Shown piece by piece: positions 1-58,705 of a DNA stretch of 58,705 bases; the first letter of the stretch is position 1, and each line of letters opens with the position of its first letter. The translations under genes and the position numbers were made by a program. The stretch is taken from contig NZ_AKJF01000070.1 in NCBI RefSeq assembly GCF_000282475.1, forward strand, positions 1 through 58,705. Direction: 5' to 3'. The notes beneath the pieces were generated by a model, which worked only from the letters and a program-made list of their open reading frames with translations, had not been told where the DNA came from and searched no databases. This stretch comes from Pseudomonas sp. GM78. GTDB lineage: Bacteria; Pseudomonadota; Gammaproteobacteria; Pseudomonadales; Pseudomonadaceae.

Positions 1-2
1 TG

Positions 3-122
3 GGGTTTATGGAGCGCTTACGTTCTGACGGGCGCGCCGGGCTGTTGGATCCGGCGTTCAAGCAGAAGGTTGTGATCACACCTAAGCTTTTGGATCAGGA
101 AGGCGTGTTGATTGGGTGGTGA
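3..122 (+). CDS. 3' end of an unrecognised gene (partial)
   Basis: An open frame enters from the left edge and stops at TGA 120-122, giving 39 residues that end in LDQEGVLIGW. It is the only one of the three plus frames open across this stretch. The peptide looks like a real soluble C-terminus, with mixed charged and hydrophobic residues, but I do not recognise the family. It converges on the minus-strand glycan operon, and an imperfect hairpin lies between them. A surface-polysaccharide role would fit the neighbourhood but is only a guess. Confidence 0.55.
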   Translation, partial: GFMERLRSDGRAGLLDPAFKQKVVITPKLLDQEGVLIGW

Positions 123-140
123 GTTGGATCGGGAGCAACA

Positions 141-184
141 GGATAAAAAATGCTGGCACCCACCTATGGTGGGGCCGGCACGAG
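141..184 (-). terminator. Probable terminator of the glycan operon
   Basis: Read on the minus strand, an imperfect GC-rich hairpin (TGCCGGC near 182 pairing with GCCAGCA near 155, with mismatches) is followed directly by TTTTTTA. It lies about 40 bases past the stop of the gtrA-like gene, the last gene of the operon. Confidence 0.5.
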
Positions 185-224
185 TGACTACTGGTCCGAT
201 ATCCGATATTTGCGATCGACTTTT

Positions 225-632
225 TTATTTCTCCCGGAAGGAGAGGTGCCTGTGACCGAGGTAGCTGGTAAAGACCGGGACAACCACGCCTACCGCATGC
301 GAAATCTCTTTGGCGAGGAGCGTGATGTTCAGTGCCGGCAGTAAGTAATAGGCCATGCCTAAACTGATGAAGTAGGTCTGCAATACCGCGACCACATTAA
401 CCAGCACAAAAAACAGAATCGAATGTTTCAGCGGCTGAGTGCTCTCTTTGAAGACGAACGCCTTGGCCAACAAAAACGCTGTTACCATGCCTGTTATATA
501 GGCAAGTATCACCGCCGTGGAAAAATTCGTCCACTGGTTGTAAAGGATGCGCGAAAAGAAGTTGACAGCAGCCGCGGTCCCCCCGGTAACAAGAAATATT
601 ATAAATTGCTTGTTCATGAACATTTTGGTCAA
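225..632 (-). CDS. GtrA-family membrane protein, possible polyprenyl-P-sugar translocase
   Basis: A 135-residue protein with four predicted membrane helices and the GtrA fold pattern, beginning near FLVTGGTAAAVNFFSR. GtrA-family proteins help move or present polyprenyl-phosphate-linked sugars across the inner membrane. Mycobacterial Rv3789 belongs to this family and is tied to decaprenyl-phosphoryl-arabinose. The start is probably TTG at 632: AAGGA lies nine bases upstream, and the codon overlaps the TGA of the preceding flavoprotein gene (TTGA). ATG at 623 or 617 is the alternative. Last gene of the operon; inferred to act after polyprenyl-P-pentose synthesis. Confidence 0.8.
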   Translation of the reverse strand: MTKMFMNKQFIIFLVTGGTAAAVNFFSRILYNQWTNFSTAVILAYITGMVTAFLLAKAFVFKESTQPLKHSILFFVLVNVVAVLQTYFISLGMAYYLLPALNITLLAKEISHAVGVVVPVFTSYLGHRHLSFREK

Positions 633-1915
633 GAAACTGCATCCTTCGCCAATTTTCGTCCAAAATCGATACTTTCAGAAATTCCGCGGTCTTCGGGGTA
701 GTAATAAGATGTATCGGCTACCCATAGGCCTTTCACGGGTAGCTTGGCGTCCGGAATGGTGTCCAAGTATTCCGGGCCACAGATCGGCTGGGCATGGCGA
801 TAACGGCTCGCTCGAACATCCAGGAAGTCATCATCGCTAAGCGAAGGGTTGATTTTCTTGAGGTACTGCTTGACCTTGTTGATGAAAATCTCATCAGATT
901 CCTGAAATTTGGGGTGTTCACCCGGCATGTAGAAGGGCACATAAACGATATGCTCGTTCAGCGGGCGAAGATTTGAATACTCCACTAGGCCCGGGATATC
1001 CATTTCAGGGTCATTGGTGTTGAGCCAGAAATTTTCAGTGACGGCTTTTTTCAATTTCGCGATCACACAAACCACGGCGATGTTTTTGGTGTTCTCGAAT
1101 TTCCTGAGGATGTCCGCAGGCAGATCCGGCATGATACTTGGGATGTAGGGCAGTGGAATGGTGCTGATAACCTTGTCAAAGCTCTCCAGTTCGCCATTGC
1201 TCACGACGCCCTTGACATGACCCGATTCAATGACGACCTTTGAGATTCTGCTTGAGAGTCTAATTTCGCCACCGGCTTGTTTGATGGCTTCTGACATCGC
1301 ATCGAGCAAAGTCGTGGAGCCACCATGCAGATACCCCAGTTTCTCTTTGAAGAGGCTGTAACGGGAGCGTCCGATACGGCGAATCCGGCTCCAGATCCAC
1401 GCGGCGGACAGGTTGTCTTTGAAGTCGTAGAATTTGAAGTCGAACAGTCGGCGCCATAGCACCTCATAGGCCTCTGCACCCACCCAGCGCTTGATCCACC
1501 CAATTGCTTCCAGGTTGTCCAGAGGCTTCCAATCATTGCGCTTGGTGCACAGAAAGGCGTGTAGCCCGTACCGAAACTTGGCAAGTAGGCTAAGCCCGCG
1601 GAATTTCAACAATGCAGTGGGATTGCCCCAGGATTGCAATTCATTCTGATACCAATAGCCCATCTTGGTTTCGACCCAACGCATCTTGTTTTCGATGCCA
1701 AGCTCTTGCAGCATTTGCAGGAACGCGTGGTCCGAGATGCAATGGAAATGATAGTAGCGCTCAATGGTCAAACCAGAGAAATCGAAACCCGCGGTCATGC
1801 CGCCGACACGATCATCCGCTTCAAAAATGACCGGGTGCTTACCTTCTTTGGTCAACTGATAGGCAACCGCCAAACCCATTGGGCCCGCCCCCAGTACTGC
1901 AACGCGCTCTCCCAT
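629..1915 (-). CDS. FAD-dependent oxidoreductase, UDP-galactopyranose mutase/amine oxidase-like
   Basis: A 428-residue flavoprotein. The N-terminus has the dinucleotide-binding loop GAGPMG at residues 9-14, an acidic residue ending strand 2 (FEADDRVGGM), and the Rossmann layout of protoporphyrinogen oxidase/UGM-like enzymes. No signal peptide is seen. It starts at ATG 1915, two bases after the epimerase stop, and overlaps gtrA, so it is translationally coupled on both sides. It is not a recognised component of the mycobacterial DPA route, so its substrate is unknown. A sugar-ring or polyprenyl-sugar modification is possible. Confidence 0.75.
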   Translation of the reverse strand: MGERVAVLGAGPMGLAVAYQLTKEGKHPVIFEADDRVGGMTAGFDFSGLTIERYYHFHCISDHAFLQMLQELGIENKMRWVETKMGYWYQNELQSWGNPTALLKFRGLSLLAKFRYGLHAFLCTKRNDWKPLDNLEAIGWIKRWVGAEAYEVLWRRLFDFKFYDFKDNLSAAWIWSRIRRIGRSRYSLFKEKLGYLHGGSTTLLDAMSEAIKQAGGEIRLSSRISKVVIESGHVKGVVSNGELESFDKVISTIPLPYIPSIMPDLPADILRKFENTKNIAVVCVIAKLKKAVTENFWLNTNDPEMDIPGLVEYSNLRPLNEHIVYVPFYMPGEHPKFQESDEIFINKVKQYLKKINPSLSDDDFLDVRASRYRHAQPICGPEYLDTIPDAKLPVKGLWVADTSYYYPEDRGISESIDFGRKLAKDAVS

Positions 1916-1917
1916 GA

Positions 1918-2865
1918 TTAAAACTCCAGAATATATTTGCTGTACGTAGGGTCGTTGAATGTTTCGTTCAGCGCGTTTGAAAACGAAGTGCAGGGCACGT
2001 TGAAGATGGACGGCCAGTCAATCACTTCGAACTCATCCTTGGCGCTCAGCGCTTGAAGTTGCTGAGTGGTGAACGGAGGATTTTTGTCAAACAGCGACCA
2101 GGTCCAGATCAGGGAGTAGAAAAGGCCGTAAGGGATTCTCAGAATGATCGTGTTCGCGTGGATGGTTCTTTTGATTTCGCGAATGATATCGATGTAATCC
2201 ACCTTCTCGTGCCCGGAGATGTTGTAGATCTTGTTCTCAATGTCATTTTCTATACAGCTGATAATGACGTTGCAAAAATCGCCGACATAGAGCGGTTGAC
2301 GCATGTACTTGCCATTCCCTGGGATCGGGAATACAGGTACTTTTTTCATAAAGCGTGACAGCCATCCTAAGTGCTTTCTGTCGAACCAGCCGAACATCAG
2401 TGTCGGGCGCAGGATCGGGCATTTTACATCGCTTGCCAGAACCATCTGCTCTTGTGCGATTTTTGAGCGTGTATAAAAGTCATCTGCGACAGATTCGACA
2501 ACTGACGAGCTGATATGAACGGTTTTGGTAATGTTGTATTGCTTGATCAGACTTAAGATGTTGTGCGTCGAATCAACATTGTTTTCAATGAATTCCTGGT
2601 AGTCCAAGCCGCCAATTTGTGCCTGCAGCATGACAACGACATCAGCATTCTCGAAATGACGGGCCCATTCACCCGGCTTCGCCAGATTGGCGAAGTGTGC
2701 CTCTATGCCGGGGTATGCCTGGCGCAGCACTTCAAGGTTTTTTTGGTGTTTGTCGATGACGACAATATTAGTGTAACCCCTGTCTTTCAGGCGAGCGACC
2801 AAGTTTTGACCCACCAGGCCGGCGCCGCCCGGTAGTACAATTTTCGATGACTTGTTCATTTTCAT
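1918..2865 (-). CDS. NAD-dependent epimerase/dehydratase (extended SDR)
   Basis: A 315-residue extended short-chain dehydrogenase. The N-terminal NAD loop GGAGLVGQNL is at about residues 13-22, followed by the acidic end of strand 2 (VVIDKHQ) and SSSVVES before the active-site helix. The usual YxxxK appears shifted or degenerate: FYTRSKIAQE contains Tyr-Thr-Arg-Ser-Lys, which fits YxxxK. Sugar-nucleotide epimerases and dehydratases are the nearest functional class. ATG 2865 overlaps the preceding stop as ATGA. The substrate cannot be read from sequence; context suggests a sugar used in the same glycan. Confidence 0.75.
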   Translation of the reverse strand: MKMNKSSKIVLPGGAGLVGQNLVARLKDRGYTNIVVIDKHQKNLEVLRQAYPGIEAHFANLAKPGEWARHFENADVVVMLQAQIGGLDYQEFIENNVDSTHNILSLIKQYNITKTVHISSSVVESVADDFYTRSKIAQEQMVLASDVKCPILRPTLMFGWFDRKHLGWLSRFMKKVPVFPIPGNGKYMRQPLYVGDFCNVIISCIENDIENKIYNISGHEKVDYIDIIREIKRTIHANTIILRIPYGLFYSLIWTWSLFDKNPPFTTQQLQALSAKDEFEVIDWPSIFNVPCTSFSNALNETFNDPTYSKYILEF

Positions 2866-4832
2866 TCAGCTCCTACTTGCACACCGTACAGCGCCACACC
2901 CAGTTTTCTTGGGTCATCTGATAACCCTACCTCCCGGGGTGATACCGGTTTTTCTACATTGATGCTCAATTGAATCGTCTTGTACGCCCCATCTTTCACG
3001 TTAAAAGATATCTTTTGACGGGCGGTACTATTGTTGAATGTTTGAGTAGCCACAACTTGGTTGTCGTGATGGATCTCAACGTGTTGGCTGATTTTGGAAT
3101 TGGGAACAAAGGCCCCTAAGTCTAGTGTGATTAGGCCTTTAAACCCTTCTGGCACCGGTATGCTGAGGGTGGCGATCTTGCTCATGGACCAGACGAAGTC
3201 TTGCTCAACTGCTGACCAGCCAGTGTCAAGAATATAGCGATTGAAAAGTTCCTGGTTTCCGTTAACGGTTATGAGGCCCTTGCCTGCAAAGTTAGGTGGC
3301 GTCATTTCGATAAAGAGCAAGCCTGGCGTACGGATGGCGACCTTTTCTACGCGCTGTGTCTCTGGGGAATTGCTCGTTACAAAGAGTCGCATGTTGTCTC
3401 TGACTTCGGCAGGTGTGCACATGGCTTCGTGAGTGAATAAAATATGCCAGTTCTTACTGATGCAGAAAAGTGATTTATTATTCCGGCGAGCATAGTTTTC
3501 TATGCCAACAACAGTCGACCATAGATAGTCCCAGTCATTTCCACTGTCGAGATCGAATACCATGCGCTTTGGATAGTTGAATTCTACGAGTGCATTATAG
3601 GACTCTATAATGTAGTCGTTTGTAGAGCTTGGCGGTTTGCTGATGTTATGGAGGGTCAGGGCGATACAAATGACAATCGCGACGATTGACGCGCTCTGCT
3701 TCTTGCTTTCTGGCACCAGTCCGCGGCAGACAAAGCACAGAATGGCCAGCGTCATGGCGGGTACTGAGTAGTAAAAGAAGCCGATGTAGGCGTGATCGAG
3801 CATGTCCACACCGTATTTTGCATAAAACAAAACGGCGCATGTTGCGGCTATGAAGGCTAGGCTGAGGGCTCTGATCCAATGGCTCTTGGCGTTGGATAGT
3901 TTTGTGTTGGCGAAGATCAGCGCTGATGCGCCTATCACGGCGGGCAGGATGCCGCCCCAGTAGACCGAGGTGAAACTGATGGCTTCACGAAGTGTATTCG
4001 GAGCACGCCCACCGCTGAAGGCGGCGTACGCCGCGATAGGACCAGGGAAGTGGATGAAGGTTTCTATCGCAAGAGGGACGAAAAAGAGTGCCAGGGTCAC
4101 GATGCTGAGCAGAATGGGTCTGATGTTGTTCTGCACGAAGTCCTTGCTAGTGATGACCTTGGCGCGATCGCTTCTATAAAAGGCGATTCGGTTGAAGGCC
4201 AGTAGCAGAATGAGTGTGATGCCCAGGATGGCTACGAAGGAAACGTGACCGTTGACGAGAAAGCCGGAAGATAATGCCAGAGACTGTAGGGCATCTGTTC
4301 GTCCGTTAAACAGCGTCGAAATCGATATGACCATGACCGCGAAAGGCAGCATGTACAGGTGTGGGAACCACATGCCGGTCAGAAAGTTGGAGTCGCAAAA
4401 CGTGATTACAGCGAGGAACAGGGCGGTAATCACTGCTGCATCACTCAGTTTTCCGGTGAGCTTTGTCAACAGTTTCAGGAGGAGGGTGATCCAGAAGGCG
4501 GAATACAGTGCGACTGCCAGCAATTGTCCGGAAATTGGCGAAGGCACGACTTTCAGGGTGTCGAAAAATACAAACTCACCAAATGCCAATACATACAGGA
4601 TGGCGGGGCCGGGATGGTTAAAGCCTACCCGTGAGTAGTTGCCAACAAACAGCGCGAACTCTTTGGCTTTTAGGATTAATAGGCTATTGGCCGCCAAGTC
4701 GCTGGTTTCAATGGTATGCGTGCTGATAATCGGCCAATTCGAAACGGCTAGTACGACGGCAAGAACTGAAAAAAACAGAACGAACCAACCATTACTGACT
4801 TTCTTTTCAGTAGAGGAGAGTGTGGTGCTCAA
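2862..4832 (-). CDS. Large polytopic membrane protein, candidate GT-C glycosyltransferase
   Basis: A 656-residue protein with about eleven hydrophobic segments in residues 15-400 and a hydrophilic C-terminal region of about 240 residues ending in a beta-rich stretch. The first external loop has an acidic residue (Asp45 in IETSDLAANS) and an NHPGP motif at 72-76. This layout resembles polyprenyl-P-sugar-dependent GT-C enzymes, which carry an acidic residue in loop 1 and a C-terminal carbohydrate-binding domain. The start is TTG 4832 (no ATG is available), with GAGG about eight bases upstream. Its place between DprE2 and the epimerase suggests it uses the polyprenyl-P-pentose made by the operon. 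Function is inferred, not recognised. Confidence 0.6.
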   Translation of the reverse strand: MSTTLSSTEKKVSNGWFVLFFSVLAVVLAVSNWPIISTHTIETSDLAANSLLILKAKEFALFVGNYSRVGFNHPGPAILYVLAFGEFVFFDTLKVVPSPISGQLLAVALYSAFWITLLLKLLTKLTGKLSDAAVITALFLAVITFCDSNFLTGMWFPHLYMLPFAVMVISISTLFNGRTDALQSLALSSGFLVNGHVSFVAILGITLILLLAFNRIAFYRSDRAKVITSKDFVQNNIRPILLSIVTLALFFVPLAIETFIHFPGPIAAYAAFSGGRAPNTLREAISFTSVYWGGILPAVIGASALIFANTKLSNAKSHWIRALSLAFIAATCAVLFYAKYGVDMLDHAYIGFFYYSVPAMTLAILCFVCRGLVPESKKQSASIVAIVICIALTLHNISKPPSSTNDYIIESYNALVEFNYPKRMVFDLDSGNDWDYLWSTVVGIENYARRNNKSLFCISKNWHILFTHEAMCTPAEVRDNMRLFVTSNSPETQRVEKVAIRTPGLLFIEMTPPNFAGKGLITVNGNQELFNRYILDTGWSAVEQDFVWSMSKIATLSIPVPEGFKGLITLDLGAFVPNSKISQHVEIHHDNQVVATQTFNNSTARQKISFNVKDGAYKTIQLSINVEKPVSPREVGLSDDPRKLGVALYGVQVGAE

Positions 4833-4872
4833 GGTCAGGGCCTCAAATTCAAAGGTGAAAGTATAATTTTTA

Positions 4873-5613
4873 TTAAAGGCTCAAACGCTTGAATACAAAA
4901 TCAGGCACGCATTTAATAATCATCATGATTAATCGCCAGAAAGAAGGGGCGTAAACCACGGCTTTGCGATGATCAATACCGCGAAGGATGATTTCTGCGA
5001 CGGTTTCCGGTTTGGCGACCAGTGCACCTGGCAATGGCAGACCTTGGGTCATTGGGGTGTCAACAAAGCCCGGCTTCACATCCATGACGTGTACACCCAC
5101 TTTGAACATGCGAACCCGCAGGCCTTGGCAGAAGGTGGAAACAGCTGACTTTGCTGTTCCATATAGATAGTTGGATTGGCGCCCGCGATCGCCGGCCACG
5201 GAGGAGATAACGGCGATTATGCCGCATCGCTGCTTTTCGAAGTGGTTGCTGAAGTGAGTCAGCAGCGAAATCACAGACGTTCCATTTGCGGAGAACTCTG
5301 CAAGTGCTTTTTCCACTTGGCTTTCACAAGCTTTCTGATCTGGCAACGTGCCATGAGCGATCAAGAGCACGTCGATTTGATTCAGCGTATTGACAGCTTC
5401 TTGAAGCAAAGCGGCATGAAGGCTGTAATCGGTTACATCCTGGGTGCGATAGTGAACCGTTTTCGCACCACGCCCCAACAGGTCAGATCCTGTTTGATGC
5501 AACTTTTCCTCATTGCGCCCGACCAGAAAAAACTCCGCCCCCTGTTTTGCCCAGAGGCGTGCACACGCAGCGGCAATGGCGGACGTGGCGCCAACGATTA
5601 CAATACGTTTCAT
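4873..5613 (-). CDS. DprE2-like SDR: polyprenylphospho-2-ketopentose reductase
   Basis: A 246-residue classical short-chain dehydrogenase. The cofactor loop GATSAIAAACA is at 8-18, Asn-Ala-Gly is replaced by AHG at 86-88, and the catalytic set is Ser138, Tyr151 and Lys155 (YGTAK). DprE2 reduces the 2-keto intermediate made by DprE1, completing conversion of polyprenyl-phosphoryl-ribose to -arabinose. The pairing with a DprE1-like gene is direct: ATG 5613 overlaps its stop as ATGA. Length matches mycobacterial DprE2 (about 254 residues). General SDR chemistry is certain; the specific substrate is inferred from the neighbour. Confidence 0.8.
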   Translation of the reverse strand: MKRIVIVGATSAIAAACARLWAKQGAEFFLVGRNEEKLHQTGSDLLGRGAKTVHYRTQDVTDYSLHAALLQEAVNTLNQIDVLLIAHGTLPDQKACESQVEKALAEFSANGTSVISLLTHFSNHFEKQRCGIIAVISSVAGDRGRQSNYLYGTAKSAVSTFCQGLRVRMFKVGVHVMDVKPGFVDTPMTQGLPLPGALVAKPETVAEIILRGIDHRKAVVYAPSFWRLIMMIIKCVPDFVFKRLSL

Positions 5614-6923
5614 TGAGTTACTCGTTTCCAGAAGAGGGAATTTAAATGCGGCGCGCGTAGGGCTTCCAGTTGTTCCCAGTTCGGGAAGAACGCCTGGAAG
5701 TCTGAGGCCGTCATATGAGCGTCTTTGGCGGGATAGAGCCGTCCCCCAGCTTCTCGAACGATGTGATCGAGTTTTGGGAACACGTGGTCGACGACTGACT
5801 TTTTCTGCGCGAAGTCCAGCGCCAAGGAAATACCAGGCATCGGGAAGGACAGTAGCCCAGGTGAGATGATGTCGCCGCAGCGCTTCAATACAGCCAAAAA
5901 CGAACCTTCACCTGATTGTGAAATGCACTTGAGTATTTCATGCATCGCCGAGGAGGCGACCACCTCGGGGATAACGCACTGGTATTGCTGAAAGCCATTG
6001 CGCCCATAGATCCGGTTCCAGTTGGTCAGGGTGTCCAACGGGTAGAAAAAGGGTTCGTAATTGGAGCGGCCGAGGGCCAATGTCTTGGGGTGTTTATGCC
6101 AGTACAGGGTGTTGAATGCATGCAGTGAAAGATTGTTGATCAGCGAGAACGGTGCAGTGAGGGGGACATTGGTCTTTTTGGCCGTGCCCAGGGTTTTATC
6201 GCCGTATTCGGCGTGGTCGCCGACAAAAAAAACACCCCTTCCAATCTGATCGCCTTTGGCCACGCAGTCTATCCAGGCAACGCTGTACTCATGTTGCCTG
6301 TCGAGTTCGTTTGACAGGAGGAAAAAATCATTTAAGCAGTTGAATCGAATCGTTTTGGTGTTGATTTGTGCAGACTGGATCGGTGTGAGCTGGAATTCAA
6401 CCCAAGTGATAATGCCGGTAAGGCCTAGGCCTCCGATGGTCGCGTTGTACAGTATTTCGTTTTCGGTAGGTGAGCAGGTGATTTGTTCTTCAGCGCTGCG
6501 CAGCAATCCAAACCTAAGCGTATGGCACCCAAAGGTACCTTTAACATGATGGTTCTTGCCATGGACGTCATTGGCAATTGCACCTCCAACTGTCACGAAC
6601 TGAGTGCCTGGCGTGACCGATAGGAACCAGCCTTGAGGGACGATAATCTGCAGAATTTCGTTCAAGGTAATGCCAGATTCAACCGTCAGCCTCCCTGTCT
6701 CGGGGTCAAAGTGGATGACCCGATCCATACCGCGCATGCAAATGACATGTCCGCTAGCAGCCAGGCAGCTGTCGCCATAACTACGCCCACTGCCATAGGC
6801 TAATGTCGTTTCGTGTTGGGCAATGACGTCGTTGCTGACACGGCCAATGTCGGCTCGCCAGTGAGGCGAATGTCCGGACTGGGGAGCATTTGGGACGCGC
6901 CCCCACGATTTGATATTGTTCAT
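5610..6923 (-). CDS. DprE1-like FAD oxidase (polyprenylphospho-ribose 2'-oxidase)
   Basis: A 437-residue VAO/FAD-binding-4 flavoprotein. FAD-domain motifs GSGRSYGD (44-51), GGAIANDVHGKNHH (113-126) and a C-terminal AKD with Lys400 match Mycobacterium DprE1 as I recall it (GLGRSYGD, GGAIACDIHGKNHH, Lys418). It would oxidise the 2'-hydroxyl of polyprenyl-phosphoryl-ribose for DprE2 to reduce. The benzothiazinone-reactive cysteine of mycobacterial DprE1 (Cys387 in GWNICVDF) aligns with Ala368 here (GISLALDF). The start ATG 6923 overlaps the upstream stop by one base (TGATG). Confidence 0.85.
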   Translation of the reverse strand: MNNIKSWGRVPNAPQSGHSPHWRADIGRVSNDVIAQHETTLAYGSGRSYGDSCLAASGHVICMRGMDRVIHFDPETGRLTVESGITLNEILQIIVPQGWFLSVTPGTQFVTVGGAIANDVHGKNHHVKGTFGCHTLRFGLLRSAEEQITCSPTENEILYNATIGGLGLTGIITWVEFQLTPIQSAQINTKTIRFNCLNDFFLLSNELDRQHEYSVAWIDCVAKGDQIGRGVFFVGDHAEYGDKTLGTAKKTNVPLTAPFSLINNLSLHAFNTLYWHKHPKTLALGRSNYEPFFYPLDTLTNWNRIYGRNGFQQYQCVIPEVVASSAMHEILKCISQSGEGSFLAVLKRCGDIISPGLLSFPMPGISLALDFAQKKSVVDHVFPKLDHIVREAGGRLYPAKDAHMTASDFQAFFPNWEQLEALRAPHLNSLFWKRVTQ

Positions 6924-8347
6924 CAGGCGGCAATCCAGAACACAAGGCAGAACAATGCTCCAACAACAAGACTGGTTCTATCTTTTATCGCAAAGACGAC
7001 TGGGTCATCGTGCATTTGTCCGCGGTGCGTCAATACCCAGACTCTCGTTATCCAGAACAGCAGCAGAGGGCACGCCATCCAAATGATTTGGGGGTGTTTA
7101 TAGAGTTCGACTGTGACGTTGTCGTGAATGTACAGCGCGAGCACCATAATGGACAGGTAGCCCGCCGCAGCCCCGAGCGATGAGATCATTTCAAGGTCGT
7201 CAGGGTAATAACCACGCCCTCGGGTTTTTTCTTTGTGACCTTTTTTATGTGCCTCGCGAAGTTCAGCGTAGCGCTTGACCATTGCAAGGCTGAGAAACAT
7301 GAACATGGAGAATGCGAGCATCCAGAACGTAAGGGTAAGTGCTAGGGCTGTGGCGCCGGCAATTATTCGAATAGTGTAGAGAAGTGCTAGTGCAATGACG
7401 TCTACTGCCATTATCCGTTTGAGGGAAAGTGAGTAGGCGAGTGTCAAGATATAGTAGGCGAACAGGGCGCCAACGAATTCCAGTGGCATCAGGAATAGGG
7501 CGCCACCGAACGCCAGGATCAGTAGGGTCGGAAACACCATGATCCCGGATTTCAAGCTTAAGCGACCCGCGGCAAAGGGGCGATTTTTCTTGGTCTTGTG
7601 ATGCCTGTCGTCGGCAAGGTCAAGTAGATCGTTGAGCAGGTAGACGCTGGATGCGCAGATGCCAAATAATACGAATGCGATGACTGCCTTAAAAAGTAGC
7701 GAAAAATCACCTATTTTATGGGCGGCCAGCAAAGGAACGAAAATAAGCAGATTTTTCATCCACTGGTGCAGTCGCAAGGCTTTGAGCCAGTCTTTCAGCG
7801 GGGCGCGCGGAGTGCTGATCGTGAGGGCTGTTTTTTGCAGTTTGTTCGCGCGTTTTTCAACGCCATATTCAGGTTCGACGATATAGGCGTGACGTGCCGA
7901 TTCCCAGACGATCAGGTCATCGCTGGAGTTCCCCAGGTAGTCATAGCCTTCTTCCCCGTAAAGTTGTACGAGCAGGTCACGCTTTTTATGGGCGCTCAGG
8001 TTGGTCTTGTCGTCGCTCGCCAATACCCCATGAAAGAGGTCGAGATGATCGGCTATTTTTTGCGCGAGACTGTGATGGGTTGCGGTAGCAAGTATGATTT
8101 GGCGCCCGGCCAGCTTTTCGGCTTTCAACAAATCCAGCACAGCGGCGTTATAGGGAAGCAGTGCCATGTCGATTTGGGTTGCCTGCGCCAGCTTTTCCTT
8201 AAGGACGCATTTGCCTTGCATCATCCACAAAAACGGGTTAAGGCAGCTCAGGGGCCGGGCTCGGACAAACGCCATGCCGGTTTCAAGCAACATGTCCGAT
8301 GAGAGTAAAGTTCCGTCAAGATCTACGACGAGCGGAGGGGTATTCAA
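6923..8347 (-). CDS. HAD phosphatase-UbiA prenyltransferase fusion (polyprenyl-P phosphoribosyltransferase)
   Basis: A 474-residue two-domain protein. Residues 1-180 are a HAD hydrolase: DLDGT with Asp9/Asp11, ATAT at 87-90, and GNSSDD at 139-144. Residues 190-474 are a UbiA-family membrane prenyltransferase with about eight helices, NDLLDLADD at 239-247 and a second aspartate motif KRIMAVD (Asp316). UbiA-type Rv3806c transfers phosphoribose from PRPP to decaprenyl phosphate; the attached HAD domain could remove the 5-phosphate, the next step. The start is TTG 8347 with AGGGA upstream; no ATG is available before the DLDGT motif. First gene of the operon. Confidence 0.8.
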   Translation of the reverse strand: MNTPPLVVDLDGTLLSSDMLLETGMAFVRARPLSCLNPFLWMMQGKCVLKEKLAQATQIDMALLPYNAAVLDLLKAEKLAGRQIILATATHHSLAQKIADHLDLFHGVLASDDKTNLSAHKKRDLLVQLYGEEGYDYLGNSSDDLIVWESARHAYIVEPEYGVEKRANKLQKTALTISTPRAPLKDWLKALRLHQWMKNLLIFVPLLAAHKIGDFSLLFKAVIAFVLFGICASSVYLLNDLLDLADDRHHKTKKNRPFAAGRLSLKSGIMVFPTLLILAFGGALFLMPLEFVGALFAYYILTLAYSLSLKRIMAVDVIALALLYTIRIIAGATALALTLTFWMLAFSMFMFLSLAMVKRYAELREAHKKGHKEKTRGRGYYPDDLEMISSLGAAAGYLSIMVLALYIHDNVTVELYKHPQIIWMACPLLLFWITRVWVLTHRGQMHDDPVVFAIKDRTSLVVGALFCLVFWIAA

Positions 8348-8629
8348 AACAAATGCTTCCCTGAAGTATGGATACCGTCGATATCAAGTGCGTGGATACA
8401 GAAAAGCCTACTAGCGTGGCTGAACTAGGAACTTGTCCAAATCGACACAAGGCTTTCATTTGGCCGCAAAACTAACATAAATGGTTATCAAAGCCCATAC
8501 TGAGGGGGGGCTGGCATTTTGCTTCATCGAATAGTGCGCGCCGCCGATGCCCGCCGCCAACGTCCCGGGCTGGGTCGCGGGATTTGTCGCGCCTGCGCGA
8601 TGGCGGGTGGCAGATTCAGCCGCCCGCGG
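8348..8629. other. Intergenic region holding the glycan operon promoter
   Basis: These 282 bases separate the start of the HAD-UbiA gene from the stop of the binding-protein gene. AT-rich sequence near 8348-8510 presumably holds the minus-strand promoter, but I see no convincing -35/-10 pair. I also find no JUMPstart/ops element (GGCGGTAG) on either strand. Sequence from about 8530 rightward returns to high GC. Confidence 0.4.
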
Positions 8630-9382
8630 TCATGGCCTGGCTTCAGCCTTGCCGCCCACGTAAAGGCGAATGATGTCATCGATTTCCCCTGACATCTTCA
8701 TGCGCAGCAGGGTGCGCAGAATGCGCTGCACCGGCACCTTGGGATCGTTGCGTACGTAACAGCCGACGCGTTGCTCCTGCAGGAACGCCACGCCTTGCAG
8801 TTGCTGCTGCGGCAACAATCGCTGGTTGAACCAGTCCAGGGTCCATTGGTTGCTGACCGCATAGCGGTTGCGTCCGGCATGCAGCTTCTCCAGCACCTGT
8901 TCCTGGTTACGGGCGTCGTCCCGATACAGCCGGTTGGCGTCGAACAGCGGCTGCAGGGTCGGGTAGCTGTAGCCCAGGACCGTGCCGATCGATTGATGGG
9001 GCAAGTGTGCCGGGTTGACGGAGTCCTTCGCGTCAGGCCGGCTGACCAGCAGGTCGGGTTGAGTCCAGAGCGGAATGCTCCAGATATAGTCGCCGGACTG
9101 GTTCGGCGTCCAGGACTGTGCGGCGTAGCAGCGAATGTCGACCTCGCCCTGTTCCATGGCGTTCTGCACCCGGCCGCGGGGCAATACGTGGAACTGCGCC
9201 GGTACACCGACCTGGGTCGCGAGGCTGAGCATCACGTCATACAGGATGCCCTGGGTCGGTCGGCCACGCTCCAGTTGCACCATCGGCATGGCCCAACTGT
9301 CAGGCACTACGAAGCGCAACGGCGTGTCAGCGGCCACCCCGTCCAGGCTGATCAACAGCAGTGCCCCCCAGGCCAACCGCAT
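8630..9382 (-). CDS. Periplasmic substrate-binding-like protein (SBP family 3)
   Basis: With ATG at 9382 the protein has 250 residues and opens with a clear signal peptide (MRLAWGALLLISLDGVA, cleavage likely before ADT). A longer frame to 9634 would overlap dnaX and lacks a leader, so I reject it. The mature part follows the transporter substrate-binding domain 3 pattern, with GILYDVMLSLATQVG, a DIRCYAA segment and GYSYPTL. No permease or ATPase genes adjoin it. Its ligand is unknown; many such orphan proteins in Pseudomonas have no known transporter. It is divergent from dnaX. Confidence 0.75.
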   Translation of the reverse strand: MRLAWGALLLISLDGVAADTPLRFVVPDSWAMPMVQLERGRPTQGILYDVMLSLATQVGVPAQFHVLPRGRVQNAMEQGEVDIRCYAAQSWTPNQSGDYIWSIPLWTQPDLLVSRPDAKDSVNPAHLPHQSIGTVLGYSYPTLQPLFDANRLYRDDARNQEQVLEKLHAGRNRYAVSNQWTLDWFNQRLLPQQQLQGVAFLQEQRVGCYVRNDPKVPVQRILRTLLRMKMSGEIDDIIRLYVGGKAEARP

Positions 9383-9517
9383 AAACGCTCCACTATCCTT
9401 GAAGCAAAAGGCCCGCAAAATGCAGCTTAGCCAGATTAGACGAGCGCACCGGATGCAATTTGTGCCTTGCTCCGCTAGCATTAGCCGCTTCTGTTTCCTT
9501 CGCTGCGACGGTTTTCG

Positions 9518-11590
9518 ATGAGTTATCAGGTTCTTGCACGTAAATGGCGTCCGCGCTCGTTCCGCGAAATGGTCGGCCAGACCCATGTGCTCAAGGCTCT
9601 GATCAATGCCTTGGACAGCCAGCGGCTGCACCACGCGTACCTGTTTACCGGGACGCGCGGGGTCGGCAAGACCACCATCGCGCGGATCATCGCCAAATGC
9701 CTGAACTGTGAAACAGGTATCACTTCAACGCCCTGCGGCGAGTGTTCGGTGTGCCGCGAAATCGATGAAGGCCGCTTCGTCGACCTGATCGAGATCGACG
9801 CTGCCAGCCGCACCAAGGTCGAAGACACCCGCGAGCTGCTCGACAACGTGCAGTACGCCCCCAGCCGCGGGCGTTTCAAGGTCTACCTGATCGACGAAGT
9901 GCACATGCTCTCCAGCCATTCTTTCAATGCGCTGCTGAAAACCCTCGAAGAGCCGCCACCCTACGTCAAGTTCATCCTGGCCACCACTGATCCGCAGAAA
10001 CTTCCCGCAACGATTCTCTCGCGTTGCCTGCAGTTCTCCCTGAAGAACATGACCCCGGAACGGGTCGTCGAGCATTTGACCCATGTGCTCGGCGTCGAGA
10101 ACGTGCCGTTCGAAGACGATGCGCTGTGGTTGCTCGGTCGCGCCGCCGACGGTTCGATGCGCGATGCCATGAGCCTCACCGACCAGGCGATCGCCTTCGG
10201 TGAAGGCAAGGTCATGGCCGCTGACGTGCGGGCGATGCTCGGCACCCTCGATCACGGCCAGGTCTATGACGTCCTGCATGCGCTGATCGAAGGCGACGCC
10301 AAGGCCCTGCTCGAAGCGGTCCGCCATCTGGCCGAACAGGGGCCGGACTGGAACGGCGTGCTCTCGGAAATCCTCAATGTGCTGCACCGGGTCGCCATTG
10401 CCCAGGCTTTGCCGGAAGGCGTCGACAACGGCCATGGCGACCGTGACCGGGTGCTGGCCCTGGCCCAGGCCTTGCCGGCCGAAGACGTTCAGTTCTATTA
10501 CCAGATGGGGCTGATCGGCCGCCGCGACTTGCCGCTGGCTCCCGATCCCCGCGGCGGTTTTGAAATGGTGCTGTTGCGCATGCTGGCGTTCCGGCCCGCC
10601 GACACCACGGACGCGCCAAGTCAACCGCTAAAGCCAGTGGGGATCAGCCAGGCCACTGTTGATTCCGCCAAATCAGTGGCTGCCACGCCGGTCGTAGCAA
10701 AGGTCGTCGCTGCGCCCGTTGCACCTGTGGCGGCAGTGGCTCCGGCACCTGCGCCGGTTGCGCCTGTCGCAGCACTTCAGCCTGTACCTGAGCCTGAGCC
10801 GGTGGCCCCGGCAGTCGTGGTCGAAGAAGTGGTCGACCTGCCGTGGAATGATCCGGTCGAGCCAGCAGCCGTTCAGCAGCCAGCCGTCGAGCCGGTGCTG
10901 GAAACTGCCAGCGAGCAGCCCGAACTGCCGCCGATGCCGTTGCCGACCCCGGAAAGCGTGGTGCCGGACGCACCGGAGTGGGCCGCCGCGCCGATTCCGG
11001 AGCCGACGGTGGCCCAAGTCGATGCCGCCACCCCTGGCATGGACCTCGATGACGAGCCGCCGCTGGACGAGGATTACATCGAACCAGACATGGACTCGGC
11101 CTACAGCTACCTCGACGAATTGGCCAGTGAGCACGCCGCCGAGCCAGCCGCAGAACCCGAGCCTGAGCCCGCTGCAGCACCCGCCACGGGCCTGGCGCTG
11201 CAATGGCTGGAGCTGTTCCCGAAGCTGCCGATTTCCGGCATGACCGGCAGCATCGCCGCCAACTGCACGCTGATCGCGGTCGATGGCGACAATTGGTTGT
11301 TACACCTGGACCCGGCCCACAGCGCCTTGTTCAACGCCACTCAACAACGTCGTCTCAACGAAGCGTTGAACCAGTATCACGGGCGGACCCTGACCCTGAC
11401 CATGGAGCTGATCAAGCCTCAGCAGGAAACACCGGCCCAGGCCGCGTCCCGTCGGCGTGCCGACCGTCAGCGCGAGGCCGAGGAATCGATCCACGGTGAT
11501 CCGTTCATCCAGCAAATGATGCAGCAGTTCGGTGCGGTGGTCCGTAACGATACTATTGAACCTGTCGAGGCCCTGGCCAGTCAGGGCTAA
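9518..11590 (+). CDS. dnaX: DNA polymerase III subunit tau (gamma/tau)
   Basis: A 690-residue clamp-loader ATPase. Walker [10 protein letters not shown] includes Lys51, the zinc ligands are Cys64, Cys73, Cys76 and Cys79 (with Cys61 nearby), Walker B is LIDEVHM, and the AAA+ core runs to about residue 370. A long Ala/Pro/Glu-rich linker (about 375-560) leads to the C-terminal domains that bind DnaB and the alpha subunit. In E. coli a slippery A-AAA-AAG makes the short gamma form; I see no such heptamer here, so full-length tau may be the only programmed product. It heads the dnaX-ybaB-(MDR)-recR cluster. Confidence 0.97.
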
Positions 11591-11655
11591 TAACTGAAGG
11601 CGCTTGCCCGCATGGGCGGGCGCCGTTTAATCCAAGTACTTTTGAGGTGATTCCC

Positions 11656-11994
11656 ATGATGAAAGGTGGCATGGCCGGCCTGATGAAGCAGGCACAGCAG
11701 ATGCAGGAAAAAATGGCCAAGATGCAGGAAGAGCTGGCCAACGCCGAAGTCACCGGTAAAGCCGGTGGCGACATGGTCACCGTGGTGATGACCGGTCGTC
11801 ACGACGTCAAACGCGTGACCATCGACCCAAGCCTGGTCGAAGGCCTGAGCGAAGATGACAAGGAAATGCTCGAAGCGGTGTTCGCCGCGGCCGTCAACGA
11901 CGCCGTGCGCAAGATCGAAGCCAACAGCCAGGACAAAATGGGCAGCATGACCGCCGGCATGCAACTGCCACCGGGCATGAAACTGCCATTCTGA
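11656..11994 (+). CDS. YbaB/EbfC nucleoid-associated DNA-binding protein
   Basis: A 112-residue protein beginning [17 protein letters not shown], with a coiled-coil N-terminal half, [10 protein letters not shown]-type core strands and a Met/Pro-rich tail ([12 protein letters not shown]). YbaB proteins are dimeric, bind DNA and are almost always encoded between dnaX and recR, as here. The frame is open from GTG 11647, but that GTG lies within the Shine-Dalgarno sequence GAGGTG (11644-11649). ATG 11656, six bases downstream, is therefore the likely start. It is followed by a strong terminator. Confidence 0.92.
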
Positions 11995-12021
11995 TTCGCC
12001 TTCAGGCGTCGGATGAGCTAC

Positions 12022-12057
12022 AAAAAATGCCAGGCATCTTGCCTGGCATTTTTGTTT
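12022..12057 (+). terminator. Intrinsic terminator after ybaB
   Basis: The stem AAATGCCAGGC / GCCTGGCATTT has a five-base loop and is followed by TTTTG. It starts about 30 bases past the ybaB stop. An A-run on the left side could let it work on the other strand too. Confidence 0.85.
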
Positions 12058-12094
12058 CTGCCTCACAGGGATGCGGCGCCTGTGAAGTCGCCTT

Positions 12095-12161
12095 CGCGGG
12101 CAAGCCCGCTCCCACAGGATTCGCGGCGTTCGCAAAACCTGTGGGAGCGGGCTTGCCCGCG
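12095..12161. repeat. REPIN-like inverted pair, group A
   Basis: Two inverted copies of CGCGGGCAAGCCCGCTCCCA (12095-12118 and 12138-12161) are separated by 19 bases. The same unit recurs at 18397, 21918 and 32746. These are mobile REP elements of fluorescent pseudomonads. Confidence 0.9.
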
Positions 12162-12261
12162 ATGAAGTCGCCTCGGTTCAACCGAATAGACATCGAACGC
12201 CAAACCAGTAAAAAGGTCTGCTCCCTATACCCCGTACCCATCGATCAAAGGAGACGCTGAC

Positions 12262-13299
12262 ATGTCCGACCCCATGACCCTCAACCAACGTATCGTCCTG
12301 GCCTCGCGCCCGGTCGGCGCACCGACGCCGGAGAATTTTCGCCTGGAGCGGGTCGCGCTACCCGATCTGGCCGAGGGTCAGGTGCTGCTCAAGACCCTTT
12401 ATCTGTCGCTGGACCCCTACATGCGCGGGCGCATGAGTGATGCGCCGTCCTATGCCGCGCCGGTGGAGATCGGCGATGTGATGACCGGTGGTGCAGTCAG
12501 CCGGGTCGAGCGTTCGCGCCATCCCAAGTTTCATGAAGGTGACCTGGTGGTCGGCGCCACGGGATGGCAGAGCCACAGCATCAACGACGGTACCAGCATC
12601 ATGGCGCTACCTTCGGGGCTGCCCAACCCCTCCATGGCCCTGGGTGTGCTGGGCATGCCGGGCATGACCGCCTACATGGGCTTGATGGACATCGGCCAGC
12701 CGAAAGAGGGCGAGACCCTGGTGGTGGCGGCAGCCTCGGGCGCCGTGGGGTCGGTGGTGGGCCAGGTGGCGAAGATCAAGGGCCTGCGCGTGGTCGGCGT
12801 GGCCGGCGGGGCGGAAAAATGTCGTTATGTCACTGAAGAGCTGGGTTTCGATGCCTGCATCGACCACAAGAGCCCGGACTTCGTCGACGAGCTGGCGAAG
12901 GCATGCCCCAAGGGTATCGATATCTATTATGAGAACGTCGGCGGCAAGGTGTTCGACGCCGTGGTGCCGTTGCTAAACCCCAAGGCGCGGATTCCGCTCT
13001 GTGGCCTGATTGCTTCCTACAACGCCAGCGAGGCACCGAGCGGCCCGGATCGCTTGCCGCAATTGCAGCGCACGTTGTTGACCAAGCGCGTGCGAATCCA
13101 GGGCTTTATCGTGTTCGACGACTACGGTGACCGTCAGCCGGAGTTCATCAGTGCGATGGCACCGTGGGTGCGTGATGGCAAGGTGAAGTTTCGCGAAGAC
13201 GTGGTCGATGGCCTGGAGCAGGCGCCCGAGGCGTTCATCGGGCTGCTGGAAGGTCGCAACTTTGGCAAACTGGTGGTGCGGGTCGCGCCCAACGACTAA
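12262..13299 (+). CDS. NADP-dependent medium-chain oxidoreductase (CurA/LTB4DH-like)
   Basis: A 345-residue zinc-independent MDR enzyme. The N-terminal substrate domain carries LSLDPYMRGRM, typical of the leukotriene B4 dehydrogenase/curcumin reductase subfamily. The NADP-binding Rossmann domain has AASGAVGSVVGQVAKIKG, followed by VGVAGGAEKC and YENVGGKVFD. Members reduce alpha,beta-unsaturated ketones and aldehydes with NADPH. AAAGGAGA lies just upstream of ATG 12262. It sits between ybaB and recR and is not part of the DNA-repair unit by function. The physiological substrate is unknown. Confidence 0.88.
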   Translation: MSDPMTLNQRIVLASRPVGAPTPENFRLERVALPDLAEGQVLLKTLYLSLDPYMRGRMSDAPSYAAPVEIGDVMTGGAVSRVERSRHPKFHEGDLVVGATGWQSHSINDGTSIMALPSGLPNPSMALGVLGMPGMTAYMGLMDIGQPKEGETLVVAAASGAVGSVVGQVAKIKGLRVVGVAGGAEKCRYVTEELGFDACIDHKSPDFVDELAKACPKGIDIYYENVGGKVFDAVVPLLNPKARIPLCGLIASYNASEAPSGPDRLPQLQRTLLTKRVRIQGFIVFDDYGDRQPEFISAMAPWVRDGKVKFREDVVDGLEQAPEAFIGLLEGRNFGKLVVRVAPND

Positions 13300-13374
13300 T
13301 TGACGCTGTGAATTGACGCTCAACAGAGGCGCGGGTATAAACCGCGTCTCGTTGTTTTCGTCGGACTTTTCCCC

Positions 13375-13977
13375 ATGAGCTTCAGCCCTTTGATTCGCCA
13401 ACTGATCGACGCCCTGCGAGTTTTGCCAGGTGTGGGTCAGAAAACCGCCCAGCGCATGGCGTTGCAGTTGCTCGAGCGTGATCGCAGTGGCGGCTCGCGC
13501 CTGGCACTGGCCCTGAACCAGGCCATGGATGGGGTCGGTCACTGCCGTCAGTGCCGCACGCTGACCGAAGACGATCTCTGCCCGCAGTGCGCCGATACCC
13601 GCCGCGACGACACCTTGCTGTGCGTGGTGGAAGGGCCGATGGATGTCTACGCCGTGGAGCAGACCGGTTTCCGTGGCCGCTACTTCGTGCTCAAGGGGCA
13701 TCTGTCGCCGCTCGACGGGCTGGGGCCGGAGGCGATCGGCATTCCGCAATTGATGGCGCGGATCGAGGAGGCGGGCACGTTCACCGAAGTCATCCTCGCC
13801 ACCAACCCGACCGTGGAAGGCGAAGCCACTGCGCACTACATCGCCCAGCTGCTCAGCAGCAAAGGCCTGATCGCTTCGCGGATCGCCCATGGCGTGCCGC
13901 TGGGTGGCGAGCTGGAGTTGGTGGATGGCGGGACGCTGGCGCATTCGTTTGCGGGGCGTAAGCCGATCTCCCTCTAG
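13375..13977 (+). CDS. recR: Recombination mediator RecR
   Basis: A 200-residue protein of normal RecR length. The helix-hairpin-helix ([16 protein letters not shown]) is at about 15-30, followed by a four-cysteine zinc site (CRQC and CPQC) and a Toprim domain ([26 protein letters not shown]). RecR acts with RecF and RecO to load RecA on SSB-coated gaps. Conserved synteny with dnaX and ybaB supports the call. The C-terminal [12 protein letters not shown] motif is intact. Confidence 0.96.
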
Positions 13978-14000
13978 TCCTGTAGCGCCTTCAGGGACGC

Positions 14001-14070
14001 CATCGCGAGCAAGCTTTGCTCCTACAGGTTTTGGGTTTGACTACTGTAGGAGCAAAGCTTGCTCGCGATG
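14001..14070. repeat. REPIN-like inverted pair, group B
   Basis: CATCGCGAGCAAGCTTTGCT at 14001 and its inverse at 14044-14070 (GTAGGAGCAAAGCTTGCTCG) flank a 16-base centre. It lies between recR and the acyl-CoA dehydrogenase gene. Confidence 0.88.
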
Positions 14071-14162
14071 CAGGTGTCTCGGCATATCTGATTCACACAA
14101 TCCTGTTGTAAACCAAGCAAGCGCTCGGTTAACTTCGCTGAACCCTTCAGTGGAGTTCGCCG

Positions 14163-15311
14163 ATGCCTGCCTTCGAGGAATACTTCGACCCCAGCCACCA
14201 AATGGTCCGCGACAGCGTCAGGCGCTTCGTCGAGCGCGAGATTCTGCCGGGCATCGAGCAGTGGGAAGAAGCCGAAAACTTTCCCCGCGAGCTCTATCTG
14301 AAGGCCGGTGCGGCGGGCATCCTCGGCATCGGTTACCCCCAAAGCCTGGGCGGCAGCCACGAGGGCGATGTGTTCACCAAGATCGCCGCCAGCGAAGAGC
14401 TGATGCGCTGTGGCTCCGGTGGCCTGGTGGCGGGCCTGGGTTCGCTGGACATCGGCCTGCCGCCGATTCTCAAGTGGGCCAGCCCTTGCGTCCGTGATCG
14501 GGTGGTGCCACAGGTGTTGTCCGGCGAGAAAATCAGCGCCCTGGCCGTCACCGAACCCGGCGGCGGTTCCGACGTCGCCAACCTGCAAACCCGCGCCGTG
14601 CGTGAGGGCGATTTCTACCGGGTCAACGGCAGTAAAACCTTCATCACCAGCGGCGTGCGCGCGGACTACTACACCGTAGCGGTGCGCACCGGCGAGCCGG
14701 GTTTCGCTGGCATCAGCCTGTTGTTGATCGAAAAAGGCACCCCGGGTTTCACCGTGGGTCGGCAGTTGAAGAAAATGGGCTGGTGGGCGTCGGACACCGC
14801 CGAATTGTTCTTCGATGATTGTCAGGTTCCGGTAGGAAACCTGATCGGCAGCGAGAATATGGGTTTCGCCTGCATCATGGGCAATTTCCAGAACGAACGC
14901 CTGGCCCTGGCGTTGATGGCCAACATGACCGCGCAGCTTGCCCTGGAGGAAAGCCTCAAGTGGGCGCGCGAGCGTGAAGCCTTTGGTAAACCGATCGGCA
15001 AGTTCCAGGTGATCAAGCATCGCCTGGCGGAGATGGCCACGGCACTCGAAGTCTCACGGGAGTTCACCTACCGGCAGGCGGCGAAAATGGCGGCGGGCAA
15101 GAGCGTGATCAAGGAGATTTCCATGGCCAAGAATTTTGCCACGGACACGGCGGACCGGATCACCCACGATGCCGTGCAGATACTGGGTGGCCTGGGTTAC
15201 ATGCGTGAGAGCCTGGTGGAGCGGCTGTACCGGGATAACCGGATTCTGTCGATTGGCGGGGGGACGCGGGAAGTGATGAACGAGATTATCAGCAAGCAGA
15301 TGGGGCTCTAG
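14163..15311 (+). CDS. Acyl-CoA dehydrogenase
   Basis: A 382-residue flavoenzyme with all three acyl-CoA dehydrogenase domains. The FAD/substrate signature is ALAVTEPGGGSDVANL (126-141), and the arginine-containing C-terminal REAFGKPIGKFQ and QILGGLGYM motifs are present. The usual medium-chain catalytic glutamate near the C-terminus is Gly here (SIGGGTREV). Glu262/263 (LEES) aligns with the alternative catalytic glutamate of long-chain and isovaleryl-CoA dehydrogenases, so the enzyme is probably active. ATG 14163 follows TGGAG. The chain-length substrate is unknown; it is transcribed alone. Confidence 0.9.
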   Translation: MPAFEEYFDPSHQMVRDSVRRFVEREILPGIEQWEEAENFPRELYLKAGAAGILGIGYPQSLGGSHEGDVFTKIAASEELMRCGSGGLVAGLGSLDIGLPPILKWASPCVRDRVVPQVLSGEKISALAVTEPGGGSDVANLQTRAVREGDFYRVNGSKTFITSGVRADYYTVAVRTGEPGFAGISLLLIEKGTPGFTVGRQLKKMGWWASDTAELFFDDCQVPVGNLIGSENMGFACIMGNFQNERLALALMANMTAQLALEESLKWAREREAFGKPIGKFQVIKHRLAEMATALEVSREFTYRQAAKMAAGKSVIKEISMAKNFATDTADRITHDAVQILGGLGYMRESLVERLYRDNRILSIGGGTREVMNEIISKQMGL

Positions 15312-15332
15312 TGGGCGGTGTGGCGGATTACG

Positions 15333-15429
15333 CCATCGCTGGCGAGCCAGCTCCCACAGGGATCTGATGTGTACATAAATTCTGTGCACAACAAAGAACA
15401 CTGTGGGAGTTGGCTTGCCAGCGATGGCG
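15333..15429. repeat. REPIN-like inverted pair, group B variant
   Basis: CCATCGCTGGCGAGCCAGCT (15333) and its inverse CTGTGGGAGTTGGCTTGCCA (15401) are separated by about 40 bases. It lies between two convergent genes and may also act as a boundary hairpin. Confidence 0.85.
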
Positions 15430-15445
15430 TCAGCACAAGCGCCGC

Positions 15446-15994
15446 TTACTTGTCGGAAAGGGCAAACTGCGTCAGGCAAAAAGTCGGAATCCCCATGTCT
15501 TCCAGGCGCTGCGAACCTCCCAGCTCCGGCAAATCGATGATCGCCGCCGCTTCATGCACCCGCGCGCCCATGCGTCGAATCAGGTTCGCCGCCGCAATCA
15601 GGGTACCGCCGGTGGCGATCAGGTCATCGAACATCACCACCGAATCGCCTTCGCACAGGCTGTCGGCGTGCACTTCAAGAAACGCTTCGCCGTACTCGGT
15701 CGCATAACCTTCAGCCAGAACGTCGGCCGGCAATTTGCCTTGCTTGCGAAACAGCACCAGCGGCTTGTTCAACTGATACGCCAGCACCGAGCCGATCAGG
15801 AAACCCCGGGCATCCATGGCGCCAATGTGGGTGAAATCCGCCTCGACATAGCGGTGGGCGAAGCTGTCCATCACCAGGCGCAGGGCCGTGGGCGACTGGA
15901 AGAGCGGGGTGATGTCGCGAAAGATCACGCCGGGCTTCGGAAAGTCGATCACGGGGCGGATGAGGGATTTGATGTCGAAGGAGTCGAAGACCAT
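15446..15994 (-). CDS. apt: Adenine phosphoribosyltransferase
   Basis: A 182-residue type I phosphoribosyltransferase. The PRPP-binding loop [13 protein letters not shown], the N-terminal [14 protein letters not shown] segment and the flexible-loop region [13 protein letters not shown] are all typical of Apt. It salvages adenine to AMP using PRPP. I take ATG 15994 because family members begin a few residues before FDS(F)DIK; a longer frame to 16105 would overlap anr. It is downstream of anr in the same orientation, with 77 bases between them. Confidence 0.94.
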
Positions 15995-16071
15995 CGAAGG
16001 TGTCCTGGCAGGCTGCAAACGACACAGTATAACGGCGGCTGAACCGTTTCGCTCAGCCGCGATCGGCCTAA

Positions 16072-16806
16072 TCAGCCTTCGAGGGAACCACCGGCCAGGG
16101 CGCACAGCTGGATCGGGTCGAGGATGCGGATTTCCTTGCCCTCGGCGGCGATCAGTTCGTTCTGCTGGAAGCGCGTGAACACCCGCGACACGGTTTCAAC
16201 CGCCAGGCCCAGGTAGTTGCCGATTTCATTGCGCGACATGCTCAGGCGGAACTGATTGGCCGAGAAGCCCCGGGCACGGAAGCGCGCCGACAGGTTGACC
16301 AGGAAGGTGGCGATGCGCTCATCGGCGGTCTTTTTCGACAGCAGCAGCATCATCTGCTGATCGTCACGGATCTCGCGGCTCATCACGCGCATCAGCTGAC
16401 GGCGCAACTGCGGCAGCTGCAGGGCCAGTTCGTCGAGGCGTTCAAAGGGTATTTCACAGACCGAAGTAGTTTCCAGCGCTTGCGCCGACACCGGGTGTTT
16501 TTCGGTGTCCATGCCCGACAGCCCGACCAGCTCGCTCGGCAAATGGAAGCCGGTGAGCTGTTCTTCGCCGGCATCGCTCAGGTTGAAGGTCTTCAGGGCG
16601 CCGGAGCGCACGGCGTAGACCGAGTCGAACTTGTCGCCCTGGCGGAACAGAAACTCACCCTTTTTCAGCGGGCGGCCACGTTTGACGATTTCGTCCAGCG
16701 CATCCATATCTTCCAGATTCAGAGAAAGTGGCAAACACAGCGGGGCCAGACTGCAATCCTTGCAATGGGCCTGATTGTGAGCGCGCAGTTTTACTGGCTC
16801 AGACAT
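16072..16806 (-). CDS. anr: Anr, FNR-type oxygen-sensing transcriptional activator
   Basis: A 244-residue Crp/Fnr protein. N-terminal cysteines Cys15, Cys18 and Cys24 ([10 protein letters not shown]) and central Cys117 are the four ligands of the oxygen-labile 4Fe-4S cluster. A cyclic-nucleotide-type beta-roll, a long dimer helix and a helix-turn-helix ([20 protein letters not shown]) follow. When the cluster is intact under low oxygen the dimer binds TTGAT-N4-ATCAA sites. Candidate sites occur in this window before hemN, ccoG, ccoN1 and ccoN2, matching its known regulon. It neighbours hemN, as in P. aeruginosa. Confidence 0.96.
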
Positions 16807-16898
16807 TTCTTCAATCCTTGTGGGAAATCACACATAAGACGTAAGGGTAACCCACTGCAGGACGTTGATGCCAGCACGCGGCGGATTTGCCGCAGGGT

Positions 16899-18281
16899 TT
16901 AGATCACTCGGGAAAACCGTTGGCGACTGTGTTGCTCGAAGTAGGCGTCAAACACCATGCACACCGAGCGCACCAGCAAGCGACCTGCCGGCAGCACAGT
17001 GATGCCCTGGCTATCCAGCTCAATCAGGCCATCCTTGGCCATGTCCTGCAGTTGTGGCCAAAGTTCGCCGAAATAACCTTGAAAATCGATATTGAAGGCC
17101 TGTTCGATCTGGGCGAATTCCAGGCTGAAATTGCAGATCAGCTGCTGGATCACCGCGCGGCGCAGACGGTCATCGGCGTTGCACGACAGGCCACGGCTGG
17201 TGGCCAATTGCGCAGAGGCCAAGGTGTTCTGGTATTGGGTCAGGTCGCTGTTGTTCTGGCAGTACAAATCACCGATCTGGCTGATCGCCGATACGCCCAG
17301 CCCGATCAAATCGCAATGGCCGTGGGTGGTGTAGCCCTGGAAGTTGCGTTGCAGGGTCGATTCCTCCTGGGCGATCGCCAGTTCATCGTCGGGCAGCGCG
17401 AAGTGGTCCATGCCGATGTAGCGGTAACCGGCGGCGGTCAGTTGCTCGATGGTGCGTTGCAGCATCTGCAGTTTTTGCGCCGGGGTCGGTAGCTCGTTGA
17501 TATTGATCCGCCGTTGCGGCATGAAGCGGTCCGGCAGGTGCGCATAGTTGAACACCGAGAGGCGGTCCGGTTGCAGGCTGATGACTTCGTCGACGGTGCG
17601 GGCAAAGTTTTCCGGGGTCTGTTTGGGCAGTCCGTAGATCAGGTCGATGTTGATCGAGCGAAACTGCAGGGTCCGGGCGGCGTCGATCACCGCGCGGGTT
17701 TCTTCCAGGCTCTGCAGGCGATTGACCGCGCGCTGCACGGCCGGGTCAAGGTCTTGCAGGCCGATGCTGACCCGATTGAAACCCAGTTCGCGCAGCAGGC
17801 CCATGGTCGACCAGTCGGCTTCGCGTGGGTCGATTTCGATGCCGTAGTCACCGCTATCGTCATCGAGCAAGTTGAAGTGCTTGCGCAGGTGCGCCATCAG
17901 CTGACGCAGTTCGTCGTGGCTGAGAAAGGTCGGGGTGCCACCGCCGAAATGCAGTTGCTCGACTTTCTGCGCGGGGTCGAGGTGGCAGGCGATCAGCTGG
18001 ATTTCCTGCTCCAGGCGCTGCAGGTAGGGCAGCGCCCGGCCGCGATCCTTGGTGATCACCTTGTTGCAGGCGCAGTAGTAGCAAATGTTCGCGCAAAACG
18101 GCACATGCACGTACAGCGACAGCGGGCGCACGGCCTTGCGGCTGTCGCGCAGGGCATGCAGCAGGTCGAACGGGCTGATCTGGCTGTGGAATTGCACCGC
18201 GGTCGGGTAGGAGGTGTAGCGCGGTCCCGCCAGGTCATAACGGCGGATCAGATCGGTGTCCCAACGAATGGCGTCGAGCAT
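16899..18281 (-). CDS. hemN: Oxygen-independent coproporphyrinogen III oxidase
   Basis: A 460-residue radical-SAM enzyme. The cluster motif CX3CX2C is at Cys63, Cys67 and Cys70 (FCANICYYCACNK), and HFGGGTPTFL and the HemN C-terminal domain follow. It decarboxylates coproporphyrinogen III to protoporphyrinogen IX without oxygen, feeding haem to the cbb3 oxidases encoded nearby. Two ATGs are adjacent; I choose the second (18281) because orthologues begin MLD-IRWD. A perfect Anr box sits 68 bases upstream. Confidence 0.96.
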   Translation of the reverse strand: MLDAIRWDTDLIRRYDLAGPRYTSYPTAVQFHSQISPFDLLHALRDSRKAVRPLSLYVHVPFCANICYYCACNKVITKDRGRALPYLQRLEQEIQLIACHLDPAQKVEQLHFGGGTPTFLSHDELRQLMAHLRKHFNLLDDDSGDYGIEIDPREADWSTMGLLRELGFNRVSIGLQDLDPAVQRAVNRLQSLEETRAVIDAARTLQFRSINIDLIYGLPKQTPENFARTVDEVISLQPDRLSVFNYAHLPDRFMPQRRININELPTPAQKLQMLQRTIEQLTAAGYRYIGMDHFALPDDELAIAQEESTLQRNFQGYTTHGHCDLIGLGVSAISQIGDLYCQNNSDLTQYQNTLASAQLATSRGLSCNADDRLRRAVIQQLICNFSLEFAQIEQAFNIDFQGYFGELWPQLQDMAKDGLIELDSQGITVLPAGRLLVRSVCMVFDAYFEQHSRQRFSRVI

Positions 18282-18348
18282 CATGCGGGCATTCCCCCGG
18301 ATAGGCTGGCAGTGTTGGCCAGTCTAGGGGGTGGGGGATTTGGGGGTC

Positions 18349-18362
18349 TTGATTTACGTCAA
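18349..18362 (-). promoter_or_regulatory. Anr box upstream of hemN
   Basis: TTGAT-TTAC-GTCAA matches the Anr/FNR consensus at all ten half-site positions (allowing C/T and A/G) and lies 68 bases before the hemN start. Low-oxygen activation of hemN by Anr is established in P. aeruginosa. Confidence 0.75.
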
Positions 18363-18396
18363 GGGTGCAGAGTTGTGTCGTCTGTGCGGGCCTCTT

Positions 18397-18481
18397 CGCG
18401 GGCAAGCCCGCTCCCACAGGTTTTGAGTGAGCACAGGATTGTGGTTCAACGCCAACCCTGTGGGAGCGGGCTTGCCCGCGA
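18397..18481. repeat. REPIN-like inverted pair, group A
   Basis: CGCGGGCAAGCCCGCTCCCA (18397) and its inverse (to 18481) sit between hemN and the TauE/SafE-like gene. Confidence 0.9.
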
Positions 18482-18497
18482 TGGGATCACCGCCGAT

Positions 18498-19181
18498 CTA
18501 ATGCCCCATGAGCCAATGCTGATGCGGCCCCGGTAAAGTCCAGATGCCAAACAACATCACCAACAACCCGCCCGCCATGCGCACACTGCGTTTACGCAAC
18601 AACGCCGTGACTCGTTCAGCCGCCAACCCCGTGGCGAGCAGTACCGGCCAGGTGCCCAACCCGAACGCCAGCATCAGCAACGCACTGTCCAGCGCATTGC
18701 CCTGGCTGGCCGACCACAGCAGGGTGCTGTAGACCAGGCCGCACGGCAACCAGCCCCAGAGCCCGCCCAACAGCAGCGCACGGGGCAGGCTCGAGACCGG
18801 CAGCAGTCGGTTGGCGATCGGCTGGATATGCCGCCACAGGCCGCGACCGAGGCTTTCGATGCGCGTCAGCCCGCTCCACCAGCCGGCCAGGTACAAGCCC
18901 ATGGCGATCAGCAACAGTCCGGCTAGCACGCGCATGAACATCGCCGCCGGGCTGTTGGCCACCGCCCAGCCGGCCAGGCCGATCAAAAGGCCCGCAGCGG
19001 CGTAGCTGAGGATGCGCCCCAGGTTGTACGCCAGCAGCAGGCGAAAGCGCCGGCTGCGTTGATCCTTGGGGATGGCCAGGGTCAAAGCGCCCATCAAGCC
19101 GCCGCACATGCCCAGGCAATGACCGCCACCGAGTAGACCAAGGATGACCGCCGACACCAGCAGCGGCGCCAATTCAAGCAT
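18498..19181 (-). CDS. TauE/SafE (UreH-like) family membrane protein
   Basis: With ATG 19181 the product has 227 residues and about six membrane helices. The N-terminal segment GLLGGGHCLGMCGG carries a conserved His-Cys-x3-Cys group typical of the UreH-like transmembrane domain. In Pseudomonas this gene follows ccoS and precedes hemN. It overlaps the 3' end of ccoS by eight bases, so it is coupled to the cbb3 maturation operon. A role in metal or copper handling during oxidase assembly is inferred from context and the Cys/His motif; the substrate is not known. Confidence 0.8.
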   Translation of the reverse strand: MLELAPLLVSAVILGLLGGGHCLGMCGGLMGALTLAIPKDQRSRRFRLLLAYNLGRILSYAAAGLLIGLAGWAVANSPAAMFMRVLAGLLLIAMGLYLAGWWSGLTRIESLGRGLWRHIQPIANRLLPVSSLPRALLLGGLWGWLPCGLVYSTLLWSASQGNALDSALLMLAFGLGTWPVLLATGLAAERVTALLRKRSVRMAGGLLVMLFGIWTLPGPHQHWLMGH

Positions 19182-19392
19182 GGGGCGGCGCCTTGTCGTC
19201 GGGTTTGGGCGGATGGCCGCTGGCCTCGTCGACCGCCGCAGTGTGGTTCGGATCCTGGTCGTCGAACAGGATGCTGTGGGCCGGGCCGTCAAGGTCGTCG
19301 TACTGACCGCTGTCGACTGCCCAGAAGAAGATGTAGACAGCAATGGCCACGATCAACAGCGCGGCCGGAATCATCACGTAGAGAGCTGGCAT
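19174..19392 (-). CDS. ccoS: cbb3 oxidase maturation protein CcoS
   Basis: A 72-residue protein with one N-terminal membrane helix (ALYVMIPAALLIVAIAVYIFF) followed by the family motif WAVDSGQYDDLDGPAHSILF, then an acidic, Pro-rich tail. CcoS is required for cofactor insertion into cbb3-type cytochrome oxidase. It starts 23 bases after the ccoI stop, in the order ccoGHIS. Confidence 0.93.
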   Translation of the reverse strand: MPALYVMIPAALLIVAIAVYIFFWAVDSGQYDDLDGPAHSILFDDQDPNHTAAVDEASGHPPKPDDKAPPHA

Positions 19393-19414
19393 CTGGACTC
19401 CATGCCCGCGCGGC

Positions 19415-21868
19415 TCAGGCCGGCAGCGGGCGGGTTTCTGGCGTGGTGCGTGCAGCCGGCGCGCTCGGCAGGCGAGTCAGGCGCAGGGCGTTGAGCACCA
19501 CGGTCAACGAACTGAGCGACATGCCGACCGCAGCCCACACCGGCGTGATCCAGCCGAGGGCGGCGAACGGCAACATGAGACCATTGTACAGCGCGGCCCA
19601 CAGCAAGTTCTCGATGATCACCCGACGGGTGCGTCGCGCCAGGTTGAAGGCTTGCACCAGGGCATCGAGGCGGTTGGACAGGAGAACGGCGTCGGCGCTG
19701 GTTTTCGCAAGATCTGTGGCCGAGCCCATGGCCACGCTGATGTCGGCGGCGGCGAGTACCGGTACATCGTTGACCCCGTCACCGAGCATCAACACCTTGC
19801 GACCTTCCTTGTGCAGTTGTTGCAGGACCTGCAGCTTGTCGTCCGGACGCAAGCCGCCACGGGCTTCATCGATGCCCAGTTCGGCCGCGACACTGGCGAC
19901 CATCGGCGAGCTGTCGCCGGACAACAACAGGGTGCGCCAGCCGCGTGCCTTGCAGGCCGCCAGCAGGTCGGGGGCATCGGCGCGCAAACGGTCGTCGAGA
20001 ACCAGCCACGCCAGCGGCCCCTGGCTATCGCCGAGCAGCAGCCATTGGCCGGCTTCGTCCGGCATTGATGGCACCGCCGCGCCGCTGAGTGCGCAGACAA
20101 AACCGGGCTGGCCGATTCGCAGGCGCTGTTCGCCAACCCGTCCTTCAAGGCCAAGTCCCGGCGTGCTGTGCACTTCCTCGGCGGCCAGGGGCGCGCGGCC
20201 AAAAGCGCGGGCAATCGGGTGTTCGGAGCGGTTCTCAAGCGCGGCGGCGAGACTCAGGCATTGATCGCTGCCGAGGGCGCCGAGGGGGCGGATCGAGCGC
20301 AGCGCCAGGCGGCCTTCGGTGAGGGTGCCGGTCTTGTCGAAGATTACCGTGTCGATCTGGTTCAGGCCTTCCAGCACGTGGCCGCGGGTCAACAACAAAC
20401 CCAGTTTGTGCAGGGTGCCGGTGGCGGCGGTCAGGGCGGTCGGCGTGGCCAGTGACAGGGCGCACGGGCAGGTTGCGACCAGCATCGCCAGCACAATCCA
20501 GAAGGCGCGTGACGGGTCCAGCTCCCACCACAACAGGCCAATACAGGCGCAGGCGATCAGTGTCAGCAACAGGAACCATTGTGCTGCGCGGTCGGCGATT
20601 TCCGCCAGCCGGGGTTTTTCCGCCTGGGCGCGGTCGAGCAGGCGCACGATGGCCGAAAGACGGGTGTCATGCCCGAGGGCCAGGACTTCAACGGTCAACG
20701 GGCCTTCCACATTCAGCGTGCCGGCGGTGACGGCGTCGCCCGGCGTGCGTGGCTGCGGCAGGTATTCGCCGGTCAACAGCGATTCGTCGATGCTCGACTG
20801 GCCATCGAGGATTTTGCCGTCGGCCGGGAGGATCGCCCCCGGATGCACCAGCACTTGATCACCAACCCGCAGTTCACTCAGCAGGATGCGCTCACTCTGG
20901 CCATCGGCGCCCAGGCGCAGGCAGGAAGCGGGGAGCAGGTTGACCAGTTGCGCGGTCGCGGCGGCGGTGCGCTCCCTGGCTCGTCGTTCCAGGTAGCGCC
21001 CGGCCAGCAGAAACAGGGCGAACATGCCGACGGCATCGAAATACAGCTCGCCGACGCCGGTGATCGAGGTCCAGATCCCGGCGATGTAGGCACTGCCTAT
21101 GGCCAGCGACACCGAAACATCCATGGTCAAGTGTCGTGTGCGCAGATCGCGCATGGCGCCCTTGAAGAACGGTGCACAACTGTAGAATACGATCGGTGTG
21201 GTCAGGAATAGCGCGACCCAGCGCAGGATGGCGTGCAGCTCGGGGCTGAGGTCGATATTGAATTCCGGCCAAGTGGCCATGGTCGCCATCATCGCCTGGA
21301 ACCACAGCAGCCCGGCTACGCCGAGCTGGCGCAGGGCCAGGCGGTTTTCGCTGGCCAGTTGTTCGCTGGCGCGGTCGGCCTGGTAGGGGTGGGCGGCGTA
21401 GCCGATGTGGCGCAGCTCGGCGAGCATCCGGCTCAGCGGCAATTGCCCGTCGGCCCAGCGCACGTGCAGGCGATGGTTGGACAGGTTCAGGCGCGCTTCG
21501 GCAACGGCGGGCAAGGTGCGCAGGTGTTTCTCGATCAGCCAGCCGCAGGCGGCGCAACTGATGCCTTCCATCAGCAGTGTGGTTTCGGCCAGTTCGCCTT
21601 CGTGGCGAACGAAGGGTTGCTGCACGTCGGCGCGGTCGTACAGCGCCAGTTCATCGACCAATTGCACTGGCAGCGCTTCGGGGTTGGCCGAGGCTTCGCT
21701 GCGATGCTGGTAATAGCTTTGCAGACCGCCTGCGACAATGGCCTCGGCCACGGCCTGGCATCCCGGGCAGCAGAATTCCCGTGACTCCCCGAGTACGACG
21801 GCGGTGAAGCGGCTGCCGGTGGGGACGGGCAGGGCGCAGTGGTAGCAGGGAAGTGGGGTGGTGGTCAT
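19415..21868 (-). CDS. ccoI: Copper-translocating P1B-type ATPase CcoI
   Basis: An 817-residue heavy-metal ATPase. The N-terminal cysteine-rich segment (CYHC, CCPGC) precedes a heavy-metal-associated domain with EGISCAACGW. A long membrane section carries the metal site CPC (ATCPCALSLATPTAL), the phosphorylation motif DKTGTLTEG and the hinge GDGVNDVPVLAAADIS. CcoI exports copper across the inner membrane for CuB assembly of cbb3 oxidase. Third gene of ccoGHIS. Length and all catalytic motifs are complete. Confidence 0.95.
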   Translation of the reverse strand: MTTTPLPCYHCALPVPTGSRFTAVVLGESREFCCPGCQAVAEAIVAGGLQSYYQHRSEASANPEALPVQLVDELALYDRADVQQPFVRHEGELAETTLLMEGISCAACGWLIEKHLRTLPAVAEARLNLSNHRLHVRWADGQLPLSRMLAELRHIGYAAHPYQADRASEQLASENRLALRQLGVAGLLWFQAMMATMATWPEFNIDLSPELHAILRWVALFLTTPIVFYSCAPFFKGAMRDLRTRHLTMDVSVSLAIGSAYIAGIWTSITGVGELYFDAVGMFALFLLAGRYLERRARERTAAATAQLVNLLPASCLRLGADGQSERILLSELRVGDQVLVHPGAILPADGKILDGQSSIDESLLTGEYLPQPRTPGDAVTAGTLNVEGPLTVEVLALGHDTRLSAIVRLLDRAQAEKPRLAEIADRAAQWFLLLTLIACACIGLLWWELDPSRAFWIVLAMLVATCPCALSLATPTALTAATGTLHKLGLLLTRGHVLEGLNQIDTVIFDKTGTLTEGRLALRSIRPLGALGSDQCLSLAAALENRSEHPIARAFGRAPLAAEEVHSTPGLGLEGRVGEQRLRIGQPGFVCALSGAAVPSMPDEAGQWLLLGDSQGPLAWLVLDDRLRADAPDLLAACKARGWRTLLLSGDSSPMVASVAAELGIDEARGGLRPDDKLQVLQQLHKEGRKVLMLGDGVNDVPVLAAADISVAMGSATDLAKTSADAVLLSNRLDALVQAFNLARRTRRVIIENLLWAALYNGLMLPFAALGWITPVWAAVGMSLSSLTVVLNALRLTRLPSAPAARTTPETRPLPA

Positions 21869-21917
21869 GGAATATTCACTAGTACTGCTGAATCTCTATC
21901 GTCGGATAGGGCCTCTT

Positions 21918-22004
21918 CGCGGGCAAGCCCGCTCCCACATGGATCGGCGGTGAACTCAACTTCTGTGTTCGACCGTGATCACTGTGGGAGCGGGCTTGCC
22001 CGCG
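21918..22004. repeat. REPIN-like inverted pair, group A, inside ccoH-ccoI gap
   Basis: CGCGGGCAAGCCCGCTCCCA (21918) and its inverse (21982-22004) lie in the gap between ccoH and ccoI, within an otherwise compact operon. As a stable hairpin in the mRNA it could modulate ccoI relative to ccoGH. Confidence 0.88.
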
Positions 22005-22024
22005 AATGCGCGAAGCGCGGCTTT

Positions 22025-22564
22025 TTATTTTTTCAGGTCTTCCGCGCCTTGCAACGGTTCATCACCGAGCAGCAATTCCTTGTCGTGGTTGACCAGTTCT
22101 TCCTCGAACATGCGCCAGATGTCGTCGTCCTGGCTGCCGAGCAATTCGATGAAGCGGCGGCCTTCGATCTTGTCGCTCAACTGGCCGATGTAGCGGCCCT
22201 GTTCGGTGTCGCTGCGGGTGAGGGTGATCTTGCGATCCTTCTCCGGTTGCGTTGGCGAGATCAGGTTAAGCTCAAGCGTGGCAGGCTGGCTATTGCCGCT
22301 CAGGCGCAGGTCGACTTCACCGGTCACGTCATCCAGATGAATGCTGGCGCGCATCAGCAGGGTCTGCGCCAGCAGTTCACGGTCCAGGGAGCGGTTGATG
22401 CCTTTGCCAGCCTCGTAGTAGTTGTCGTTGACCAGGTTGTCCGGGTTCTTAACCGCGATGGTCACCATGGACAAGGTCAGGGTCACCGAGCAGGCCAGGA
22501 TCCCGATGATGATCCACGGCCAAAGGTGCTTGTACCAGGGACTTGCGGCAGTTGCTGCGGGCAT
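22025..22564 (-). CDS. ccoH: cbb3 oxidase assembly protein CcoH (FixH family)
   Basis: A 179-residue protein with a single N-terminal membrane helix (WPWIIIGILACSVTLTLSMV) followed by NPDNLVNDNYYEAGKGIN, the FixH signature. A periplasmic beta domain makes up the rest. CcoH is needed for stable cbb3 assembly. The frame extends to a TTG at 22579 overlapping ccoG, but ATG 22564 is the better start. Confidence 0.9.
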   Translation of the reverse strand: MPAATAASPWYKHLWPWIIIGILACSVTLTLSMVTIAVKNPDNLVNDNYYEAGKGINRSLDRELLAQTLLMRASIHLDDVTGEVDLRLSGNSQPATLELNLISPTQPEKDRKITLTRSDTEQGRYIGQLSDKIEGRRFIELLGSQDDDIWRMFEEELVNHDKELLLGDEPLQGAEDLKK

Positions 22565-22575
22565 GATCACTTCTC

Positions 22576-23994
22576 TCAACGATTTTGTGGGCCGATGAAT
22601 CGGCTCTTGGCTTCAACGTGGATGCTGGCGTCATCGGCGTCCTTGAGGATGAATTTCACCTCGTTGGTGCTCGATGGCAATTGTTCCGGCGCCACCGACA
22701 GTTCCACCGGCTGGCTGATGATATCGCCGGCCGCGACCTTGATCTCGCGCCGGCCTTGCAGCTTGAGGTCCGGCAGGCCGGTGGCCTCGAGCACATAGGT
22801 GTGGTCGCGCTGGTCTTTGTTCATGACTTTCAGGCTGTAGACGTTTTCGATCCGGCCTTCGGCGTTCTCACGGTACAGCACGCGATCCTTGCTGACGTCG
22901 AAACCGACCAGCGAACGCATGAAGAACGCGGTCACCAGCGCCCCGATCATCACCATCAGCACCACGGCATAGCCGATCAGGCGCGGGCGCAGTTTATGGG
23001 TTTTCTGCCCGGACAGGTTGTGTTCGGTGGTGTAGCTGATCAGGCCGCGCGGGTACTCCATCTTGTCCATGATGGCGTCGCAGGCATCAATGCACGCCGC
23101 GCAGCCAATGCACTCGATCTGCAGGCCGTCGCGGATGTCGATGCCGGTCGGGCAGACCTGGACGCACATGGTGCAGTCGATGCAGTCACCCAGGCCCTGG
23201 GCCTTGTAGTCGATGCCTTTCTTGCGCGGGCCACGGCTTTCGCCACGGCGCGGGTCGTAGGAGACGATCAGCGTGTCCTTGTCGAACATCACGCTCTGGA
23301 AGCGTGCGTAAGGGCACATGTAGATGCACACCTGCTCACGCAGCCAGCCGGCGTTGCCGTAGGTGGCGAGCGTGAAGAAACCGACCCAGAAATACGACCA
23401 GCCATCGGCCTGGCCTGTGAAGAACTCGATCACCAGTTCGCGAATCGGCGAGAAGTAGCCGACGAAGGTCATGCCGGTGACGAAACCGATCAACAGCCAC
23501 AGGCTGTGCTTGCTGAACTTGCGCAGGAACTTGTTGGCGCTCATCGGCGCCTTGTCGAGTTTGATGCGTTGGTTGCGGTCGCCTTCGGTGATCTTTTCGC
23601 ACCACATGAAGATCCAGGTCCAGACGCTCTGCGGGCAGGTGTAGCCGCACCAGACGCGGCCGGCATACACAGTGATGAAAAACAGGCCGAAGGCGGCGAT
23701 GATCAGCATGCCGGACAGCAGGATGAAATCCTGTGGCCAGAAGGTGGCGCCGAAGATGAAGAACTTGCGCTCCGGCAAGTTCCACCACACGGCCTGGTGC
23801 CCGCCCCAGTTGAGCCACACCGTGCCGAAATACAACAGGAACAGGAAAGCGCCGCCCGCCATGCGCAAGTTGCGAAACAGGCCAGTGAAGGCGCGGGTGT
23901 AGATTTTTTCCCTGGAGGCGTAGAGGTCGACGCTGTTGTTCGCGTTCTTGTTGGGTGGGGTGACGTCGTGTACCGGAATCTGGTTGCTCATCAT
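22576..23994 (-). CDS. ccoG: cbb3 oxidase accessory iron-sulfur protein CcoG
   Basis: A 472-residue membrane protein with about five helices and two ferredoxin-type 4Fe-4S motifs (CIDCTMCVQVCP and CIGCAACIDACD), followed by a C-terminal periplasmic domain. CcoG (RdxA/FixG) is a cupric reductase-type protein that supports copper delivery for cbb3 oxidase. First gene of ccoGHIS. MM at the start gives two ATG choices (23994 or 23991). A near-consensus Anr box lies about 165 bases upstream. Confidence 0.94.
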   Translation of the reverse strand: MMSNQIPVHDVTPPNKNANNSVDLYASREKIYTRAFTGLFRNLRMAGGAFLFLLYFGTVWLNWGGHQAVWWNLPERKFFIFGATFWPQDFILLSGMLIIAAFGLFFITVYAGRVWCGYTCPQSVWTWIFMWCEKITEGDRNQRIKLDKAPMSANKFLRKFSKHSLWLLIGFVTGMTFVGYFSPIRELVIEFFTGQADGWSYFWVGFFTLATYGNAGWLREQVCIYMCPYARFQSVMFDKDTLIVSYDPRRGESRGPRKKGIDYKAQGLGDCIDCTMCVQVCPTGIDIRDGLQIECIGCAACIDACDAIMDKMEYPRGLISYTTEHNLSGQKTHKLRPRLIGYAVVLMVMIGALVTAFFMRSLVGFDVSKDRVLYRENAEGRIENVYSLKVMNKDQRDHTYVLEATGLPDLKLQGRREIKVAAGDIISQPVELSVAPEQLPSSTNEVKFILKDADDASIHVEAKSRFIGPQNR

Positions 23995-24158
23995 TGCATC
24001 CCACGGCAGTGGAAAAATGCCTCGGTCAGTACGTGCCGACCGCGGTCAAAAAGAGGTGTTGCAGTGGCGCAATGATACGCCTGTCGCTCTAGCTCAAGGG
24101 TGCGACCTTTGGTCGCGTTGGGGAAAAAAACCGAATGGTGTAGCGAATGTAACAAAAC

Positions 24159-24172
24159 ATGATGCAGGTCAA
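24159..24172 (-). promoter_or_regulatory. Candidate Anr box upstream of ccoG
   Basis: ATGAT-GCAG-GTCAA has one mismatch to the Anr half-sites; read on the minus strand it is TTGAC-CTGC-ATCAT. The distance of about 165 bases to the ccoG start implies a long leader. Anr control of ccoGHIS is plausible from the gene family's biology. Confidence 0.5.
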
Positions 24173-24254
24173 TTGACTATAGCTCACCGGTATTGCACGG
24201 CCTGGCTTCGGAGCGCAGCGGATGTCCGCTGCGCTCACGGGTCACGGCTTAAGG

Positions 24255-24470
24255 TTAGTCAATCCGCCACGAGCTTTCGTGCCCGCTACCCTCGCCTTCG
24301 GTGGGGGCGGCAAAGTTGGCACGACGCTGCGCAGGTTTCTCAGGTGCAGGCACCTCGGGTATCTCGCACTCGGTGATGACGCGCTCAACGGTCGGTACGA
24401 TTTCTTCTTTGGTAGGCTCGGGTATTACCGGGCCCCTGCAGTCGTCGACGATGTGTTCTTGATCAGACAT
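24255..24470 (-). CDS. Small acidic, proline-rich hypothetical protein
   Basis: A 71-residue frame begins at the ATG at 24470, nine bases after AAGGA; an ATG at 24479 sits too close to that site. The sequence is acidic, rich in Pro, Glu and Val, with no membrane segment and two cysteines (DDCRGP, ITECEIP). It lies alone between ccoP1 and ccoG, in the same orientation, after the ccoP1 terminator. I do not recognise a family. Composition and ribosome binding site favour a real gene, but conservation would have to decide. Confidence 0.5.
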   Translation of the reverse strand: MSDQEHIVDDCRGPVIPEPTKEEIVPTVERVITECEIPEVPAPEKPAQRRANFAAPTEGEGSGHESSWRID

Positions 24471-24611
24471 GGTATGCATTCCTTGTGTAATGACGTTTAA
24501 CTTCCTTGTCCTGGCCAGCCCGCCTCATGCAGGTTGCCAGGTCAGACGACATTACCCCTGACCGGCCCGCAGTCCCATCGAATATAGGTTTCAGATTATG
24601 AAACAGGCGCC

Positions 24612-24660
24612 CAAAACAAAACGGCCCCGCCATTTTTCATTGGCGGGGCCGTTCGTTTTC
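24612..24660 (-). terminator. Intrinsic terminator of ccoNOQP-1
   Basis: A perfect 12-base stem (ACGGCCCCGCCA / TGGCGGGGCCGT) with an eight-base loop lies about 25 bases past the ccoP1 stop. On the minus strand it is followed by TTTTGTTTTGG; the opposite side is also T-rich, so it may work both ways. Confidence 0.9.
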
Positions 24661-24676
24661 GCGTCAGGCGTATGCC

Positions 24677-25660
24677 TTACTGGGCGTCCGCCACTGGTGC
24701 CTTCTCGCCATGAGACAGGCTGTAGACGTAAGCGGCCAGCAGGTGAACCTTGTCATTACCCTGCATTTGCTCTTGCGCAGGCATCTGGCCCTGACGGCCG
24801 TAACGGATGGTCTGCTGCAGTTGAGCGAAGCTCGAGCCGTAGATGAACGCGGCCGGGTGGGTCAGGTTGGGTGCGCCCATCGCCGGAGTACCTTTGCCTT
24901 CCGGACCGTGGCAAGCCACGCAGTTGGCCGCGAACAGCTTGCCACCGGCAACCGGGTCGGCTTTGGTGCCTTCCGGCAGCTTGCGGCCATCGAGGTTGGT
25001 CAGGACGAAAGCGGCAACGTCCGCCACGCCTTGCTCGCCAATCACTTCGGCCCACGCCGGCATCACCGCGTGGCGACCGCCCATAATGGTGGTCTTGATG
25101 GTTTCCGCTTCACCGCCCCAGCGCCAGTCGGCGTCGGTGAGGTTAGGGAAGCCGTAGGCACCCTTGGCGTCGGAACCATGGCAGACCGAGCAGTTGGAGG
25201 CGAACAGGCGGCCACCCATTTTCAGCGCTTGTGGATCCTTGGCCACTTCTTCGATTGGCATGGAAGCGAACTTGGCGAAGATCGGACCGAACTTGGCGTC
25301 CGAGCGGGCCATTTCCTTTTCCCATTCGTGAACGCCGGTCCAACCGGTCTGGCCGTTGGCGAACGCGGTCTGCTTCTCGTTATCGAGGTAGTTGTAGCCC
25401 GGCAGCAGGCCTTTCCAGTTACCCAGGCCCGGGTACAGCACCAGGTAGCCCAGGGCGAAGATGATGGTGCCCACGAACAGCATGAACCACCATTTCGGCA
25501 GGGGGTTGTCATACTCCTCGATCCCGTCGAAGGAGTGGCCAACCGTCTCTTCGGTCGACTCGGTGCGCTGGCCCTTGCGGGTCGACAGCAGCAGCCAGGT
25601 CAGGGAAAAGATCGTACCGAGACTGAGGACTGTGACATACAGACTCCAGAATGTAGTCAT
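24677..25660 (-). CDS. ccoP: cbb3 oxidase dihaem cytochrome c subunit CcoP1
   Basis: A 327-residue membrane-anchored cytochrome. Two N-terminal helices are followed by two haem c sites, [14 protein letters not shown] and [16 protein letters not shown], each with a downstream axial Met. CcoP passes electrons toward the CcoN active site. It ends the first ccoNOQP operon and overlaps ccoQ1 by four bases. Compared with CcoP2 it carries about 14 extra residues in the linker before the first haem domain (between PGY and GWTGVHEW). Confidence 0.95.
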
Positions 25661-25842
25661 TCTTTGTTACTCCTAGAAGCTTGCTCGACGTGCTTGATGG
25701 CTTCGGGATCATCCGCGAAAGGCAGCAAGGTGGCGTCTTCAAACTCCGACTTGCGCTTGGGGCTGAACACCCACAAGGCCAGACCGACAAAGGCCACCAT
25801 CACAACGACGGTGCCCAGGCCACGAATCATCCCGATATCCAT
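25657..25842 (-). CDS. ccoQ: cbb3 oxidase small subunit CcoQ1
   Basis: A 61-residue protein with one membrane helix ([24 protein letters not shown]) and a charged cytoplasmic tail. CcoQ stabilises the cbb3 complex. It lies between ccoO1 (five-base gap) and ccoP1 (overlap). Confidence 0.9.
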
Positions 25843-25847
25843 TTAGA

Positions 25848-26456
25848 TCACCGTTTGCTTTTGATGATGGTGCCCAGGCCTTGCAGATATGCCACCAGCG
25901 CGTCCATTTCGGTTTTGCCCTTCACGGCATCCTTGGCACCGGCGATGTCTTCGTCGGTGTAAGGGACGCCGAGCGCGCGCAACACTTCCATTTTCTTGGC
26001 GGTGTCTTTGCCGTCGAGCTTGTTTTCCACGAGGAACGGGTAGGCCGGCATTTTCGACTCAGGCACCACGTTGCGCGGGTTGTACAAGTGCGCACGCTGC
26101 CAGTCATCGGAGTAACGACCGCCGACACGGGCCAGGTCCGGACCGGTGCGCTTGGAACCCCACAGGAACGGGTGGTCCCACACGCTTTCACCGGCGACCG
26201 AGTAGTGGCCGTAACGTTCGGTTTCAGCACGGAACGGGCGGATCATCTGCGAGTGGCAGCTGACACAACCGTTGGCGATGTACACGTCCCGGCCTTCCAG
26301 TTCAAGGGCAGGGCGGGGCTTCATGCCCTCGACCGGCTTGTTGGTGACGTCCTGGAAAAACAGCGGAACGATCTGGGTCAGGCCGCCGACACTGACGGCG
26401 ATAACCATGAAGAAGGCCAGCAGGCCAATGTTCTTCTCGACTGCTTCATGCTTCAT
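25848..26456 (-). CDS. ccoO: cbb3 oxidase monohaem cytochrome c subunit CcoO1
   Basis: A 202-residue membrane-anchored cytochrome. One N-terminal helix is followed by the haem site [12 protein letters not shown] and the FixO signature [37 protein letters not shown]. It receives electrons from cytochrome bc1 carriers and passes them to CcoN. Its start directly adjoins the ccoN1 stop. Confidence 0.95.
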
Positions 26457-27898
26457 CAGTGAGCTCCAACTACGGCAATCTGTTCGGCGGCTTTGGCTTC
26501 AGCCGGGTTCGAGGCGCGTACGGTACGCCATACGTTGTAGGCCATGAACAGCATGCCGGCGGCGAAGAATGCACCGCCCAGGGCGCGAACGATGAAGCCA
26601 GGGTGGCTGGCTTGCAGCGCTTCGACGAACGAGTAGGTGAGGGTGCCGTCATCGTTGATTGCACGCCACATCAGGCCTTGGGTAATGCCGTTGACCCACA
26701 TCGAGGCGATGTACAGCACGGTACCGATGGTCGCGAGCCAGAAGTGCGTGTTGATCAGGCCGATGCTGTGCATCTGCGCGCGACCGAACAGTTTCGGGAT
26801 CATGTGGTAGATCGCGCCGATCGAGATCATCGCTACCCAGCCGAGTGCACCGGCGTGTACGTGGCCGATGGTCCAGTCGGTGTAGTGCGACAGCGAGTTG
26901 ACGGTCTTGATCGCCATCATCGGACCTTCGAAGGTCGACATGCCGTAGAACGCCAGGGACACCACCAGGAAACGCAGGATCGGGTCGGTGCGCAGCTTAT
27001 GCCAGGCGCCCGACAGGGTCATCATGCCGTTGATCATGCCGCCCCAGCTTGGCGCCAGCAGGATGATCGACATGGCCATGCCCAGGGACTGAGCCCAGTC
27101 CGGCAGTGCGGTGTAGTGCAGGTGGTGCGGGCCGGCCCAGATGTAGAGGGTGATCAGCGCCCAGAAGTGCACGATGGACAGGCGATAGGAATAGATCGGA
27201 CGCTCGGCCTGTTTCGGCACGAAGTAGTACATCATCCCCAGGAAGCCCGTGGTCAGGAAGAAGCCTACGGCGTTGTGGCCGTACCACCACTGGATCATCG
27301 CGTCGGTCGCGCCCGAGTAGGCCGAGTAGGACTTGAACAGGCTGACCGGCAGCGACATGTGGTTGACGATGTGCAGCATCGCGGTCACGACGATGAAGGC
27401 ACCGTAGAACCAGTTGCCCACATAGATGTGCTTGGTCTTGCGCTTGACGATGGTGCCGAAGAACACCAGGCCGTAGGTGACCCAGACAATGGCCAGCAGA
27501 ATAGCCAGCGGCCATTCCAGCTCAGCGTATTCCTTGGTGGTGGTGTAACCCAGCGGCAAGGTAACGATGGCGCCGACGATCACAGCTTGCCAACCCCAGA
27601 AGGTGAAGGCTGCGAGGCTGTCGGAAATCAGTCGCGTTTGGCAGGTTCGCTGCACGACGTAATAGGAAGTGGCAAACAGTGCACAACCACCGAAGGCAAA
27701 AATCACCAGGTTGGTGTGCAACGGGCGCAGGCGTCCAAAGCTCGTCCACGGCAGACCGAAGTTCAACTCCGGCCAGACCAGTTGCGAGGCGATGAAGACA
27801 CCGAGCCCCATGCCAAGGATCCCCCAGACCACCGTCATGATGGCGAACTGGCGGACTACCTTATAGTTATAAGCAGTCGGACTGATTGCTGTGCTCAT
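26456..27898 (-). CDS. ccoN: cbb3 cytochrome c oxidase catalytic subunit CcoN1
   Basis: A 480-residue twelve-helix haem-copper oxidase subunit. CuB and haem histidines are visible in [17 protein letters not shown] and [16 protein letters not shown], and [15 protein letters not shown] carries further haem ligands. It reduces oxygen to water at high affinity. The frame is open to 28063, but ATG 27898 ([16 protein letters not shown]) matches the tandem paralogue's start. First gene of ccoNOQP-1. Confidence 0.96.
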
Positions 27899-27983
27899 TC
27901 TAAGGTTCCACGGTTTGGGTGTTTTATTAGGATTAAAAATCGGCCGCAAGTATGGAGAAAGCAGGGGGTCATTGCAACGCGCC

Positions 27984-27997
27984 ATGACCTGGGTCAA
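27984..27997 (-). promoter_or_regulatory. Candidate Anr box upstream of ccoN1
   Basis: ATGAC-CTGG-GTCAA matches nine of ten Anr half-site positions and lies 86 bases before the ccoN1 start. The weaker match than at ccoN2 agrees with the known P. aeruginosa pattern, where cco1 is more constitutive than cco2. Confidence 0.5.
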
Positions 27998-28335
27998 TGC
28001 GTTCAAATGCTGATTCTGCGGCCTTTCCATGCGCCGCGTAAGGACAAAAATGGCCTCGGACAAAATGTCGCAGCGAACGGAAAAAGCGAGGGGGTTCAGG
28101 TCACTTGTAACGGGGTGTGTTCAAAAGCCCTGATCGGCGACCGACGGCATTTGGCACGACAGCCGGTATCTACCAGCGTTTGCGGCCTGTCAGTCAGCCG
28201 ATGGGGCGAGCACATCGCGCAAGGATGACCTGGAACCGGCACGGGCCAGTTCGCATCGACCAAGCGTAGACCCGAATCCGGGGATTCGAAAGGTGAGGTT
28301 TGCAAGGGTGCGACAATGGGTCGCAAAGGGGAGGG

Positions 28336-28367
28336 GAACTACCGCATTCGAAAGAATGCGGTAGTGC
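28336..28367 (-). terminator. Hairpin after ccoP2, probable terminator
   Basis: A perfect stem ACTACCGCATTC / GAATGCGGTAGT closed by a GAAA (minus: TTTC) tetraloop lies about 18 bases past the ccoP2 stop. The following minus-strand sequence is pyrimidine-rich (TTCCCCTCCCCTTT) rather than a pure T-run. Confidence 0.65.
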
Positions 28368-28382
28368 CGGTGTTGCGGATCA

Positions 28383-29333
28383 TTACTTTTTGCTTTCGAC
28401 TTGCAGGTTTTGTGTATTCAGTCCGTGCGATAGGCTGTACACATAAGCAGCTAGCAATTGTACTTTGTCGTTGCCGAGCAACTCATTTTGCGCTGGCATG
28501 TGGCCTTGACGGCCGTGGCGGATGGTCTGCTCGAGCTGGGTCAGGCTGGTGCCGTAGATGAAGCCGGCCGGGTGCGTCAGGTTCGGTGCGCCCATGGCAG
28601 CAGTGCCTTGGCCGTTTGCACCGTGACAGGCGGTGCAGGTGGTGCTGAACGCTTGTTGTCCGGCTTGCAGATCCGCCTTGTTGTCCGCCGGCAATGGCAG
28701 CCCGGCCAGTTCGTGGCGCACATAGGCGGCGACGTTTTTCACCCCCGCGTCCCCCAGTACTTCGCCCCAGGCCGGCATCGCCGCCATGCGTCCACCCAGG
28801 ATGGTGGTCTTGATGGTGTCGGCGTCGCCGCCCCAGCGCCAGTCACTGTCCGCCAGGTTGGGGAAGCCGAATGCACCCTTGGCATCCGAGCCGTGGCACA
28901 CCGAACAGTTGGAGGCGAACAGGCGCCCACCCATTTTCAGCGCTTGCGGGTCCTTGGCCACTTCCTCCACCGGCATGGCGGCGAATTTGGCGAAGATCGG
29001 CCCGAATCGGGCGTCGGCCCTGTCCATCTCCTTTTCCCATTCGTGCACGCCGGTCCAGCCGTTCTCATAACCGGGCAGGATGCCTTTCCAGTTACCCAGG
29101 CCGGGATAGAGGATCAGGTAGCCGACGGCAAACACCAGGGTGCCGGCGAACAGCATGAACCACCATTGCGGCAACGGGTTGTCGTACTCCTCGATGCCGT
29201 CGAAGCTGTGGCCCATGGTCTGGTCGACGCTGCCCTTGGTTTCGCCCTTGCGGGTGCCGATCAGCAGCCAGGTCAGGCCGATCAGGCTGCCGATGGTCAG
29301 TACGCAGATCCACGTACTCCAGAAAGTGGTCAT
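28383..29333 (-). CDS. ccoP: cbb3 oxidase dihaem cytochrome c subunit CcoP2
   Basis: A 316-residue paralogue of CcoP1 with two N-terminal helices and haem c sites [14 protein letters not shown] and [16 protein letters not shown]. It lacks about 14 residues found in CcoP1 between ILPGY and GWTGVHEW, and its C-terminal tail differs ([11 protein letters not shown]). It ends ccoNOQP-2 and overlaps ccoQ2 by four bases. Confidence 0.95.
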
Positions 29334-29527
29334 GGCCGGGTGCTCCTTGTGGCGGATTCTTCGGGGGTCTCGGCTTGTGGTTCATCGGCGAACGGCAGCA
29401 GGCGCGCTTCGGCGAATTGCGGGCTGCGCTTGGCGTTGAACACCCACAGCGTCAGGCCGACGAAGGCCACGAACACCACGACGGTGCCCAGGCCGCGGAT
29501 CATTCCAGTACTTATTTCAACGACCAT
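29330..29527 (-). CDS. ccoQ: cbb3 oxidase small subunit CcoQ2
   Basis: A 65-residue protein with one membrane helix ([22 protein letters not shown]) and a more acidic tail than CcoQ1. The start could be ATG 29527, giving seven extra N-terminal residues relative to the MIRGLG conserved in CcoQ1. It lies between ccoO2 and ccoP2. Confidence 0.88.
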
Positions 29528-29530
29528 GGC

Positions 29531-30139
29531 TCACCTCTTGCTCTTGATCGCAGTGCCGAGCACTTGCAGGTAGGCGACCAGCGCGTCCATTTCGGATTTG
29601 CCCTTGAGCGAAGCGACGGCGCCGCTGATGTCTTCGTCGGTGTACGGCACACCCAGGGTGCGCATCGTCTTGAGCTTGGTTTCGGTGTGGCCGCTGTCGA
29701 CCGGGTTGGCCACCAGCCACGGGTAGGCCGGCATCTTCGATTCCGGCACCACGTTGCGCGGGTTGTACAAGTGCGCGCGGTGCCAGTCATCGGAGTAACG
29801 CGCGCCCACCCGGGCCAGGTCCGGACCGGTGCGTTTCGAACCCCAGAGGAACGGGTGATCCCACACGCTTTCACCGGCTACCGAGTAGTGTCCGTAGCGT
29901 TCGGTCTCGGCGCGAAACGGGCGGATCATCTGCGAGTGGCAACCGACACAGCCTTCGCGGATATAGATGTCGCGACCTTCCAGTTGCAGTGCGGTGTAGG
30001 GCTTCATGCCTTCCACAGGTTTGTTGGTCACGTCCTGGAAGAACAGCGGGACGATCTGGGTCAGGCCGCCGACGCTCACGGCGAGGATCATCAGTAGCAG
30101 CAACAGGCCGACGTTTTTCTCGATTGTTTCGTGTTTCAT
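29531..30139 (-). CDS. ccoO: cbb3 oxidase monohaem cytochrome c subunit CcoO2
   Basis: A 202-residue paralogue of CcoO1, collinear along its whole length. It has an N-terminal helix, the haem site [12 protein letters not shown], and an [18 protein letters not shown] block. It differs from CcoO1 mostly in the C-terminal third. It starts ten bases after the ccoN2 stop. Confidence 0.95.
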
Positions 30140-30149
30140 GGCGGACTCC

Positions 30150-31574
30150 TCAGGCCATCTGCGCGGCAGCGACGACGTCGGCAGGCTGCGAGGCCCGCAC
30201 GGTGCGCCAGGTGTTGTAGGCCATCAGCAACATGCCGCTGAGGAAAATCGCCCCGCCCACCAGCCGCACGACGAAGCCCGGATGGCTGGCCACCAGGGTC
30301 TCGACGAAGGAGTAGGTCAGCGTGCCGTCCTCGTTCACCGCACGCCACATCAGGCCTTGGGCGATGCCGTTGACCCACATCGAGGCGATGTACAGCACGG
30401 TGCCGATGGTGGCGAGCCAGAAGTGCGCGTTGATCAGGCCGATGCTGTGCATCTGCTCGCGCCCGAAGACTTTGGGGATCATGTGGTAAAGCGCACCGAT
30501 GGAGATCATCGCCACCCAGCCAAGCGCGCCGGCATGCACGTGGCCGATGGTCCAGTCGGTGTAGTGGGAGAGGGCGTTGACGGTCTTGATCGCCATCATC
30601 GGCCCTTCGAAGGTCGACATGCCGTAGAACGCCAGCGACACTACGAGGAAACGCAGGATCGGGTCGCTGCGCAACTTATGCCAGGCGCCTGACAGCGTCA
30701 TCATGCCGTTGATCATCCCGCCCCAGCTCGGCGCCAGGAGGATCAGCGACATCACCATGCCCAGCGACTGCGCCCAGTCCGGCAAGGCGGTGTAGTGCAG
30801 GTGGTGGGGACCGGCCCAGATGTACAGGGTGATCAGTGCCCAGAAGTGCACGATCGACAGGCGATAGGAATACACCGGACGCTCGGCCTGTTTCGGCACG
30901 AAGTAGTACATCATCCCGAGGAAGCCGGCGGTGAGGAAAAAGCCTACGGCGTTGTGGCCGTACCACCATTGCACCATCGCATCGGTGGCACCGGAGTACA
31001 GCGAGTAGGACTTGGTGAAGCTGACCGGCAATTCCATGTTGTTGACGATGTGCAGGATCGCCACGGTGACGATGAAGCCACCGAAGAACCAGTTGCCGAC
31101 ATAGATGTGCTTGGTCTTGCGCTGCATGATCGTGCCGAAGAACACGATGGCGTAGGCGACCCAGACGATGGTGATCAGGATGTCGATCGGCCATTCCAGC
31201 TCGGCGTATTCCTTGGAACTGGTGTAGCCCAATGGCAGGCTGATCGCCGCCAGGACAATCACCAGTTGCCAGCCCCAGAAGCAGAACGCGGCGATTTTCG
31301 GTGCAAACAGCTGGGCCTGGCAGGTGCGTTGCACTGAATAGAACGAACTGGCGAACAGGGCGCAGCCACCGAAGGCGAAGATCACCGCGTTAGTGTGCAG
31401 CGGGCGCAGGCGGCCGAAGCTGGTCCAGGGCAAATTGAAGTTGAGCTCGGGCCAAACCAATTGGGCCGCGAGAAAAACCCCGAGCCCCATGCCGACGATG
31501 CCCCACACCACCGTCATAATGGCGAATTGGCGGACCACCTTATAGTTGTAGGCGGTACTGATAGAAGTGTTCAT
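30150..31574 (-). CDS. ccoN: cbb3 cytochrome c oxidase catalytic subunit CcoN2
   Basis: A 474-residue catalytic subunit closely similar to CcoN1, with identical core motifs ([48 protein letters not shown]). ATG 31574 ([15 protein letters not shown]) is chosen over a longer frame to 31622. First gene of ccoNOQP-2. A perfect Anr box lies 120 bases upstream, inside the divergent hydrolase gene, so this copy is expected to be the low-oxygen-induced oxidase. Confidence 0.96.
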
Positions 31575-31668
31575 GGTTCCCCATCCACGGTTCAGCCGAA
31601 GTGGGCGCGCAGCGCTTGGCAACGTCCCCTTCGCCTGGAGTTATAGGCAGACTAAAAGCGAGGCAAGC

Positions 31669-32343
31669 ATGGACAAACAGCACAAGGCCGGTATTGACGG
31701 GGATCAATGGGCGCAGTGCGTACGCGAACAGGGATGGCTGTGGGATGCGGCTTCGGGCAAGGCCTCGGCGACCCTGATCCTGGCCCACGGCGCCGGTGCG
31801 CCGATGGACAGTGACTGGATGAACAACATGGCTGCACGCCTTGTGGCACAAGGCGTCAACGTATTGCGATTTGAATTTCCGTACATGGCGCAGCGGCGCG
31901 TCGACGGCGGCAAACGCCCGCCCAATCCGATGCCAAAGTTGCTGGAATGCTGGCGCGAGGTGTATGTCCAGGTGCGACGCCACGTCACTGGGCCTTTGGC
32001 CATTGGCGGCAAGTCCATGGGCGGGCGGGTGGCCAGTATGCTGGCCGATGAATTGGGTGCCGATGCGTTGGTGTGCCTGGGTTATCCGTTTTATGCGGTG
32101 GGCAAGCCGGAGAAACCGCGTGTGGAACATCTGGTGTCGCTGAAGACGCGTACGCTGATCGTGCAGGGGGAGCGCGATGCGTTGGGCAATCGTGAGGCGG
32201 TCGAGGGCTACACGCTGTCACCGAGTATCGAGGTGTTATGGCTGGAGGCGGGGGATCATGATTTGAAGCCTTTGAAGGCTTCCGGGTTTAGCCATGAACA
32301 GCATTTGGCGACTGCGGCGAGTCGGGTGGCTGCGTTTCTGTAG
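31669..32343 (+). CDS. Alpha/beta hydrolase family protein (KANL3/Tex30-like)
   Basis: A 224-residue small alpha/beta hydrolase. ATLILAHGAGAPMDS holds the oxyanion-hole His-Gly segment, GGKSMGGRVASM is the nucleophile elbow (GxSxG-type with Ser), and a late Asp/His pair (GERDALG, EAGDHDLKPL) completes the triad. No signal peptide. ATG 31669 follows GCGAGG; an upstream extension to 31567 would run over the ccoN2 start. Its first 40 bases carry the Anr box for ccoN2. The substrate is unknown. Confidence 0.82.
   Translation: MDKQHKAGIDGDQWAQCVREQGWLWDAASGKASATLILAHGAGAPMDSDWMNNMAARLVAQGVNVLRFEFPYMAQRRVDGGKRPPNPMPKLLECWREVYVQVRRHVTGPLAIGGKSMGGRVASMLADELGADALVCLGYPFYAVGKPEKPRVEHLVSLKTRTLIVQGERDALGNREAVEGYTLSPSIEVLWLEAGDHDLKPLKASGFSHEQHLATAASRVAAFL
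31694..31707 (-). promoter_or_regulatory. Anr box for ccoNOQP-2
   Basis: TTGAC-GGGG-ATCAA (minus strand TTGAT-CCCC-GTCAA) is a full match to the Anr consensus. It is 120 bases upstream of ccoN2 and lies inside the coding start of the divergent hydrolase gene. Confidence 0.75.
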
Positions 32344-32456
32344 GGTACTCGTCCCGGTTCTCCGCACACTTTGTAGTTGTAAAAGTGTGCAGCGAAGTTC
32401 TGCCAGTTACGTATTTGTTCGAAAAGCGCAGAGATTGTGACGGTTGGCATCCAAGC

Positions 32457-32600
32457 CTACTTTGTAATAGGTAGCCTGCCAGTGATCACAAATTTATCGA
32501 ACACTTTCTGCCCATCACGCGCGGCTTGCCGAACATCAAGGAATGTCAGCTCATCGCGGACAGCCTTTTTGTTGGGTTTGTCCTTTCTGGTGGTGGTCAT
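32457..32600 (-). CDS. Small hypothetical protein, 47 residues
   Basis: The frame begins at ATG 32600 with CGGAG six bases upstream and reads MTTTRKDKPNKKAVRDEL, then a hydrophilic body ending FVITGRLPITK. It is basic, has no membrane segment, and is shorter than any family I recognise. The good ribosome binding site supports translation. It may be a small regulatory protein or a remnant. Confidence 0.45.
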   Translation of the reverse strand: MTTTRKDKPNKKAVRDELTFLDVRQAARDGQKVFDKFVITGRLPITK

Positions 32601-32745
32601 ATGAGACTCCGAAAGGTTAAGCATTTTACCGGCAAACAATAGAACTCGGTCCCGAGGCGGGCAAGTCGGTGGCTTCTGGCGCAATTGTAGGCAGGGGCTC
32701 ATAGACGTGTAGTCTGGATATCGTCGCCAGCTTCCATGGCCTCTT

Positions 32746-32832
32746 CGCGGGCAAGCCCGCTCCCACATTGATTAGTGGTGCTGCTCGATTTTGTGAGCAA
32801 TGCAAAACCCTGTGGGAGCGGGCTTGCCCGCG
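32746..32832. repeat. REPIN-like inverted pair, group A
   Basis: CGCGGGCAAGCCCGCTCCCA (32746) and its inverse (to 32832) lie between the small ORF and aer. Confidence 0.9.
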
Positions 32833-32869
32833 AAGGCGGCCTGATCGACAACATGTTTTTCAGAGTGAT

Positions 32870-32907
32870 AAAAAACCCGGAAGCTTTCGCAATCCGGGTT
32901 TTGTTTT
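32870..32907 (-). terminator. Intrinsic terminator of aer
   Basis: The stem AAAACCCGGA / TCCGGGTTTT has a short AGCTTTCGCA-type loop. On the minus strand it runs into TTTTTTATC. It lies just past the aer stop at 32919. Confidence 0.85.
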
Positions 32908-32918
32908 TCCAGCATCAG

Positions 32919-34484
32919 TCAGCGGTTAAACCGCTCCACCAACGAATACTGCGTATTCGCCGTCTTGGTCAGCTCTTCACTGAGCAACGCCGAGTTCTGC
33001 GCCTGTTCCGAGGTTTGGTCCGCCAGTGCCGAGATGTTGCTGATGTTGCGGCTGATTTCTTCGGCCACGGCGCTTTGCTCTTCGGTCGCGGCGGCGATCT
33101 GGGTGGTCATGTCGGTGATGTTGGCCACCGCTTCACTGATCCCCACCAGGGCCTGATCCGCTTCCAGCACCCGCGCCACGCCTTCTTCGGCCTGGCGATG
33201 CCCGGCTTCCATGGTTTGCACCGCGGTGCCCGCGGTTTGCTGGAGCTTGGCGATCAGGGCGTGGATCTGCCCGGTGGATTCGCTGGTGCGTTGGGCCAGC
33301 TGGCGAACTTCGTCGGCCACTACCGCAAAACCACGACCCATCTCGCCGGCACGCGCCGCTTCAATGGCCGCGTTCAGTGCCAGCAGGTTGGTCTGGTCGG
33401 CGATGCCTTTGATCACGTCGACCACGCCGCCGATTTCGTTGCTGTCCTTGGCCAGTTGCGTCACGGTCAGGCCGGTCTCGCCCACCACCACCGAGAGGCG
33501 CTGAATGGCTTCGCGGGTTTCCCCGGCGATATCGCGACCACGACCGGTCAGGCGGTTGGCTTCCTGGGTGGCGTCAGCGGTGCGTTGCACGTGGCTGGCG
33601 ACTTCCTGGGTGGTGGCGGCCATCTGGTTGACGGCGGTGGCCACCTGTTCAGTCTCGATGCGTTGGCGTTCAAGGCCGCTGGAGCTGTTGTGCGCCAGGG
33701 CGTCGGATTGCTTCGCCTGGTCGGTCAGGTGCTCGGCGGTGTCCTGCAGGCGGGTCAGGCAGGTTTTCAGGCGGGCTTCCTGGCTGAGTATCGACATTTC
33801 CAGGCGTGCCTGGGCACCGCGGCTGTCGGTGTACATCTGCGCGATCAGCGGGTCGGACGTGGTCTGCTCGGCCAGGCGCAGCAAACGCTTGATGCCGCGT
33901 TGCTGCCAGCCCAGGCCCAACAGGCCCAGCGGCACCGAAAGAGCGGCCGCCAGGGCAAAGCCCCACTGCGAGTTCAGTGTCGCGCCGATCATGAAGCTCA
34001 ACTGGCTGACCAGGATGAAAGGCAGCCAGTCCTGCAGCACCGGCAACCATTTATCGGTGGCCGGGATGGCGGGCTTGCCCTGGTTGATGCGTTGATACAG
34101 CGCTTCGGCGCGGCGAATCTGTTCGGCGGTGGGCTTGACCCGCACCGACTCGTAACCGATGACTTGATTGCCTTCGAAGACCGGCGTCACGTAGGCGTTA
34201 ACCCAATAGTGGTCACCGCTCTTGCAGCGATTCTTGACAATGCCCATCCATGGCAAGCCTTGTTTGAGTGTGTCCCACATGTGCGCGAAGACCGCAGCGG
34301 GTACGTCTGGGTGACGCACCAGGTTATGCGGCGCCCGGATCAGTTCCTCACGCGAAAACCCGCTGATCTCGACGAAAGCGTCGTTGCAGTAGGTGATCAT
34401 GCCCTTGGCATCGGTGGTGGAGATCAACCGTTGCTGAGCCGGAAAGGTCCGTTCGCGTTGGGTGATGGGCTGGTTATTACGCAT
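32919..34484 (-). CDS. aer: Aerotaxis receptor Aer (PAS-containing methyl-accepting protein)
   Basis: A 521-residue chemoreceptor. The N-terminal PAS domain (about 10-120; [38 protein letters not shown]) binds FAD in this family. A central hydrophobic hairpin (about 150-190) anchors it to the membrane, and a HAMP-like and long coiled-coil signalling domain contains the invariant hairpin tip ([20 protein letters not shown] and [19 protein letters not shown]). It senses redox or oxygen through FAD and drives CheA. Position next to cco and acnA matches P. aeruginosa. Confidence 0.92.
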
Positions 34485-34587
34485 ATTTTTTAATCCACAA
34501 GGCTCTCAAGTGCTGTATCGGCATCATTAGCGATTTGTTGAGATTATTTTTCGATAATTAATGACGCGTCGCAAAATGACCATTGCG

Positions 34588-35376
34588 TCAGCCAGCCATC
34601 GGATACGTGAACAATCCGAAGTGCAGCAGGTTTAAGCCAAAGTGTGTGGCGATGGCGGCTGCCAGGCCGCCGAAGCGATATGCCAGTCCGTAGCCAATGC
34701 CCGCCAGGCTGGCCAGCACTGTCCATTCCCAGCCGGCGCCCCAATGCGCAAGCCCGAACAGCAGCGAAGCGATCAGCAGGGCAATGTGGTCGCCATGGGG
34801 CAGGTGTTCGAAGCGCCGGCTCAGGCCGCCTTGCAGGTAGCCGCGAAACAAGGCTTCTTCTACCACCGTCACCAGCAGGAGGTTGTTATTGAGCCATAGC
34901 CATGCTTGCGCCGGCCATTTTGGTGACCATTGCACGATGCCCAGCAGCCAGGCTCCCGCTAGCGTGACGAATGCGGTCAGGCTCAGCGCCAAGGCGCTTG
35001 CCTTTACAACCTGTGCCAGCGAGTGCCGCCCGACAATCCATGGGCATACGAGCAGTAGCCAGAAACCAATCAGCGGTTTGTCCAGATTGAGGTTCATTGA
35101 GAAGGGGACGGCGTTCTCGGTAAAGCGAACCTGGTCGATCATCCTGGCGTTGTAGAACCCCGGCCACCAATGGAGGGCAAGGGCGAGGGTCAGGAGGATG
35201 AACAGGGCATGGCCGAGGTATTGACCATAGTGAAAGCGTTGTTGCCGGGCGGCAAAGCCGGCGAGCAGCAAGAGGATGATAGCGGTGCTTGCGTGGACGG
35301 TCAGTTGACCATAGGTGAGTGCCAGGACGTACCCGGCAGACAGGAGTGTCAGGTACGGCCAGGGCAACACAAGCAT
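34588..35376 (-). CDS. CPBP-family intramembrane metalloprotease-like protein
   Basis: A 262-residue polytopic protein (about seven helices). It carries the Abi/CPBP motifs: VVEEALFRGYLQGGL with Glu173, Glu174 and Arg178, SLLFGLAHW with the second-motif His, and a C-terminal HFGLNLLH. This family includes glutamic intramembrane proteases of the Rce1 type. No prenylation or bacteriocin genes are nearby, so its substrate is unknown. ATG 35376 follows AAGGAACC. Confidence 0.82.
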   Translation of the reverse strand: MLVLPWPYLTLLSAGYVLALTYGQLTVHASTAIILLLLAGFAARQQRFHYGQYLGHALFILLTLALALHWWPGFYNARMIDQVRFTENAVPFSMNLNLDKPLIGFWLLLVCPWIVGRHSLAQVVKASALALSLTAFVTLAGAWLLGIVQWSPKWPAQAWLWLNNNLLLVTVVEEALFRGYLQGGLSRRFEHLPHGDHIALLIASLLFGLAHWGAGWEWTVLASLAGIGYGLAYRFGGLAAAIATHFGLNLLHFGLFTYPMAG

Positions 35377-35433
35377 GAACGGTTCCTTGTTAGGTCGAAC
35401 ACCCTTCCGAGTGCGTCAGCACAAGAGCGAGTC

Positions 35434-35697
35434 TCAATGCACGGCCGATGACCTTGGAACAGGAACGCGATCAAACCTGGAGACCTCTTTGATCCAGAAT
35501 CGCCGATATTCAGTTTGGTCCGGCGGCAACGGCTTGTGATTTGACCAGGCGTGTCCTGTTTTCAAGCTTTCGCGATACGCCTCCCACTCTTTTTCCTCGG
35601 CGATTTCCTTCGCCGTTTTTTTATCCTCGAACCAACCAAGAACATAAACTTCGCCCTGATCAATGCCATGCTCGATCAAAAGATAGATCTCTTTCAT
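35434..35697 (-). CDS. Hypothetical protein, 87 residues
   Basis: A hydrophilic protein with a regular pattern: MKEIYLLIEHGIDQGEVYVLGWF, then a charged helix (EDKKTAKEIAEEKEWEAYRES) and a Trp/Pro-rich tail. It is noticeably less GC-rich than its neighbours. No membrane segment or known motif. The ribosome binding site is weak (GGG nine bases upstream). It resembles small stand-alone proteins acquired by transfer, but I do not recognise a family. Confidence 0.6.
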   Translation of the reverse strand: MKEIYLLIEHGIDQGEVYVLGWFEDKKTAKEIAEEKEWEAYRESLKTGHAWSNHKPLPPDQTEYRRFWIKEVSRFDRVPVPRSSAVH

Positions 35698-35802
35698 ACG
35701 CTAAACCCATAACGACAAATTCTAAAAATACCCTACCACAGCGTATTGGCCTGACTATCGGCAGGGATTTTCATTTCTTGAGCTTATGCATTGGCAGGGG
35801 AG

Positions 35803-35838
35803 CGTCAGGCGCCGTTACCGAAGTAGCGGCGCCTGAAG
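35803..35838 (-). terminator. Hairpin after acnA, possible terminator
   Basis: A perfect ten-base stem TCAGGCGCCG / CGGCGCCTGA with a 12-base loop lies just past the acnA stop. No T-run follows on the minus strand, so it may be a processing or rho-assisted site. Confidence 0.5.
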
Positions 35839-35860
35839 CAACAACACTATCGTTATAGGG

Positions 35861-38602
<2,742 letters not shown>

Positions 38603-38824
38603 TACGATCACTCCTTTGAGTCCGCACGGCTACGGACTGAGGGAACGGGCAGAGCACTAAACCTAGCCCTGTTTTAAGTAGCTGGCTAATAACTGGACTC
38701 TATGGGCAAGTCCGAGGTTCCGAAGTCGGCTATCATGCGCCGGTTTTCGTGACAGGCTTTGCGCCAGCGCAAGTCTGGGCATCGCGCAGTGGTTGAATGT
38801 TTCGCCATCTGCCCAGGAGTAAGA

Positions 38825-39898
38825 ATGAACACCCTTTTTATGCATTGCCGGCCGGGCTTCGAAGGTGAAGTCTGTTCCGAGATTTCCGACCTCGCCGCTC
38901 AACTGAACGTGGCCGGTTATGCCAAGGCCAAGGCCGCCAGCGCCTGCGCCGAGTTTGTCTGCACCGAGGAAGACGGTGCCGAGCGCCTGATGCGCGGGCA
39001 GCGGTTTGCCAATCTGATCTTCCCGCGCCAGTGGGCCCGGGGGATTTTCATCGACCTGCCGGAGAGTGATCGCATCAGCGTGATCCTCGCGCACCTGGCG
39101 GATTTTCCGACCTGCGGCAGCCTGTGGCTGGAAGTGGTCGACACCAATGATGGCAAGGAGCTGTCGAATTTCTGCAAGAAATTCGAAGGCCCGCTGCGCA
39201 AGGCGCTGACCGGCGCCGGCAAGCTGGTGGACGATGCGAACAAGCCGCGCTTGTTACTGACCTTCAAGAGCGGCCGCGAAGTGTTCGTCGGCCTGGCGGA
39301 GTCGAACAACTCGGCGATGTGGCCGATGGGCATCCCGCGCCTGAAATTCCCCCGCGAGGCGCCGAGCCGTTCGACCTTGAAGCTCGAGGAGGCCTGGCAC
39401 CACTTCATCCCGCGGGATCAGTGGGACGAGCGCCTGCACAGCGACATGACCGGGGTCGACCTGGGCGCTGCGCCCGGCGGCTGGACCTGGCAGCTGGTCA
39501 ACCGCGGCATGCTGGTGACCGCCATCGACAATGGGCCGATGGCTGAAAGTCTGATGGACACCGGCCTGGTGCAGCATTTGATGGCCGACGGTTTCACCTT
39601 CAAGCCCAAGCAGCCGGTGGACTGGATGGTCTGCGACATCGTCGAGAAACCGGCACGCAACGCGGCGATGCTGGAGGAGTGGATCGGCGAGGGGCATTGC
39701 CGCGAGGCGGTGGTCAACCTCAAGCTGCCGATGAAACAGCGCTACGCCGAAGTGAAGCGCTTGCTCGAGCGCATCGCCGATGGTTTCAAGGCGCGGGGCA
39801 TTCGCGTGGAGATCGGCTGCAAGCAGCTGTACCACGACCGTGAGGAAGTGACCTGCCATTTGCGCCGGTTGGATGTAAAAAAGCCAAGATCCCGCTGA
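38825..39898 (+). CDS. rlmM: 23S rRNA 2'-O-ribose methyltransferase RlmM
   Basis: A 357-residue protein. The N-terminal THUMP-like domain (about 1-170) is followed by a Rossmann methyltransferase domain with the SAM loop DLGAAPGGWTWQLVNRG and the catalytic Lys-Asp-Lys-Glu set (KLPMKQRY near the end). RlmM methylates C2498 of 23S rRNA in E. coli. ATG 38825 with AGGAGTAAGA before it is preferred to upstream frames. Confidence 0.92.
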   Translation: MNTLFMHCRPGFEGEVCSEISDLAAQLNVAGYAKAKAASACAEFVCTEEDGAERLMRGQRFANLIFPRQWARGIFIDLPESDRISVILAHLADFPTCGSLWLEVVDTNDGKELSNFCKKFEGPLRKALTGAGKLVDDANKPRLLLTFKSGREVFVGLAESNNSAMWPMGIPRLKFPREAPSRSTLKLEEAWHHFIPRDQWDERLHSDMTGVDLGAAPGGWTWQLVNRGMLVTAIDNGPMAESLMDTGLVQHLMADGFTFKPKQPVDWMVCDIVEKPARNAAMLEEWIGEGHCREAVVNLKLPMKQRYAEVKRLLERIADGFKARGIRVEIGCKQLYHDREEVTCHLRRLDVKKPRSR

Positions 39899-39917
39899 CG
39901 TTTCCGCGACCTGCACC

Positions 39918-40005
39918 CTGTAGGAGCTGCCGCAGGCTGCGATCTTTTGATCTTGCTTTTAAAAGCCAAAGTCAAAAGATCGCAGCCTGCGGCAGCTCCT
40001 ACAGG
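39918..40005. repeat. REPIN-like inverted pair, group C
   Basis: CTGTAGGAGCTGCCGCAGGC (39918) and its inverse (to 40005) are joined by GATCTTTTGATC-type sequence. The same unit occurs at 46115 and 51475; the 46115 copy is next to the RAYT gene. Confidence 0.92.
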
Positions 40006-40070
40006 TGTCGCGGAATTTGTTAAAAGCAGCGGCAATGCGCGACAATACCGGCAAGTTTCAGGAGTTAATC

Positions 40071-40322
40071 ATGAGTGAAATGCTTGATAAGCCGGTAGAC
40101 GGCACCCTCGACGCCACCGGCCTCAATTGCCCGGAGCCGGTGATGATGCTGCACCAGCACATCCGTGACCTGGTGCCTGGCGGCCTGCTCAAGGTGATCG
40201 CCACCGATCCGTCGACCCGCCGCGACATTCCCAAGTTCTGCGTGTTTCTCGACCATGAACTGGTGGGGCAGCATGAAGACGCCGGCACCTACCTTTACTG
40301 GATTCGTAAGAAGTCCGTTTGA
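40071..40322 (+). CDS. tusA: Sulfur-carrier protein TusA
   Basis: An 83-residue TusA/SirA-family protein. The family motif [17 protein letters not shown] contains the persulfide-carrying Cys20. TusA relays sulfur from IscS toward tRNA 2-thiouridine and other acceptors. CAGGAG sits before ATG 40071. Confidence 0.93.
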
Positions 40323-40336
40323 CCCACACAAAACAA

Positions 40337-40430
40337 CTGTGGGAGCCAGCCTGCTGGCGATTGCTGATTCAACTTCAACATCATTGTTGACTGAAGCACC
40401 GCAATCGCCAGCAGGCTGGCTCCCACAGGG
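40337..40430. repeat. REPIN-like inverted pair, group B variant
   Basis: CTGTGGGAGCCAGCCTGCTG (40337) and its inverse (40401-40430) fill the gap between tusA and the convergent MATE gene. Confidence 0.88.
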
Positions 40431-41849
40431 TCAACTCAGGCCGTTGCGAATGCGTTTGCGCGCACTGCGCGTCAGGCGGATCGACAGCATCAGCGCCGCG
40501 CAGCTCAGGCCGACGATCAGGCCCTGCCACAGGCCGCTCGGGCCGCTTGGCGTGCCGAACCAGTCGGTCAGACCGAGGGCGTAGCCCACCGGCAGGCCGA
40601 TGCCCCAGTAGGCGAACAGCGTCAGGATCATCGTCACCCGGGTGTCCTGATAGCCGCGCAACGCGCCGGCCGCCGTGACCTGGATCGCATCGGAAAACTG
40701 GAACAGCGCCGAATACACGATCAACATCGCCGCCACCTTGATCACCGTCGGGTCCGCCGTGTAGATCGTGGCGATGTGCTCGCGCAGCAACAGCATCATG
40801 CTCGCCGAGAGACAAGCGTATGCCAGCGCCGTGCCCATGCCCACACCCGCGGCGAAGCGCGCTTCACGGGGTTGCTCGCGCCCCAGTGCCTGGCCGACCC
40901 GCACGGTCACGGCCATGCCCAGGGAGTAGGGGATCATGAACACCAGCGAGCTGAAGTTCAGGGCGATCTGGTGCCCGGCGACCACGGTGGCGCCGAGGCT
41001 GCCGATCAACAGGGCGATGACCGCGAAAATGCTCGACTCGGCGAACACGGCAATGCCGATGGGCAGGCCGATGCCCAGCAGGCGCTTGATCACCGACCAC
41101 TGCGGCCAGTCGAAACGGCTGAACAGCTGGCTCGATTGATACGCCGGCGCCCAGCGCTCCCAGCCGGCCATGCCCAGGGCCATCACCCACATCACGATCG
41201 CCGTGGCCCAGCCGCAACCGACGCCGCCCATGGCCGGCACACCGAAGTGGCCATAGATGAACACATAGTTCAGCGGGATGTTCAGCGCCAGGCCGCACAG
41301 GCCCAGGACCATCGCCGGGCGGGTGCGACCCAGGCCGTCGCTGAAGCAGCGCAGCACATGGTAGAGCGCGACCGCGGGCAGTCCGCTGGCGATGCCGTGC
41401 AGGTACTGCATGCAGGGGCCGATCAGTTCGGGATCGACCTTCATCACCCGCAAGATGGGTTCGGCGCACAGCAGCATACCGGTCGCCAGCAGGCCCACCA
41501 CCAGGGCCAGCCACAGTGCCTGGCGCACGATCGGGCCGATTTCGCTGTGCGTACCGGCACCGAAGCGCTGGGCGACTTTCGGCGTGGTGGCCAGCAACGT
41601 GCCGGTCATCAGCAGGAACACCGGCACCCAGATCGAGTTGCCCAGCGCCACCGCCGCCAGGTCGCGCGGCCCGACCCGCCCGGCCATCACCGCGTCGACG
41701 AAGCCCATCGCCGTGGTGGCCAGCTGCGCGATCATGATCGGCAAGGCCAGGCCGAGCAGGTTTTTCAGCTCCAGGCGGACCCGGGCGGGGCGGGAGAGGG
41801 TGGGGCTGGAGGTGTGTTCAGTCACGGAGTTCAAGGGCAAAACGTCCAA
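40431..41849 (-). CDS. MATE-family multidrug efflux transporter (NorM/PmpM-like)
   Basis: A 472-residue, twelve-helix MatE protein with the two pseudo-symmetrical halves (each opening with a GLALPIMIAQLA-type helix) and PYSLGMAVTVRVGQALG in the second. MATE pumps exchange cationic drugs for Na+ or H+. It is convergent with tusA and divergent from pdxB. Substrate is not predictable from sequence. Confidence 0.9.
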   Translation of the reverse strand: MDVLPLNSVTEHTSSPTLSRPARVRLELKNLLGLALPIMIAQLATTAMGFVDAVMAGRVGPRDLAAVALGNSIWVPVFLLMTGTLLATTPKVAQRFGAGTHSEIGPIVRQALWLALVVGLLATGMLLCAEPILRVMKVDPELIGPCMQYLHGIASGLPAVALYHVLRCFSDGLGRTRPAMVLGLCGLALNIPLNYVFIYGHFGVPAMGGVGCGWATAIVMWVMALGMAGWERWAPAYQSSQLFSRFDWPQWSVIKRLLGIGLPIGIAVFAESSIFAVIALLIGSLGATVVAGHQIALNFSSLVFMIPYSLGMAVTVRVGQALGREQPREARFAAGVGMGTALAYACLSASMMLLLREHIATIYTADPTVIKVAAMLIVYSALFQFSDAIQVTAAGALRGYQDTRVTMILTLFAYWGIGLPVGYALGLTDWFGTPSGPSGLWQGLIVGLSCAALMLSIRLTRSARKRIRNGLS

Positions 41850-41947
41850 AGATATTCATGCGCGGGTGCGCATTCTACGCGTTGACGCTGCGGTCAGGAA
41901 AAGACTGTGTTGGGCATTTGTAATTCCACCCCCTGATTCCTTCTCCT

Positions 41948-42039
41948 CTGTAGGAGCGAGGCTTGCCCGCGAAGAACGATAACGCGGAGTGTCAGGAGGA
42001 CCGCGACGTTCCGTTCGCGGGCAAGCCTCGCTCCTACAA
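41948..42039. repeat. REPIN-like inverted pair, group B variant
   Basis: CTGTAGGAGCGAGGCTTGCC (41948) and its inverse (to 42039) lie in the divergent MATE-pdxB promoter region. Confidence 0.88.
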
Positions 42040-42107
42040 CAAGCGATGCGTGCTAGGCGCCAGGTACCCTCTACGCCTACACTGCCCGTCCGCCAAAGGA
42101 GCCTGAC

Positions 42108-43250
42108 ATGCTGATCGTTGCCGACGAAAATATCCCCCTGCTCGACGCCTTCTTCCAGACATTCGGTGAAATCCGCCGGGTGCCGGGGCGTGCCATCGAC
42201 CGCGCCACCGTCGAACAGGCCGATGTACTGCTGGTGCGTTCGGTCACCCGCGTCGACCGTGCGTTGCTCGAAGGCAGCAAGGTACGTTTTGTCGGCACCT
42301 GCACCATCGGCACCGATCATCTGGACCTGGAATACTTTCAACAAGCCGGCATCACCTGGTCCAGCGCGCCGGGCTGCAACGCCCGCGGCGTGGTCGACTA
42401 CGTGCTCGGCAGCCTGCTGACCCTGGCTGAAATCGAAGGCGCCGACCTGACCCAGCGCACCTACGGCGTGGTCGGTGCCGGTGAGGTAGGGGGGCGTCTG
42501 GTCAAGGTCCTGCAGGGCCTGGGCTGGAAGGTGCTGGTCTGCGATCCGCCACGCCAGGCTGCTGAAGGGAGCGATTACGTCAGCCTTGAGCAAATCATCG
42601 AGCAGTGCGACGTCATCAGCCTACACACCCCGCTGACCCGCAAGGGCGCCCAGTCGACCTGGCACCTGTTCGATCAACGCCGCCTGAACCAGCTCAAGCC
42701 CGGCACCTGGCTGATCAACGCCAGCCGTGGCCCGGTGGTGGACAACAGCGCTTTGCGAGAGGTGCTGCTGGAGCGCGAAGACTTGCAGGCGGTACTCGAT
42801 GTCTGGGAGGGCGAGCCGGAAGTCGACGTGGCCCTGGCCGAGCTCTGCGTGCTGGCAACGCCGCACATCGCCGGGTACAGCCTCGATGGCAAGCAGCGCG
42901 GAACGGCGCAGATCTATCAGGCGTACTGCGAGTTTCTCGGGCAAGCGCCCTTGGTCAGCCTGAGCGACTTGCTGCCAGCCCCCTGGCTGTCGCAGGTGAC
43001 CTTGAGTGGGGACACCGACCCGGCCTGGGCCCTGGCGATGTTGTGCCGTGGCGTGTACGACCCGCGCCGTGACGACGCGGATTTCCGTCGCAGCCTGGTC
43101 GGCAGTGTGAGCGAGCAGCGTGCGGCGTTCGATGTGTTGCGCAAGCAGTACCCGTCGCGACGGGAGATCGACGGGTTGCAAGTGCGTATCGATGGGGATG
43201 CGCCAGCGTTGCGGCAGATCGTGGCGGCGCTGGGCGCGACGGCTATCTGA
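42108..43250 (+). CDS. pdxB: Erythronate-4-phosphate dehydrogenase
   Basis: A 380-residue D-isomer-specific 2-hydroxyacid dehydrogenase. The NAD loop [15 protein letters not shown] and substrate/catalytic segments ([28 protein letters not shown]) are complete. The C-terminal extension identifies PdxB. It oxidises erythronate-4-phosphate in pyridoxal phosphate synthesis. AAAGGAGCCTGAC precedes ATG. Confidence 0.95.
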
Positions 43251-43261
43251 AAATCAGGCAA

Positions 43262-43292
43262 TAAAAAACCCGGCCCTCAAGGGCCGGGTTAA
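43262..43292 (-). terminator. Terminator between pdxB and the small conserved gene
   Basis: A perfect stem AACCCGGCCC / GGGCCGGGTT closed by TCAA. On the minus strand it is followed by TTTTTTATT; on the plus strand no T-run follows. It serves mainly the 43310-43489 gene. Confidence 0.85.
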
Positions 43293-43309
43293 TGAAAACC
43301 GTGGCTACA

Positions 43310-43489
43310 TCACTTCTCTTCGGCAGGCTTGACCAATCGCTTCTCCAGTTCGCTGCACGCTTTCTGGATCATGTCTTCAGTGATCGGTACTTCGCGGCCC
43401 TGTTCATCGATAATCGAGCACCCCAGAGACTGGTCTGGCTGCGTGCGGATCACTTCAATCTTGTCATCGCTGCGTTGTTGCAAGGACAT
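43310..43489 (-). CDS. Small conserved hypothetical protein (PA1571-type)
   Basis: A 59-residue protein (MSLQQRSDDKIEVIRTQPDQ start). The body IGCSIIDEQGREVPITEDMIQ-style segment followed by an acidic helix ending in LEKRLVKPAEEK resembles a small Pseudomonas-specific family known only as hypothetical. No motif or membrane segment. ATG 43489 is chosen; the frame continues to 43504. Terminator immediately downstream. Confidence 0.75.
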   Translation of the reverse strand: MSLQQRSDDKIEVIRTQPDQSLGCSIIDEQGREVPITEDMIQKACSELEKRLVKPAEEK

Positions 43490-43724
43490 GGCCTGTCTCC
43501 TCATCAGGTTGTGTGCCTAGTGTAGAACCGTCAGGTGACCAGGCTATGACAACTCCCTGCGATCACTCCTTAACGGCACCGCCAGTCGACCAGAAATAGC
43601 CCAGCCTGGCTACCGCAACTTTAGACCAATAATGTCTAGGTACTAGACTGCACGGTCATAATTAACCTGACTCATTCTGATTCAGCCATTGCACCTCGTT
43701 GGTCGGTGTACGCTGGTCCTGTCA

Positions 43725-45515
<1,791 letters not shown>

Positions 45516-45647
45516 GTTGGCGCTGTTGAACAACCCAGTAGCCGACCTGGTAACGGCGCTCTGAAATATGCAGAAATCGCGGAGATCAGCGGCCTCATAT
45601 AGGTGGGCTAACCTTGTGCAATCTGCATATACAGGGAGGGCAACGGA

Positions 45648-46106
45648 ATGCCCATCGCCGCAAACGGGTGTCGCCTGCGCAAGTCCAGATTTGCTGAACA
45701 GGGTCGCCTTTAACTGCTGACGGCAGTCACTCATCAACGCCAACCGGTGTTTGCTGATTGGCGCTTGGGTCGCCTGTTGGTAGATCAACTGCGCTGCGCC
45801 GATGAAAGCGCTTCGGTCACTTCCATGGCCTGGGTCGTAATGCCGGATCACCTGCATTGGCTGATTGAATTGAAACATGGGACCCTGGCGGAGCTGATGT
45901 GCCGCATCAAGTCCAGAAGCAGCCGTTCGATCAATCTGGTGCGCGGTGAGCAGGGGCGATTGTGGCAGCGGGGGTATTACGATCGCGCGTTACGGCGTGA
46001 TGAGGATATCAAGGGGGCGGCGCGGTATATCGTCATGAATCCGTTGCGGGCGGGGTTGGTTGCCAAAGTTGGCGACTATCCCTTGTGGGACGCCATTTGG
46101 ATTTGA
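45648..46106 (+). pseudogene. REP-associated tyrosine transposase (RAYT), broken by an in-frame TAA
   Basis: The full frame begins at ATG 45648 (GGGAGGG upstream) and reads as a RAYT N-terminus, but codon 22 is TAA (45711-45713) where a tyrosine is expected (GRL-stop-LLTAVTHQR). The same frame continues with the transposase core: MPDHLHWLIEL with the HxH metal site, then RYIVMNPLRAGLV with the catalytic Tyr region, to a normal stop. A GTG at 45747 could restart translation of a shortened protein. A group C REPIN begins nine bases past the stop. Probably inactivated. Confidence 0.8.
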
Positions 46107-46114
46107 GGATCACA

Positions 46115-46200
46115 ATCAAAAGATTGCAGCCTGCGGCAGCTCCTACAGGGTGTACACCGTCCCACTGTAGGAGCTGCCGCAGGCTGCGATCTTTTGATCT
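46115..46200. repeat. REPIN-like inverted pair, group C, next to RAYT
   Basis: ATCAAAAGATTGCAGCCTGC and its inverse GTAGGAGCTGCCGCAGGCTG enclose a GTGTACACC-type centre. It begins nine bases after the RAYT stop and ends before the Slt gene, the arrangement expected for a REPIN and its cognate RAYT. Confidence 0.92.
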
Positions 46201-46214
46201 TGCTTCAACGAACC

Positions 46215-48143
46215 TCACTGATCATCAAAGTACCGCTCATGCCAATCCACCAGCGGCTGCGGTGAGTTGAGTTTCTGGCCGTAGATCACCGAATACGACA
46301 GCACGTTCTGTACGTACTGGCGGGTTTCGTCGAACGGGATGCTTTCTACCCAGACGTCGAAGCTCAGGTGATCGGCACCGCGCAGCCACTGGCGCACGCG
46401 GCCCGGACCTGCGTTGTAGGCGGCGGAGGCGAGGACGCGGTTGCCGTTGAACTGGCTGTGGACCTGGCTCAGGTAGGCCGCGCCGAGCTGGATGTTCTTG
46501 TCCGGTTCAAACAGTTGCTGCGGCGACGCATAAGGAATACTGAATTTTCGCGAAGTTTCCTTGGCGGTGGCGGGCATCAGTTGCATCAGGCCGCTGGCGC
46601 CGACGCTGGAGCGGGCGTCGTCCATGAAGGCGCTTTCCTGGCGGGTGATGGCGAACACCCAACTCGAATGCAAGCCACGGTTCTTGGCTTCACGCACCAG
46701 CGTGTTGCGGTGGGCCATCGGGAAGCGGATGTCCAGGTCGTCCCAGTACTGCGCCTGGCTGATGGTGCGAATCGCCGGGAAATACCATTTAAGGTCGTAG
46801 GCCAGCTTGGCCTGGGCGACCATTTCGTCGCGGCTGAAGTGGCGGCTGACGTGATACCACTCGCGGCGACCGTCGACGATTTGCCCGCGGGCATGGAATT
46901 CCAGGGCGCGGCGTATGCCAGGGGTGTTGCGCACTTTGTTGATGGTCGCCTGGCTCAGCACCAGCGGTTTGTTGTTCAGCGAATAGGGCGACTGCGAACG
47001 GTCGGCGGCGAGGAAACCATAGAAATCGCGCTCGCGGGCGAGGTTCTTGTAGAGGGTTTGCGCCTCGGGGTTTTGCGGTTGCGCCAGTTCCAGGCTGCGG
47101 GCCTGCCAGTAGCGCCAGCGGTTGGTGGTGGCCAGGTCCTGGGGCAGGCGGCGTGTCAGCTGGTAGGCATCGTCCCAGCGCGCCAGGCGCAGCAACAACC
47201 GCATGCGCCATTCAGACACGGTGTTATCGCGCAGTTCAGGGTCGTATTTGGTCATCATGTCCAGCGCGCGGCTGTCGTAACGTCGCGCCAGGGTCAGCCC
47301 GATTTCCCGGGCGATGGCCACTTTTTCGTCGCGCGAGAAGTGCATGCTGCTGGCGTAACCGTCGAGCAGGGCCATGGCCCTGTCCGGGTCCTGGCGGGCG
47401 AGGCGGCGCAGGCCGAGGCTGACCACGTCGGACATCGGTTCGTCGGCCGGAACGAAGCGCGACGGCGAATTGAGCAGCTCCGGATTCTGTGCCACATCGA
47501 TCAGCAGGCGGCCACGGGGGGCGAGGGTGGTCAAGCCATTGACCAGGCTGCCGGCCAGTGGGTAGTTGCGCGCCTGGGCGGCGAGCTTAGTGCGTTCCCA
47601 GCGCTTCTGCTCGGTCAACTGGCCTTCGGCGGCCCACATGCCGAACAGGGCGTCACAGGCGGCCGGTTGCGTCTTGCCGGTCAGCCAGAGCTTGTTGGCG
47701 TTGGCGTAACCTTCGGTCTTGAGGTTGTGGCTGATCTGGTACTGCGCGTTCAGGCAGTCCAGTTCGGTGAAATTCATCTTCGGGTCGTAATACTTGACGA
47801 ACGTTGCCCAGTCGCCGCGTTCGGCCAGCCAGCGCAACCAGCGCAGCTTCATCCAGTTGGCCTGTGGCAGGTCGCCGTGTTCGGCGAGGAACTTCTCGAT
47901 CTCGGCATTGCTCGCGGTTTTCAGGCGCGCGGTCAGCTCGTCGTAGGCCAGGTACGGTTCCAGCGGATAGTCGGCCAGGGCCTGGCTGTAACGGAAGTAC
48001 GGGCCGGTGTCGCCCTTGGCCAGAGCGCGCTTGGCCTCATCGTAGTACTGGCGTTGGGTGGACAGGTCCACCGCCTGGACGGATTGAACGGCAGCGGCAG
48101 AAAGTAAAAAACAGGACAAAAGATTGAGAAGGCGACTGCGCAT
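46215..48143 (-). CDS. slt: Soluble lytic murein transglycosylase (Slt-type)
   Basis: A 642-residue protein with a signal peptide (MRSRLLNLLSCFLLSAAAVQSVQA). A long alpha-superhelical U-domain is followed by the SLT catalytic domain: ITRQESAFM with catalytic Glu, GASGLMQLMPATA and VLASAAYNAGPGRVRQW. It cleaves peptidoglycan glycosidic bonds, forming 1,6-anhydro ends. ATG 48143 heads the signal peptide; longer frames to 48191 add unlikely residues. Confidence 0.92.
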   Translation of the reverse strand: MRSRLLNLLSCFLLSAAAVQSVQAVDLSTQRQYYDEAKRALAKGDTGPYFRYSQALADYPLEPYLAYDELTARLKTASNAEIEKFLAEHGDLPQANWMKLRWLRWLAERGDWATFVKYYDPKMNFTELDCLNAQYQISHNLKTEGYANANKLWLTGKTQPAACDALFGMWAAEGQLTEQKRWERTKLAAQARNYPLAGSLVNGLTTLAPRGRLLIDVAQNPELLNSPSRFVPADEPMSDVVSLGLRRLARQDPDRAMALLDGYASSMHFSRDEKVAIAREIGLTLARRYDSRALDMMTKYDPELRDNTVSEWRMRLLLRLARWDDAYQLTRRLPQDLATTNRWRYWQARSLELAQPQNPEAQTLYKNLARERDFYGFLAADRSQSPYSLNNKPLVLSQATINKVRNTPGIRRALEFHARGQIVDGRREWYHVSRHFSRDEMVAQAKLAYDLKWYFPAIRTISQAQYWDDLDIRFPMAHRNTLVREAKNRGLHSSWVFAITRQESAFMDDARSSVGASGLMQLMPATAKETSRKFSIPYASPQQLFEPDKNIQLGAAYLSQVHSQFNGNRVLASAAYNAGPGRVRQWLRGADHLSFDVWVESIPFDETRQYVQNVLSYSVIYGQKLNSPQPLVDWHERYFDDQ

Positions 48144-48356
48144 GAGACGTCCGGACAGAAAAAACATGACAAGTGCTGGCGATGCCCACACTGAATTCTC
48201 CGTAGCTTAGCCTTTTGCCAGCAACCGGTGAAAGCTTTGCCGTCCCGTCTGCATCAGTTCGCAACATTTGTCGTGCAGAGTGTTGCCAGGGTGAAAATGC
48301 CGGCCTGCTGAGGCCCCAATTCAGGTAGAATGCGCGCCCGGTTTTTGGAGAAGCTC

Positions 48357-50276
48357 ATGACCCTGCTCAAATTCAGCGATGTGTCCCTTGCTTTCGGCGC
48401 TATGCCGTTGTTGGACAAGGTGTCCTGGCAGATCGCCCGTGGAGAGCGGGTGTGCATCATCGGCCGCAACGGCACTGGCAAGTCCAGCATGATGAAGCTC
48501 GTCAAGGGCGACCAGAAGCCCGATGACGGCTCGGTTTGGCGCGCACCCGGGCTCAAGATTGGCGAATTGCCGCAAGAATTGCCGGTAGCCGACGAGCGGA
48601 CAGTGTTCGACGTGGTTGCCGAAGGCCTGGACGGCGTTGGCGCCTTGCTCGCCGAATATCACCACCTGAGCCAGAACATCGTCACCGATGCCGACCTGGA
48701 CAAGCTGATGCACGTCCAGCACGACCTCGAAGCCCGTGACGGCTGGCGTTTGCAGACCCTGGTCGACAGCACCCTGAGCCGCTTGCAGTTGCCGGCCGAC
48801 AAGACCCTCGCCGAATTGTCCGGTGGCTGGCGTCGTCGCGTGCTGCTGGCCCAGGCCCTGGTGTCCGAGCCGGACCTGCTGCTGCTCGACGAACCAACCA
48901 ACCACCTGGACATCGGTGCGATCGCCTGGCTGGAAGAAGCGCTGAAGGATTTCCAGGGCGCCGTGCTGTTCATCACGCACGACCGTTCTTTCCTGCAGAA
49001 CCTGGCAACCCGCATCCTGGAACTGGATCGGGGTGGCCTGATCGACTGGAACGGCGACTACGCCAGTTTCCTGGTGCACAAGGAAGCCGAACTGGCCGCC
49101 GAAGCCACCGCCAACGCGCTGTTCGACAAGCGCCTGGCCCAGGAAGAAGTGTGGATTCGCCAGGGCATCAAGGCTCGTCGTACCCGTAACGAAGGCCGCG
49201 TACGCGCCCTGAAGGCCCTGCGCGTCGAGCGCAGCGAGCGTCGTGAGCGCACCGGCAAGGCCAATATCCAGCTGGAAACCGCCGACAAGTCTGGCAAGCA
49301 GGTGATGGTGCTCGAGAACGTGAGCTTCGCTCACCCGGGCGGTCCGTTCCTGATCAAGGACTTCTCCATGGTGCTGCAGCGCGGCGACCGCATCGGTCTG
49401 CTCGGCGCCAACGGCACCGGCAAGACCACGCTGCTCAAGCTGATGCTCAGCGGCCTGCAGCCCACCAGCGGCAAAGTGGAAGAGGGGACGAAGATCGACG
49501 TTGCCTACTTCGACCAGTTGCGCCACCAGCTGGACCTGGAAAAGACCGTGATCGATAACGTCGCCGAAGGTCGCGACTTCATCGATATCGACGGCCAGAG
49601 CCGCCACGTGCTGAGCTACCTCGGCGACTTCCTGTTCAGCCCGCAGCGTGCCCGCACGCCGGTCAAGGCGCTGTCCGGGGGCGAGCGTGCCCGTCTGTTG
49701 CTGGCCAAGCTGTTCAGCAAGCCGGCGAACCTGCTGGTGCTCGACGAACCGACCAACGACCTCGACGTTGAAACCCTCGAACTGCTCGAAGAAGTCTTGC
49801 TGACCTTCAACGGCACCGTGCTGATGGTCAGCCACGACCGGGCATTCCTCGACAACGTGGTCACCAGCACCCTGGTGTTCGAAGGTGAAGGCAAGGTTCG
49901 CGAATACGTCGGTGGTTACCAGGACTGGCTGCGCCAGGGCGGTTCACCGCGCCTGCTGGGCGTGACCGAGAGCAAGTCCGGCAAGGCCGACCTGAACTCC
50001 GCCGTGGTCAAGGCCGAGCCTGCTCCTGTTGCGGCCGCCGTCGAGGCGCCGTTGGCGAAGAAGAAGCTCAGCTACAAGCTGCAGCGTGAGCTGGAAGCGT
50101 TGCCGGGCCAGATCGAAGCCATGGAGCAGCAGATCGTCGCGGTTGAGGGTCAGATGGCCGATGCCGGCTTCTACCTGCGTCCGGCAACGGAAACCGCCGC
50201 CGTGATCGCGCAGCTGGCGCAGTTGCAGGCTGAACTCGACATCATGGTCGAGCGCTGGGCCGAGCTGGATGCCTGA
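48357..50276 (+). CDS. ABC-F ATPase, Uup-like
   Basis: A 639-residue protein with two ABC domains and no membrane helices. Domain 1 has GRNGTGKSS, LSGGWRRRVLLAQAL and LLLLDEPTNHLD; domain 2 has GANGTGKTT, LSGGERARLLLAKLF and LLVLDEPTNDLD. The C-terminal coiled coil (after about 550) is that of Uup. ABC-F proteins act on ribosomes; Uup is linked to transposon excision and branched-DNA handling. ATG 48357 (MTLLKFSDVS) is the family start. Confidence 0.9.
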   Translation: MTLLKFSDVSLAFGAMPLLDKVSWQIARGERVCIIGRNGTGKSSMMKLVKGDQKPDDGSVWRAPGLKIGELPQELPVADERTVFDVVAEGLDGVGALLAEYHHLSQNIVTDADLDKLMHVQHDLEARDGWRLQTLVDSTLSRLQLPADKTLAELSGGWRRRVLLAQALVSEPDLLLLDEPTNHLDIGAIAWLEEALKDFQGAVLFITHDRSFLQNLATRILELDRGGLIDWNGDYASFLVHKEAELAAEATANALFDKRLAQEEVWIRQGIKARRTRNEGRVRALKALRVERSERRERTGKANIQLETADKSGKQVMVLENVSFAHPGGPFLIKDFSMVLQRGDRIGLLGANGTGKTTLLKLMLSGLQPTSGKVEEGTKIDVAYFDQLRHQLDLEKTVIDNVAEGRDFIDIDGQSRHVLSYLGDFLFSPQRARTPVKALSGGERARLLLAKLFSKPANLLVLDEPTNDLDVETLELLEEVLLTFNGTVLMVSHDRAFLDNVVTSTLVFEGEGKVREYVGGYQDWLRQGGSPRLLGVTESKSGKADLNSAVVKAEPAPVAAAVEAPLAKKKLSYKLQRELEALPGQIEAMEQQIVAVEGQMADAGFYLRPATETAAVIAQLAQLQAELDIMVERWAELDA

Positions 50277-50287
50277 ATGATCCTGCA

Positions 50288-50329
50288 ATAAAAAAGCCCG
50301 GCACTCAGTGATGAGCGCCGGGCTTTTCA
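50288..50329. terminator. Bidirectional terminator between uup-like and usp genes
   Basis: The stem AAAAGCCCGGC / GCCGGGCTTTT with a loop of about 13 bases has T-runs on both strands. It sits ten bases past the uup-like stop. Confidence 0.9.
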
Positions 50330-50361
50330 TATGCAGTGCAATCTGCGGATTACTGCGGATC

Positions 50362-50455
50362 CTTGTGGGAGCGAGCCTGCTCGCGAAAGCGGTTCAACAT
50401 TCAACAAATTTGTCGATTGTCGCAACGCATTCGCGAGCAGGCTCGCTCCCACAGG
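50362..50455. repeat. REPIN-like inverted pair, group B variant
   Basis: TTGTGGGAGCGAGCCTGCTC (50363) and its inverse (to 50455) lie between the terminator and the universal stress gene. Confidence 0.88.
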
Positions 50456-50469
50456 AAGGGCAGGTGTTA

Positions 50470-50910
50470 TCAGCTTTTGCTTTGCAGGCGCACTGCAAGC
50501 ACATCGCAAGGCGCGCCGTGCAGGACGTCGTTGGCGGTGGAGCCCAGCAGCAGTGCCAGGCCATGGCGGCCGTGACTGCCGACCACGATCATGTCGCACC
50601 CTTGCTCCTTGGCCAGGTGGTGAATTTCCTGGCGTGGCTGGCCGTAGGTCAGGTGGCTGTATTCCCTGGAGAGCTCAGGGTATTTCAAGATCAGGCGATC
50701 GAGTCGCTCCTTGGCCTGGTCGAACTGCTGTTGTTGCAGTTGTGACAGGTCCATTGGCACATCGCCACCAAAGGCCATGGCCATCGGCTCGACGATGTGC
50801 ACCAGGGACAATTTCGCCCCATTGCTCACCGCCAGCTCGCGAGCACGGTGGATGACAGGGTCGCACTCTTCGGTCAGGTCTACAGCGACCAGAATATGGT
50901 TGTAGGGCAT
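50470..50910 (-). CDS. Universal stress protein (UspA family)
   Basis: A 146-residue single-domain Usp. The N-terminal strand HILVAVDLTEEC and the ATP-binding loop GSHGRHGLALLLGSTA (G-2x-G-9x-G(S/T)) are present. AGGAGG is placed nine bases before ATG 50910, which rules out the longer frame to 51069. Usp proteins support survival under stress and anaerobiosis. Divergent from the gene at 51015. Confidence 0.92.
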   Translation of the reverse strand: MPYNHILVAVDLTEECDPVIHRARELAVSNGAKLSLVHIVEPMAMAFGGDVPMDLSQLQQQQFDQAKERLDRLILKYPELSREYSHLTYGQPRQEIHHLAKEQGCDMIVVGSHGRHGLALLLGSTANDVLHGAPCDVLAVRLQSKS

Positions 50911-51014
50911 GAGGTGCTCCTCCTGAGGATTGCAATATTGGTAAGTATGGCTGGTTTCAAGCGCATTGGCTCCAAAGTGACTCAATGCGCTCATCAAGAA
51001 TCGGGAGTACAGAT

Positions 51015-51452
51015 ATGACGGTCTGGATAGTGGTGTCAATCCTGCTGGTGGTGCTGAGCCCCCTGGCATGGCTGCGACCCTCGCGCCATCAGAGCGGGCG
51101 CATGGCCCTGCGCATGGAGGCGCGACGCATTGGCCTGGCCATGCAGCTGGCGCCTCAGGAGTGGCCGCACTGGCTCAGCCAGGAGCCGCCAAACCCTTGC
51201 GCGCAGTACCATCGACCACGCCGGGGCAACCAACCGGCATGCTGGAGTTACTGGCAAAAATCACCGGGTCAGTGGGTTAACCAGTGGCAGGAGCCCTGCG
51301 ACGATCCGGCGTTGCTCAATCATTTCGAAAAGTTGCCGGCCAATGTCTACAAGGTCGAGGCCGACAAGCAGATGATTACCCTGTATTGGGGTGAGAAGGG
51401 TGAAGCGACCGTTTTGCAAAATATCGATGCCACCCTCAAGGCCCTGGCCTGA
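51015..51452 (+). CDS. Membrane-anchored hypothetical protein
   Basis: A 145-residue protein with one N-terminal helix (VWIVVSILLVVLSPLAWLRP) followed by a basic region (MALRMEARRIGLAMQLAPQ) and a Trp-rich soluble domain (CWSYWQKSPGQWVNQWQEP). GGGAG precedes ATG 51015. It is conserved in Pseudomonas at this position between usp and fadB by my recollection; no function is known. Confidence 0.72.
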   Translation: MTVWIVVSILLVVLSPLAWLRPSRHQSGRMALRMEARRIGLAMQLAPQEWPHWLSQEPPNPCAQYHRPRRGNQPACWSYWQKSPGQWVNQWQEPCDDPALLNHFEKLPANVYKVEADKQMITLYWGEKGEATVLQNIDATLKALA

Positions 51453-51474
51453 TTCCCGCGGACACCCCCATCCC

Positions 51475-51556
51475 CTGTAGGAGCTGCCGCAGGCTGCGAT
51501 CTTTTGATTTTTTAAAAGCAAGATCAAAAGATCGCAGCCTGCGGCAGCTCCTACAA
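51475..51556. repeat. REPIN-like inverted pair, group C
   Basis: CTGTAGGAGCTGCCGCAGGC (51475) and its inverse (to 51556) with GATCTTTTGATT-type junction. Confidence 0.92.
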
Positions 51557-51582
51557 AGGTTCGCGTGGTTTTTTGCAGGCAA

Positions 51583-51608
51583 TAAAAAGCCCGACAACGT
51601 CATCGGGC
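51583..51608 (-). terminator. Minus-strand intrinsic terminator with no upstream gene
   Basis: The stem GCCCGA / TCGGGC with an eight-base loop is followed on the minus strand by TTTTTATT. No minus-strand gene lies to its right before fadB, so it may end an unannotated RNA. Confidence 0.5.
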
Positions 51609-51913
51609 GGGATTGGCCAGGCAGGCCGGTAATTCGGTTTGGGCTGATCTTACGCTGGGCATTCGCCAAAAGCGTTCAATTTTTTCCCCAGGTTCCGCCA
51701 GCGTAGCCGGTTAAACACAGGCTGCCGCGAATTAGGGCGAATTTTCTAATCATTGATTCTATGAATGTCCGCTAATGCAGCCTCGTGTTGCAGGCCTTCG
51801 TCTTACAGAAATGACCGCCAAGTCGCCTCTCAACCCATACTTTGGGCGATTGACAATTGTCGGATTTTCCGTGAAGGTGGCGTACCCAAATCAAACGGGC
51901 GTATGAAATGAGC

Positions 51914-51928
51914 GTTTGTACGACAAAC
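51914..51928. promoter_or_regulatory. Inverted repeat, candidate fadBA operator
   Basis: GTTTG-TACGA-CAAAC is a perfect five-base inverted repeat 139 bases before fadB, with another CAAAC at 51892. PsrA, the fatty-acid-responsive repressor of Pseudomonas fadBA, binds CAAAC/GTTTG half-sites; the orientation here differs from its usual order, so the link is tentative. Confidence 0.35.
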
Positions 51929-52066
51929 AGCTCCTACAGAATCCCGACTATCGCGTTGGCGGGTGTGCCGGGTGGATAGGCGTAGCATCGACGAGTGACG
52001 TCCCTGCCAGCCATCCGCCTGCGTCCGGCGTGTACTGTTCAGCTTCCATATCGTGGAGATCAGTTG

Positions 52067-54214
52067 ATGATTTACGAAGGTAAAGCCATCACGGTTAAGG
52101 CTCTTGAAAGTGGCATCGTCGAACTGAAGTTCGACCTCAAGGGTGAGTCCGTCAACAAGTTCAACCGTCTAACCCTGAACGAACTGCGTCAGGCCGTGGA
52201 CGCCATCAAGGCAGATGCTTCGATCAAGGGTGTGATCGTCAGCAGTGGCAAGGACGTGTTCATCGTCGGCGCCGACATCACCGAATTCGTCGACAACTTC
52301 AAGCTGCCGGATGCAGAGCTTGTGGCTGGCAACCTCGAAGCCAACAAGATTTTCAGCGATTTCGAAGACCTCAACGTCCCGACTGTCGTCGCGATCAACG
52401 GCATCGCGCTGGGTGGCGGTCTGGAAATGTGCCTGGCAGCGGACTACCGCGTCATGTCGACCAAGGCCAAGGTCGGTCTGCCGGAAGTCAAGCTGGGCAT
52501 CTACCCGGGCTTTGGCGGCACCGTGCGCCTGCCGCGCCTGATCGGTACCGACAACGCCATCGAGTGGATTGCCGCCGGCAAGGAAAACCGTCCTGAAGAC
52601 GCGCTGAAAGTCGGCGCCGTCGATGCCGTGGTTGCTCCTGAAAAACTGCAGGAAGCTGCGCTGGAACTGATCAAGCGCGCCATTTCCGGCGAGTTCGACT
52701 ACAAGGCCAAGCGTCAGCCGAAGCTTGAAAAGCTCAAGCTGAACGCTATCGAGCAAATGATGGCCTTCGAAACCGCCAAGGGTTTCGTGGCAGGTCAAGC
52801 TGGCCCGAACTACCCGGCCCCGGTCGAAGCGATCAAGACCATCCAGAAAGCCGCGAACTTCGGTCGTGACAAGGCCCTGGAAATCGAAGCCGCCGGTTTC
52901 GTCAAACTGGCCAAGACCGCAGCTGCACAGAGCCTGATCGGCCTGTTCCTGAACGATCAGGAGCTGAAGAAAAAGGCCAAGGCCTACGACGAAATCGCCA
53001 AGGACGTGAAGCAGGCCGCCGTACTGGGCGCCGGCATCATGGGTGGCGGTATCGCCTATCAGTCGGCGTCCAAAGGCACGCCGATCCTGATGAAGGACAT
53101 CAACGAGCACGGTATCGAGCAGGGTCTGGCCGAAGCCGCCAAGCTGCTGGTTGGCCGCGTTGACAAAGGCCGCATGACTGCCGCGAAAATGGCTGAAGTG
53201 CTCAACGGCATTCGTCCGACCCTGTCCTACGGTGATTTCGGTCACGTGGATCTGGTGGTCGAAGCGGTCGTCGAGAACCCGAAGGTCAAGCAAGCCGTAC
53301 TGGCCGAAGTCGAAGACAAGGTCAAAGAGGACACCATCCTCGCCTCGAACACCTCGACCATTTCCATCAGCTTGCTGGCCAAGGCCCTCAAGCGTCCGGA
53401 AAACTTCGTCGGCATGCACTTCTTCAACCCGGTGCACATGATGCCGCTGGTGGAAGTGATCCGTGGCGAGAAGTCCAGCGAGCTGGCAGTGGCCACTACC
53501 GTTGCCTACGCCAAGAAAATGGGCAAGAACCCGATCGTGGTCAACGACTGCCCGGGCTTTTTGGTCAACCGCGTGCTGTTCCCGTATTTCGGCGGTTTCG
53601 CCAAGCTGGTCAGCGCCGGTGTGGACTTCGTGCGTATCGACAAGGTCATGGAGAAATTCGGCTGGCCAATGGGCCCGGCGTACCTGATGGACGTGGTCGG
53701 CATCGACACCGGCCACCACGGTCGCGACGTCATGGCTGAAGGCTTCCCGGATCGCATGAAGGACGACACCCGTTCGGCCGTGGACGTCCTCTACGAAGCC
53801 AAGCGCCTGGGCCAGAAGAACGGCAAGGGCTTCTACGCCTACGAGACCGACAAGAAGGGCAAGCAGAAGAAAGTCGCCGACCCGTCGGTACTGGAAGTGC
53901 TCAAGCCAATCGTCTTCGAACAGCGCGAAGTCAGCGACGAAGACATCATCAACTGGATGATGATCCCGCTGTGCCTGGAAACCGTGCGTTGCCTGGAAGA
54001 CGGCATTGTCGAAACCGCCGCCGAAGCCGACATGGGCCTGGTCTACGGTATCGGTTTCCCTCCATTCCGTGGCGGTGCGCTGCGCTACATCGATTCGCTC
54101 GGTGTTGCAGAGTTCGTTGCCCTGGCTGACCAGTACGCTGATTTGGGCGCGCTGTACCACCCGACCGCAAAACTGCGTGAAATGGCCAAGACTGGCCAAC
54201 GGTTCTTCGGTTAA
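52067..54214 (+). CDS. fadB: Fatty acid oxidation complex alpha subunit FadB
   Basis: A 715-residue multifunctional protein of exact family length. The enoyl-CoA hydratase/isomerase half has [13 protein letters not shown] with Glu120 and Glu140. The 3-hydroxyacyl-CoA dehydrogenase half has the NAD loop [12 protein letters not shown] and active-site [15 protein letters not shown]. It hydrates enoyl-CoA and oxidises L-3-hydroxyacyl-CoA, channelling to FadA. ATG 52067 after GGAGATCAG is chosen over a longer frame. First gene of fadBA. Confidence 0.97.
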
Positions 54215-54240
54215 GCGTCCCAACTTTTGAGCGAGAGTGA

Positions 54241-55422
<1,182 letters not shown>

Positions 55423-55438
55423 GCGTTGCGTTGACGGA

Positions 55439-55470
55439 AGCCGGGGCCAAGTGCCCCGGTTTTTGTTTTT
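55439..55470 (+). terminator. Intrinsic terminator of fadBA
   Basis: The stem CCGGGGC / GCCCCGG with a five-base loop is followed by TTTTTGTTTTT, 18 bases past the fadA stop. Confidence 0.92.
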
Positions 55471-55519
55471 GCGGATTTTTTATTTTTTATTTCAAACTGA
55501 TTTGAGTGAGGGCCGAAGC

Positions 55520-55756
55520 ATGCCGATACAACCTGGGCTCTACCAACATTACAAAGGTCCGCAGTACCGTGTGTTCAGTATCGCGCGGCATTCGGAAACC
55601 GAGGAAGAAGTGGTCTTCTACCAAGCCCTGTATGGCGATTACGGCTTTTGGGTGCGCCCCTTGAGCATGTTCCTGGAGTCGGTCGAAGTTGACGGCGAAC
55701 AGGTGCCACGCTTTGCTTTGGTGCAGGCCGAACCGAGCATTTTTCCGCAGGTATAA
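55520..55756 (+). CDS. DUF1653-family small protein
   Basis: A 78-residue protein with the family pattern GLYQHYKGPQYRVFSIARHSE, a Tyr-rich core (VVFYQALYGDYGFWVRPLSMF) and a short acidic tail. The domain occurs widely as a stand-alone protein of unknown function. ATG 55520 is the family start. It lies between fadA and topA, as in P. aeruginosa. Confidence 0.88.
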   Translation: MPIQPGLYQHYKGPQYRVFSIARHSETEEEVVFYQALYGDYGFWVRPLSMFLESVEVDGEQVPRFALVQAEPSIFPQV

Positions 55757-55870
55757 GGGGAGTGCGCGCAGGACCCTGCGCTTGACCTCGCCTTGTAGCC
55801 ACTATATATAGCGGTGCCGCGTCAGGCGCCAACCGCCTTTCACTTCTAGAATTCAGGAATTTTCTGATCC

Positions 55871-58498
55871 ATGGGCAAATCGCTGGTCATTGTGGAATCC
55901 CCGGCTAAGGCCAAGACCATCAACAAGTATTTGGGCAACGAATACGTGGTGAAGTCGAGTATCGGCCATATCCGAGACCTGCCCACCAGCGGTTCGGCTA
56001 GCGCCAGCAAAGAGCCAGCCGCCAAGCGCGGCAAGGCTGCTGCGGGTGAAGCGCCGGCCTTGTCGCCGAAGGAAAAGGCGCGCAAGCAGCTGGTCGCGCG
56101 CATGGGTGTCGATCCCGATCATGGCTGGAAAGCCAAGTATGAGATCCTCCCGGGCAAGGAAAAGGTCATCGAAGAGCTGCGTCGGCTCGCCAAGGATGCT
56201 GACACCATCTATCTCGCAACCGACTTGGATCGCGAGGGGGAAGCCATTGCCTGGCACCTGCGCGAAGCCATCGGTGGTGACGACACCCGCTACAAGCGCG
56301 TGGTGTTCAACGAAATCACCAAGAAGGCAATCCAGGAAGCCTTCTCCCAGCCAGGCGAGCTGGACATCGATCGTGTCAACGCCCAGCAGGCGCGTCGCTT
56401 CCTCGACCGCGTGGTGGGTTACATGGTGTCGCCGCTGCTGTGGGCGAAGATCGCCCGTGGCCTGTCCGCCGGTCGGGTACAGTCGGTTGCCGTGAAGCTG
56501 GTGGTGGAGCGTGAGCGCGAAATCCGTGCGTTCATCCCGGAAGAGTACTGGGAAGTCCACGCCGACCTCGGCACCGCCAAGGGCGCGACCGTGCGTTTCG
56601 ACGTCGCTCGCGAGAAAGGCGAAGCCTTCAAGCCGCTGAACGAAGCCCAGGCCATGGCTGCACTGGAAAAGCTCAAGGCGTCCAGCTACAGCATCGTCAA
56701 GCGCGAAGACAAGCCGACCAGCAGCAAGCCGTCGGCACCGTTCATCACGTCCACCCTGCAACAGGCCGCGAGCAACCGCCTGGGCTTTGGCGTGAAGAAA
56801 ACCATGATGATGGCCCAGCGTCTGTACGAAGCCGGCTACATCACTTACATGCGTACCGACTCGACCAACCTCTCGGCCGATGCCGTGGCGATGGCGCGTA
56901 CCTATATTGAAGGCGAGTTCGGCAAGAAGTACCTGCCGGAAAACCCGAACGTCTACAGCAGCAAGGAAGGCGCCCAGGAGGCTCACGAAGCGATTCGTCC
57001 GTCCGACGCCAACACCGAGCCAAGCAAGCTGTCGGGCATGGAGCGTGATGCAGAACGGCTGTACGAGCTGATCTGGCGCCAGTTCCTCGCCTGCCAGATG
57101 CTGCCGGCGCAATACCTGTCGACGACCGTCACCGTCGGTGCCGGTGACTTCGAGCTGCGTGCCAAGGGCCGTATCCTCAAGTTCGACGGTTATACCCGCG
57201 TCATGCCGCAAATCGCCAAGCCGGGCGATGACGACGTGCTGCCGGACATGGCCCAGGGCGACGCGATGAAGCTGATCAAGCTTGATCCGACCCAGCACTT
57301 CACCAAGCCACCGGCGCGTTACTCGGAAGCCAGTCTGGTCAAGGAAATGGAAAAACGCGGTATCGGTCGTCCTTCGACCTACGCGGCGATCATTTCGACC
57401 ATCCAGGACCGCGGCTACGTGGCGCTGCACAACCGTCGTTTCTATTCGGAAAAGATGGGCGACATCGTCACCGAGCGCTTGTCGGAAAGCTTCTCCAACC
57501 TGATGGACTACGGCTTCACCGCCGGCATGGAAGAGCACCTCGATGACGTAGCCCAGGGCGAACGCGACTGGAAAAACGTGCTGGATGAGTTCTACGGCGA
57601 CTTCAAGAAGAAGCTCGAGGTAGCCGAGAGCCCGGAAAGTGGCATGCGTGCCAACCAGCCGGTGATGACGGACATTCCGTGCACCACCTGTGGTCGTCCG
57701 ATGCAGATTCGTACGGCGTCCACCGGTGTGTTCCTCGGTTGCTCCGGCTACAGCCTGCCACCGAAAGAGCGCTGCAAGGCGACCGTCAACCTGGTGCCGG
57801 GCGATGAAATCGCCGCGGACGACGAGGGTGAATCGGAATCGCTGGTGCTGCGCGGCAAGCACCGTTGCCCGATCTGCAGCACGGCGATGGACGCCTACCT
57901 GCTGGACGAGAAGCGCAAGCTGCACATCTGCGGTAACAACCCGGATTGCGACGGCTACGAAATCGAAGAGGGCACCTATCGCATCAAGGGCTATGAAGGT
58001 CCGAGCCTGGAATGCGACAAGTGCGGCAGCGAGATGCAACTCAAGACGGGCCGTTTCGGCAAGTTCTTCGGTTGCACCAACGCCACCTGCAAGAACACCC
58101 GTAAACTGTTGAAAAGCGGTGATGCGGCGCCGCCGAAGATGGACCCGGTGAAGATGCCTGAGCTGAAATGCGAAAAGGTCAACGACACCTACATCCTGCG
58201 CGACGGTGCCTCGGGCCTGTTCCTGGCCGCCAGCCAGTTCCCGAAAAACCGCGAGACCCGTGCGCCGCTGGTGATGGAGATCATCCCGCACAAGGATGAG
58301 ATCGATCCGAAGTACCACTTCCTCTGCGAAGCGCCAAAGAAAGATCCGGATGGCCTGCCTGCTGTGATCCGTTACAGTCGCAAGACCAAAGAGCAGTACG
58401 TGCAGACCGAAGTCGACGGTAAGCCGACTGGCTGGAAGGCGTTCTACGACGGTGGCAAGTGGAAGGTCGAGGACAAGCGACCGGCTGCCAAGACTTAA
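55871..58498 (+). CDS. topA: DNA topoisomerase I
   Basis: An 875-residue type IA topoisomerase. The Toprim domain opens with [17 protein letters not shown] and has the acidic [13 protein letters not shown]. The catalytic Tyr326 lies in [13 protein letters not shown]. The C-terminus carries three four-cysteine zinc modules (CTTCG.., CPIC.., CDKCG..) and a final basic domain. It relaxes negative supercoils. GGAATTTTCTGATCC precedes ATG; the frame and length match family members. Confidence 0.97.
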
Positions 58499-58511
58499 TA
58501 GCCGCCAAACC

Positions 58512-58556
58512 GAAAAAGCCGCATGAGAACCTTCGGGTTTTCATGCGGCTTTTTTG
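58512..58556 (+). terminator. Intrinsic terminator of topA
   Basis: A long stem AAAAAGCCGCATGA / TCATGCGGCTTTTTT, extended through AACC-TTCG-GGTT, is followed by a T-run. It begins 14 bases past the topA stop. Confidence 0.92.
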
Positions 58557-58599
58557 TTTGCGTTGTCTGCGGGGTTCCGGCTTGCCGGCGAAGGCGGCC

Positions 58600-58705
58600 T
58601 GGCAGCCGACCTGGATTTTGTTGGCCGCGTACATATCCATTCCTGCGGTAACGGCCACCTATGGTTTCGCCCTTACGGCGAGTCACTTGGAAAAGCCCCA
58701 AGTAA
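58600..58705. repeat. Possible dispersed intergenic repeat at the right edge
   Basis: The minus-strand sequence near the edge (GGGGCTTTTCCAAGTGACTC, then GCCGTAAGGGCGAAACC) resembles a repeat I recall from many P. fluorescens intergenic regions. No convincing gene is present. Recall only; unchecked. Confidence 0.35.

What the first reader, a model, noticed from the sequence alone, without database searches (positions are those of the whole stretch)
225..8347. A polyprenyl-phosphoryl-D-arabinose (DprE1/DprE2-type) glycan operon in a Pseudomonas
Seven coupled minus-strand genes combine a UbiA-type phosphoribosyltransferase, a DprE1-like oxidase, a DprE2-like reductase, a GtrA-like membrane protein and a candidate GT-C enzyme. 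In mycobacteria this chemistry makes the arabinose donor for arabinan. P. aeruginosa group IV pilin strains (Pa5196/PA7) use a related set with the arabinosyltransferase TfpW to modify pilin. Here no pilin gene adjoins and the large membrane protein is not recognisably TfpW, so the acceptor (LPS, pilus, flagellin or other) is open.
Basis: partly seen in the sequence, partly recalled or inferred. Interest (0 to 1): 0.85.

Follow-up and report, generated by a model that had tools for sequence, protein, structure and literature searches.

The report
Lipid-linked pentose cassette decorating O-antigen
Seven co-directional genes most likely build a pentose sugar on a membrane lipid and hang it on the bacterium's outer sugar coat; they resemble the enzymes that make arabinose in mycobacteria but include two further, unstudied enzymes that may turn it into a different rare sugar.

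Summary
The operon is real at 225-8347 and the core reading is right: UbiA phosphoribosyltransferase fused to a HAD phosphatase, DprE1- and DprE2-type enzymes, GtrA. The large protein folds like arabinosyltransferase AftA and ArnT (GT-C) with a carbohydrate-binding domain. It works like the published three-component pentofuranose systems. (1) A single-contig genome of the same species carries such a cassette inside its O-antigen cluster; the window's copy, 51% GC against 61%, lies near the same region by synteny. LPS O-polysaccharide, not pilin, is the likely acceptor. (2) An extended SDR and a FAD enzyme are co-conserved: 56 of 60 well-flanked relatives and 7 of 7 plasmid relatives at 45-63% identity keep UbiA, DprE1, DprE2, SDR, FAD enzyme and GtrA together, while DprE1 loci without the pair are common. 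So the pathway probably does not stop at D-arabinofuranose. Boldest unexcluded reading: the pair makes L-xylose, the C4 epimer, an O-antigen branch sugar for whose donor route two searches showed me no paper. The sugar itself is untested.

The parts
6923..8347 (-). HAD phosphatase (N-terminal) fused to UbiA-type polyprenyl-phosphate phosphoribosyltransferase, 474 aa; first committed step from PRPP
   Evidence: NF006088 667 bits; PDB 8j8j 2e-27 with the NDxxD...KxxRP region aligned; 9 TM by crude hydropathy
5610..6923 (-). DprE1-type FAD oxidase (C2 oxidation of lipid-linked ribofuranose), 437 aa
   Evidence: PDB DprE1 2.8e-62; HGKNHH and YxAKD regions aligned, the 4aut cysteine in GWNVCVDF is alanine here; NF053785 350 bits, below its 500 cut-off
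4873..5613 (-). DprE2-type SDR reductase, 246 aa
   Evidence: NF005489 335 bits; NF053786 (DprE2) 171 bits, below 250; PDB 21gq_C DprE2 2.1e-24, top hit
2862..4832 (-). Slot glycosyltransferase, 656 aa: GT-C membrane domain (about 1-513) plus C-terminal beta-sandwich like carbohydrate-binding modules (about 516-656)
1918..2865 (-). Extended SDR, NAD-dependent epimerase/dehydratase family, 315 aa (called SDRepi)
   Evidence: PF01370; GxxGxxG-type motif, S119-S121 and Y131xxxK135 invariant in 27 aligned sequences; nearest PDB: dTDP-Glc 4,6-dehydratase and other epimerase-family proteins
629..1915 (-). FAD oxidoreductase of the amine-oxidase/phytoene-desaturase/UGM fold, 428 aa (called FADox)
225..632 (-). 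GtrA-type small membrane protein, candidate flippase; real start probably an ATG a few codons inside
   Evidence: PF04138 45 bits, cut-off 26
8538..8538 (.). Edge of DNA shared with a same-species genome at this place (95.6% identical from here to 13968); the cassette side has no match there
   Evidence: blastn of window 1-14000 to L060; GC 0.506 for 225-8347 against 0.613 for 8538-58705
1..224 (+). Contig end; C-terminal 39 codons of a convergent ORF (3-122), family unknown
   Evidence: no Pfam match

Best explanation
A horizontally acquired cassette for side-chain modification of the LPS O-polysaccharide. UbiA transfers phosphoribose from PRPP to polyprenyl phosphate and its HAD domain removes the 5-phosphate (inferred from characterised relatives). 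DprE1 and DprE2 invert C2, giving polyprenyl-P-D-arabinofuranose (inferred). The SDR and the FAD enzyme, found together and nearly always with DprE1/E2, then act on that lipid-linked sugar as a further oxidoreductase/isomerase pair (inferred from co-conservation). GtrA moves the lipid to the periplasmic face, and the GT-C slot protein, helped by its carbohydrate-binding domain, adds the sugar to the O-polysaccharide (inferred from fold and context). The GT slot is exchangeable while donor synthesis stays constant, as expected for serotype variation.
For: Core families. GT-C fold with CBM. Cassette inside the O-antigen cluster of single-contig same-species genome G264. O-antigen markers in 36 of 66 type-A loci of 17 kb or more (at least four of the 66 are duplicates of one contig) against 0 of 12 type-B loci without the pair. 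Co-conservation: 56 of 60 loci with 9 kb or more upstream hold all five partners, 79 of 80 have the SDR directly upstream of FADox; 7 of 7 plasmid hits at 45-63% FADox identity have the same six genes in order; in an even phylum sample 5 of the 6 other genomes with FADox at 47% identity or more hold the whole set, the sixth being cut by its contig end. FADox is in 0 of 13 UbiA loci that lack DprE1/E2. A protein of 380 aa or more with at least 7 TM by crude hydropathy lies in the slot or within 4.5 kb in 62 of 66 loci with UbiA (no background rate was measured). HGT: GC, Pseudomonas rows not one group in the FADox tree. Precedent: Citrobacter three-component systems (PMC11127046).
Against: No biochemistry. 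In the window's own assembly the cassette is not seen inside an O-antigen cluster: the linkage to contig C201 rests on synteny with G264, and a gap remains. 30 of 66 type-A loci show none of my O-antigen markers. Exceptions to co-conservation: L117 (no UbiA, DprE1 or DprE2 within 10 kb), L108, L137, L145 (no UbiA found, DprE1/E2 on the other strand); L209 has DprE1/E2 with only an SDR fragment and no FADox. NCBIfam DprE1/DprE2 cut-offs not reached. In the FADox tree Pseudomonas rows are still more clustered than in 500 label shuffles. What the SDR/FAD pair does is not shown.
Confidence: 0.68

Rival explanations
1. Plain D-arabinofuranose system: the donor is polyprenyl-P-D-Araf, and the SDR and FAD enzymes serve something else (lipid carrier maturation or acceptor tailoring) rather than changing the sugar.
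Against: FADox is tied to DprE1/E2 and was not found with UbiA alone (0 of 13), which fits a substrate made by DprE1/E2 better than the bare carrier. The SDR's nearest solved relatives are mostly sugar epimerases/dehydratases, though complex I NDUFA9-type proteins are among them.
Confidence: 0.25
2. Second epimerisation at C3: the SDR/FAD pair works like DprE1/E2 on another carbon and gives polyprenyl-P-D-lyxofuranose.
For: ORF13 of Citrobacter, an SDR with the same kinds of motif, inverts C3 of lipid-linked ribofuranose (PMC11127046 section 11); a FAD oxidase plus SDR reductase pair would repeat the DprE1/E2 logic.
Against: Lyxofuranose is stated to be in no solved carbohydrate structure (PMC11127046 discussion). 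ORF13 works without a FAD partner. ORF13's sequence was not at hand to compare; an extended SDR beside a UbiA without DprE1/E2 (L213), perhaps of that kind, is only 23% identical to SDRepi.
Confidence: 0.12
3. Pilin arabinosylation as in P. aeruginosa Pa5196/PA7.
For: Same donor chemistry is reported there (PMC12369383, PMC11841053, passages).
Against: The one Pfam pilin gene of this genome (G000:C75) is flanked by T2SS-F, BON and DUF748 proteins; the slot GT model carries a carbohydrate-binding domain; the same-species copy is in the O-antigen cluster.
Confidence: 0.06

Closest known systems
Three-component pentofuranose systems of Citrobacter youngae O1/O2 (ORF12-ORF15, GT136; Kelly et al. 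2024, PMC11127046)
   Same: UbiA-type synthase with an N-terminal HAD phosphatase domain, a flippase, a GT-C with C-terminal carbohydrate-binding domain, an SDR epimerase option, location in an ABC-transporter O-antigen locus.
   Different: Flippase is GtrA, not MATE; DprE1/E2 present; SDR is paired with a FAD enzyme; GT136 membership not tested (ORF12 sequence not at hand). The paper mentions elaborate systems with several candidate epimerases or GT-Cs in Xanthomonas and Bacillus; its supplement could not be read, so overlap with this cassette is possible.
Mycobacterial DPA pathway (Rv3806c, Rv3807c, DprE1 Rv3790, DprE2 Rv3791, Rv3789; AftA)
   Same: UbiA, DprE1, DprE2 homologues and a GtrA-type protein (Rv3789 recalled as GtrA-like; the paper calls it SMR-like); slot GT folds most like AftA.
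   Different: HAD phosphatase fused instead of a separate one; two further oxidoreductases; Gram-negative O-antigen context.
P. aeruginosa/paraeruginosa PSPA7_6245-6251 with TfpW
   Same: Donor synthesis enzymes of the same families (passages).
   Different: Pilin acceptor, synthase without PRP (HAD) domain (PMC11127046 discussion, which also says a P. syringae B728a candidate has a PRP domain). Three Pseudomonas loci with a HAD-less UbiA (L049-L051) look like the PA7 type and lack the SDR/FAD pair.
Nod-factor arabinosylation noeCHOP of Azorhizobium
   Same: D-arabinosylation from a UbiA-like route (recalled; search listing only).
   Different: Acceptor and gene set; not compared by sequence.

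Membership tests
Three-component pentofuranose system (PMC11127046) | polyprenyl-P phosphoribosyltransferase of the UbiA family | tested here: met
   PDB 8j8j 2e-27, Asp-rich region aligned; activity not tested
Three-component pentofuranose system (PMC11127046) | HAD phosphoribose-phosphatase domain | tested here: met
   NF006088 over the full length, 667 bits; Pfam HAD itself weak, 24.6 bits, below its cut-off 27
Three-component pentofuranose system (PMC11127046) | dedicated flippase | tested here: inconclusive
   GtrA family found where the prototype has MATE; transport not testable
Three-component pentofuranose system (PMC11127046) | GT-C glycosyltransferase | tested here: met
Three-component pentofuranose system (PMC11127046) | GT136 membership of the GT-C | not tested
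   ORF12 sequence not available
DprE1 | homology over the enzyme with catalytic regions | tested here: met
   2.8e-62 to DprE1, HGKNHH and YxAKD aligned; that these are the catalytic regions is recalled
DprE1 | NCBIfam equivalog cut-off NF053785 | tested here: not met
   350 bits of 500: a homologue, not an equivalog by that rule
DprE2 | NCBIfam equivalog cut-off NF053786 | tested here: not met
   171 bits of 250; top PDB hit is DprE2 nevertheless
TfpW pilin arabinosylation | glycosyltransferase gene beside pilA | tested here: not met
   nearest ORFs to the only Pfam pilin gene are T2SSF, BON and DUF748
TfpW pilin arabinosylation | TfpW homology of the slot GT | not testable with these tools
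   no TfpW sequence at hand
UDP-galactopyranose mutase (for FADox) | UGM sequence family (Pfam GLF) | tested here: not met
   no GLF match at E 0.01
UDP-galactopyranose mutase (for FADox) | UGM fold | tested here: inconclusive

The most novel reading that the evidence does not exclude
The cassette is a route to lipid-linked L-xylose. L-xylose is the C4 epimer of D-arabinose (established stereochemistry). An extended SDR of the GalE kind inverts C4, which is possible only when the sugar is a pyranose; a flavin enzyme of UGM-like fold could open the furanose and close it as the pyranose, with polyprenyl phosphate as leaving group. PRPP to polyprenyl-P-D-Ribf (UbiA/HAD), to D-Araf (DprE1/E2), to D-Arap (FADox), to L-Xylp (SDR), flipped by GtrA and added by the GT-C. 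This would use every gene and would explain partial beta-L-xylopyranose branches on rhamnose-rich O-chains of other proteobacteria (Ralstonia solanacearum, PMC10450222, passages; Xanthomonas, by a reference title in PMC5786101). It predicts FADox relatives to be polyprenyl-phosphate-sugar mutases in general: the two most distant ones seen sit beside GtrB-type GT2 genes (L240, L245).
Probability: 0.25. Interest if true: 0.85.

Novelty: new variant of a known kind. Interest (0 to 1): 0.62.

Why it matters
It shows that DprE1/DprE2 chemistry, known as a tuberculosis drug target, recurs in Proteobacteria (and a few rows from other phyla) as a module with a fixed donor-making core and an exchangeable glycosyltransferase, often near O-antigen genes. 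If the SDR/FAD pair changes the sugar, it defines a new branch of polyprenyl-phosphate sugar chemistry and gives a genomic marker for which rare pentose a strain displays, possibly relevant to phage and bacteriocin sensitivity and plant recognition. The question is testable by one NMR structure of one O-antigen and a few in vitro steps.

Tried and rejected
Rejected: pilin as acceptor (see rivals). Rejected: that the cassette is absent from the species. GT-C and flank searches of same-species genome G264 suggested this; a DprE1 search showed a 64%-identical DprE1 and, around it, a full cassette in the O-antigen cluster. Led nowhere: first scan of genome contigs with the GT-C protein (39 stretches, none a relative); viral contigs with FADox (21 stretches, none a relative); phages with DprE1 (no match at 1e-20); PADLOC (only one desaturase-like model, to FADox); promoter and terminator scan, fewer sites than in shuffles; ORF at 3-122 (no family). 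TfpW, ORF12 and ORF13 sequences were not obtainable, so direct comparison was not made. Whether Ralstonia or Xanthomonas hold the cassette was not tested: neither is among the 80 loci kept of 119. A look for Xylf-type loci (UbiA plus SDR without DprE): a motif scan of the 13 UbiA-only loci flagged none, but the ORF picker was poor in GC-rich loci, and L213 does have an extended SDR beside UbiA, 23% identical to SDRepi.

In the papers library (CC-licensed PMC only) no paper describing the SDR/FAD pair was listed by searches, nor an L-xylose donor route by 103 and 123, as far as titles and abstract starts show; Harvey 2011 and Kus 2008 are not held, and supplements could not be read.

Full report
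The observation. The window is contig G000:C70 of a 7.29 Mb draft. Genomes that the tools call 'same genus' share contigs, by length, with named Pseudomonas records (for example G042/L088 P. marincola, G115/L125 P. viridiflava). Seven minus-strand genes fill 225-8347 in tight succession. Family scans and PDB searches identify them as UbiA+HAD, DprE1-like, DprE2-like, a polytopic protein, an extended SDR, an amine-oxidase-type flavoenzyme and GtrA. The segment is 50.6% GC against 61.3% for 8538-58705, where 85 overlapping windows of equal size range from 59.0 to 63.3%.

Donor core. The UbiA domain aligns with the mycobacterial phosphoribosyltransferase structure 8j8j through the Asp-rich loop, and the protein matches NF006088 over its length, HAD part included. 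DprE1 aligns over 381 residues with 4aut, keeping HGKNHH and YxAKD; the cysteine of the 4aut segment GWNVCVDF is alanine here. DprE2's best solved relative is DprE2. Both are below NCBIfam's equivalog cut-offs, so they are homologues rather than certified equivalogs. Biochemistry of the fused HAD-UbiA type is known from Citrobacter ORF15: PRPP plus farnesyl-P gives farnesyl-P-ribofuranose (PMC11127046 section 7, read in full).

Architecture across Pseudomonas. All 25 other DprE1 places were fetched and compared. With the window, 26 loci: 10 of type A (UbiA-DprE1-DprE2-[slot]-SDR-FADox, with GtrA seen in all but L032), 12 of type B (UbiA-DprE1-DprE2, then in 11 of 12 a protein of cluster c4, PF03706 in the one scanned, and a 470-500 aa candidate membrane GT of cluster c9 or c17), 3 of PA7-like type C (HAD-less UbiA), 1 other (L041). 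In type A the slot holds at least five protein clusters with little or no detectable similarity, or nothing, while SDR and FADox stay 67-78% identical to the window's. In L029 the slot keeps a 124-residue ORF resembling the N-terminus of the L037 slot protein (by eye), and a GT of another slot cluster lies convergent downstream, as if one GT had replaced another. Two genomes (G115, G085) carry two DprE1 places each, G115 one of type A and one of type B.

Co-conservation of the pair. A scan of named genomes with a FADox alignment gave 80 loci (of 119) from Betaproteobacteria, Gammaproteobacteria and single MAG rows of Nitrospirota, Chloroflexota and Desulfobulbaceae. Of 60 with 9 kb or more upstream, 59 have DprE1, 59 DprE2, 56 UbiA, 60 SDR, 60 GtrA, 56 all five; the SDR is directly upstream in 79 of 80 and GtrA directly downstream in 73 of 80. 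Less biased: in 299 genomes of the phylum 8 have FADox; of the seven besides the own, six are at 47% identity or more: five hold the full set, one is cut by its contig end, and the seventh (32%) is the GtrB case below. In plasmids 8 records match; the 7 at 45-63% identity, from Burkholderia, Rhizobium, Agrobacterium and a Rhodobacteraceae strain, all have the six genes in the same order, the eighth (29%) is the other GtrB case. Conversely, of 40 UbiA loci from Gammaproteobacteria, 27 have DprE1; FADox is in 6, all with DprE1 and DprE2, and in 0 of 13 without DprE1/E2. In L217 the gene order is rearranged but the set is kept. L209 is an exception (SDR fragment, no FADox). One of the 13, L213, has a different extended SDR beside UbiA (23% identical to SDRepi).

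Acceptor. In G264, a single-contig genome called same species, the stretch next to dnaX matches the window from 8538 on at 95.6% but holds no cassette. A DprE1 search found another DprE1 32 kb away. Reading 60 kb: a ribosomal-S1-domain protein, rmlB- and rmlA-like genes, wbpL, UbiA-DprE1-DprE2-712 aa protein without Pfam match-SDR-FADox-GtrA, a weakly GtrB-like and an aminotransferase-like gene, a 1450-aa protein like a GT of C201, wzt, an ABC-2 permease (wzm; PF01061), rmlC, a GT-like gene, wbpM (PF02719 404 bits), then a comEA-like gene (recalled) and on to dnaX. So a type-A cassette sits within the O-antigen cluster of the same species; gene by gene it is 64-77% identical to the window's, and its slot protein has no significant match to five slot queries. 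In the window genome the O-antigen-type genes (wbpM, wbpL, wzm/wzt, rml; names partly from recall) are on contig C201, whose base 1 equals L060:11905 while the window joins at L060:14315. If synteny holds, the cassette lies just beyond that flank. Among other loci, 36 of 66 type-A stretches of 17 kb or more carry an O-antigen marker, 0 of 12 type-B (Fisher p 0.0003, rows not independent, duplicates included). The single pilin gene is flanked by T2SSF, BON and DUF748 proteins.

Mobility. FADox from Pseudomonas is not one group in the tree: 9 changes drawn, at least 2 forced by well-supported branches; still fewer than in any of 500 label shuffles (mean 14), so some clustering by genus exists. 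The unassembled gap between C201 and C70 may hold contig C100: it has a Phage_integrase gene (PF00589) and an 81-bp stretch 98% identical to L060:11884-11964, which spans the point where C201 ends.

Interpretation. Steps shown here: gene content, homology, predicted fold of the GT and FADox, co-conservation, genomic context. Steps inferred: every reaction. The core reading (lipid-linked pentofuranose, flipped and added outside) follows characterised relatives (PMC11127046: abstract and sections 5, 7, 11, 12 read). The new point is that this subfamily carries an SDR/FAD pair that nearly always accompanies DprE1/E2. Kelly et al. show that one SDR can change the pentose on the lipid (ribo to xylo), note that lyxofuranose is unknown and mention systems with multiple candidate epimerases in Xanthomonas whose complexity warrants investigation. 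L-xylose is the C4 epimer of D-arabinose and occurs as a partial, pyranose side residue on a rhamnose and GlcNAc O-chain in R. solanacearum (PMC10450222, passages), the kind of partial branch that periplasmic modification can leave. Hence the novel case. It is a prediction, not a finding.

Other sources seen only in passages: PMC12369383, PMC11841053, PMC6804347, PMC12608077, PMC5786101.

Noticed in passing
window about 12072-12178: A repeated REP-like intergenic element: of 81 places of the 4.1-kb query matched in G264, 80 are to this stretch; a second repeat with many copies matches L060:11606-11714, one copy at window 41962-42038.
   Followed up: no
G000:C201:48503-51482 (L075): A second, hexose-type three-component set (GtrA, GtrB-like, 548-aa protein; GtrA by PF04138, the rest by recall) in the O-antigen region of the same genome.
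   Followed up: no
L076 (G000:C100), 6507-8060: A 9.2-kb contig with a phage-integrase-family gene whose flank is 98% identical over 81 bp to the point where contig C201 ends; a mobile element may lie between the O-antigen region and the cassette.
   Followed up: partly
L240:8240-12741; L245:5045-7290: Distant FADox relatives beside GtrB-type GT2 genes, in another class of the phylum and in an actinomycete (Embleya).
   Followed up: partly
L029:11833-12207 and 15017-16939: Apparent remnant of one slot glycosyltransferase cluster next to an intact protein of another cluster: perhaps a glycosyltransferase swap.
   Followed up: partly
window 5610-6923 (residues 364-371 of DprE1): The cysteine of mycobacterial DprE1 in this segment is alanine in the window protein.
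   Followed up: no
L202, L215, L225, L228, L229: UbiA-HAD loci without DprE1/E2 carry a 113-128-residue protein with 2-5 hydrophobic stretches directly beside UbiA (the one scanned, L202, matches EamA), and in L215 and L225 a PMT_2-type protein: perhaps plain ribofuranose systems with another flippase type.
   Followed up: partly
L213:10994-11692: An extended SDR (PF01370) beside a UbiA-HAD gene without DprE1/E2, only 23% identical to SDRepi: candidate for a xylofuranose-type epimerase.
   Followed up: partly
L041 (G085:C83): A fourth cassette type: UbiA-HAD, DprE1, DprE2, a 132-aa protein and a 648-aa protein, in a genome that also holds a type-B locus.
   Followed up: no
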